From NCBI GenBank assembly GCA_947169815.1, contig CAMVRG010000004.1, positions 1-35,764 of the forward strand: a stretch of 35,764 nucleotides of DNA. Reading direction: 5' to 3'. Made by a program: the position numbers and the translations under genes. Below, piece after piece: positions 1 to 35,764 of the stretch; positions within the stretch are counted from its first letter, which is position 1, and every line of letters begins with the position of its first letter. The notes under the pieces were generated by a model, which ran no database searches, was not told where the DNA came from, and saw nothing but the letters and a program-made list of their open reading frames with translations. This DNA is from an uncultured Clostridia bacterium (GTDB lineage: Bacteria; Bacillota; Clostridia; Oscillospirales; Acutalibacteraceae).

Positions 1-1140
1 ACCGAGGTTTACGCTCAGCACAAGCAGGCGGCGGCTCCCGAGATTTCATTTGAAATAATCTGCGCGCGCGAGGAAAACGGTAAAAGGGTTGAAAAGATTA
101 AAAACTCTTTTACTCAGAAATATGACCTCGGCGCAAGAATAATAAATAATCTCCCCGAGGACATACCTCTTACGGGAGATAAGGGAATTAAGCTGACTGA
201 CGTTAAAAACGGAAAGAATACGCTTGAGGAGTTTACCGCTCAGCTCAGCCTTGACGAGCTTGAGGCGATAACGAGGGGCGACTATAAAATGGACAGCCCC
301 CTCGGCGTTAAGGGTAACGCGGGCGCCTTCGGCGGCGTTCTTCAGTCGCTGCGCGATAAGGGAGTAAAGGCGGTAACTACTACCGACGGCCCCTCGGGTA
401 TAAGACTGAGGGCCTCGTGCTCGCTTATTCCTATAGGAACTCTGCTTGCGTGCAGCTTTAATACTGAACTCATTGAAGAGCTTTACTGCGCAATATCGGG
501 CGAAATGAAGGAAAGAAAAACCGACGTTCTTCTCGCACCCGGTATTAATATTCACAGAAATCCGCTTTGCGGACGTAATTTTGAATATTACAGCGAGGAC
601 CCGTATCTTACGGGTAAGATTGCCGCGGCGGCGGTAAGAGGTATTCAGAGCGCGGGCGTATCCGCGTGTCCGAAGCATTTTGCCTGCAATAACCAGGAAT
701 ACAGACGCAATATGAACGATTCACGCCTTTCTGAAAGGGCGCTCAGAGAGATATATCTCAAAGGCTTTGAAATCTGTGTAAAGGAAGCAGAGCCTAAAAA
801 CATTATGACCTCTTATAACAGAATTAACGGAGTTTACGGCCATTATAACTATGACCTTTGCACTACGATATTAAGAGGCGAATGGGGATATAAGGGTAAC
901 GTTATGACCGACTGGTGGATGAAAAGCGAAAAGAGCCACGAGTTTGAAAACGTAAGTGACCAGGCGTACAGAGTAAGGGCGCAGGTTGACCTTCTTATGC
1001 CGGGTGGCGAGAGAATAACTAACGGCAAACCCGACGGAACGCTCCTTAAATCCTACGGAAAGCCGCTCGGAATTACCCTCGGCGAAATGCAGAGAAGCGC
1101 TATGAACATACTCAGAGCGGTTATTGATTTGAAATTATAA
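1..1140 (+). CDS. Glycoside hydrolase family 3 (beta-glucosidase-like), 5'-truncated by window start; C-terminal half is the TIM-barrel catalytic domain
   Basis: Frame 1 is open from base 1 (TEVYAQHKQAAAPEISF...) to TAA at 1140; motifs GRNFEYYSEDPYLTGKIAAAAVRGIQ, KHFACNNQEYRRN, nucleophile-type VMTDWW. Confidence 0.9.
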   Translation, partial: TEVYAQHKQAAAPEISFEIICAREENGKRVEKIKNSFTQKYDLGARIINNLPEDIPLTGDKGIKLTDVKNGKNTLEEFTAQLSLDELEAITRGDYKMDSPLGVKGNAGAFGGVLQSLRDKGVKAVTTTDGPSGIRLRASCSLIPIGTLLACSFNTELIEELYCAISGEMKERKTDVLLAPGINIHRNPLCGRNFEYYSEDPYLTGKIAAAAVRGIQSAGVSACPKHFACNNQEYRRNMNDSRLSERALREIYLKGFEICVKEAEPKNIMTSYNRINGVYGHYNYDLCTTILRGEWGYKGNVMTDWWMKSEKSHEFENVSDQAYRVRAQVDLLMPGGERITNGKPDGTLLKSYGKPLGITLGEMQRSAMNILRAVIDLKL

Positions 1141-1146
1141 GAGCAC

Positions 1147-1178
1147 AAAAAAGAGACACCTTAAAGGTGTCTCTTTTT
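1147..1178. terminator. Bidirectional intrinsic terminator between GH3 gene and tRNA-Val
   Basis: aaaaaagagacacct-taa-aggtgtctctttttt perfect hairpin with A/T tracts on both sides. Confidence 0.85.
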
Positions 1179-1254
1179 TGGTGGGAACAACAGGGCTCGA
1201 ACCTGTGACCCCCTGCTTGTAAGGCAGGTGCTCTCCCAGCTGAGCTATGCTCCC
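1179..1254 (-). tRNA. tRNA-Val (anticodon TAC), CCA encoded
   Basis: Reverse complement GGGAGCATAGCTCAGCTGGGAGAGCACCTGCCTTACAAGCAGGGGGTCACAGGTTCGAGCCCTGTTGTTCCCACCA folds as a 76-nt cloverleaf; anticodon loop CTTACAA. Confidence 0.97.
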
Positions 1255-1278
1255 GTCAGCGATATTAATTATATCACA

Positions 1279-1674
1279 TCATTCGCTTTTGTCAAGGATA
1301 ATTTTAAACAATTCCCTGAGCCTGTTTTCCTCTTCGCAAAGGTATAGATATCCGAAAAGCGCCTCTATTCCCGTGGCGGCATGGTATTCCGAGTGGGTTG
1401 CGGATTTAGGGTTATGACCTACCTTCGCGTTGCGCCCTCTCTTAAAGACTGCCTCCTCCTCTTCGGTAAGGCAGTTCTTTATTTTTTCATACGCCTCGGT
1501 CTGCGCCTTTGCGCTAACGAATTTCACGCTCTCCCTGTGAAGGTCGTTTACGGGGCGGTTAGCGTCTGCTACGAGAGTTTCACGTACGAGCATTTCATAT
1601 ACGCAGTCGCCGATAAACGCAAGGTTAAGCGGGCTAAGCTGCTTTGGATTGATTTCGTTTTCTGTAAATCTCAT
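1279..1674 (-). CDS. mrnC: Mini-ribonuclease III (MrnC-like)
   Basis: 131 aa, LNLAFIGDCVYEMLVRETLV, RGRNAKVGHNPKSATHSEYHAATGIEALFGYLYL motifs. Confidence 0.9.
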   Translation of the reverse strand: MRFTENEINPKQLSPLNLAFIGDCVYEMLVRETLVADANRPVNDLHRESVKFVSAKAQTEAYEKIKNCLTEEEEAVFKRGRNAKVGHNPKSATHSEYHAATGIEALFGYLYLCEEENRLRELFKIILDKSE

Positions 1675-2945
1675 TACGGAATATACTCAAATTCAATATC
1701 GTAGAGCGAGACGATATCGCCCTCCTGAATTCCTTTCTCCTTTAATGCGTCGAAGATACCGCTTTTTTCAAGCACTCTCTGCATATACTGAAGCGCCTCG
1801 TAGTCCTCGGTATCAATTCCCTTGAGAACTTTCGGGAACCAGTCCGCCTCAACGAGATAATAGCCCTCTTCAACAACCGTAATCTTAAAGCCGTTGCTGT
1901 TTTTTATAATTGACTCAACGGGAATTTCCTCGGTTTCGTATTCCTTAACGGGCGGGAGGTCTTTGAGCTTATTCCATACGGCGTTCATAAGCTCCTGAGT
2001 TCCCTCCATTATCGGAGCGCAGATAGAGTAATACTCGTAGCCCTTTTCTTCAACGTACTTTTTAAAATCCTCAATCTGCTCGGGCTCAGCCATATCAATC
2101 TTATTTCCCGCAACGAGCATAGGACATTCGGCAAGCTCAGGATTAAACTTTATGAGCTCGGCGTTGAGCTTTTCAAAATCGTCCTTAGGGTCGCGTCCCT
2201 CGGAGCCACTTACGTCAACTATATGAATAAGAAGGCGGCAGCGCTCAACGTGGCGTAAAAACTGATGTCCGAGACCTATGCCCTCGCTTGCGCCCTCAAT
2301 AAGGCCGGGGATATCGGCTATAACGAAGCTGTTTCCCTCGCCCATTGATACGACGCCGAGATTGGGTACAAGAGTTGTAAAATGATAGTCGGCAATCTTC
2401 GGCTTAGCCTGAGAAACTACCGAGATAAGGCTCGATTTACCTACCGACGGGAAGCCGAGAAGTCCTACGTCGGCAAGGAGCTTGAGTTCAAGACTTACCG
2501 TCCATTCCTCGCCGGGCATACCGGGTTTTGCAAAACGGGGAACCTGACGGGTAGGGGTTGCAAAATGGGAGTTGCCCCAGCCGCCCTTGCCGCCCTTTGC
2601 GGCGACGAAACGCTCGGTTTTACTCATATCAGCCATAACCGCTCCGCTTTCAGCCTCTTTAATAAGCGTTCCGCGCGGAACGCGGATTTCAAGGTCGGGC
2701 GCCTTTTTACCGTTACAGCGCGAGCCGCGTCCGTTTTCGCCGTTTTGCGCCTTGTACTTTCTTTTATAGCGGAAATCGGCGAGCGTTGCGAGGTTATCGT
2801 CTACTACGAAAACTATATCGCCGCCCTTGCCGCCGTCGCCGCCGTCGGGACCGCCCGAGGCGACGTACTTTTCTCTGTGAAAGGCTACGGCGCCGTCGCC
2901 GCCGTCGCCCGCCTTAATGTTAATTTTAGCAATATCTACAAACAT
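1674..2945 (-). CDS. obg: GTPase Obg/CgtA
   Basis: Gly-rich Obg fold (MFVDIAKINIKAGDGGDGAVAFHREKY), G1 GFPSVGKSSL, G3 DIPGLIEGA, NKID, C-terminal OCT domain. Confidence 0.97.
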   Translation of the reverse strand: MFVDIAKINIKAGDGGDGAVAFHREKYVASGGPDGGDGGKGGDIVFVVDDNLATLADFRYKRKYKAQNGENGRGSRCNGKKAPDLEIRVPRGTLIKEAESGAVMADMSKTERFVAAKGGKGGWGNSHFATPTRQVPRFAKPGMPGEEWTVSLELKLLADVGLLGFPSVGKSSLISVVSQAKPKIADYHFTTLVPNLGVVSMGEGNSFVIADIPGLIEGASEGIGLGHQFLRHVERCRLLIHIVDVSGSEGRDPKDDFEKLNAELIKFNPELAECPMLVAGNKIDMAEPEQIEDFKKYVEEKGYEYYSICAPIMEGTQELMNAVWNKLKDLPPVKEYETEEIPVESIIKNSNGFKITVVEEGYYLVEADWFPKVLKGIDTEDYEALQYMQRVLEKSGIFDALKEKGIQEGDIVSLYDIEFEYIP

Positions 2946-2953
2946 TTATATCC

Positions 2954-3286
2954 TCATTTCTTTAATAAGGTTAATACAGATTTAATAATAAGCGGAATTA
3001 TGAGTATTATACCCGAAACGGTAATAAATGCAAGAGTAAGCGGAAAAAATATGCATACCGCAATTATTACCTTTCGGCTCAGCTTTTCTTTTTTTATAAG
3101 CCTTAAACCGAAGAACACCGCGCCCGTATAGGTTGCGCAGGGAATAAGAGCGGCGATAACGGAATAAAGCGCCGCGCCCGCCGCGTTTTTAGAGATATAA
3201 TACAATATGATAAACGAAACTCCGTATCCGAGCACGAGCAGCGCAGAAACGGATACGAGATATTTTTTTGATATGTTTTTATTCAT
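2954..3286 (-). CDS. Small hypothetical membrane protein
   Basis: 110 aa with three hydrophobic segments, immediately upstream of obg. Confidence 0.6.
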   Translation of the reverse strand: MNKNISKKYLVSVSALLVLGYGVSFIILYYISKNAAGAALYSVIAALIPCATYTGAVFFGLRLIKKEKLSRKVIIAVCIFFPLTLAFITVSGIILIIPLIIKSVLTLLKK

Positions 3287-3331
3287 AGCAATAGATTAAC
3301 ATAAATATAAAGCGTTTGCAATAATTTAATA

Positions 3332-3360
3332 TTGCACAAAGATTATATTTCTGTTAAAAT
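3332..3360 (+). promoter_or_regulatory. Sigma-A-like promoter, extended -10, for transketolase genes
   Basis: TTGCAC-N17-TAAAAT with TGT immediately upstream of the -10. Confidence 0.6.
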
Positions 3361-3389
3361 GTATATAACTAAATTAAGGAGACGGTTAT

Positions 3390-4232
3390 ATGACTAACGA
3401 ACTTAAAAAGGAGCTTGAGATTTTTGCTACGCAGATTCGTATGGGCATAATCGAGGGCACGTATAACGCAAAGGCGGGACATCCGGGCGGTTCGCTTTCG
3501 GCGGCTGAGGTATTTTCCTACCTTTACGGAAAAGAGATGAGGTATAATCCCAAGGAGCCGAAATGGGACTCAAGAGACCGCTTCGTGCTTTCAAAGGGCC
3601 ACTGCGCCCCGGGGCTTTATGCGGCTCTTGCATATAAGGGCTTCTTCCCCGTTGAGGATTTAAAAACGCTCCGTCATATTGATTCATACCTTCAGGGCCA
3701 TCCGAATATGAATACCGTACCCGGTATTGATATGAGCACGGGCTCTCTCGGTCAGGGCGTAAGCGCCGCCGCGGGTATGGCGAAGGGCGCGAAGTATCTC
3801 GGCAAGGATATTAACGTATATACCCTTCTCGGCGACGGCGAGATTGAGGAAGGTCAGGTATGGGAGGCGTTTATGTTCGCCGCTCAGTATAAGCTTGACA
3901 ACCTCTGCGTAATAATTGACTCAAACGGACTTCAGATTGACGGACGCACGGCTGACGTTATGAACGCAGAGCCGATTGACGAAAAAATGAAGGCTTTCGG
4001 CTTTGAGGTAATCACCGTTAACGGAAACGATTTCGACGAGCTTGAAAAGGCGTTTGACGCTTTTCATAAGACCGAGGGCAAGCCGTTTGCAATTATAATG
4101 AAAACTATTAAGGGACTCGGCGTTTCATATATGGAGGACGAGTGCTCGTGGCACGGAAAGGCTCCCAACGACGAGGAATACGAAATCGCAATGGCAGAGC
4201 TTACTGCTAAAATGAAGGAATTGGAGGCGTAA
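3390..4232 (+). CDS. Transketolase N-terminal subunit
   Basis: GHPGGSLSAAEVFSYLY, SKGHCAPGLYAAL, TPP-binding GDGEIEEGQVWEA...NN-like motif. Confidence 0.93.
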   Translation: MTNELKKELEIFATQIRMGIIEGTYNAKAGHPGGSLSAAEVFSYLYGKEMRYNPKEPKWDSRDRFVLSKGHCAPGLYAALAYKGFFPVEDLKTLRHIDSYLQGHPNMNTVPGIDMSTGSLGQGVSAAAGMAKGAKYLGKDINVYTLLGDGEIEEGQVWEAFMFAAQYKLDNLCVIIDSNGLQIDGRTADVMNAEPIDEKMKAFGFEVITVNGNDFDELEKAFDAFHKTEGKPFAIIMKTIKGLGVSYMEDECSWHGKAPNDEEYEIAMAELTAKMKELEA

Positions 4233-4235
4233 GTT

Positions 4236-5177
4236 ATGGCAGATGTAAAGAATATTGCAACCCGTGAAAGCTACGGAAACGCGCTTAAAGAGCTTGCCGC
4301 TGAGGGCGCGGACAACCTCGTTGTTCTCGACGCCGACCTTTCAGCCGCTACAAAGACGGGAATATTCAAAAAGGCTTATCCCGAAAGACATATAAACTGC
4401 GGTATCGCGGAGGCTAATATGATTTGTACCGCCGCAGGACTCTCGACTATGGGACTCGTTCCGTTTGCTTCAAGCTTCGCTATGTTCGCGGCGGGAAGAG
4501 CCTTCGAGCAGGTCAGAAATTCAATCGGCTATCCTCATCTCAACGTTAAAATCGGTGCGACTCACGCGGGTATTTCGGTAGGCGAGGACGGCGCTTCTCA
4601 TCAGTGCTGCGAGGACTTCGCGCTTATGCGCTCAATACCAGGTATGGTCGTAATCTGTCCCGCGGACGACGTTGAGGCAAAGCAGGCGGTTAAGGCGGCT
4701 TACAAATACGAGGGACCCGTTTATCTCCGCTTCGGAAGACTCGCCGTACCCGTATTCCACGACGAGAGCTATAAGTTTGAAATCGGAAAGGGCGAGGTTA
4801 TCAGAGAAGGCAAGGACGTTACTATTATCGCTAACGGACTTATGGTAGCCGAGGCTATCGAGGCAGGAAAAGCGCTTGCAGAAAAGGGAATTGTCGCTGA
4901 GATTATCAATATAGCGACGATTAAACCCCTTGACGAGGAGCTCGTTATCGCCTCCGCAAAGAAAACGGGAAAGGTTATTACCGTTGAGGAGCACAGTATA
5001 ATCGGCGGACTCGGCGAGGCTGTATGCGCTCTTCTCGGCGAAAAATGCCCGACTCCCGTTAAGCGTATCGGCGTTAACGACGAGTTCGGCCACTCGGGAC
5101 CCGCAAAGGCGCTCTTAAAGCAGTTCGGTCTTTCGGCTGAAAATATTGAAAAGGTTGCCGAAGAATTTGTAAAATAG
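4236..5177 (+). CDS. Transketolase C-terminal subunit
   Basis: 313 aa; ATRESYGNALKELA, NCGIAEANMICTAAGLSTMGLVPFASSFAMFAAGRAFEQVRNSI, THAGISVGEDGASHQ. Confidence 0.93.
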   Translation: MADVKNIATRESYGNALKELAAEGADNLVVLDADLSAATKTGIFKKAYPERHINCGIAEANMICTAAGLSTMGLVPFASSFAMFAAGRAFEQVRNSIGYPHLNVKIGATHAGISVGEDGASHQCCEDFALMRSIPGMVVICPADDVEAKQAVKAAYKYEGPVYLRFGRLAVPVFHDESYKFEIGKGEVIREGKDVTIIANGLMVAEAIEAGKALAEKGIVAEIINIATIKPLDEELVIASAKKTGKVITVEEHSIIGGLGEAVCALLGEKCPTPVKRIGVNDEFGHSGPAKALLKQFGLSAENIEKVAEEFVK

Positions 5178-5179
5178 GC

Positions 5180-5208
5180 TTGACTTTTTAATATTAATGT
5201 TGTAATAT
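5180..5208 (+). promoter_or_regulatory. Sigma-A-like promoter for feo operon
   Basis: TTGACT-N17-TAATAT directly after the transketolase stop codon. Confidence 0.65.
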
Positions 5209-5211
5209 ATA

Positions 5212-5241
5212 GGCGGTTAGCAAAGACTAACCGCCTTTTTT
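5212..5241 (+). terminator. Intrinsic terminator-like hairpin that is also feo palindrome copy 1
   Basis: GGCGGTTAG-CAAAGA-CTAACCGCC-TTTTTT; inner 16-mer GTTAGN6CTAAC (5216-5231). Confidence 0.7.
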
Positions 5242-5250
5242 GGCGCGCAG

Positions 5251-5266
5251 GTTAGCTTTAACTAAC
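5251..5266. promoter_or_regulatory. feo palindrome copy 2 (candidate metalloregulator operator)
   Basis: GTTAGCTTTAACTAAC; same GTTAG-N6-CTAAC pattern. Confidence 0.65.
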
Positions 5267-5284
5267 TATTTATTTCACAGGCAG

Positions 5285-5300
5285 GTTAGCAAAAGCTAAC
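5285..5300. promoter_or_regulatory. feo palindrome copy 3 (candidate metalloregulator operator)
   Basis: GTTAGCAAAAGCTAAC, 24 bp upstream of feoA1 start. Confidence 0.65.
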
Positions 5301-5323
5301 GATTAAATAAAGGAGGCGGTAAA

Positions 5324-5536
5324 ATGATTCCGCTTGCAGTACTCGGCGACGGTAAAGAGGGAATTATTAAACGTATCGGCGGAAAGCCCGAGGTGAAAAA
5401 GCATCTTGAAAATTTAGGCTTTATAGTCGGCGATACGGTTAACGTAATTACAGAGCAGAACGGAAATATTATCGTTAAGGTTAAAGAGTCAAGAATTGCG
5501 ATAAGCAAGGAAATGGCTATGAAAATATTTGTTTAA
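5324..5536 (+). CDS. feoA: FeoA-domain ferrous iron transport protein A (copy 1)
   Basis: 70 aa SH3-like FeoA: VLGDGKEGIIKRIGGKPEVKKHLENLGFIVGDTVNVITEQNGNIIVKVKESRIAIS. Confidence 0.9.
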   Translation: MIPLAVLGDGKEGIIKRIGGKPEVKKHLENLGFIVGDTVNVITEQNGNIIVKVKESRIAISKEMAMKIFV

Positions 5537-5568
5537 AATTATTTCATATAAAAGCAGGAGGTAGAGGT

Positions 5569-5787
5569 ATGACACTGAGAGACGTTAAAATCGGCGATAC
5601 CTGTAAGGTAAAGCGTATCCACGGCGAAGGCGCTCTTAAGCGCAGGATTATGGATATGGGCATTACAAAGGGCGTAGAGATTTACGTACGCAAGGTTGCG
5701 CCGCTCGGCGACCCGATTGAAATTACGGTAAGAGACTACGAGCTTTCAATCCGTAAGGGCGACGCAGAGCTTATAGACGTAGAATAA
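5569..5787 (+). CDS. feoA: FeoA-domain ferrous iron transport protein A (copy 2)
   Basis: 72 aa; LRDVKIGDTCKVKRIHGEGALKRRIMDMGITKGVEIYVRKVAPLGDPIEITVRDYELSIRK. Confidence 0.93.
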   Translation: MTLRDVKIGDTCKVKRIHGEGALKRRIMDMGITKGVEIYVRKVAPLGDPIEITVRDYELSIRKGDAELIDVE

Positions 5788-5801
5788 TTTTTTAAATGTG
5801 A

Positions 5802-5817
5802 GTTAGCAAAAACTAAC
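5802..5817. promoter_or_regulatory. feo palindrome copy 4, upstream of feoB
   Basis: GTTAGCAAAAACTAAC, matches copies 1-3. Confidence 0.65.
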
Positions 5818-5835
5818 TAAGAAAGGACAGAGAGT

Positions 5836-8004
5836 ATGAGCATTAAAATTGCACTTGCGGGTAACCCGAACAGCGGTAAGACGACGCTTTTTAACGCGCT
5901 TACGGGTTCAAATCAGTACGTAGGTAACTGGCCCGGAGTTACGGTAGAAAAGAAAGAGGGTAAGCTTAAAAAGCACAGCGACGTTACGATAACCGACCTT
6001 CCCGGTATCTACTCGCTTTCACCCTATACGATAGAGGAAATAGTTGCAAGGGATTATCTTATCGACGAGAAGCCCGACGCGATTATAAATATCGTTGACG
6101 GAACGAACCTAGAGAGAAACCTTTATCTTACAACGCAGATTGTTGAGCTCGGAATACCCGTAGTTGTAGCAATCAATATGATGGACGTTGTTAAGAAGAA
6201 CGGCGATAAAATAGATACGGATGAGCTCTCCCGTCAGCTCGCGTGCCCCGTAGTTGAGATTTCGGCGCTTAAGGGAACGGGAGTTGAAGAGGCGGCGGAA
6301 ACAGCCGTAAAGGCGGCGGCTGGCAAGGCGACAGCGCCGCAGCACTCCTTCAGCGGAGTAGTAGAACACGCTCTCGCGCATATTGAGGAAAGACTTCTTC
6401 ACGATATGCCCGCCGAGCAGCAGAGATGGTACGCGATTAAGCTTTTTGAAGGCGACGAAAAGGTAATAGAAAAGCTCGGCGTATCCGATGCGGACAAGGC
6501 GCATATCGCCGAGGATATTGAGGCGGCGGAAAACGAGCTTGACGACGACGCGGAATCAATCATCACAAACGAAAGATATATTTACATAGCTTCGATTATT
6601 CAGTCCTGCTACAAGAAGGCGAATAAGGGCAAGCTTTCAACCTCGGATAAGATTGACAGGGTGGTTACAAGCCGTATATGGGGACTTCCGATTTTCGCGG
6701 TTGTTATGTTCCTCGTCTACTATATTGCTATGAGGACGGTAGGCTCGGGCGCAACAGACTGGGTAAACGATGTTCTTTTCGGGGAATGGATTCCCGGCGC
6801 CGTCAGCGCGTTGCTTGAAGGAAGAATTCCCGACTGGCTCTTCGGACTTATCAGCGACGGTATTATAGCAGGCGTAGGCGCGGTTCTCGGCTTTGTTCCG
6901 CAGATTCTCGTTCTCTTCGTTATGCTTGCCTTCCTTGAGGGCTGCGGCTATATGGCGCGCGTTGCGTTTGTAATGGACAGAATTTTCCGCCACTTCGGTC
7001 TTTCGGGAAAGTCCTTTATTCCAATGCTTATAGGTACGGGCTGCGGTATTCCCGGCGTAATGGCGTCGCGTACTATTGAAAACGAGCGCGACCGCCGTAT
7101 GACTATAATGACTACGACCTTCATTCCGTGTTCGGCAAAGCTTCCGATTATCGGACTTATTGCAGGCGCTCTGTTCGGAGGCTCGGGTCTCGTTGCCGCC
7201 TCTGCATACTTTGTAGGAGTCGGCGCGATAATCGTTTCGGGAATTATGCTTAAAAAGACTAAAAAATTCTCGGGCGACCCTGCTCCGTTTGTTATGGAAC
7301 TTCCCGCCTATCACCTTCCGACTGTCGGCACGGTACTCCGCTCAACCTGGGAGCGCGGCTGGTCATTCATCAAAAAGGCAGGTACCGTTATCCTTCTTTC
7401 AACAATCGTTGTATGGTTCTTCCTTAACTTCGGCGTTGAGGGCGGCAAATTCGGTATGATTGAGGATATTGATAACTCCTTAATGGCAAAAATCGGCAAT
7501 CTCTTTGCCTGGATGTTCATTCCGCTCGGCTGGGGCAGCTGGAAAACAACCGTTGCAGCCGTTACGGGCTTAATCGCAAAGGAAAACGTTGTAGGAACCT
7601 TCGGTCAGCTTTACCACTTCGGCGGCGAGCTTGCTGAAAACGGCGACGAAATCTGGAAAAACCTTGCGGGCGATTTCAATTCCTTCAGCGGCGGTCACGG
7701 CGCCCTCGCAGGCTATTCGTATCTTGTATTCAATCTTCTCTGCGCTCCCTGCTTCGCGGCAATCGGCGCTATAAAGAGAGAGATGAACAACGCAAAATGG
7801 ACCTGGTTTGCAATCGGTTATCAGTGCGGCTTTGCGTACCTCGTTTCACTTATCGTATATCAGTTCGGCTGTCTCTTCAGCGGCGACGCAGCTAATCATA
7901 TTTTCGGCATAGCGGCAGCGCTCGCGGCGTTTGTACTCATATGCTATATGCTTGTACGCAAAAACAAATACAATGAAAACCATTTGACTGTAAACAAGAA
8001 ATAA
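5836..8004 (+). CDS. feoB: Ferrous iron transporter FeoB
   Basis: 722 aa; GNPNSGKTTLFNALTG, DLPGIYSL, NMMD, Gate and TM regions (GCGIPGVMASRTIENERDRRMTIMTTTFIPCSAKLPI). Confidence 0.97.
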   Translation: MSIKIALAGNPNSGKTTLFNALTGSNQYVGNWPGVTVEKKEGKLKKHSDVTITDLPGIYSLSPYTIEEIVARDYLIDEKPDAIINIVDGTNLERNLYLTTQIVELGIPVVVAINMMDVVKKNGDKIDTDELSRQLACPVVEISALKGTGVEEAAETAVKAAAGKATAPQHSFSGVVEHALAHIEERLLHDMPAEQQRWYAIKLFEGDEKVIEKLGVSDADKAHIAEDIEAAENELDDDAESIITNERYIYIASIIQSCYKKANKGKLSTSDKIDRVVTSRIWGLPIFAVVMFLVYYIAMRTVGSGATDWVNDVLFGEWIPGAVSALLEGRIPDWLFGLISDGIIAGVGAVLGFVPQILVLFVMLAFLEGCGYMARVAFVMDRIFRHFGLSGKSFIPMLIGTGCGIPGVMASRTIENERDRRMTIMTTTFIPCSAKLPIIGLIAGALFGGSGLVAASAYFVGVGAIIVSGIMLKKTKKFSGDPAPFVMELPAYHLPTVGTVLRSTWERGWSFIKKAGTVILLSTIVVWFFLNFGVEGGKFGMIEDIDNSLMAKIGNLFAWMFIPLGWGSWKTTVAAVTGLIAKENVVGTFGQLYHFGGELAENGDEIWKNLAGDFNSFSGGHGALAGYSYLVFNLLCAPCFAAIGAIKREMNNAKWTWFAIGYQCGFAYLVSLIVYQFGCLFSGDAANHIFGIAAALAAFVLICYMLVRKNKYNENHLTVNKK

Positions 8005-8033
8005 GCTATACTGATTTTTAAGGAGATGATAAA

Positions 8034-8216
8034 ATGCTGCAGTTTATTCAGGCTAACATAGCTACGATTCTTACTCTGCTTGTGCTGATTTTTGTCGTAT
8101 TCCTTGCAATCCGCAAAATAGTTAAGGATAAAAAGTCCGGCATAGGAGCCTGCGGACAGAAATGCTCTGAGTGCGCTAAAATGAAAAACGGCGAGTGCGG
8201 CGGACATAATCAGTAA
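8034..8216 (+). CDS. FeoB-associated Cys-rich membrane protein
   Basis: 60 aa, one TM helix followed by CGQKCSECAKMKNGECGGH; directly downstream of feoB. Confidence 0.8.
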   Translation: MLQFIQANIATILTLLVLIFVVFLAIRKIVKDKKSGIGACGQKCSECAKMKNGECGGHNQ

Positions 8217-8223
8217 TATTAAC

Positions 8224-8249
8224 GGGAGAAGCTGAGGCTTCTCCCTTTT
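8224..8249 (+). terminator. Intrinsic terminator of feo operon
   Basis: GGGAGAAGC-TGAG-GCTTCTCCC-TTTTATTTT. Confidence 0.85.
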
Positions 8250-8294
8250 ATTTTGCATAAATATTCCGAAAAATGAATTTTATTCCAATTTGTT

Positions 8295-8323
8295 TTGACT
8301 TTTACGCGCTAATGTGCTATAGT
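8295..8323 (+). promoter_or_regulatory. Sigma-A-like promoter for nhaC
   Basis: TTGACT-N17-TATAGT. Confidence 0.7.
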
Positions 8324-8355
8324 ATTTTTATTATATATATTTAGGAGGAATGTTT

Positions 8356-10200
8356 ATGAACAAAAGAAGACGCTTCGGTCTTGCCGCTCTTCTTGCGGTA
8401 ATTCTTTGTATCGCTATGTTCGGTTCAATGAATGTATTTGCCGACGATGAAGATATTGCGTTAATCGCGCCCGCTCCTACGGGTTCGGTAGTAACGGTAG
8501 GCGAGGGCGACGACGCGGTTACCTATGACCTTTCGCTTGAGGCGGAGGATGAGGAAACGGGAAACCTCGGCGCGAGCGAATATGTTGACGGCTACGCTGA
8601 TAATCTTCAGAGCGACAGCAATTTTGAGGAGAATATCAAAACGGCTCTCGCTACGGTAAGACAGTCAATCAAGCAGTATGCTACCTTCTGGGCTCTGCTT
8701 CCGCCGATTATTGCTATCGTTCTTGCGCTTATCACTAAAGAGGTTTATTCGTCTCTTTTCATCGGTATACTCGCAGGCGGTCTTATTTATTCAAACTTCG
8801 ACTTTGAAACTACGGTCGTTCACGTTTTCAAGGAAGGCTTTATTGATACGGTTGCGGACTCGTACAATATAGGTATTATTATCTTCCTCGTTCTTCTCGG
8901 AGCGCTCGTCGCTATGATGAACAAGACGGGAGGCTCGGCTGCCTTCGGAAGATGGACGGCAACGCATATCAAATCGAGAACGGGCGCTCAGCTCGCTACT
9001 ATCGCGCTCGGCGTTCTTATCTTCGTAGACGACTATTTTAACTGTCTTACGGTAGGCTCGGTAATGCGTCCCGTAACGGATAAAAAGAAGATTTCAAGAG
9101 AGAAGCTCTCATACCTTATCGACGCAACGGCGGCTCCCGTTTGTATTATCGCCCCGATTTCCTCGTGGGCGGCGGCGGTTGCTGGCTTTGCAAAGGGAGC
9201 GGGCGCGGAAAGCGGAATGTCGCTCTTCATTCAGGCAATTCCCTATAACTTCTACGCGCTTCTCACAATCGTTATGATGATATTCCTTGCGGTAACAAAG
9301 TTCGATTTCGGTCCTATGGCTAAATTCGAAAGAGCTGCAAGAGAAAGCGAGTCCGTTGAAAAGCTTGAAAAGCTTACAGCCAAGGCAGAGGAAAAAACTA
9401 ACGAGAAGGGTAAGGTTATCGACCTTGTTATTCCCGTTGTATTCCTTATTATTGCCTGCGTTATCGGAATGATTTATTCGGGCGGCTTCTTCACCGACGG
9501 CGAGGAGGGCTATAAGAATTTCATTACCGCGTTCTCAAACAGCGACGCTTCGGTAGGTCTTGTATTCGGCTCGTTTATTACAATTATCTTTGCGGTAATC
9601 TACTTCGTATGCAGAAGAGTTATCTCCTTTAAAGACTGTATGTCGGCTATCCCCGAGGGCTTTAACGCGATGACCCCAGCAATTCTTATTCTCGTATGCG
9701 CATGGACTCTTAAGACTATGACCGATTCTCTCGGCGCCAAGATATTCATTTCTCAGCTTATCGAGGGCCAGGCGGCAGGCTTACAGATGATGCTTCCCGC
9801 AATTATCTTCCTTATCGCGGTAGGTCTTTCCTTCGCAACGGGAACCTCGTGGGGTACCTTCGGTATTCTTATCCCGATTGTTCTTTCCGTATTCTCCGCA
9901 ACGGACGGCCCGATTACGATTATCGCGGTATCGGCATGTATGGCGGGCGCAGTATGCGGCGACCACTGCTCGCCGATTTCGGATACAACTATTATGGCTT
10001 CGGCAGGCGGTCAGTGTGACCACGTTAACCACGTATCGACTCAGCTTCCCTACGCTATGACGGTTGCAGGGGTTTCGTTCATTACCTATATTATCGCAGG
10101 CTTTGTTAAGAGCGCGGCGATTGCGCTTCCCGTAGGAATCGTTCTTATGCTCGCAACGCTCTTCATTCTCAAAGCGGTATTAGGCAAGAAAAAAGCATAA
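8356..10200 (+). CDS. NhaC-family Na+/H+ antiporter with N-terminal signal-like segment and acidic extension
   Basis: ~614 aa, multiple TM; ALLPPIIAIVLALITKEVYSSLFIGILAGGL, FVDDYFNCLTVGSVMRPVTDKKKISREKLSYLIDATAAPVCIIAPISSWAA, GAVCGDHCSPISDTTIMAS. Start 8356 is better placed relative to AGGAGG (8342-8347) than 8350. Confidence 0.9.
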   Translation: MNKRRRFGLAALLAVILCIAMFGSMNVFADDEDIALIAPAPTGSVVTVGEGDDAVTYDLSLEAEDEETGNLGASEYVDGYADNLQSDSNFEENIKTALATVRQSIKQYATFWALLPPIIAIVLALITKEVYSSLFIGILAGGLIYSNFDFETTVVHVFKEGFIDTVADSYNIGIIIFLVLLGALVAMMNKTGGSAAFGRWTATHIKSRTGAQLATIALGVLIFVDDYFNCLTVGSVMRPVTDKKKISREKLSYLIDATAAPVCIIAPISSWAAAVAGFAKGAGAESGMSLFIQAIPYNFYALLTIVMMIFLAVTKFDFGPMAKFERAARESESVEKLEKLTAKAEEKTNEKGKVIDLVIPVVFLIIACVIGMIYSGGFFTDGEEGYKNFITAFSNSDASVGLVFGSFITIIFAVIYFVCRRVISFKDCMSAIPEGFNAMTPAILILVCAWTLKTMTDSLGAKIFISQLIEGQAAGLQMMLPAIIFLIAVGLSFATGTSWGTFGILIPIVLSVFSATDGPITIIAVSACMAGAVCGDHCSPISDTTIMASAGGQCDHVNHVSTQLPYAMTVAGVSFITYIIAGFVKSAAIALPVGIVLMLATLFILKAVLGKKKA

Positions 10201-10210
10201 CAAAAAAAAC

Positions 10211-10240
10211 AAAGCGTTACGGTTAATCCGTAACGCTTTT
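10211..10240. terminator. Bidirectional intrinsic terminator between nhaC and EamA gene
   Basis: AAAGCGTTACGG-TTAAT-CCGTAACGCTTTT. Confidence 0.85.
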
Positions 10241-10242
10241 TA

Positions 10243-11178
10243 TTATGCCTTTTTCTTTTGCGGAAGCTGGGCGAGGACTATCGCGCCGAATATAAGCGCG
10301 CAGCCGATAAGTTCACGCGCGCTGAGCCTCTCGTGAAGAATCGCCCAGCCTGCGAGAACCGAGAATACCGATTCAAGACTCATAACGAGCGAGGCGACGG
10401 TCGGATTAACGTCCTTCTGACCTATAATCTGAAGCGTATAGGCGACTCCCGAGGACATAACGCCCGCATAGAGAATTGAAATAAGCGCCTTGCCCGTAAA
10501 CGCCGTTGCAAGCATAGCGGGTATTTCGGAAAAAGAGCCGTGAAGCTCAATGAAAAACATAGGAACAAGACCGAAAACCGCGGCGGTATAAAACTGAATA
10601 CTGCTCATTCTCACGCCGTTAACATTCTTATTTATAAAACGGTCGATAGTAAGAATATGCATTGCAAATACAAGCGAGCAGCATAAAACGAGAATATCGC
10701 TTTTCTGCATTTTAAAGCTGCCGTTCATACATAAAAGATAAAGACCGAAAAGGGTAATTCCTACGGCGAGCCATACGTTAAGTCCGCATTTTTTCTTTAT
10801 GAACAGTCCGAGTATAGGAACAAGTACAATATAACAGGCGGTAAGAAAGCCCGCCTTTCCTGCGGGGGTTCCCATATACATTCCTACCTGCTGAAAAATC
10901 GAGGCGACTCCGAGACAGGCTCCGCAGCATATACCGCCTTTTATCAGCAGGCGCTTATCATCTTTCGTTTTCGGGACGGTTTCCTTTGATACGCCTGCTC
11001 TGTCGAGAAACTTTATTACGGGAAGAAGAACGGTTCCGCCGATTATGTATCTTAAAAAAATAAAGGTATACGGTCCCGTTTCGCTTCCGCCCTCTCTCTG
11101 AGCGACGAAGGCTACGCCCCATATAAACGCGGTAAGAACGAGAATAAAGGTATTTCGCGTTGTTTTTTTATCTGTCAT
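10243..11178 (-). CDS. EamA/DMT-family transporter
   Basis: 311 aa, ~10 TM; LVLTAFIWGVAFVAQREG, TASLVMSLESVFSVLAGWAILHERLSARELIGCALIFGAIVLAQ. Confidence 0.9.
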   Translation of the reverse strand: MTDKKTTRNTFILVLTAFIWGVAFVAQREGGSETGPYTFIFLRYIIGGTVLLPVIKFLDRAGVSKETVPKTKDDKRLLIKGGICCGACLGVASIFQQVGMYMGTPAGKAGFLTACYIVLVPILGLFIKKKCGLNVWLAVGITLFGLYLLCMNGSFKMQKSDILVLCCSLVFAMHILTIDRFINKNVNGVRMSSIQFYTAAVFGLVPMFFIELHGSFSEIPAMLATAFTGKALISILYAGVMSSGVAYTLQIIGQKDVNPTVASLVMSLESVFSVLAGWAILHERLSARELIGCALIFGAIVLAQLPQKKKA

Positions 11179-11225
11179 AATAATTCGTTATAAACATATG
11201 GGGCGACATTAATTCGCCCCTTAAA

Positions 11226-11438
11226 TCAGTTATTGGCTTCCTTTACCTTAAGGTATTCCTGAATCTGCTTCAATACAACGTCGGCGTCAATGCCGTGTAC
11301 CATACAAGCCTCCTCAAGGCTTTCGCCGATTGATGCGGGGCAGCCTACGCAATGCATACCCGACTGCATAAGAATCGCCGCAATTCCTCTGTCGTAATTC
11401 AGCATTTCGCCCATAGTAGTTTTTTTGGTTATTTCCAT
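11226..11438 (-). CDS. DUF1858 domain protein
   Basis: 70 aa; GIAAILMQSGMHCVGCPASIGESLEEACMVHGID. Confidence 0.85.
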   Translation of the reverse strand: MEITKKTTMGEMLNYDRGIAAILMQSGMHCVGCPASIGESLEEACMVHGIDADVVLKQIQEYLKVKEANN

Positions 11439-11523
11439 AATTAATGCCTCCTTTATTATCTTAATGGCTATGTTATCACATTAAAAATTTTATGTCAATA
11501 TACTAATTTTTATTATATAGGCG

Positions 11524-11552
11524 TTGAAATATTTACGCTAAAATGTTAAAAT
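11524..11552 (+). promoter_or_regulatory. Sigma-A-like promoter, extended -10, for DUF1846 gene
   Basis: TTGAAA-N17-TAAAAT with TGT before the -10. Confidence 0.6.
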
Positions 11553-11583
11553 ATATTCTGTTATAATTTGCGGAGGAGATACT

Positions 11584-13047
11584 ATGTATAAAATCGGTTT
11601 TGATAATGACAGGTATAAATCAATGCAGTCCGAAAGAATTCGCGAAAGGATAAGCGAATTCGGCGGAAAGCTTTATCTCGAGTTCGGCGGAAAGCTTTTT
11701 GACGATTATCACGCTTCGCGCGTGCTTCCGGGTTTCCAGCCCGACAGTAAGCTCCAGATGCTTCTCAAGCTTAAGGACGAGGCGGAGGTCGTTATAGTTA
11801 TTTCTGCTCAGGATATAGAAAAGTCTAAGCTCAGAGGCGACCTCGGAATTACATATGACGACGATGTTGTACGTCTTATCGGCGAATTTACGGAAATCGG
11901 TCTTATGGTCGGAAGCGTCGTGCTTACAAAATACGCGCCGAGCGCTAAGGTTGAGGCGTTTGAAAGCCGTCTTAACAAAATGGGTTACAAGGTATACCAC
12001 CACTACGTAATAAGCGGATATCCTTCAAATATTTCTAAAATAGTATCCGATTCGGGCTACGGAAAGAACGACTATATTGAAACGACGAGGAAGCTTGTAG
12101 TCGTTACCGCCCCCGGTCCCGGAAGCGGAAAAATGGCTACCTGTCTTTCTCAGCTTTATCACGAGCATAAGAGAGGAATCAAGGCGGGATATGCGAAATT
12201 CGAGACATTCCCTATCTGGAACATTCCGCTTAAGCACCCCGTTAATATCGCTTACGAGGCGGCGACGGCTGACCTCAACGATGTAAATATGATTGACCCG
12301 TGGCACCTTGAGGCGTACGGAAAGACTACCGTAAATTATAACCGCGACGTTGAGATTTTCCCTGTATTAAAGGCGATATTTGACAGAATTTACGGCGAGT
12401 GTCCGTATAAATCTCCTACCGATATGGGCGTTAATATGGCGGGTAACTGTATTATTGACGACGAGGCGTGCTGCGAAGCGTCAAAGCAGGAAATTATCAG
12501 ACGTTATTTAGACGCAAAGATTGCCGCCGCGAAGGACGACAGGAGAAACGACGAATACTATGAGATTGAGCTCCTTATGAATCAGGCTGGCATAAGCGAG
12601 GAGGACAGGGCTACCGTAGGCGCCGCGAGAGAAAGAGCGAAAAATACGGGAGCGCCCGCCGCGGCGATTGAGCTTGCGGACGGTACCGTTCTTACAGGCA
12701 AGACCTCAGAGCTTCTCGGCTGCTGCTCCTCGAGTCTTCTTAACGCGCTTAAATACCTTGCGGGAATTGACGACGAAATTATTCTTATTAACCCCGAGGT
12801 TATAAAGCCCGTTCAGCAGTTAAAGCTCGGCTACCTCGGAAGCAAGAACCCGAGACTCCATACCGACGAAACCCTTCTTGCGCTTTCAATTTCAGCGGTT
12901 ACGGACGAGAACGCCGCAAAGGCTATGGCGGAGCTTAAAAACCTTAAAAACTGCGAAATGCACTCAACGGTTATGCTTTCAAACGTTGATACCTCGGTAC
13001 TCAAAAAAATCGGAATCCGCATAACCTGCGACGCGAAAAGCCAATAA
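11584..13047 (+). CDS. DUF1846 domain protein
   Basis: 487 aa; MYKIGFDNDRYKSMQSERIRERISEFGGKLYLEFGGKLFDDYHASRVLPGF, VTAPGPGSGKMATCLSQLYHE. Confidence 0.9.
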   Translation: MYKIGFDNDRYKSMQSERIRERISEFGGKLYLEFGGKLFDDYHASRVLPGFQPDSKLQMLLKLKDEAEVVIVISAQDIEKSKLRGDLGITYDDDVVRLIGEFTEIGLMVGSVVLTKYAPSAKVEAFESRLNKMGYKVYHHYVISGYPSNISKIVSDSGYGKNDYIETTRKLVVVTAPGPGSGKMATCLSQLYHEHKRGIKAGYAKFETFPIWNIPLKHPVNIAYEAATADLNDVNMIDPWHLEAYGKTTVNYNRDVEIFPVLKAIFDRIYGECPYKSPTDMGVNMAGNCIIDDEACCEASKQEIIRRYLDAKIAAAKDDRRNDEYYEIELLMNQAGISEEDRATVGAARERAKNTGAPAAAIELADGTVLTGKTSELLGCCSSSLLNALKYLAGIDDEIILINPEVIKPVQQLKLGYLGSKNPRLHTDETLLALSISAVTDENAAKAMAELKNLKNCEMHSTVMLSNVDTSVLKKIGIRITCDAKSQ

Positions 13048-13053
13048 AAACTG

Positions 13054-13094
13054 TTAACAGATTCGTTATAAATTACGAATCTGTTAATTTTTTT
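13054..13094 (+). terminator. Intrinsic terminator
   Basis: TTAACAGATTCGT...ACGAATCTGTTAA followed by T-tract. Confidence 0.8.
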
Positions 13095-13123
13095 GAGTTC
13101 TTATGAAAATCGACTGCTTTCTA

Positions 13124-13152
13124 TTGAAGTTTCTGTTTTTAAATGGTATATT
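13124..13152 (+). promoter_or_regulatory. Sigma-A-like promoter for S8 peptidase gene
   Basis: TTGAAG-N17-TATATT. Confidence 0.65.
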
Positions 13153-13237
13153 AATTTTAGAAAAATGCAAAAAAATATGTAATATTTTGCTGATTTCAGG
13201 TACTTATATACAGAAGGATTATTTAAGGAGAATAAGT

Positions 13238-16200
13238 ATGACTAAATTCTTTAAAAAAGCGATTGCAGTATTTCTTTCAGTCTTGATGGCGTTTTCCTTT
13301 ACTGCATTTCCGCTTGGCGCTTCGGCTGCCGAAAAGGATAAGGAAAAGAATTACGTTGAGGGCGAGGTAATCGCGGTACTCAACGAGGGCGCAAAGAAGA
13401 ATTATCTTCTTGCGGGAACGAACGAATACGGAAAGGGAATAAAGCTTAAAAAGGCTCATTCCTTTAAGAGCAAAAAGAGCGCGGACCTCAATATCGCGGT
13501 ACTTAAATCCTCAACTCTTTCCACGAAGGAAATGATTAAGAGGCTTAGCAGCGATTCCGCGGTCAAGTACGCCGTACCGAACTTTAAAAAGAAGGCATCG
13601 GCTATTACGAACGACGCGTACAGCAAGTATCAGTGGGCGCTCGATAACACGGGCCAGAACGGCGGAACGGTTAACGACGACGTTAACGCAGACACGCTCT
13701 GGGAAAGCGCAAAGAGCTCCAAGAAGGAGCAGATTGTTGCAATCTGCGACACGGGACTTGACCTTGAAAATCCCGAATTTGAGGGGCTTATCTGGACGAA
13801 TCCATACGGAAATAAGCTCGTAGGTAAGCACGGCTACGACTTTTCGGGCGAGAACAGCGACGGCGTTCCGAGAGACGGAAACGGCCACGGTACTCACTGC
13901 GCGGGAATTATCGCCGCGGCGGCTGATAACGAAAAGGGTATTTCGGGTATCAACAAGAGCAACGTTAAGATTATGCCCGTAAAATGGCTTGACGACGACG
14001 GCTACGGAGACGATTCCGACGTGCTCGCGGCTTACGATTACATAAGCAGAGCTATCGACCTCGGCGCAAATATTACCGCTATCAACAACTCCTGGGGCGG
14101 CGGCGGCTCACGCGACGAGCAGAAAATCTATGACGAGATTTTTGACAAGCTCGGCGAAAAGGGCGCAGTATCGGTTATAGCCGCAGGTAACGAGTCAGCT
14201 GATCTTTCGGACCACGGCTCGGGCGGTTTCCTGTTCGGCGACGACGAGGATTTTTATATAACTCCCGCCTGTACCGAAAGCAAGTATGCGCTTACCGTTT
14301 CTGCTACAAACGAAAAGGATGAGCTTGCGGACTTTTCAAACTATTCCAAGGAGTACGTTGACGTAGCGGCTCCGGGCGTTGATATTCTTTCAACGGTTTC
14401 ATATAACTGCTTCAACCCGTCGATTTATTCCGACGAAAAGAAGGCGGAATTAGTCAAGGATATTCAGGATTATGAAAGCCCCGTATCAGCGGGAGATTTT
14501 GGCTACCCCGAAGTAGTTAAGCCCGAGAGCGACGACGCGTCGGACAATCTCGGTATATCGGTAAGCGACGGCGGCTTCGGCGAGGTTTCGGGTAAGCGTA
14601 TCGCCGTTACGGTTAACGACGAAATCAAAAAGGGAAAGTTTAAAGACTATGCCTTCGAGATTCCGTTTACGGTTGAGGACGCAACGAAGCCCTATTCCGT
14701 AAGCTTTATGGCAAGCGGTATAAAGGATTCGGTTTACTATGTTTTCGACGTACCCGCAAGCACGGACGTTAACGAGATTGAGCGTTTGAATTACAGCACG
14801 GCTATCGGCGGAAGCGAGACGGGAAATTTCTGGTCTCACGAGTTCTTTACCTCTAACACAAAGGACGAGGACGGAGAAAACGAGGACGAGGAATACGTTG
14901 AGGATACAAACAGAAAGCTTGTATTCTTCGGAGAAGCAACCGAAAAGGGCGCAACGGTATATCTTGACGATTTTGCCCTCAGCAAGCAGGATATTAACGA
15001 GGACGATTTTGAAAAGTACGATTACTACTGCGGAACCTCTATGGCTACTCCTTACGTTGCGGGCGCGGTAGCTCTTCTTAAAAACGCATATAACGACGCG
15101 ACTATCTTCGACGTTATTAATATGATAAAGAATACGGGACGCGTAAGCGCTTCTCTTGAGAACAAGACCGAAAACGAAAAGGTTCTCTCTCTTGAAAGCC
15201 CCGAGAGCATTCCGCCTATGGTATTCTCAGCCGCGTATGATAAGGACGGAAAGGTTGAGATAAGCGGCTCGTTCAGAAATATTACCTCGGTTGAGGTTAA
15301 CGGCGCGGCGGTAACCCCCGTATCAAAGACAAATTCAAAGCTCGTTATCCCCGATAACAGCTACAACACTAAAAGAACTATTATCAAGGTAACGAATGCT
15401 GTCGGAAGCGATACTCTTACTGCTCTTCTCTCAAAGAAGCCTACATATAATACCGCAACCGACATTATGGGCGAGCCCTCAATGGTAACGGGCGGATACC
15501 TTATCTCCGCAAACGACGAGGCATACTACGTAAGCGAATACGGTATGGTCGGAAAGCTTTACTACGACGGCGACATGGGAATGTACTCCTACGAGGAGGG
15601 ACTTCTCAATATTGATAACGTTCTTCTTTACGGCGACGACGTATTTGAAAATCACTGTAATATAGCAAGCGCAGTTTACACCGCTTCAAAAATCTACTTT
15701 ATCTCTCAGCACGCGATAGTTTCAACTAACGGAACGACTATCGGTATAGATACCGTTTTCGGTTATCTTGACCTCAAGAGCGAGAAAACCGTTAAGCTCT
15801 GCGAGCTTCCCGACGAGGCCGTAATCGGCGGTACTCTCGGAATTTATAACGGAGGAGTTTATCTTGCGGGCGGATATAACGACGGCAAGTTTATCAATTC
15901 CTTCTATAAGTACAACGCATCGAAGAAGAAATTTGAAAAGCTCTCCGCTTCTCTTCCCGAGGGCAGAGCGTTTACAAAATTCCTTCAGTACGAAAACAAG
16001 CTCGTAGGCGTTTACGGGGCGGTTGAAAGCGGTGAAATGCCTTCAATCATAACCTTTGACGGCTCAAAGTGGAGCAAATCGAATATCGCGTTTTCAAGCG
16101 ACGATTACTACGAATACGACGTGGACGGAGAAAAGCCCGTAAAGGTTTACAAGGGAAGTCTCGGCTACGGAAACGGCGGTATCTTCTGTATCGGCGCATA

Positions 16201-16972
16201 CGCTTACGGAAGAGGCGATTCCTTTACCTATCAGCCCGCGAAGAATACGGTAGTAAACTTCGGCTACTCGGCTAAAAACAGCCTCAGCGACAACGACGTA
16301 ATCGGAACGACTCTCCCGGGCTGCTTCGTAGGCTTTACGGTAGAGGACGACGAAATGAGCGGCGAAAACGTAATATACAGAAAGTCCGCAAAGGGCGACG
16401 CGATTGACGAGCCAGGCTACGGAACAGAGGACTTCGGCGAGATTGAGTCGAGCATTCTCAAGCAGAATATGACCACCTCTTACGCCAAGTTCAACACCTC
16501 CTCTCTTAAGAATGCAAAGCTCAAGAGCGTTAAGAAGGGCTATAACTACGGCGAAAAGGTTAAGTTTACGCTCAAGCCCTCAAGCGGCTACGTTATTCAG
16601 AGCATAAGCGTTAACGGTAAGGTCGTTTCGAAGAATTCAAATTCGGCAACGGTAACGATGAGTACAGCCGTAAATAAGATTACCGCCTCCTTGAAGAACC
16701 TCAACCCCGCAAAGGTAAGCTCTCTCAAGGCTAAGGCGGGAGCGAACAAGGCGGCGCTTTCGTGGAAGAAGGCTGCCCGCTCAAAGGGCTATCAGGTTCA
16801 GCAGTACAAGGGCGGTAAATGGAAGACCGTTAAAAAGGTTAAAACCGTTAAACACACCGTTAAGGGACTCAAGAAGGGAACATATAAGTTCAGAGTCCGC
16901 GGCTATAATACCGTAAGCGGAAAGACCTATTACGGAAAATGGTCAAAGGCGGTTAAGGTTAAAATTAAGTAA
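13238..16972 (+). CDS. Secreted subtilisin-like S8 serine peptidase with large insertion, Kelch-like and FN3-like C-terminal regions
   Basis: Start MTKFFKKAIAVFLSVLMAFSFTAFPLGASAA (signal peptide; RBS aaggag). Triad: CDTGLD, GNGHGTHCAGI, CGTSMATPYVAGAVALL. C-terminus NPAKVSSLKAKAGANKAALSWKKAARSKGYQVQQ...FRVRGYNT. Track start 13103 lies upstream of the promoter. Confidence 0.92.
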   Translation: MTKFFKKAIAVFLSVLMAFSFTAFPLGASAAEKDKEKNYVEGEVIAVLNEGAKKNYLLAGTNEYGKGIKLKKAHSFKSKKSADLNIAVLKSSTLSTKEMIKRLSSDSAVKYAVPNFKKKASAITNDAYSKYQWALDNTGQNGGTVNDDVNADTLWESAKSSKKEQIVAICDTGLDLENPEFEGLIWTNPYGNKLVGKHGYDFSGENSDGVPRDGNGHGTHCAGIIAAAADNEKGISGINKSNVKIMPVKWLDDDGYGDDSDVLAAYDYISRAIDLGANITAINNSWGGGGSRDEQKIYDEIFDKLGEKGAVSVIAAGNESADLSDHGSGGFLFGDDEDFYITPACTESKYALTVSATNEKDELADFSNYSKEYVDVAAPGVDILSTVSYNCFNPSIYSDEKKAELVKDIQDYESPVSAGDFGYPEVVKPESDDASDNLGISVSDGGFGEVSGKRIAVTVNDEIKKGKFKDYAFEIPFTVEDATKPYSVSFMASGIKDSVYYVFDVPASTDVNEIERLNYSTAIGGSETGNFWSHEFFTSNTKDEDGENEDEEYVEDTNRKLVFFGEATEKGATVYLDDFALSKQDINEDDFEKYDYYCGTSMATPYVAGAVALLKNAYNDATIFDVINMIKNTGRVSASLENKTENEKVLSLESPESIPPMVFSAAYDKDGKVEISGSFRNITSVEVNGAAVTPVSKTNSKLVIPDNSYNTKRTIIKVTNAVGSDTLTALLSKKPTYNTATDIMGEPSMVTGGYLISANDEAYYVSEYGMVGKLYYDGDMGMYSYEEGLLNIDNVLLYGDDVFENHCNIASAVYTASKIYFISQHAIVSTNGTTIGIDTVFGYLDLKSEKTVKLCELPDEAVIGGTLGIYNGGVYLAGGYNDGKFINSFYKYNASKKKFEKLSASLPEGRAFTKFLQYENKLVGVYGAVESGEMPSIITFDGSKWSKSNIAFSSDDYYEYDVDGEKPVKVYKGSLGYGNGGIFCIGAYAYGRGDSFTYQPAKNTVVNFGYSAKNSLSDNDVIGTTLPGCFVGFTVEDDEMSGENVIYRKSAKGDAIDEPGYGTEDFGEIESSILKQNMTTSYAKFNTSSLKNAKLKSVKKGYNYGEKVKFTLKPSSGYVIQSISVNGKVVSKNSNSATVTMSTAVNKITASLKNLNPAKVSSLKAKAGANKAALSWKKAARSKGYQVQQYKGGKWKTVKKVKTVKHTVKGLKKGTYKFRVRGYNTVSGKTYYGKWSKAVKVKIK

Positions 16973-16977
16973 AATAA

Positions 16978-17007
16978 AAAAAGCTGACTCGCTGAGTCAG
17001 CTTTTTA
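16978..17007. terminator. Intrinsic terminator of S8 gene; contains the stop codon of the convergent gene
   Basis: AAAAGCTGACTC-GCT-GAGTCAGCTTTTT. Confidence 0.8.
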
Positions 17008-17755
17008 TTATAAGGGATATTATAAACAGTACGGCGTAAATTACGGGCTGGTGCGCGAGGTAAAACCATAGCGAATTGCGTCCGACGAAGGAAAAGAACC
17101 TGCTGCGCTTTTTATAAGTCCATTTAGGAAAGGCTCCGTCGGCGGCGTATTTTCCGAGGAACGCGCCGAAGAGGAACATAAACAGCCATGGGATTATTCC
17201 GAAATAATCGGCGCTGTAAAACGATGGGCTGTACAGACCGAGAGGCGCGAGAAGATTTGTATTAACCTCGGGAAGCTTAATAAGCCCGAAGAGGAGCGAG
17301 CCCGCGCTGACAGAATAGAATACGGCGAAAAGCAGAACGCTTATAAGCATACCGATAATCGGATTTATCTTTTTTATCAGCGGCATAAGGAGTCCCGTAA
17401 TTATCATACAGCAGCCGAGACAGTGAAGAATACCGAAGTATATTTCCGCTCCCGTAATTCCCAATAGCGGCATAATTACCGCCGTTACAAGCGTTACCGC
17501 GAGCCCCGCGCCGAGAACGACCAGCCCTCTTTTAAGCGTATTTCGTGAAAGACGCGAGCATATTCCCGAAATTATAATAAATATAGCCCAGAAAAACGGC
17601 TGTAAAACACAGAGCTTGTTAAATACCTCTTCTCCCCAGGAAAGCCCGAGGAAGAAGCCGATATCGAGGAAGGTATGATGTATTATCATAGCGATAATAG
17701 CGAAGCCGCGAAGCTCGTCTAAAAGCTCTATTCTCTTTTTTTCGTTTTTCGCCAT
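16997..17755 (-). CDS. DUF1624 / heparan-alpha-glucosaminide N-acetyltransferase-like membrane protein
   Basis: 252 aa, multi-TM; RIELLDELRGFAIIAMIIHHTFLDI...FVGRNSLWFYLAHQPVIYAVLF. Confidence 0.85.
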   Translation of the reverse strand: MAKNEKKRIELLDELRGFAIIAMIIHHTFLDIGFFLGLSWGEEVFNKLCVLQPFFWAIFIIISGICSRLSRNTLKRGLVVLGAGLAVTLVTAVIMPLLGITGAEIYFGILHCLGCCMIITGLLMPLIKKINPIIGMLISVLLFAVFYSVSAGSLLFGLIKLPEVNTNLLAPLGLYSPSFYSADYFGIIPWLFMFLFGAFLGKYAADGAFPKWTYKKRSRFFSFVGRNSLWFYLAHQPVIYAVLFIISLIIKS

Positions 17756-17806
17756 AGCTTACCTCCCCGTTGTTATTATTTATTATATTATACTATTTTT
17801 GGCGTA

Positions 17807-17835
17807 TTGTAAATATGAATTTTATGTGGTATATT
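17807..17835 (+). promoter_or_regulatory. Sigma-A-like promoter for GH28 gene
   Basis: TTGTAA-N17-TATATT. Confidence 0.55.
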
Positions 17836-17863
17836 AAGAATAATAAGGTTTGAGAGGTGGAAT

Positions 17864-19240
17864 ATGAAAGAATATAACGTATTGCAGTACGGCGCTAAGG
17901 GCGACGGAAGAGCGAACGACGCGTTCGCTATTCAGCACGCTATCGACGACTGCGCGAAAAACGGCGGCGGAAGAGTCGTTCTTCAAAGCGGAAAGGTCTT
18001 TTACAGCGATTCCGTAAAACTGAGAAAAAATGTTGATTTACATATTCAGAAGGGAGCTACCCTTAAGGCAACCTCAAATATTGACGGATATATAAGACCG
18101 AACAAGCTCATAAACGACCCGAAAACCGCGCTTATCGGAAACCCCGTAACGGGTAAGCCGAGCTTTGTGTTTATCTATGCTTACGACGCTGAAGGCGCTA
18201 TGATAAGCGGCGAGGGAACTATCGACGCTAACGGCCACGCCTTTGTTCAGCGCAAGGACAGATACTACGTTACGGGCGAATTTTACCCGCGCCCGACGGT
18301 AATATATTTTGAAAAAAGCGACCATATAACCTTTAAGGATTTTACGGTTATCGACGCTCCGTTCTGGACGCTTCATCCCGCGGGCTGTAACGACGTTTTA
18401 ATTGATAAAATAAGAATCCTAAACGACCTTGACGTTGCAAACAGCGACGGTATAGACCCCGACCACTGCTCAAACGTAAGAATAACGGGCTGTCATATCG
18501 AATGCGCGGACGACTGTATATGCCTTAAAACAACGAAGGGCAACAGCGAATACGGCGCGTGCGAGAATATAATTATAGATTCGTGCACCCTCGTTTCAAC
18601 CTCGGCGGCGATAAAGATAGGAACTGAGGGAGTCGGGGATTTCAGAAACATCAACGTATCAAACTGTATTATATCCCGTTCAAACAGAGGGCTTTCAATT
18701 CAGATACGCGACGGCGGAAGCGTTGAAAACGTGAGCTATTCAAATATTATGATTGAAACGCGGCGCTTTTGCCCCGACTGGTGGGGAACGGCTGAGCCGA
18801 TAGTAATTACAACCTTTAACCGCGACGAAAACACTAAAAGCGGAAAAATCAGTAATATCCGCTTCTTCAATATCAGCGCAAAGGGCGAAAACGGCGTATT
18901 AATCCACGGAAACGCGGATAATCTTATCGAAAACGTAACCTTTGAAAACTGCTCGGTAACGCTTACAAAGACCTCTAAGTGGCCCTGCGGCGTTTACGAT
19001 TTACGCCCCTGCCTTGAATGGGGAGTTGAAAAGCTTGATAATTCGGCGTTCTTTATAAGATACGCTAAGGATATAACTATAATGAAAACAAAGACCGCGT
19101 GGGGAGAGCTTTGCGAAAGCTATAAGTTCGCCCTTGACGCTGAGAACGTTGAAAATCTCGAGCTTGTAAGATTTGAGGGCGAAGCGGCGGACAGCGGCCT
19201 TGACAGTATAAGACTTAATAACATAAGAATAGTGAGGTAA
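17864..19240 (+). CDS. Glycoside hydrolase family 28 (polygalacturonase-like), no signal peptide
   Basis: 458 aa; YNVLQYGAKGDGRANDAFAIQHAIDDC, SDGIDPDHCSNVRITGCHIECADDCICLKTTKG. Confidence 0.92.
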   Translation: MKEYNVLQYGAKGDGRANDAFAIQHAIDDCAKNGGGRVVLQSGKVFYSDSVKLRKNVDLHIQKGATLKATSNIDGYIRPNKLINDPKTALIGNPVTGKPSFVFIYAYDAEGAMISGEGTIDANGHAFVQRKDRYYVTGEFYPRPTVIYFEKSDHITFKDFTVIDAPFWTLHPAGCNDVLIDKIRILNDLDVANSDGIDPDHCSNVRITGCHIECADDCICLKTTKGNSEYGACENIIIDSCTLVSTSAAIKIGTEGVGDFRNINVSNCIISRSNRGLSIQIRDGGSVENVSYSNIMIETRRFCPDWWGTAEPIVITTFNRDENTKSGKISNIRFFNISAKGENGVLIHGNADNLIENVTFENCSVTLTKTSKWPCGVYDLRPCLEWGVEKLDNSAFFIRYAKDITIMKTKTAWGELCESYKFALDAENVENLELVRFEGEAADSGLDSIRLNNIRIVR

Positions 19241-19245
19241 TAAAA

Positions 19246-19653
19246 ATGGTAGAGCTTTTATCCTTTAAGGTAAACGGTATTACTTTTGAAAACAAGGTTC
19301 CAAACGGTACCGAAATCAAGCTTGCGAAGCAGTTCAGCTATAACGTAAACTATTTCGGCGAGGAAAACCGCTGTCTCGGTATGCTCGATTTCAGAGTGAA
19401 CGACGAGCAGCTCAGACCGTTTTCAATAAGAGTTGAAATTGAGGCGCTTTTCGCCTACGGCGAGGACGACGAGAGAGAGGATATTCACACCGAAAGCTTT
19501 GAACAGATTTTCCCCTTCCTTCGCCAAATTATTCATTCGACAACCGCTATGAGCGGGCTCCCGGGACTTATTATCCCCGCCGTTCATATTGACAAGAACA
19601 ACGTTAAGGTTGCGGATAAACCCGAAGGAGAGGAGAATTCCCCGCTTAACTGA
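19246..19653 (+). CDS. SecB-like chaperone family protein
   Basis: 135 aa; FKVNGITFENKVPNG...CLGMLDFRVNDEQLRPFSIRVEIEALFAYGEDD...FPFLRQIIHSTTAMSGLPGLIIPAVHID resembles the SecB fold. Confidence 0.6.
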   Translation: MVELLSFKVNGITFENKVPNGTEIKLAKQFSYNVNYFGEENRCLGMLDFRVNDEQLRPFSIRVEIEALFAYGEDDEREDIHTESFEQIFPFLRQIIHSTTAMSGLPGLIIPAVHIDKNNVKVADKPEGEENSPLN

Positions 19654-19654
19654 T

Positions 19655-19840
19655 ATGGCTGATTTATGTGAAAACTGCCGTTACAATATCTACGATGAGG
19701 AAGCGGAGGAATATTACTGCGACCTTGAGCTTGACGAGGACGAATACGTAAGCCTTTTAAACGAGCTCGGCCAGGGAAAGAACTGCCGCTTTTTCGCCCC
19801 CGATATTGACGAATACGGAATAGTAAGAAAACAAAACTGA
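19655..19840 (+). CDS. DUF6472-like small Cys-containing protein
   Basis: 61 aa MADLCENCRYNIYDEEAEEYYCDLELDEDEY...GKNCRFFAPDIDEYGIVRKQN; ATG follows the SecB-like stop. Confidence 0.75.
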   Translation: MADLCENCRYNIYDEEAEEYYCDLELDEDEYVSLLNELGQGKNCRFFAPDIDEYGIVRKQN

Positions 19841-19848
19841 ACAAGCGT

Positions 19849-19880
19849 AAAACGCCGTGGATTTTCCACGGCGTTTTTTT
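19849..19880 (+). terminator. Intrinsic terminator
   Basis: AAAACGCCGTGGA-TTT-TCCACGGCGTTTTTTT. Confidence 0.9.
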
Positions 19881-19917
19881 ATTCACGTTTTCGGGGGATA
19901 TGCATAAAACGTGAATA
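19881..19917. repeat. Inverted repeat containing upstream copy of the 19-bp motif
   Basis: ATTCACGTTTT(19881-19891)...AAAACGTGAAT(19906-19916), perfect 11-bp arms. Confidence 0.8.
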
Positions 19918-19978
19918 TTTCGGCGAAAATAAATTTTTTTGCGATTTTTATGGTCCGATTATGCATAAATCGTGAATA
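19899..19978 (+). promoter_or_regulatory. Pair of 19-bp direct repeats upstream of phage-like operon (candidate activator/operator sites)
   Basis: TATGCATAAAACGTGAATA at 19899-19917 and TATGCATAAATCGTGAATA at 19960-19978 (18/19 identical, 61-bp period); candidate -10 TATAGT at 19999-20004 with no good -35. Confidence 0.6.
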
Positions 19979-20056
19979 AAACGCCCCGTTTTTACCCTTA
20001 TAGTGGGAGGACTTTTTCTGAGACCTTCCGTGTAACGGCAAAAAGGAGGAGGTTAA

Positions 20057-20374
20057 ATGCCGAGAAAAACAAAGCTTGAAAAACAGATACAAAACGGGCT
20101 TATTGCCCTTGCGTTCGGAGAGGTGAGCGACGCGGTATCGCTTCTCTATATGAGCGACGAGGAGGCGCTTGAAAAGCTTCCCGAGCTCAATCTGTTTAAC
20201 GTGAGCGAGATTAAAAGACCGAAGGGCGGCGGAATGGAGATTAAATTCTTTGACCGTATTAAGGCGTGCGAAAAGCTGAGAGAGCGCATACCCGAAAAAA
20301 CGCCCGAAAATCTGAGCTTCTACGAGGCTCTTGAAAAAAGCGCTGAAAACACGGGGAGTGTATCCGACAAATGA
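20057..20374 (+). CDS. Short small-terminase-like protein (TerS), apparently without N-terminal HTH
   Basis: 105 aa; C-terminal ...GLIALAFGEVSDAVSLL...NVSEIKRPKGGGMEIKFFDRIKACEKLRERI resembles the C-terminal part of XtmA-like TerS; ATGA overlap with TerL. Confidence 0.6.
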   Translation: MPRKTKLEKQIQNGLIALAFGEVSDAVSLLYMSDEEALEKLPELNLFNVSEIKRPKGGGMEIKFFDRIKACEKLRERIPEKTPENLSFYEALEKSAENTGSVSDK

Positions 20375-21624
20375 AAACATTCAGCAAATTTTCAGAAAAG
20401 CAGATTACGGTCTTAAACTGGTGGTGCAGGACAAGCTCTCTCAGAAACAGAGACGGAATAATCTGTGACGGGGCGGTCAGAAGCGGTAAAACGCTGAGCA
20501 TGTCGCTTTCGTTCATAGCGTGGGCGTTTTACTATTTCGGTGACGTCTCGTTTGCTCTGTGCGGTAAGACTGTCACCTCTCTGAGACGGAATGTTATAAC
20601 GCCTCTTATTCCTCATATTACCTCGCTCGGCTTTGAGGTTGAAGAGAAGGTAAGTAAAAATATGCTCATTATCAAAAGGGGCGGCGTCACTAACCGTTTT
20701 TACCTTTTCGGCGGACGGGACGAAAGCTCCGCTTCGCTTATCCAGGGTATGACCCTGGGCGGCGTTCTTTTTGACGAGGTTGCGCTTATGCCGCGTTCCT
20801 TTGTTGAGCAGGCGCTTGCAAGGTGCTCGGTTGAAAACTCAAAATACTGGTTTAACTGTAACCCTGAGCACCCCTATCATTGGTTTTATAATGAGTGGAT
20901 AAAAAAAGCCGATGAGAAAAATATGCTTTATCTTCATTTCACCATGGACGATAATCCCTCTCTTTCAAAAGCAGTTAAACGCCGTTACGAAAAGCTTTAT
21001 TCAGGCGCGTTTTATGAGCGTTTTATCGAGGGAAAGTGGACCGTGCCCGACGGGCTCGTTTATCCGATGTTTTCAAAGGAAAAGCACATAAAAACGGCGG
21101 ATAATTTCGACTCATACTACCTTTCGTGCGACTACGGAACGGTAAATCCGTTTTCGCTCGGTCTCTGGGGACGAAGCGGCGGGAGCTGGTACAGAATCAA
21201 GGAGTATTACCACGCGTCGCGAGAGGCTGGCGTTCAGCTGACCGACGAGGAATACTACGAAAAGCTTTGCGCCCTCGCAGGCGACAGAGAGATTGAGGCG
21301 CTTATTATCGACCCGTCAGCCGCCTCGTTTATCGAGACTGTAAGACGGCACGGAAAATACAGAGTTATCAAGGCGGATAACGACGTGCTCAAAGGGATTA
21401 ACAGGGTATGCGAGGCGCTGAAAAGCGGCGGGATATTCTTTTCCCCCGAATGTGAGGACACAATCCGCGAGTTTTCCGTCTACCGCTGGGATAACGATAT
21501 AAAACGCGACGCGCCGAAAAAGGAAAACGACCACGCAATGGATGATATAAGATATTTTGTTCAAACTGTGTTAACCTCGGACTGCGATATCGCATACTCC
21601 GTTGCGGTGGAAAGGGAGAATTAG
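20371..21624 (+). CDS. Terminase large subunit (PBSX XtmB-like)
   Basis: 417 aa; Walker A DGAVRSGKTLSMSLSF, Walker B GGVLFDEVALMP, nuclease acidic motifs CDYGTVNPFS, LIIDPSAA, HAMDDIRYF. Confidence 0.95.
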   Translation: MKTFSKFSEKQITVLNWWCRTSSLRNRDGIICDGAVRSGKTLSMSLSFIAWAFYYFGDVSFALCGKTVTSLRRNVITPLIPHITSLGFEVEEKVSKNMLIIKRGGVTNRFYLFGGRDESSASLIQGMTLGGVLFDEVALMPRSFVEQALARCSVENSKYWFNCNPEHPYHWFYNEWIKKADEKNMLYLHFTMDDNPSLSKAVKRRYEKLYSGAFYERFIEGKWTVPDGLVYPMFSKEKHIKTADNFDSYYLSCDYGTVNPFSLGLWGRSGGSWYRIKEYYHASREAGVQLTDEEYYEKLCALAGDREIEALIIDPSAASFIETVRRHGKYRVIKADNDVLKGINRVCEALKSGGIFFSPECEDTIREFSVYRWDNDIKRDAPKKENDHAMDDIRYFVQTVLTSDCDIAYSVAVEREN

Positions 21625-21625
21625 T

Positions 21626-22774
21626 GTGAAAATCTTTAACAAAAACAGAAAAAAGGACGAAACGGCGCCGGCCTCTTCGGCTGTTCAGACGGGCTCGCTG
21701 AGCTCTCATCCGTTTTCGGCTATCTCGGGCTATTCTCCTCTTGCGGGAAGAAACGCCGAGGCGTACAGAATGCTCAGAGAGGGCATACCGATTATCGACA
21801 GCGCAATTAATAAGATTGTAAGGCTTATGGGCGGCTTTGAATTCGTAACGGGAAACGAGGCGCTTGATAAGGAAATCAACGAATATTTCTCTCTTGTCAG
21901 CGTCGGCGGAAACCGTACGGGAATAAACGCCTTTATCGATACGTATGTTGACCAGCTTCTGACCTACGGAAGCGCCGTCGGAGAGATGATATACGACGAG
22001 GGCGACTTTATTGCGCTTTATAACGGAGAGCTTAAAACGCTTGAGGTTAAGAGGTGCGAAAACGGTCTTGATATTGAGTTTTACAATGTATCGGGCGGCT
22101 CTCCCGTGCTTATCAGAGAGCCCGAAAAGCTTCTTTTCAGCGTTTTAAATCCCGAGCCGTCCCGCCTTGAGGGGACAAGCCTTTTAAGAGGACTTCCGTT
22201 TTTCAGCGATATTCTTCTTAAAATCTTTAACACTATCGGCAATAACTGGGAAAGAGCGGGAAACCTCAGGTTCGCGGTAACCTATAATCCCCAGGGAGAG
22301 GGAAGCGGAGGCTTTGCAAAGGAAAGAGCAAATCAGATTGCCTCTGCGTGGCGCGACGCTATGAGCTCTAAGGACTGCATAAAGGATTTCGTTGCGGTAG
22401 GAGACGTTAAGGTAAGCGTCATAGGCGCGGACAATCAGATTCTCGACAGCGAAATTCCCGTAAGGCAGCTTCTTGAACAGATTATTGCAAAGACGGGGCT
22501 TATGCCCTATATGTTCGGGCTTAACTGGTCAACGAGCGAGCGTATGGCGAAGCAGCAGACGGATATTCTCACTACCGAGCTTGAGGCGTACAGGCGTATT
22601 ATTACCCCCGTTTTAAAGAAGATAGGCAATACCTATTTAATGCTCGGCGGAAGAGGCGAGAGCGTTGATATTAAATGGGACGAGATTACGCTTCAGGACG
22701 AGACTGAGCTCGCTCAGGCGAGAGTTTATAACGCCGAGGCTGACAGACTTATAAGGGAGGCTGAAAATGAATAA
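21626..22774 (+). CDS. Phage portal protein
   Basis: ~382 aa from GTG 21626 with RBS gggag; NAEAYRMLREGIPIIDSAINKIVRLMGGF...LLEQIIAKTGLMPYMFGLNWSTSERMAKQQTDILTTELEAYRRIITP. Confidence 0.9.
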   Translation: MKIFNKNRKKDETAPASSAVQTGSLSSHPFSAISGYSPLAGRNAEAYRMLREGIPIIDSAINKIVRLMGGFEFVTGNEALDKEINEYFSLVSVGGNRTGINAFIDTYVDQLLTYGSAVGEMIYDEGDFIALYNGELKTLEVKRCENGLDIEFYNVSGGSPVLIREPEKLLFSVLNPEPSRLEGTSLLRGLPFFSDILLKIFNTIGNNWERAGNLRFAVTYNPQGEGSGGFAKERANQIASAWRDAMSSKDCIKDFVAVGDVKVSVIGADNQILDSEIPVRQLLEQIIAKTGLMPYMFGLNWSTSERMAKQQTDILTTELEAYRRIITPVLKKIGNTYLMLGGRGESVDIKWDEITLQDETELAQARVYNAEADRLIREAENE

Positions 22775-23723
22775 GGGTAAAATTGAAAAAAACTTTACCG
22801 ACAGAAGCGATATTGAAAAAATCAATCTTTTTACGCGAAGGACCCTCAGCGAAGAGGAGGTCTATACCTTTACGATAAGACTCTGCGATAACGAGGTTGA
22901 CAGAGACTTTGAGCGCTTCTCGCTCGATACGCTTAATTCGCTTTGCGCTCTTTTTACGGGTAAGACGGGCATATTCGACCACTCTATGAAAAGCGGCGAC
23001 CAGAAGGCGAGAATCTACTGCGCCTGGGTTGAAAAGCAGGAGGGCGAAAAGACCGAATGCGGCGACGATTTATACTGTCTTAAGGCTAAGGCGTATATGC
23101 TGAGAAGCGAGGGTAACGCCGAGCTTATCGAGGAGATTGAAGCGGGAATTAAAAAGGAGGTTTCCGTTTCGTGTTCGGTTGAAAAGAGCATATGCTCAGT
23201 CTGCGGTAAGGATACAAGGCGCGAGCGCTGTTCCCATATCGCGGGAAACAGGTATAACGGAAAGCTCTGTTACAGAACGCTTGAAGGCGCTAAGGACGCG
23301 TATGAATTCAGCTTCGTCGCCGTACCTGCCCAGAGAGAGGCGGGAGTGACGAAGGCGTTTACTGACAAGGAGGATGTTAATTTGAACGAGGTAATTAATA
23401 CCGTAAAGGGCTGTGAGGGAGACCTTGCCCTATCAAAGAAGGAGGCTAAGGAGCTCTCCTCATATATTGAGGGACTTGAGGAAAACGCAAGGCTCTCAGA
23501 GGAGTATAAGGACGAGCTTAAAAAAGAGGTTGCCCGTCAGCTTATGAAAAGCCTGCCCGATATTGACAGAGAGATTGTTTCCTCTGTTACGGCGGTAATG
23601 ACCTTTAAGGAGCTCAAGGGCTTTAAGGATTATTTTTCAAAAAGCAGAAAGGCTCCTCAGCCGCAGATTATGAACGATAAAAAGGCGGCTGAAAAGAAAA
23701 ACTATTCACATTTCAGAATTTAG
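22767..23723 (+). CDS. Prohead protease fused to scaffold-like coiled-coil C-terminus
   Basis: 318 aa; GIFDHSMKSGDQKARIY, KEVSVSCSVE, Zn-knuckle-like CSVCGKDTRRERCSH, DAYEFSFVAVPAQ; then Glu/Lys-rich helical tail. Confidence 0.8.
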   Translation: MNKGKIEKNFTDRSDIEKINLFTRRTLSEEEVYTFTIRLCDNEVDRDFERFSLDTLNSLCALFTGKTGIFDHSMKSGDQKARIYCAWVEKQEGEKTECGDDLYCLKAKAYMLRSEGNAELIEEIEAGIKKEVSVSCSVEKSICSVCGKDTRRERCSHIAGNRYNGKLCYRTLEGAKDAYEFSFVAVPAQREAGVTKAFTDKEDVNLNEVINTVKGCEGDLALSKKEAKELSSYIEGLEENARLSEEYKDELKKEVARQLMKSLPDIDREIVSSVTAVMTFKELKGFKDYFSKSRKAPQPQIMNDKKAAEKKNYSHFRI

Positions 23724-23732
23724 GAGGAAAGT

Positions 23733-24083
23733 ATGGAGAGAATTTCATTTCAGGGATATAACAATAACTACGCTACCTTTAAAATCAGCGGAACCGTGAA
23801 AAACGGTTACGCCGTAAGCCTTGACGAAAACGGCTTATGCGTTAAAGGCTCAGAGGGAAATCCGATTTTAGGTTTCTGCGTCGGAGTCAGAGGAAGCTAC
23901 GCAACCGTTCAGCTTCAGGGATATTATGAGTGCGGATTCACGGGAGATGTTCCCGAGTACGGTATAAACAAGCTCGTTTATGACGGAAACAGCGGAGTAG
24001 CCGTAGCAGAGGATACAGAGGGAACCTGCGTTAAGGTCGTTAAAATCGACGAAGATAACAGTACGGTCGGATTTATTTTTTAA
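23733..24083 (+). CDS. Capsid decoration/head fibre-like protein
   Basis: 116 aa all-beta protein between protease and MCP genes (positional plus composition). Confidence 0.5.
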   Translation: MERISFQGYNNNYATFKISGTVKNGYAVSLDENGLCVKGSEGNPILGFCVGVRGSYATVQLQGYYECGFTGDVPEYGINKLVYDGNSGVAVAEDTEGTCVKVVKIDEDNSTVGFIF

Positions 24084-24096
24084 GGAGGAAGGATAA

Positions 24097-25089
24097 ATGG
24101 CATTTGATAACATTAAGCTCGAAAAGGGGCTTTACACTACGAGCAAGGGCTTTACAAAAACGCTTGAGGAGCTTGACCCGAGCGAAAACTACGTAGGCAC
24201 CGAGCTTGAGGGACTTGACGCATATCAGCGTCAGCTCAAAAGATTTAATATCAAGGTTACGGGAAACGATTCCGACACGGTTGAAAAGTTTTTCGCTACC
24301 TCAACGTCATCGGTTCTCTTCCCGGAATATGTATCGCGCGCGGTACGTACGGGCATTGAACAGAGCGACGCGCTTTCCAAGCTTATTGCAACAACTACCA
24401 ATATCGATTCGCTTGATTACAGAGCGATTGAGGTAACCTCAAATCAGGACGATATCGGTCTTGCCAACGTAGGCGAGGGAGCGTTTATTCCCGAGGCGGT
24501 AATAAAGACTAAGACAAGTCTTACTAAACTTACAAAGCGCGGAAGAATGCTTGTTGCGTCTTATGAGGCAATCAAGTTTCAGAGACTTGACCTCTTTACG
24601 ATTATGCTTTCGCAGATAGGCGCGTCAATCGCACGCGACCAGCTTATTGACGCTTGTAATGTTCTTAATTCCTGCGGCGCGGCTACGGTAGCTAAGGACG
24701 ACCCGAGCGACCTTACATACGAGGATATCGTTACGCTCTGGAACGCGTTTTCGCCCTACAATATGAATACACTTATCTGTTCGGGCGACGTTCTTAAAAA
24801 GCTTCTTACAATGAGTGAATTCAGAGATTCAAACGCGGGACTTAACTTCCACGCTACGGGCTCGCTTATTACTCCGCTCGGCGCAGAGCTTGTAAGAGTA
24901 GACGGAGCGGATAACGGCGACAAGATGATAGGTCTTGACAGAGGCTACGCGCTTGAAAAGGTTCAGGCGGGAGAGGTTTTAACCGACTTTGACAAGCTTA
25001 TCGACAGACAGCTTGAAAGAGCTGCCGTTACGGAGATTTCGGGCTTCTCGCCTATCTTTAACAGCGCCGTAAAATATATGGAAGGCTAA
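24097..25089 (+). CDS. Major capsid protein (HK97-fold, P2/PBSX-like)
   Basis: 330 aa; FATSTSSVLFPEYVSRAVRTGIEQSDALSKLIATTTNIDSLDYRAIEV...GEGAFIPEAVIKTKTSLTKLTKRGRMLVASYEAIKFQRLD. Confidence 0.9.
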   Translation: MAFDNIKLEKGLYTTSKGFTKTLEELDPSENYVGTELEGLDAYQRQLKRFNIKVTGNDSDTVEKFFATSTSSVLFPEYVSRAVRTGIEQSDALSKLIATTTNIDSLDYRAIEVTSNQDDIGLANVGEGAFIPEAVIKTKTSLTKLTKRGRMLVASYEAIKFQRLDLFTIMLSQIGASIARDQLIDACNVLNSCGAATVAKDDPSDLTYEDIVTLWNAFSPYNMNTLICSGDVLKKLLTMSEFRDSNAGLNFHATGSLITPLGAELVRVDGADNGDKMIGLDRGYALEKVQAGEVLTDFDKLIDRQLERAAVTEISGFSPIFNSAVKYMEG

Positions 25090-25092
25090 GAT

Positions 25093-25452
25093 ATGATAAG
25101 CTACGAGGAGGTCAAGGCGTGTTTACTCTCAATCACGCACACCGACAGCGAAACGCTTGAAAGCAAAAGAACGCTTATTGAAAACGCTATCAGCTTTGTT
25201 GAAAAGCTTACAAGGGGATATACCGGGGACGACAGGGACAGAGTAATTCTTCTTGCTGCGGCAAGGGCCAATTACTACATAACGCTTCTCGATTCCGATG
25301 AAAACGGAATAACCTCCTTCAAGGCGGGCGACGTGAGCTTTACAAAAGGTAAGGGAAGCGCCGCCGAAAGCGCAAAGGCGTTTTACGAAAGCGCTCTCGC
25401 GGAGAGCGCAGACTTAGTAAAAAGCACGGATTTTGTTTTTAAAGCGGTTTAA
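25093..25452 (+). CDS. Head-tail connector (gp6-like)
   Basis: 119 aa helical protein after MCP; TLIENAISFVEKLT...VILLAAARANYYITLLDSD. Confidence 0.6.
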   Translation: MISYEEVKACLLSITHTDSETLESKRTLIENAISFVEKLTRGYTGDDRDRVILLAAARANYYITLLDSDENGITSFKAGDVSFTKGKGSAAESAKAFYESALAESADLVKSTDFVFKAV

Positions 25453-25460
25453 TTATTTTT

Positions 25461-25484
25461 CTCCCTCTGCTGCGGCAGAGGGAG
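25461..25484 (+). other. Perfect 10-bp-stem hairpin in the largest intergenic gap of the phage-like operon
   Basis: CTCCCTCTGC-TGCG-GCAGAGGGAG; not followed by a T-tract. Confidence 0.8.
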
Positions 25485-25499
25485 AGTCAGGAGGGTTCA

Positions 25500-25868
25500 G
25501 TGAATTATTCAAACATAATTAAGGCTCAGCTCAGAATTGCGGGGAAGCCCTTCACGGTAACCGACGGGGAGGAAAACCAGAGCGGCTGGGCGGTTATCGA
25601 ACAGACGTGGAGAAAAAACAAATCGCGTTTTGAGGAAAACTCAAGCAAAATCGGAAGATATTACAGGGATTACTATAACTATATAGGTCCCTTTGATATT
25701 GATATTAAGGCGCTTAGCGAAAACGCGGTTGTAACCGTTGCCGACGAGAAATTCTATTTCGTTCAGAAGGAGAGAGTTTCAACGGGCGGTTATACGCAGT
25801 ATTACAGAGGAATTCTTAAAAGAGCTGAGGAGGGCGATATAAATGTATTTGAACCTGATAACGGATAA
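25500..25868 (+). CDS. Head closure / connector-like phage protein
   Basis: 122 aa from GTG; RBS aggagg; position as in PBSX-type modules. Confidence 0.5.
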   Translation: MNYSNIIKAQLRIAGKPFTVTDGEENQSGWAVIEQTWRKNKSRFEENSSKIGRYYRDYYNYIGPFDIDIKALSENAVVTVADEKFYFVQKERVSTGGYTQYYRGILKRAEEGDINVFEPDNG

Positions 25869-26259
25869 GGTTTACAGAACTTTAAAGGAGTACGGCGCGC
25901 TCTCAGAGTGTGCAATAATAAAGGCGTTTCCGTATGCAAAGAAGCCGACAAGACTTACCCGTACGGTGATTACCGTTTCTCCCGGGGGCGCGCTTCTTAA
26001 TAATACTGCGCTCGGGGAGGAGTGCGCGTTCGGTGAGTTTTCGGTAAATATTAATATATTTACTCCTCAGGAGCAGGGCAGCCCCGCGGATAACGGAACG
26101 CTCGATACTGTAACTCAGGCGCTTCTTCCCCTTGAGCCGATAAGAATAAAAACGGGAGGCTTTGACGGGAACGACATGCTCGGCGCGTTTGAGGCGCAGT
26201 GTACGGCGGTTTTCAGCGATATATTAAGTACGGAGGACAACAGTAATGAAGGAAACTGA
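25843..26259 (+). CDS. Tail terminator/completion-like protein
   Basis: 138 aa, position after connectors; RTVITVSPGGALLNNTALGEE...FSVNINIFTP. Confidence 0.5.
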   Translation: MYLNLITDKVYRTLKEYGALSECAIIKAFPYAKKPTRLTRTVITVSPGGALLNNTALGEECAFGEFSVNINIFTPQEQGSPADNGTLDTVTQALLPLEPIRIKTGGFDGNDMLGAFEAQCTAVFSDILSTEDNSNEGN

Positions 26260-26362
26260 CAACAGCGAAAGAGAGCTTACCTCTGAGGAGGTCAGAGAGC
26301 TCAGCGACAGAATTTTTCTCGATTCAAGGCGGTATGATTACAGCGGAGGTGATTCTCAGTGA
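26246..26362 (+). CDS. 38-aa small ORF at the position where sheath/tube/tape-measure genes are expected
   Basis: ATG...TGA: MKETDNSERELTSEEVRELSDRIFLDSRRYDYSGGDSQ; overlaps both neighbouring genes in the coupled manner of the rest of the operon. Confidence 0.6.
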   Translation: MKETDNSERELTSEEVRELSDRIFLDSRRYDYSGGDSQ

Positions 26363-26874
26363 AATGTATAAAAATGAGCTACAAGGGGTTTGAATTTCCC
26401 GTAAACGTTAAGAGCATAAATGCAAGCTTTTCAAAGAATATTAGCACGCTCCCGATACCTAAAAGAAGTGCCCGGGCGCAGGAAATCTGTTTTAACCCGA
26501 CGGTAATAAGCGGGAGCGGGTATTTCGCGGGGGAAAACGCAAACGAGAGGGCGCATATGCTTATGACTGCTTTTCAGAGCAGGGGAGCGGCGTATCTTTT
26601 CTCGCCTCTGTTTTCACCGATGAAAGTGTTCTTCAGCGATTTAAAGCTTTCGGCGGATTCGGCGGAAAACAGAATTGAATACTCATTTACCTTCGTTGAG
26701 GAGGTAAACTCAAAACGCAGGCGCTACGATTTCGGCTACACCTTCGCGCTTCCCGATGAGAACCTTTACGATATCGCAAACCGATGCGGAGTTAAGATTG
26801 AGGAGATTGTCGGGGCGAATGAGTGCAGGGATTTATTCTCGGTAAACGAGGGGGATAAAATATGGCTGAACTGA
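26359..26874 (+). CDS. Baseplate hub protein with C-terminal LysM (XkdP-like)
   Basis: 171 aa from GTG; GSGYFAGENANERAHMLMTAFQ...GAAYLFSPLFSPMKVFFSDLKLS; LysM-like YDIANRCGVKIEEIVGANECRDLFSVNEGDKIWLN. Confidence 0.75.
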   Translation: MKCIKMSYKGFEFPVNVKSINASFSKNISTLPIPKRSARAQEICFNPTVISGSGYFAGENANERAHMLMTAFQSRGAAYLFSPLFSPMKVFFSDLKLSADSAENRIEYSFTFVEEVNSKRRRYDFGYTFALPDENLYDIANRCGVKIEEIVGANECRDLFSVNEGDKIWLN

Positions 26875-27806
26875 GTTTCAGGCTTTATTCCGAAACGGGG
26901 GAAGCCATTTCTCCCGAAAGGATAATCTCATACGAGCTTTCCTCCTCGGTATCGGCGCCCTGCGACGGGCTGAGACTGAGCTGGCTTTCGGATTCTTCGC
27001 CTTTTGAATTATCAAGAGCGGAAGCATATATAGACGGCGGGCTGATATTCAGCGGCTATTGCGACACTCAGCGCGAGGAAAACGCTCCCGATGGCGTAAA
27101 ATGCTTTATCTACGCGCGCTCCTCCGCCTGTATTTTAACGGATAACGAGGCTCAGCCCTGCACCTATGACGCGCCGACGGCAAGGTCGCTATTTAAAATC
27201 AACGCCGAAAAATACGGCTTTGAGTTTTTAATGAAGGATGTGTCGTGCGAGGGTAAATATACCGTAAGAAAGGGCTGTTCGTGCTACTCGGCTATTAACC
27301 GTCTTGTCTCTTACGTATGCGGTAAAAATATAACCGTTACTCCCGACGGAAGACTGACCGTTTCGGGCTCAGACGAAGTATGTGAAATAGATAAGGACAA
27401 GGTTATAACGCTTAAAAAAACGGTTAACAGAGGCGCGCCGCTTTCCGAAATTGATTACAAGACCTCGTCGGATTCCTCATATATGCGCCATATCAAAAGC
27501 AGGTATTTTGAGCGCAGGGGAATTATAAGAACGAAAAAGGTCAATTTGTCCTCGCTTTTTGACTGGGAGAGAGGAATCGAGCTTAAAAAAATGCTGAGAG
27601 ACGCGGCGTCGGAATATGAAAAACTCGAGCTTACGCTGACGGGCGCTCTGGAGATTAAGATGTATGACGAAGTTGATTATTCGGAATATGAAACAAACGG
27701 ATACTATACCGCCTCGATTCTCCGTATTCTTGATAAAAACGGCGAGAGAACGGTAATAACGCTCCTGAAAGAACACGATTTGGAGGAGATTATGTATGTG
27801 GATTAG
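26862..27806 (+). CDS. Phage late-control D / hub protein (XkdQ-like)
   Basis: 314 aa; RSLFKINAEKYGFEF...YSAINRLVSYVCGKNITVTPDGRLTVSGSDE. Confidence 0.75.
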   Translation: MAELSFRLYSETGEAISPERIISYELSSSVSAPCDGLRLSWLSDSSPFELSRAEAYIDGGLIFSGYCDTQREENAPDGVKCFIYARSSACILTDNEAQPCTYDAPTARSLFKINAEKYGFEFLMKDVSCEGKYTVRKGCSCYSAINRLVSYVCGKNITVTPDGRLTVSGSDEVCEIDKDKVITLKKTVNRGAPLSEIDYKTSSDSSYMRHIKSRYFERRGIIRTKKVNLSSLFDWERGIELKKMLRDAASEYEKLELTLTGALEIKMYDEVDYSEYETNGYYTASILRILDKNGERTVITLLKEHDLEEIMYVD

Positions 27807-28155
27807 CAGAATGCTTGCGAAAAACCACGAAAGCGAAAAGGCGCAGAGCGGATACATAAGTATGAGCAACGGCGGAGAGCTTGAGGCGGGCTCAACCGTT
27901 AACGCAAGGGGAATAAAAGCGTATTCTCCCTACGGATATTCGGCTGCGGTTCCCGTCGGCGAGGAGGTAATTCTCGTTCCCTCGGCGGAGGGACAGGCTA
28001 TTCTCGGGACGAGAGAAGGCGGCGCCTCGCTCCCCCAGGGAGAGGTCGAAATCTCTTCAAAGGGAGGAGCGAAAATTCTTCTTAAAAATGACGGAACGGT
28101 CATTATCAACGGACATTATGTAATTAACAAAGAGGGTGAGGTATCAGTTGTATAA
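27796..28155 (+). CDS. Baseplate spike/assembly protein (Mu gp45/gpV-like)
   Basis: 119 aa; GIKAYSPYGYSAAVPVGEEVILVPSAEGQAILGTREGGASLPQGEVEISSKGGAKILLKNDGTVIINGHYVINKEGE. Confidence 0.8.
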   Translation: MWISRMLAKNHESEKAQSGYISMSNGGELEAGSTVNARGIKAYSPYGYSAAVPVGEEVILVPSAEGQAILGTREGGASLPQGEVEISSKGGAKILLKNDGTVIINGHYVINKEGEVSVV

Positions 28156-28477
28156 GCTAATTGACGGCGAGTATGTAAAGGACGGCGGGGAGCTCTTAAC
28201 GGTTGAATATATTGAAGCGCTTTTACAGAATATTTCCCTCATACTACATGCCGAAAGGGGAAAATTTTACCCCGACAAAGATTTCGGAAGCCGTATAAGG
28301 GAGATAAAAAGAGAGCCGTTTGAGGAATATGCGGCGGCATATATAAGACAGGCGCTTTACGGTCTTGACGGAGTATTCGTAAAGAGCGTGAAGAAAAACG
28401 GAAATGAAATAACTGTAAGTCTTACTATCAACAATGAGGACAGAGAGGTGGTTTTACCATTTGAAAATGACATATGA
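28148..28477 (+). CDS. Baseplate wedge gp25/GpW-like (XkdS-like)
   Basis: ~109 aa; SLILHAERGKFYPDKDFGSRIREIKREPFEEYAAAYIRQALYGLDGVFVKSV. Start TTG 28148 or GTG 28136. Confidence 0.8.
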   Translation: MYKLIDGEYVKDGGELLTVEYIEALLQNISLILHAERGKFYPDKDFGSRIREIKREPFEEYAAAYIRQALYGLDGVFVKSVKKNGNEITVSLTINNEDREVVLPFENDI

Positions 28478-29522
28478 TACTATACTCGGCGAAATGAAAA
28501 ACGCGTTTTTTGAAAAATGCGGAGAAAATGTTGAAAAATACAGCGAGCTGAGCGCTCGCTTTGAGGCGGTCGCAAGCGAAATGTACTCTCTTTTCTGCGG
28601 CTGTGAATTCGTATTAAAGCAGGCGTTTCCCCAGACGGCGAGCGGCTCATATCTCGACTTTCATGCAAGGCTCAGGGGCGCCGAAAGGAAGGCGGCTTCA
28701 AAAGCGAGAGTAATGCTTACTTTCAGCCTTGGCGAGCTCAGCGAAACGGATACCGTAATAGACGGCGGCTGTATCTGCGCCTCGAAAAACAATCCGTTCA
28801 TCCAGTTCGTTACGCTTGAAAGCGCGGTAATTCCCGCGGGAGAACTCAGCGTAACAACCGAAGCCGAGGCGGCGGAATGCGGCGGCTCATATAATGTTAA
28901 GGCGGGCGAGGTCACGGTAATAGTTAACCCTCCGCTTACGGTCGCCGCAGTAACTAACGCCGCTCCCCACGCTTTCGGCTTTGAAGCGGAGAGCGACTCA
29001 AGGCTGAGAAAACGAATTCTTTCGGCTTACAGTATTCCGAGCACGGGCTTTTCGGCGGACTCGCTGAGAGAGTCGGTTCTCGCTATTGACGGGGTGCTTG
29101 ACTGCAGTGTGTCTGAGAGAAACAATACCGCAGTAGTCTCTCTTAAGACTGCCGACGGAGAAATAAGCGAGGCGCTCAGGGAGGAAATCGGCGACAAACT
29201 GTACATAGCCGATATTTTCGGATTTAACAAGGAAATCAACTTAGCCCGAAAGCGCGACTGCGCGCTCAGAATAAGCGTTAAATGCAGCGTCAGCGAGTTT
29301 GAAAGAATCGAAGAAGAAGTGAAGGATAAGGTTAAGGAAATTACAGAGTCGCTTCTTATAGGCGAAAGTCTCGTTCTCTCTTCTCTTTCATATGCGGTAT
29401 TTACCGTAGACGGAGTTGAATTCTGTGAGGTTACAAGCGCTGACGCCGTTGACGGAATAGTCGTATGCTCTTCTGACGAATTTCTCACTTTTGACAGTAT
29501 TGAGGTAAGCTGTTATGAATAA
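28461..29522 (+). CDS. Baseplate J-like protein (XkdT/gp47-like)
   Basis: ~353 aa; GSYLDFHARLRGAERKAASKARVMLTFSL...FGFEAESDSRLRKRILSAYSIPSTGFSADSLRESVLAIDGVLDCSV. Start TTG 28461 or ATG 28467. Confidence 0.85.
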   Translation: MKMTYDTILGEMKNAFFEKCGENVEKYSELSARFEAVASEMYSLFCGCEFVLKQAFPQTASGSYLDFHARLRGAERKAASKARVMLTFSLGELSETDTVIDGGCICASKNNPFIQFVTLESAVIPAGELSVTTEAEAAECGGSYNVKAGEVTVIVNPPLTVAAVTNAAPHAFGFEAESDSRLRKRILSAYSIPSTGFSADSLRESVLAIDGVLDCSVSERNNTAVVSLKTADGEISEALREEIGDKLYIADIFGFNKEINLARKRDCALRISVKCSVSEFERIEEEVKDKVKEITESLLIGESLVLSSLSYAVFTVDGVEFCEVTSADAVDGIVVCSSDEFLTFDSIEVSCYE

Positions 29523-30081
29523 TTCGTTTGATAGAATGAAAAAGCTCCTTGAGGGAATCGGGCTTTCGTTTAACGAGGGCGGTATTTCCTGCGCCGAGCT
29601 TTACGCTTACGCAAGAGGACTCGCGCTGATAGACGAGAGCATTGCGAGGACTGAGAGTATTGTTTTTATGAGCGGCGAGGATAAGGAAACGCTTGCGAGA
29701 TATGCGGATATGCTCGGCATTGACAGAGAAAGGTTTACCGCAGAGGAACTTAAGGCAGAGATAGAAGAACGCCTTTCGGCGGGCTTTTCAGAGTGCTCGG
29801 TTTCTCAGGCACAAAGAGCGTTTTCGCTTATCGGCTCGGGTAGTATATCCTTTTCGGCCGACGAGGCTTGTCTTAACGGAGTAAAGCTTGAGGATTTATA
29901 TGAGGCTTCAAAATATCTTCACGCCTTTACGCCGTATTTTACTAACTGGATATATTCGGGTGAGGGCGAGAGGCTTACCTTTGATATGAGAGAATCGCTC
30001 TCACTCTCGTTTAACGATTTTGACAGATACAGTTTTACGTTTACTTTTTTAGACAGTTTAAGGAGTGATATTTTTGAGTAG
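29515..30081 (+). CDS. YmfQ/DUF2313-like tail protein
   Basis: 188 aa between gpJ-like and fibre genes; EELKAEIEERLSAGFSECSVSQAQRAFSLIGSG. Confidence 0.6.
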   Translation: MNNSFDRMKKLLEGIGLSFNEGGISCAELYAYARGLALIDESIARTESIVFMSGEDKETLARYADMLGIDRERFTAEELKAEIEERLSAGFSECSVSQAQRAFSLIGSGSISFSADEACLNGVKLEDLYEASKYLHAFTPYFTNWIYSGEGERLTFDMRESLSLSFNDFDRYSFTFTFLDSLRSDIFE

Positions 30082-30550
30082 TTCCGAAAAAACGGGAAAT
30101 CTTCATTTATCAAAATGGCTCGGCAGCGACGTCCCTGAAAGGCTTGATTTCGTTGCGGACAACGTTCTTATTGACGCCGCAGTTACAAGCCACCGCAATA
30201 ACGACGATATTCACGTTACCGCGGTTGATAAGATGAAGTGGAACGCTCCGTACTATATAGATACCTATATGGGAAACGGGGCGGCTTCGAGAACGGTTAC
30301 GCTTACCTCGGGCTTTGACCCGAGCTGGGGAATTATATTCCCCGTAAACAGAGTTATGGGAAAAACCGACTTTTCAAACGAAGCTCATTACAACTATTTT
30401 GGTTTTATTTCAACAGAGGGCTCGACTACGGGCGTAGACATCGACGGACGCACGCTTACGGTTACCCAGTCCGCCATACCCGTATCGGGAAACGAGTATA
30501 GAAACTATAACGAAAACGGCGTAACATATATTTATATTTTATTCAGATAA
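30074..30550 (+). CDS. Short tail-fibre-like protein
   Basis: ~158 aa from TTG 30074; NLHLSKWLGSDVPERLDFVADNVLIDAAVTSHRNNDDIHVTAVDKMKWN typical of Firmicutes tail-fibre N-termini. Confidence 0.75.
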   Translation: MSSSEKTGNLHLSKWLGSDVPERLDFVADNVLIDAAVTSHRNNDDIHVTAVDKMKWNAPYYIDTYMGNGAASRTVTLTSGFDPSWGIIFPVNRVMGKTDFSNEAHYNYFGFISTEGSTTGVDIDGRTLTVTQSAIPVSGNEYRNYNENGVTYIYILFR

Positions 30551-30557
30551 ATTTTTC

Positions 30558-30586
30558 TTTACATTGAGCTTTCAAAGTAATATAAT
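30558..30586 (+). promoter_or_regulatory. Sigma-A-like promoter for DUF1015 gene
   Basis: TTTACA-N17-TATAAT. Confidence 0.75.
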
Positions 30587-30664
30587 CTATGTAATTTATG
30601 ATTTACGACAGGAAAATTTTTCTGTTATTGTAAATTGATGATTGCGGTGAAAGAGGTAAAGAAT

Positions 30665-31903
30665 ATGGCGGTATTCAAAGCGTTTAAAGCGTTCAGACCG
30701 AGCAGGGAATGCGGCGATAAAATCCCCGCGCTTCCGTATGATGTAATGAACAGCGACGAGGCGAGAGAGATGGTAAAGGGCAATCCGCTTTCGTTTCTTC
30801 ACGTAGACAAGGCGGAGATAGATTTAAGCCCTAATATTGACCACTACGCCCCCGAGGTTTACGAAAAGGCGAGAGAAAACCTTATAAGCCTTGAGGAGAG
30901 CGGAAAGCTTATTGAGGACGGTGAAAAATGTCTTTATATCTACCGTCAGGTTATGGGAGGAAGGTCCCAGACGGGAATAGTCGGCTGCGCCTCGGTAGAC
31001 GATTATATCAATAACGTTATCAAAAAGCACGAGCACACGCTCGCAAAAAAGGAGCAGGACAGAATTAATCATGTCGATAAATGCGACGCGAATACGGGTC
31101 CGATTTTTCTTACTTACAGAAACAGCAATAAGATTACCGCAACGGTAAATTCCTGGATAAGAAGCCGTATGCCCGAATACGATTTTAAACAGGGTAATGT
31201 AAACCATACCGTATGGGTAATTGACGACGGCGATGTAATAAAAACGCTTGAAAAAGCGTTTAAAGACGTAAGCTCGCTTTACATAGCCGACGGACACCAC
31301 CGCTGCGCTTCGGCGGTAAGAGTTGCCGAAATGAGAAGGGCTCAGCACCCCGATTACACGGGAAACGAGGAATTCAATTTCTTACTTGCGATTGCATATC
31401 CCGACTCCGAGCTTGAAATTATGGACTACAACAGAGTCGTTAAGGATTTAAACGGACACAGCTTTGAGGAGTATCTTAAGCTCGTTGAAAAATGCTTTAC
31501 GGTTGAAAAGGCGGAGAAGGCGGCGACGCCCGCAAACAAGCACGAATTTCTTATGTTTTATCATAAGCAGTGGTATAAGCTTACCGCCAGGGAGGGTACG
31601 TTTAACGAAAACGACCCCGTAGGACAGCTTGACGTTTCAATTTTACAAAACAACGTTTTAAAGCCGATTCTCGGGATAGATAATCCGAAAACAAGCGACA
31701 GAATTGATTTTATCGGCGGTATAAGAGGACTGAAAGAGCTTGAAAAAAGAGCGCTTACCGATATGGAGCTTGCGTTTGCCATGCACCCGACAACAATCGA
31801 GGACCTTATGAGCATCGCCGACGCGGGAGAGATTATGCCTCCGAAATCCACCTGGTTTGAGCCTAAGCCGCTTTCGGGTATATTCATTCATCATTTAAGT
31901 TAA
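30665..31903 (+). CDS. DUF1015 family protein
   Basis: MAVFKAFKAFRPSRECGDKIPALPYDVMNSDEAREMVKGNPLSFLHVDKAEID; IADGHHRCASAVRVAEM. Confidence 0.92.
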   Translation: MAVFKAFKAFRPSRECGDKIPALPYDVMNSDEAREMVKGNPLSFLHVDKAEIDLSPNIDHYAPEVYEKARENLISLEESGKLIEDGEKCLYIYRQVMGGRSQTGIVGCASVDDYINNVIKKHEHTLAKKEQDRINHVDKCDANTGPIFLTYRNSNKITATVNSWIRSRMPEYDFKQGNVNHTVWVIDDGDVIKTLEKAFKDVSSLYIADGHHRCASAVRVAEMRRAQHPDYTGNEEFNFLLAIAYPDSELEIMDYNRVVKDLNGHSFEEYLKLVEKCFTVEKAEKAATPANKHEFLMFYHKQWYKLTAREGTFNENDPVGQLDVSILQNNVLKPILGIDNPKTSDRIDFIGGIRGLKELEKRALTDMELAFAMHPTTIEDLMSIADAGEIMPPKSTWFEPKPLSGIFIHHLS

Positions 31904-31909
31904 AAACGG

Positions 31910-31943
31910 AGCCCCGCGGATACTGTTCCGCGGGGCTTTTTTC
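31910..31943 (+). terminator. Intrinsic terminator
   Basis: AGCCCCGCGGA-tactgt-TCCGCGGGGCTTTTTT. Confidence 0.9.
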
Positions 31944-31964
31944 GGTCTTTATTATAAATTATTA

Positions 31965-31993
31965 TTGTTTTTTACCCGTTAAAGTGTTAAAAT
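31965..31993 (+). promoter_or_regulatory. Sigma-A-like promoter, extended -10, for M28 peptidase gene
   Basis: TTGTTT-N17-TAAAAT preceded by TGT. Confidence 0.5.
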
Positions 31994-32026
31994 GTATTTG
32001 TTATAATCTATTGAGGAGGTTTTCTT

Positions 32027-33361
32027 ATGAAGGAAGAAAATAGAAAGTATGCTGAGGAAGCGTACGAAATAGTTAACGACGCAGCTCATAAAATCGGCTC
32101 CCGTCTTCCCGGAACAGAGGGCGAGAGAAAGTTCCACGATTATATGGCGGATAAGCTTAAGGCTATCGGAATCAAGCCCGTGAAAGAGGAATTTGCGGTA
32201 TCTCCGCGCTCTGGCATCGGCGGACTCGGATATGCAGGCTGGGCAGGCTTTATTATCAGCCTCGGCGCATATCTTGCTCTCGCTATCCCGCAGCTCTGGA
32301 TTCCGCTCGGAATATTCGCTTTTCTTTCGGTATTCTGGCTCATATTCAGTTGTTTCTTCTATAAGACCTGGTTTGATATGTTCTTCCCTCAGGCTATTTC
32401 TCAGAACAGCTACGGTATTCTTGAACCTGAGGACGGAAACGTTGAATATAATATTATCCTTTCGGGACATACCGACACGTCCTGGACCTGGCGCCACAGT
32501 GAGCACGCTTATAAGTATAAGGATAAGCCGATTATCGGTATTATCGCAACCTACGGCAAGGTAGGCTTCGGCGCAGTTTGCTTCTTCGCTATGACTATCG
32601 CTACAATGTTTATGTGCGTTCTTGCGATTGCTCAGGTATTCAATGCAAACTGGGTGCAGGTTCTTATGATGACTACCTTCTATCAGGTATTCAAGACTAT
32701 ACTTTATATCTTCCCCGTAATTTCAGCTATCGGCTGCTGGTTCGTAATTATGTGGGGTGATCCAAACGGCGAAAACGCGTCAAGAGGCGCTATGGATAAT
32801 GCTACGGGTATCGCGCTTTCTTACGAGGTAATCAGATACTTTAAGGAAAATCCCGACAAGATGCCGAAAAACTGCAGAATTATTGACCTCAACGTAGGTT
32901 CAGAGGAATCGGGACTCAGAGGCTCAATGTTCTTTGCTCAGGAGCACAAGGGCGACGAGCTTACAAAGAACGCCTGGAATATCAATATCGACTCGGTTGC
33001 CGACAAGGATTACTTTGAGGTCGTTATAAAGGACGACTGGCAGGGCTGCCGCTTCGATAAGGATATGGAGCAGATGTTTAAGGATACCTTCCTTGAGCTT
33101 GAAATTCCGAGCAAAACTAACCACTGTATCCATAACCCCGTAGGCGGCTGCGACTCTACGCCTATGACGAGAGCGGGTATCAAGTCCGTTACCTTCGCGG
33201 CTCAGAATCCCATGCTTACATATTATTATCACACATGGAGAGATATGCCTGAGCGCTTTGAAATGGAAACGGTCGGAGACGGCTTCGACGTTGTACTCGG
33301 CGTAATTGATAAAATTGCAAAGTTCCAGGAGGAAAACGGTTACAGAGGACCTCAGAAATAA
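32027..33361 (+). CDS. M28 family metallopeptidase with internal transmembrane helices
   Basis: 444 aa; IILSGHTDTSWTW, ASRGAMDNATGIALSYEVIRYF, LNVGSEESGLRGSMFFAQEH, INIDSVAD. Confidence 0.88.
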   Translation: MKEENRKYAEEAYEIVNDAAHKIGSRLPGTEGERKFHDYMADKLKAIGIKPVKEEFAVSPRSGIGGLGYAGWAGFIISLGAYLALAIPQLWIPLGIFAFLSVFWLIFSCFFYKTWFDMFFPQAISQNSYGILEPEDGNVEYNIILSGHTDTSWTWRHSEHAYKYKDKPIIGIIATYGKVGFGAVCFFAMTIATMFMCVLAIAQVFNANWVQVLMMTTFYQVFKTILYIFPVISAIGCWFVIMWGDPNGENASRGAMDNATGIALSYEVIRYFKENPDKMPKNCRIIDLNVGSEESGLRGSMFFAQEHKGDELTKNAWNINIDSVADKDYFEVVIKDDWQGCRFDKDMEQMFKDTFLELEIPSKTNHCIHNPVGGCDSTPMTRAGIKSVTFAAQNPMLTYYYHTWRDMPERFEMETVGDGFDVVLGVIDKIAKFQEENGYRGPQK

Positions 33362-33370
33362 AACGGATTG

Positions 33371-33400
33371 TCGGAGGGATTAAAAGTCCCTCCGATTTTT
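33371..33400 (+). terminator. Intrinsic terminator
   Basis: TCGGAGGGA-ttaaaag-TCCCTCCGATTTTT. Confidence 0.85.
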
Positions 33401-33430
33401 CAATAATTACACATTATCAGGGGGATAATT

Positions 33431-34057
33431 ATGTCGAAGGTATTAATTATAAACGGCAGCCCCAATGCAAGGGGCTGTACGGCAACTGCTCTTAACGAAA
33501 TGATAAAAGTTTTTGAAAACGAGGGTATTGAAACGAAAGTAGTTCAGGTCGGAAACAAGGCGGTAAGAGGTTGTATTGCGTGCAACACCTGCGAGAGCAG
33601 AGGCAAGTGCGTTTTTGACGACCTAGTAAACGAAACCGCTCCGCTTTTTGAAGAGGCGGACGGTCTTGTAATCGGCAGCCCCGTTTATTACGGTTCGCCT
33701 AACGGAACCCTTCTTTCGTTTCTTGACAGGCTTTTTTATTCAACGCCGTTTCAGAAGCACCTCAAGGTCGGCGCAGCGGTTGTATCCTGCCGCCGCGGAG
33801 GTAATACCGCGTCGTTTGACGTACTTAATAAGTATTTTACAATTTCTTCAATGCCCGTTGCATCAAGCACCTACTGGAACCAGGTTCACGGCTTTACTGC
33901 CGAGGACGTTTTAAAGGATAAGGAGGGCTTACAGACGATGAGAAACCTCGCGAGAAATATGTCCTTTATGATTAAGGCAATCGCCGACGGAAAGGAAAAA
34001 TACGGCGCGCCCGAACTTGAGCGCGGCTGTTTTACGAGCTTCCCCGACGGAAAATAA
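33431..34057 (+). CDS. Flavodoxin-fold NAD(P)H-dependent oxidoreductase
   Basis: 208 aa; VLIINGSPNARGCTATALNEMIKVFE, ACNTCESRGKCVFDD, GSPVYYGSPNGTLLSFLDRLFY. Confidence 0.92.
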   Translation: MSKVLIINGSPNARGCTATALNEMIKVFENEGIETKVVQVGNKAVRGCIACNTCESRGKCVFDDLVNETAPLFEEADGLVIGSPVYYGSPNGTLLSFLDRLFYSTPFQKHLKVGAAVVSCRRGGNTASFDVLNKYFTISSMPVASSTYWNQVHGFTAEDVLKDKEGLQTMRNLARNMSFMIKAIADGKEKYGAPELERGCFTSFPDGK

Positions 34058-34133
34058 AAAAAGAGCAGGAAGGGGCGCCCGTCATAAAGAATGTCAGCCT
34101 TAAAATCGCCTCTTTTTCGCTATAACTGTATTA

Positions 34134-34170
34134 AAAATCGGGTAAAGGCGGCAAGCCTTTATCCGATTTT
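34134..34170. repeat. Strong internal hairpin A
   Basis: AAAATCGGGTAAAGGC-ggcaa-GCCTTTATCCGATTTT, 16-bp stem with one G:U. Confidence 0.8.
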
Positions 34171-34253
34171 ATGCTTTGTTCTAACAAAAAATAGGCTGAT
34201 TTTAAGGTGCGAAGCAGTTTTGGCAAAGTAATTTTAGCTCATAAAGGGATAAT

Positions 34254-34289
34254 AAAACCGCTTGCATACTCGCGTATTCAAGCGGTTTT
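34254..34289. terminator. Internal hairpin B, terminator-like
   Basis: AAAACCGCTTG-cATACtcgcGTATt-CAAGCGGTTTTTT. Confidence 0.7.
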
Positions 34290-34373
34290 TTATTTCTTTA
34301 GGGGCAAAAGGACAAAGCCAAAACCTAATCTTCCTTATGACGGGCGCCCCAAGGGCGCCCCTTCCTGCTCTTT

Positions 34374-35150
34374 TTATTTGAGGAGGTTTTCATAAATAAT
34401 TCTGTCCTCATCCTTAAACACGTTGAATATAACTTTAATTTTACTGTTCGTTTCTTTTTTGTACTCTCTTACCGTATCAACCGCGATTTTTGCCGCTTCT
34501 TTCTGAGGAAAGCCGAATACGCCAGTTGAAATACAGCAAAAAGCGACGCTTTCTATTCCGTTTTCTTCTGCGATTTCAAGGCAGGAGCGGTAGCAGGATT
34601 TGAGGAGTCTTTTATGCTCGCCGCTCAGTTCTATGTTTACTATCGGTCCTACTGTATGAATAACGAAGTCGCAGGGAAGATTATAGGCGGGAGTTATTTT
34701 TGCGCGCCCCGTCGGCTCCTCATAGCCCTGTGCCGTCATAAGCTCGTGGCATTTATTACGAAGCGCAAGCCCCGAATACGTATGAATACAGTTATCTATA
34801 CAGTTATGAAGCGGGTGGAAGCAGCCGAGAAGCTGAGAGTTAGCCGCGTTAACTATTGCGCCGCATTTAAGCGTGGTTATATCGCCCTGCCAGAGATAAA
34901 TATCCTCCTCAATCGGCTCAAGGCTTTTTATATCCGTTATTCCCTTTGTCTTGATTTCATCTTTAAGATATTCGTTTTGAATTTTTAAAAATTCATCGCT
35001 GAGCGGAGCGGGCATACGGATATTCATAAGCGCGCGGAGAAGATTTTTCTGTTCCTCAGCCGTCATATTTTCCTTATAGTAGCCCGAAAGCCTGCTACTT
35101 TCATTAAGTAATTCCTTAATTAAAAAAATTCGTCTTTCGCTTTGAGTCAT
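34374..35150 (-). CDS. Zn-macrodomain protein-ADP-ribose hydrolase
   Basis: 258 aa; LWQGDITTLKCGAIVNAANSQLLGCFHPLHNCIDNCIHTYSG...GRAKITPAYNLPCDFVIHTVGP...CCISTGVFGFPQ. Confidence 0.9.
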   Translation of the reverse strand: MTQSERRIFLIKELLNESSRLSGYYKENMTAEEQKNLLRALMNIRMPAPLSDEFLKIQNEYLKDEIKTKGITDIKSLEPIEEDIYLWQGDITTLKCGAIVNAANSQLLGCFHPLHNCIDNCIHTYSGLALRNKCHELMTAQGYEEPTGRAKITPAYNLPCDFVIHTVGPIVNIELSGEHKRLLKSCYRSCLEIAEENGIESVAFCCISTGVFGFPQKEAAKIAVDTVREYKKETNSKIKVIFNVFKDEDRIIYENLLK

Positions 35151-35213
35151 AATATCACCGCTTTAAGTATAGCATATTTTTAAATTTAAATAAAGTCCGA
35201 GGATTTTATGCGC

Positions 35214-35241
35214 TTGACAACGGCTGTTAATATGGTAATAT
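35214..35241 (+). promoter_or_regulatory. Sigma-A-like promoter for pfk
   Basis: TTGACA-N16-TAATAT. Confidence 0.65.
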
Positions 35242-35274
35242 ATATCCGAAAATAAAAAACTTTTAAGGTGAACT

Positions 35275-35764
35275 ATGAACAAAAATATGATAATAGGACA
35301 GTCGGGAGGCCCGACGGCTGTAATAAATTCAAGCCTTGCGGGAGCGATAGAATACGCTCTTTTGAGCGATAAGGTTGAAAATATTTACGGAATGATAAAC
35401 GGAATAGAAGGGCTTATGGAGGAAAACATTATAAGTCTTTCGGCGATGTTTAAAAATCTTCCTCACGAGCTCAACCGACTTAAGCATTCTCCCGCGATGT
35501 TCCTCGGCTCCTGCCGCTTTAAGCTTTCGGGAAACGAGGAGGAATATAAGAGAATATTCGAGGTGCTTGATTATTATGAAATCGGCTACTTTGTTTATAT
35601 CGGCGGTAACGATTCGATGGATACGGTTAAAAAGCTTTCGGATTACGCGGCTGAAATCAAAAGCGATATAAGAGTAGTCGGAATACCTAAAACTATTGAT
35701 AACGACCTCGTAGGTATTGACCACTCGCCCGGCTTCGGCTCGGCGGCAAAATATATAGCAACCT
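35275..35764 (+). CDS. 6-phosphofructokinase, PPi-type (3'-truncated by window end)
   Basis: MNKNMIIGQSGGPTAVINSSLAGAIEYAL...YIGGNDSMDTVKKLSDYA...VVGIPKTIDNDLVGIDHSPGFGSAAKYIAT. Confidence 0.9.
   Translation, partial: MNKNMIIGQSGGPTAVINSSLAGAIEYALLSDKVENIYGMINGIEGLMEENIISLSAMFKNLPHELNRLKHSPAMFLGSCRFKLSGNEEEYKRIFEVLDYYEIGYFVYIGGNDSMDTVKKLSDYAAEIKSDIRVVGIPKTIDNDLVGIDHSPGFGSAAKYIAT

Follow-up and report, generated by a model that had tools for sequence, protein, structure and literature searches.

Paired palindromic sites upstream of a capsid and baseplate operon: predicted operators of a dispersed, gene-transfer-agent-like regulon in uncultured Clostridia

Control of gene-transfer-agent-like clusters is already known from other bacteria. 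The gene transfer agent (GTA) of Caulobacter crescentus, CcGTA, is governed by GafY, IHF and GafZ acting at a promoter with a degenerate −35 element, and about 18 accessory promoters are also under GafY (PMC11150451). The nearest system to the one considered here, by description rather than by sequence, is FpGTA of Faecalibacterium, which consists of two operons about 125 kb apart (PMC12946183). In Staphylococcus phages, late-operon activators of the RinA/Ltr kind are described as dedicated regulators acting before terS and the morphogenesis genes.

The window, a stretch of 35,764 nucleotides from an uncultured clostridium of the family Acutalibacteraceae, carries a particle operon preceded by a cassette of ~125 bp (about 19899–20029), which consists of a distal palindrome, an A/T tract, a proximal palindrome, a CTAWTAGTG core and a leader hairpin. 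As in CcGTA, a domesticated-phage particle cluster appears to be switched on together with dispersed accessory genes, a parallel drawn here from sequence alone, and the cassette can be likened to the CcGTA arrangement, in which an activator has its site upstream, a bending protein acts between this site and the promoter, the −35 is degenerate and a palindrome lies near the promoter (PMC11150451). The differences are that phylum and sequence are not the same, that one palindrome occurs twice, exactly 61 bp apart, and that the unlinked targets found here are replication genes. With FpGTA, again by description, the locus shares its occurrence in Gram-positive gut anaerobes, near-universality in the genus, the splitting of parts over several loci, and an operon with a TerS lacking a DNA-binding domain, TerL, portal and capsid and with no long-tail genes; unlike in FpGTA, where the baseplate genes lie in the second operon, they share the particle operon here, and in its available text the FpGTA paper reports no replication genes and uses the word promoter 0 times (PMC12946183). 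From RinA/Ltr, which serve one phage genome, the present case differs in being a chromosomal regulon across unlinked loci. Our main reading, to which we assign a probability of roughly 0.6, is that the repeats are paired operators of a dispersed, domesticated-phage (GTA-like) regulon under one predicted dimeric regulator that activates it. The parts of the cassette and its upstream border are:

19849–19877, + strand: intrinsic terminator of the upstream gene, just 5′ of the cassette (13-bp stem, 3-nt loop, T-run)
19899–19917, no strand assigned: predicted distal operator TATGCATAAAACGTGAATA, an imperfect palindrome TATGCAT-N5-GTGAATA, called from paired-site conservation
19926–19940, no strand assigned: A/T tract AAAATAAATTTTTTT between the operators, kept in structural-gene and replication-gene cassettes
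19952–19957, + strand: GGTCCG block adjoining the proximal operator
19960–19978, no strand assigned: predicted proximal operator TATGCATAAATCGTGAATA, TATGCAT-N5-GTGAATA, at a fixed distance to the core
19997–20005, + strand: conserved core element CTTATAGTG (family CTAWTAGTG/CTAWRGGTG), including TATAGT at 19999–20004
20005–20029, + strand: leader hairpin, with arms GGGAGG (20005–20010) and CCTTCC (20024–20029)

The two direct repeats of 19 bp reported in the earlier note are both in place, 61 bp apart from start to start and different at one base. A feature absent from that note is that each copy is an imperfect palindrome of the general form TATKCAY-N5-RTGMATA and therefore looks like the site of a protein dimer, which would presumably bind at both. 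Within the window the 19-mer has two matches at up to 3 mismatches against 0.02 expected from shuffles, and the shuffles together with a backward-pattern control rule out a chance origin of the repeats. Elsewhere in the assembly (1.76 Mb in 165 contigs, 88% complete) the next best matches have 2–3 mismatches; further copies sought there yielded weak matches only, on four contigs (L126–L129) without matching gene context, and were dismissed. The third half-site that had been proposed, ATTCACGTTTT at 19881–19891, is indeed the exact reverse complement of 19906–19916 and hence of part of the first copy, but it is no general part of the element: among the relatives it is present only in the closest (L009), and it overlaps the tail of the strong terminator. 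A search of Rfam gave no match at gathering score, the weak matches falling on this terminator. In many diverged cassettes the A/T tract appears as AAATAAATTTATTTT.

With the TerL of the operon as query, 80 loci were collected from named genomes, mostly uncultured Clostridia from gut and rumen and including the cultured Eubacterium coprostanoligenes, whose locus L019 has the structural cassette, and were split by TerL rank into a near group (the window and L009–L028, 21 loci), a mid group (L029–L067) and a deep group (L068–L088 with L243 and L244). Only loci with a good anchor entered the group tests, some diverged rows being anchored by hand; five mis-anchored rows (L023, L029, L036, L076, L087) were part of the first hairpin test and were excluded from the later spacing, promoter and hairpin analyses. 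In 15 of the 21 near loci the proximal palindrome is preceded by a second one at a distance of exactly 61 bp, the remaining six being either cut by a contig end (three) or diverged (three). The distal copy varies in orientation at this constant distance, reversed in L010, L012 and L014 and forward in L016 and the window, whereas the proximal copy keeps its orientation and is separated from the core by 18 bp here and 16–18 bp in relatives. The palindrome's centre precedes the core by 28.0 bp in near loci (z 2.5, n=18) and by 27.5 bp in mid loci (z 4.8, n=35), whose half-sites have drifted to TATAGC...GCTATA; deep loci also give a signal at 27.5 bp (z 4.1, n=11), which is partly owing to plain terminators, including those of L075 and L077. 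Allowing up to 3 mismatches, 21 of the 80 congeneric genomes contain the paired pattern and none (0/80) its backward reading. An alignment of 22 cassettes, taken from both structural and replication genes, is nearly gap-free. The comparison of upstream regions that had been suggested thus finds the repeats conserved and their spacing fixed both to each other and to the downstream core, which supports their identification as real, conserved regulatory sites, as predicted from sequence, 5′ of the particle operon. As a side observation, 9 of the 80 TerL contigs start within 620 bp upstream of TerL, several of them inside the cassette, and several replication-gene cassettes are likewise found at contig ends; repeated cassettes perhaps break assemblies.

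The operon downstream of the cassette is compact (20057–30550, 10.5 kb), with capsid genes and with baseplate genes lacking a visible tail:

20057–20374, + strand: short TerS, 105 aa, without an N-terminal DNA-binding part (weak match to Terminase_2, profile positions 66–129 of 141, E 0.0037)
20371–21624, + strand: large terminase TerL (phrog_2, E 4.8e-46; Terminase_6N)
21626–30550, + strand: rest of the particle operon, including small genes of unknown function, with a gene order conserved in relatives; the recognised members, all on the + strand, are
21626–22774, + strand: portal
24097–25089, + strand: major capsid
26359–26874, + strand: GpU-like
26862–27806, + strand: baseplate hub
28136–28477, + strand: baseplate wedge
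28434–29522, + strand: Baseplate_J

Among the operon genes searched, no sheath, tube, tape measure or lysis gene was recognised. Where the reading frame is clear, nearly all near and mid loci have a TerS of 103–117 residues; the TerS of the deep group, overlong start choices set aside, has about 156–175 residues and matches Terminase_2 from profile position 1. Of the 80 congeneric genomes 72 carry TerL, as do 47 of the 51 good ones, mostly in single copy and without stops. The flanks of the operon are host genes (GH28, acyltransferase, DUF1015 and peptidase M28 in the window), DUF1015 lying 3′ of it in 20/80 relatives. The locus thus displays several properties expected of a GTA: lineage-wide vertical upkeep of the structural cluster, as judged by TerL counts and gene order, host flanks without integration or lysogeny genes at the window's locus, and a TerS without a sequence-specific DNA-binding domain. 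Loss of the DNA-binding part of TerS, vertical upkeep and host flanks are, at the level of sequence, hallmarks of a domesticated particle, and we infer that the system works like a GTA. The best TerL matches among phage records (H1–H3), considered as possible phages, were set aside as pieces of bacterial chromosome by their look. Records deposited as Bacteriophage sp. (MT835508.1, MT836604.1 and MT835952.1; L242–L244) look like chromosome pieces with the operon between host genes, and the first, L242, carries ribosomal-protein-like genes as judged by eye.

The start of transcription is constrained by the leader hairpin. In a permutation test in which arms were swapped between loci, a locus's own arms pair better than swapped ones in the near (z 4.9, n=18), mid (z 9.2, n=35) and deep (z 3.6, n=11) groups, 0/2000 permutations reaching the observed value in each. 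The 5′ arm begins at core position 8–9 in the three groups (20004–20005 here), and position 10 covaries. Since the covarying hairpin begins at 20005 in the window, transcription is expected to start at or before this position, if the hairpin is RNA. The proposal that TATAGT serves as a sigma-70 −10 element with a start near 20011 is not supported: the hexamer belongs to the conserved core, and the hairpin starts at 20004–20005. The derived repeat centres of −42 and −103 are arithmetically right given that start, but the start itself is doubtful, as is the class II/class I label attached to them; the site-to-core spacing is fixed, but the hairpin begins before the start that it needs, so that the geometry cannot simply be assumed. 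Tandem class II plus class I activator promoters of the CRP type combine a weak core promoter with a pair of upstream dimer sites that are in phase and separated by about 61 bp. The likeness extends to the site pair, the phase and the weak core; the palindrome here is not CRP-like, and the class hangs on the presumed start.

That the operon lacks a good promoter 5′ of it was borne out, no sigma-A consensus standing out. At 19500–20400, 0 sigma-70-type promoters were found against 1.1 expected from shuffles, and the cassette has no recognisable −35/−10 pair with a 16–18-bp spacer. Scanning the near and mid groups for a sigma-A −10 gave mean scores below 0 at every offset listed, the least bad positions being the core and one that lies 19 bp upstream of it. 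A sigma-54 promoter was considered and showed no fit on inspection by eye, and a T7-type single-subunit RNA polymerase (PF00940) was found in 0/12 genomes, control genomes being equally silent.

The offset of −19 from the core, the best or second-best position for a sigma-A-like −10 in the near and mid groups, is the basis of a repressor reading, in which a dimer at both sites, looped over 61 bp, would keep the regulon off. Its −10 would be AATAAA (19975–19980), which falls within the proximal palindrome's right half and is represented by GCTATAAA, TATATT or TATAAT in diverged relatives, with the GGTCCG block 17 bp upstream as a degenerate −35 and a start near 19986 that obeys the hairpin limit. 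GTCC is common at this distance in the near group but absent from most diverged cassettes, the −10 scores are weak (mean log-odds below 0), and the deep group has no −10 at that place. Phage-type promoters under repression, moreover, usually have strong core elements, and we regard repression as rather unlikely.

A forespore promoter of the sigma-G type, which would time the operon to sporulation, is brought to mind by two weak profile matches (R1 below; E 3e-4 and 5e-4) before spore-germination-type genes, one ypeB by family and the other assigned by eye, where TGAATAAAA and a start-proximal hairpin recur. The ypeB of the window's own genome bears no such resemblance and regions 5′ of SASP genes are unlike the cassette, which leaves this idea scarcely credible. 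We also observed that in several congeners (L230, L232–L234, L236) a strong hairpin, its loop carrying an ACAATA-like box, directly precedes the ypeB start codon; the window's own ypeB (L235) lacks this arrangement.

Pairing upstream of the core bears on another alternative, namely that the palindromes load a GafZ/Q-like factor and that core and hairpin form a pause or terminator passed only by the modified polymerase. In Caulobacter, GafZ acts as an antiterminator, and the palindrome that it binds is located between −35 and −10 (PMC11150451). In the mid group an upstream arm also pairs with the hairpin arm (A:B; z 5.7) and a T-run follows, which resembles an intrinsic terminator, but this pairing finds no support in the near (z −0.2) and deep (z −0.5) groups and is weak by eye in the window itself; no gene for such a factor was identified, and antitermination strikes us as improbable.

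Scanning for extra copies, which the earlier note had put forward as the mark of a regulon, was positive in relatives, where unlinked phage-type replication genes carry the cassette, but not in the window's own assembly, in which neither a second cassette nor a DUF6291 gene was found at 88% completeness; the replication genes may be missing from the window's species as well. The unlinked targets in some relatives are DnaD/O-like initiators or helicase loaders, DUF6291 proteins and D5 helicases. Cassettes lie 5′ of DUF6291 proteins in L117, L124, L125, L192 and L199, of DnaD-like helicase loaders in L120 and L122 (phrog_2514, E 1e-26 to 1e-28), of D5-type helicases in L118, L119 and L194, and of genes called D5-like from a 44-residue match in L183 and L184; a DUF4417 nuclease is preceded by the cassette in two genomes. 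In the D5-type proteins of L118 and L119 the similarity to phage primase profiles lies mainly in the C-terminal helicase part; they lack an N-terminal primase part.

A profile built on the 22 aligned structural and replication cassettes (R1) matches 46 of 80 congeneric genomes (E≤1e-3) at 65 distinct places, reverse-strand matches over one site being merged. The particle operon accounts for 44 of these and near-group replication genes for 12 (5 DUF6291, 5 D5 and 2 DnaD-like), next to single places at an O-like initiator (G071:C12; phrog_428, E 2e-10) and a DUF4417 nuclease (G064:C6), two remnants (G080:C80, G048:C180), one place of unclear context (G057:C111) and four that are probably chance (G072:C4, G028:C20, G075:C22, G024:C8). 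The replication matches of R1 are partly circular because its training set already held 6–7 replication-gene cassettes. An independent test, though made after the result was known, is provided by a second profile (R2) of 31 diverged structural-operon cassettes only, near-group cassettes and replication genes both being excluded: it matches 72/80 congeneric genomes (E≤0.01), also recovers the near-group structural and replication-gene cassettes, and below E=1e-6 has 12 non-structural places, ten of them at replication genes, one at a DUF4417 nuclease and one unclear. In G015, cassettes stand before DUF4417-like genes, two of them in tandem (E about 1e-5). The cassette and TerL sets, both 72/80, differ slightly, with, for example, the cassette but no TerL in G031 and G023 and TerL but no R2 match in G078 and G081; G027, G032 and G060 have neither. 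Most congeners have the structural cassette only. The 97% complete genome G031, without detectable TerL, has two near-identical cassettes (L183, L184) before its D5-like genes, both cut by contig ends.

Replication cassettes L120 and L125 have the same host neighbours as remnant L191 (rnhA/rnjA/rplI/dnaB, as judged by eye), a sign that the site may have been occupied for a long time. The replication gene present there differs, or the cassette has decayed, and the place looks like a hotspot of gene replacement. A cassette at YerC (Trp repressor family), considered as pointing to the regulator, has a spacing of 60 bp, no hairpin and a promoter-like sequence of its own, and is probably a remnant. 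Viral contigs with the exact pair offered only L241, whose neighbour looks by eye like host gpsA, and hence no intact phage with a regulator.

In lying before terS and in combining repeated sites with an A/T tract, the cassette resembles packaging or origin sites, and it might be a pac/cos site or a replication origin adjoining terS instead of a promoter. TerS of the near and mid groups, however, lacks a DNA-binding part, the cassette also occurs before single genes at unlinked places and invariably faces the gene, and the structural cassette is kept in genomes without a recognised replication cassette, all of which makes this reading very improbable.

We therefore return to activation by a dedicated regulator. 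The absence of a consensus promoter and the constant orientation of the proximal site only favour an activator, and a distal site that flips while the proximal one stays fixed is what one would expect were the proximal dimer alone in contact with polymerase; the predicted regulator is most likely an activator. The earlier suggestion of a dedicated activator or alternative sigma factor agrees with the missing sigma-A consensus in so far as an activator or another dedicated factor is concerned, although the repressor and antiterminator readings stay alongside it. In the mechanism we propose, a dedicated dimeric regulator, encoded elsewhere, would bind the distal and proximal sites cooperatively, the two lying in phase (61 bp, ~5.8 turns) and the A/T tract between them easing the bend, and would recruit RNA polymerase to a weak promoter without good sigma-A −35/−10 elements. 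In several relatives, packaging and replication genes would thereby be switched on together, and particle making and phage-type replication are probably under one predicted regulator.

A bolder extension, tentative and on balance unlikely, is that the domesticated phage has become a chromosome-wide programme with one regulator and one portable 61-bp-paired cassette, in which host DNA would be replicated in excess from chosen places before being packaged; this would be a GTA of Gram-positives that is coupled to replication. The replication module in this extension is scattered and phage-type, an initiator or helicase loader plus a D5 helicase. The portable cassette and its link to replication genes are new here; no published description of the cassette was found in the open-licence literature. 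Very few GTA-like systems are known in Gram-positives, and the Faecalibacterium GTA paper, in its available part, gives no promoter or regulator (PMC12946183). If our reading is right, the cassette would predict unlinked genes of the programme, tie packaging to phage-type replication and serve as bait for the regulator, and would thus offer a sequence handle on the switch-on of such a system in abundant gut and rumen bacteria.

Follow-up and report, generated by a model that had tools for sequence, protein, structure and literature searches.

Background

How can a baseplate of the myovirus kind be joined to a capsid when the genes for the tail between them are missing? The question is raised by a stretch of 35,764 nucleotides from an uncultured bacterium of the Clostridia (Acutalibacteraceae; assembly GCA_947169815.1, contig CAMVRG010000004.1), hereafter the window. 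In PBSX of Bacillus subtilis, the terminator gene is followed by genes for sheath, tube, chaperone and tape measure, and then by the LysM gene xkdP, the hub and the wedge. The window has the same framing gene order, but PBSX, a defective phage that packages DNA, has a sheath, a tube and a long tape measure, whereas the cassette in the window lacks sheath and tube, has 38 amino acids at the tape-measure position and contains no lysis module. A sequence-only reading of the window had noticed this junction and offered two explanations, a short-tailed particle built from myovirus-type baseplate parts, or tube and tape-measure genes acting in trans from another locus.

Results and discussion

The window comes from a genome of 1.76 Mb (88% complete) in the same GTDB order as a Faecalibacterium-like genus considered below. 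Its phage-like cassette (20057-30550, 10.5 kb) has all genes on one strand, tightly overlapping, with a GH28/secB-like/DUF6472 block on one side and a DUF1015-type gene on the other (Table 1). Small terminase (TerS), large terminase (TerL), portal, probable protease, decoration protein, major capsid protein (MCP), two connectors and terminator are followed by a 38-amino acid open reading frame (ORF38), LysM protein, hub, spike, gp25, J, a protein at the gpI position and a fibre. There are no integrase, replication or lysis genes within the cassette, which holds phage structural and packaging genes at a chromosomal locus without genes for replication or integration, as in gene transfer agents (GTAs). 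In most of the clade described below, coaX-like and DUF1015 genes, or DUF1015 directly, lie downstream. Upstream of the cassette, a 1289-aa secreted subtilisin-like protein (13103-16972) has no obvious link to it.

Table 1. Genes of the cassette and its 3' neighbour, in window coordinates
Feature	Position	Strand	Evidence
Small terminase (TerS), 105 aa, without N-terminal helix-turn-helix region	20057..20374	+	Pfam Terminase_2, profile 66-129/141 only, E=0.0037; N-terminal region missing clade-wide
Large terminase (TerL) with intact Walker A/B and nuclease Asp motifs	20371..21624	+	PF03237 3e-13; phrog_2 5e-46; motifs conserved in 20 aligned members
Portal	21626..22774 (longest ORF from 21602)	+	phrog_30703 8e-122
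Probable head maturation protease	22767..23723	+	phrog_16951 1.5e-93 (no assigned function); protease phrog_18299 matched weakly (E=0.0055)
Head decoration-type protein	23733..24083	+	phrog_4588 1.6e-13
Major capsid protein	24097..25089	+	phrog_3922 5.5e-83; PF25209 8e-12
Head-tail adaptor (connector 1)	25093..25452	+	phrog_541 E=0.015; position; conserved in relatives
Stopper/head-completion type protein (connector 2)	25500..25868	+	Position and conservation; no direct database match
Tail terminator without C-terminal sheath-binding strand	25843..26259	+	AlphaFold, Foldseek, tail length comparison
ORF38, conserved stub of tape-measure-position protein	26246..26362	+	Clade motif; profile matches at same position in relatives; dN/dS
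Tube-initiator/inner baseplate ring protein with LysM (XkdP/Afp7-like)	26359..26874	+	phrog_16855 3e-8; LysM E=0.007; AlphaFold and Foldseek
Baseplate hub	26862..27806	+	phrog_177 baseplate hub E=1e-4
Spike (small, tail-tip position)	27796..28155	+	phrog_25991 2e-6 (unknown function); position; conserved
gp25-like baseplate wedge protein (sheath-initiator family)	28136..28477	+	PF10934 4.6e-5 (below curated cut-off); phrog_120 1e-8
Baseplate J (wedge)	28434..29522, probable start 28464	+	PF04865 5.5e-25; phrog_6 7e-46
gpI/XkdU-position baseplate protein	29515..30081	+	Position; conserved
Short tail-fibre-type protein	30065..30550	+	Weak tail-protein matches; conserved C-terminal domain; terminator-fused in tailless relatives
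DUF1015-type host gene, outside cassette	30635..31903	+	Fixed 3' neighbour in most of clade

At the junction itself, ORFs and coordinates bear out that ORF38 alone separates the terminator from the LysM gene, and that there is no gap. Each gene here runs into the next: the terminator gene and ORF38 share 14 nt, the last 4 nt of ORF38 are shared with the LysM gene from its GTG start at 26359, and the LysM gene in turn extends into the hub gene. A Shine-Dalgarno-like GGAGG precedes both ORF38 and the LysM gene, so that no hidden coding space is left. In Pfam and PHROGs, no cassette ORF has a sheath, tube or tape-measure match, and profiles built from relatives likewise place no sheath or tube gene between terminator and hub. 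A non-homologous tube at the junction was considered and rejected, as every ORF there is assigned.

Related loci

For comparison, 90 GTDB loci with a related capsid protein were gathered, of which 80 were kept, and 20 loci from IMG/VR were added. Profile annotation separates four architectures. In type A, exemplified by the cultured species Negativibacillus massiliensis (L056) and Marasmitruncus massiliensis (L058), the terminator is followed by sheath, tube, a chaperone-like protein, a linker of 76-230 aa, the LysM-type ring protein and the baseplate; the sheath is typically 331-358 aa long and matches phrog_279 in L041 and L066, with E values of 3e-15 and 4e-26. Such loci share homologues of TerL, portal, MCP, neck, LysM-type ring, hub, wedge and fibre with the window, arranged alike, and differ from it in the sheath, tube, chaperone-like protein and linker at the junction. 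Type B has a tube and lacks a sheath; type C, to which the window belongs, has neither and keeps the baseplate; type D has little or no tail past the neck, and in six of eight type D genomes baseplate J is missing from the entire genome. The relatives thus form a reduction series, from sheath, tube and baseplate through tube and baseplate to baseplate only, as in the window, and finally no tail.

The same junction is present in about 40 species with capsid protein identities down to about 50%, a recurrence that lies far beyond chance. In a tree of TerL, portal and MCP from 69 loci, the 40 type C loci form one clade (SH-aLRT 100), and the whole tree requires four changes of architecture, a number that shuffled labels never come close to; a wider tree of 104 loci likewise requires four changes for the presence or absence of the sheath. 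These results indicate that the sheath loss in the window lineage is old and probably of single origin, and they rule against a unique recent deletion in this strain, the circumstance under which the short-tailed proposal was to be given up. Outside the main clade, the assignment of L150, L151, L153, L158-L160, L162, L163 and L167 to the window type is less secure because profiles can miss divergent or fused tubes, and these loci were kept out of the main claims.

Could the missing parts nevertheless be encoded at a different locus or in a resident prophage, so that a normal contractile tail is assembled? Split loci do exist in this order: unlike in the window, the baseplate and lysis genes of FpGTA from Faecalibacterium form a separate operon, which one strain carries about 125 kb from the first (PMC12946183). 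However, the relative-built profiles detect no sheath or tube homologue in any of 31 whole genomes of the window architecture, the window's own included, whereas they give one match each in all four sheath-bearing control genomes. The Pfam sheath family has no match in the window's genome either; although that genome is 88% complete, three genomes of the same genus that are 98-99% complete (L022, L034, L051) also lack sheath and tube. Together with the terminator, which lacks its sheath-pairing tail (see below), this makes sheath, tube and tape measure acting in trans very improbable.

The terminator

The assignment of 25843-26259 as a tail terminator is supported by its predicted fold (AlphaFold pLDDT 90), for which Foldseek returns lambda gpU, the collars of pyocin R2 and diffocin, and phage necks. 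As these are terminators and not tubes, the idea that this protein is a tube in disguise was dropped. In phage XM1, the terminator gp5 gives a C-terminal strand to the sheath (PMC10457771), and in phage 812 the terminator tail pairs with the sheath, such complementation being a conserved feature of contractile tails (PMC12886913). This C-terminal tail is 16-30 aa long in all 28 sheath-bearing loci, and 1-9 residues in all 46 window-type loci, or 43 distinct loci given that L155-L157 appear to duplicate L051, L034 and L022. It is likewise 1-9 residues in seven of eight type B loci, the eighth having a tube domain fused there. The tail has thus been lost along with the sheath, which is direct sequence evidence that the particle was shaped by life without a sheath, and this co-adaptation of the terminator supports a real sheath loss.

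ORF38

The sequence-only reading had seen no leftover coding remnant at the junction. This is mistaken, as ORF38, at the tape-measure position of the PBSX gene order, is kept throughout the clade with the motif SE(Y/I)xRLDxKRYD, and has a dN/dS of 0.15 in comparison with L001. A profile of 39 rows from the type C clade was searched against 37,223 ORFs, and its matches outside the clade fall mostly on the ORF that immediately precedes the LysM gene: a 167-aa protein in sheath-bearing L173 (E=1.8e-4), others in L149-L152 and in tube-bearing L027-L030, and weak ones in L176, L179, L180 and L183. As several single matches are weak, the homology rests on their agreement in position; on this basis, ORF38 is judged to be a homologue of the 50-230-aa protein encoded just before the LysM gene in relatives with tube or sheath.

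The tape measure of XM1 has a length that fits its tube as a continuous helix (PMC10457771). At 1.5 A per residue, the 38 residues of ORF38 would reach about 5.7 nm. Sheath-bearing relatives (L041, L056, L061, L066, L173 and others) also lack a full-length tape measure and have about 76-230 aa there, and by their position these longer linkers are candidate tape measures, predicting unusually short contractile tails for those loci, of roughly 3-8 rings judging by linker length.

The LysM ring

The LysM protein (AlphaFold pLDDT 87, pTM 0.63) resembles, according to Foldseek, the tube-initiator or inner baseplate ring proteins of phiCD508, diffocin, AFP and phage Mu. The corresponding ring protein of XM1, a homologue of the tube protein, initiates polymerisation of the tube (PMC10457771). 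With such a fold, a stack of portal, adaptor, stopper, terminator, LysM ring, hub and spike is plausible from the models without any tube protein, with a single ring between terminator and hub and the terminator possibly in direct contact with the LysM protein.

The LysM N-terminal domain has the tube/initiator fold, and with the above rise ORF38 could define a length of roughly 5-6 nm, so that this domain or another cassette protein might still polymerise into a short tube of more than one ring. The LysM gene is, however, also present in relatives with a separate tube protein, where LysM is thus not the polymerising tube; a homopolymeric tube in the window lineage therefore seems improbable. 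As for the short-tailed particle with a single ring, the comparative support is strong, comprising an old loss shared by the whole clade, purifying selection, the accompanying loss of the terminator tail, retention of a tube-initiator-type ring and the fusions described below; the structure of the particle itself is the part of the proposal that is inferred from the genes. The retention of a gp25-like protein of the sheath-initiator family counts against it, as part of the wedge must then have another role.

Selection and packaging

The absence of sheath, tube, lysis, replication and integration genes might suggest a functionless, decaying prophage. However, dN/dS is 0.07-0.29 in every cassette gene in the comparison of the window with L001, with dS values like those of the flanking genes, and the comparison with L003 agrees (values up to 0.35); there are no frameshifts, and operon overlaps are kept. 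By these ratios, the cassette genes are under purifying selection. Given also a clade of 40 loci with one architecture and the presence of the capsid gene in 35 of 43 sampled genomes of the window's family, nearly always as a single copy, decay is extremely improbable. Across an even sample of the order, 71 of 396 genomes have the capsid gene. Fixed housekeeping neighbours and one locus across the clade, taken with the dN/dS values, indicate vertical inheritance under purifying selection, as expected of a GTA.

The ATPase and nuclease motifs of TerL are kept in 20 of 20 aligned members, tailless ones included. The N-terminal helix-turn-helix region of TerS is absent in all 40 members of the main type C clade and present in many relatives; such loss of the DNA-binding domain is a further GTA trait, although the pattern is crude, with some sheath-bearing relatives also lacking the domain.

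The explanation that I consider best, and moderately probable, is that the cassette encodes a domesticated GTA-like particle with a stub tail. A vertically inherited phage structural module would build the particle, and its terminase, with a TerS that lacks the DNA-recognition domain, would package cell DNA irrespective of its sequence into a small capsid. The neck (portal, adaptor, stopper and terminator) would be seated on a single LysM tube-initiator ring, with the hub, spike, wedge proteins and short fibre below. The ancestor of the clade had already lost sheath and tube, and the tape-measure-position protein survives as ORF38, whose length is about enough for one ring. DNA delivery would be podovirus-like, without contraction. 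Particle formation, nonspecific packaging, direct contact of the LysM ring with the terminator, and delivery of DNA are inferred. Counting against this explanation, release must depend on genes elsewhere, as the cassette has no lysis genes.

Alternatively, a particle could be made that is not a DNA vehicle and serves in killing, surface binding or as an internal compartment, as PBSX delivers no DNA. The cassette indeed has no lysis or uptake genes. However, contraction, the usual mechanism of killing, is impossible without a sheath, and the catalytic motifs of TerL are conserved even in tailless relatives, and I regard this alternative as unlikely.

Comparison with known systems

RcGTA of Rhodobacter, in the Alphaproteobacteria, is a capsid cassette kept by its host and vertically inherited, as is that of the window, but its tail is siphovirus-like, with a tube and a tape measure. 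Podoviruses share the short non-contractile DNA exit predicted for the window; they use adaptor and nozzle proteins, whereas the window has baseplate proteins of the myovirus type (gp25, J, hub and LysM initiator), and no cassette ORF matches a podovirus-type tail protein in Pfam or PHROGs. The sheath and tube of PBSX-like elements and myoviruses are absent from both the locus and the whole genome. A tailocin or contractile injection system does not fit, with capsid genes present and the sheath absent.

A GTA of the same order was a further candidate for homology. Four genomes of the Faecalibacterium-like genus, presumably Faecalibacterium itself judging from an FPR-1 primer site found in three of them, have no match to the window-family MCP at 1e-10 and no convincing match to its TerL (the best one, in a single genome, covers 86 residues with E 0.008). 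The window family therefore looks like an element separate from FpGTA. FpGTA has capsids of about 40 nm without a visible tail and packages 8.4-8.9 kb of DNA (PMC12946183). It resembles the window in belonging to the same GTDB order, in a capsid-packaging operon without replication genes and in a TerS without an obvious DNA-binding domain; as it is apparently not homologous, it supports the idea of a tail-less particle by analogy only.

A divergent reduced form occurs in the family of the Faecalibacterium-like genus and in Clostridium methylpentosum, of which DSM 5476 is a cultured strain (L136-L142, L148 and L050), with only TerS, TerL, portal, protease, capsid, connector, a LysM-N-like protein and hub, followed by host genes. 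Rearranged cassettes with the protease gene after the capsid gene are seen in L098 and L139.

Fusions and tail reduction

Several relatives carry fused tail proteins. Terminator and tube are a single protein in the type B loci L161 (9225-10010), L190 (9127-9945) and L152 (9194-9883), and probably in L149; stopper and tube are one protein in L164 (8854-9582; the fusions of L152 and L164 are on the minus strand and are given in reverse-complement coordinates). If the terminator remains a hexamer, a terminator-tube fusion would restrict the tube to a single ring. In the tailless loci L042 (11678-12517), L074 (11844-12791), L075 (12421-13260) and L193 (9256-10080), terminator and fibre form one polypeptide, and no hub, spike or wedge genes were found at these four loci.

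I give an even chance to the idea that a GTA-like lineage kept by its hosts has repeatedly dismantled a contractile tail in steps. The sheath would have been lost first and the tube reduced to one ring, in some loci by fusion to the terminator; in the window clade the tube would then have been lost, leaving the baseplate on the neck, and elsewhere the whole tail, with the fibre in some cases fused to the terminator. If so, the loci are a natural series showing which tail parts are dispensable for a working DNA-carrying particle, and a stepwise natural experiment on tail minimisation, including baseplate attachment without tube or sheath and the shortest protein at a tape-measure position.

The junction is a stable state shared by the whole clade, within a family of domesticated capsid cassettes, and matters beyond one locus. 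No earlier description emerged from a search of the literature on this element in Clostridia, domesticated sheath prophages, short contractile tails and tape-measure scaling. In gut bacteria of the Ruminococcaceae and Oscillospiraceae, GTA-like packaging of short, random pieces of the chromosome is reported to be prominent (Borodovich et al. 2026, PMC12946183). Host DNA has been observed to be packaged in these bacteria, but few of the loci responsible are known outside Faecalibacterium. If particles form, the cassettes would represent a GTA-like family across the Oscillospirales, common bacteria of gut and rumen, and they offer specific loci at which gene transfer in these taxa can be tested.

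A human faecal scaffold from Mexico deposited as 'Bacteriophage sp.' (MT835508.1, L200) contains chromosomal ribosomal-protein operons and rnf-like genes, and at 16551-22194 a tailless, type D cassette of the window family. It is possibly packaged host DNA or contamination, and may derive from a study of DNase-treated virus-like particles (PMC8361208).
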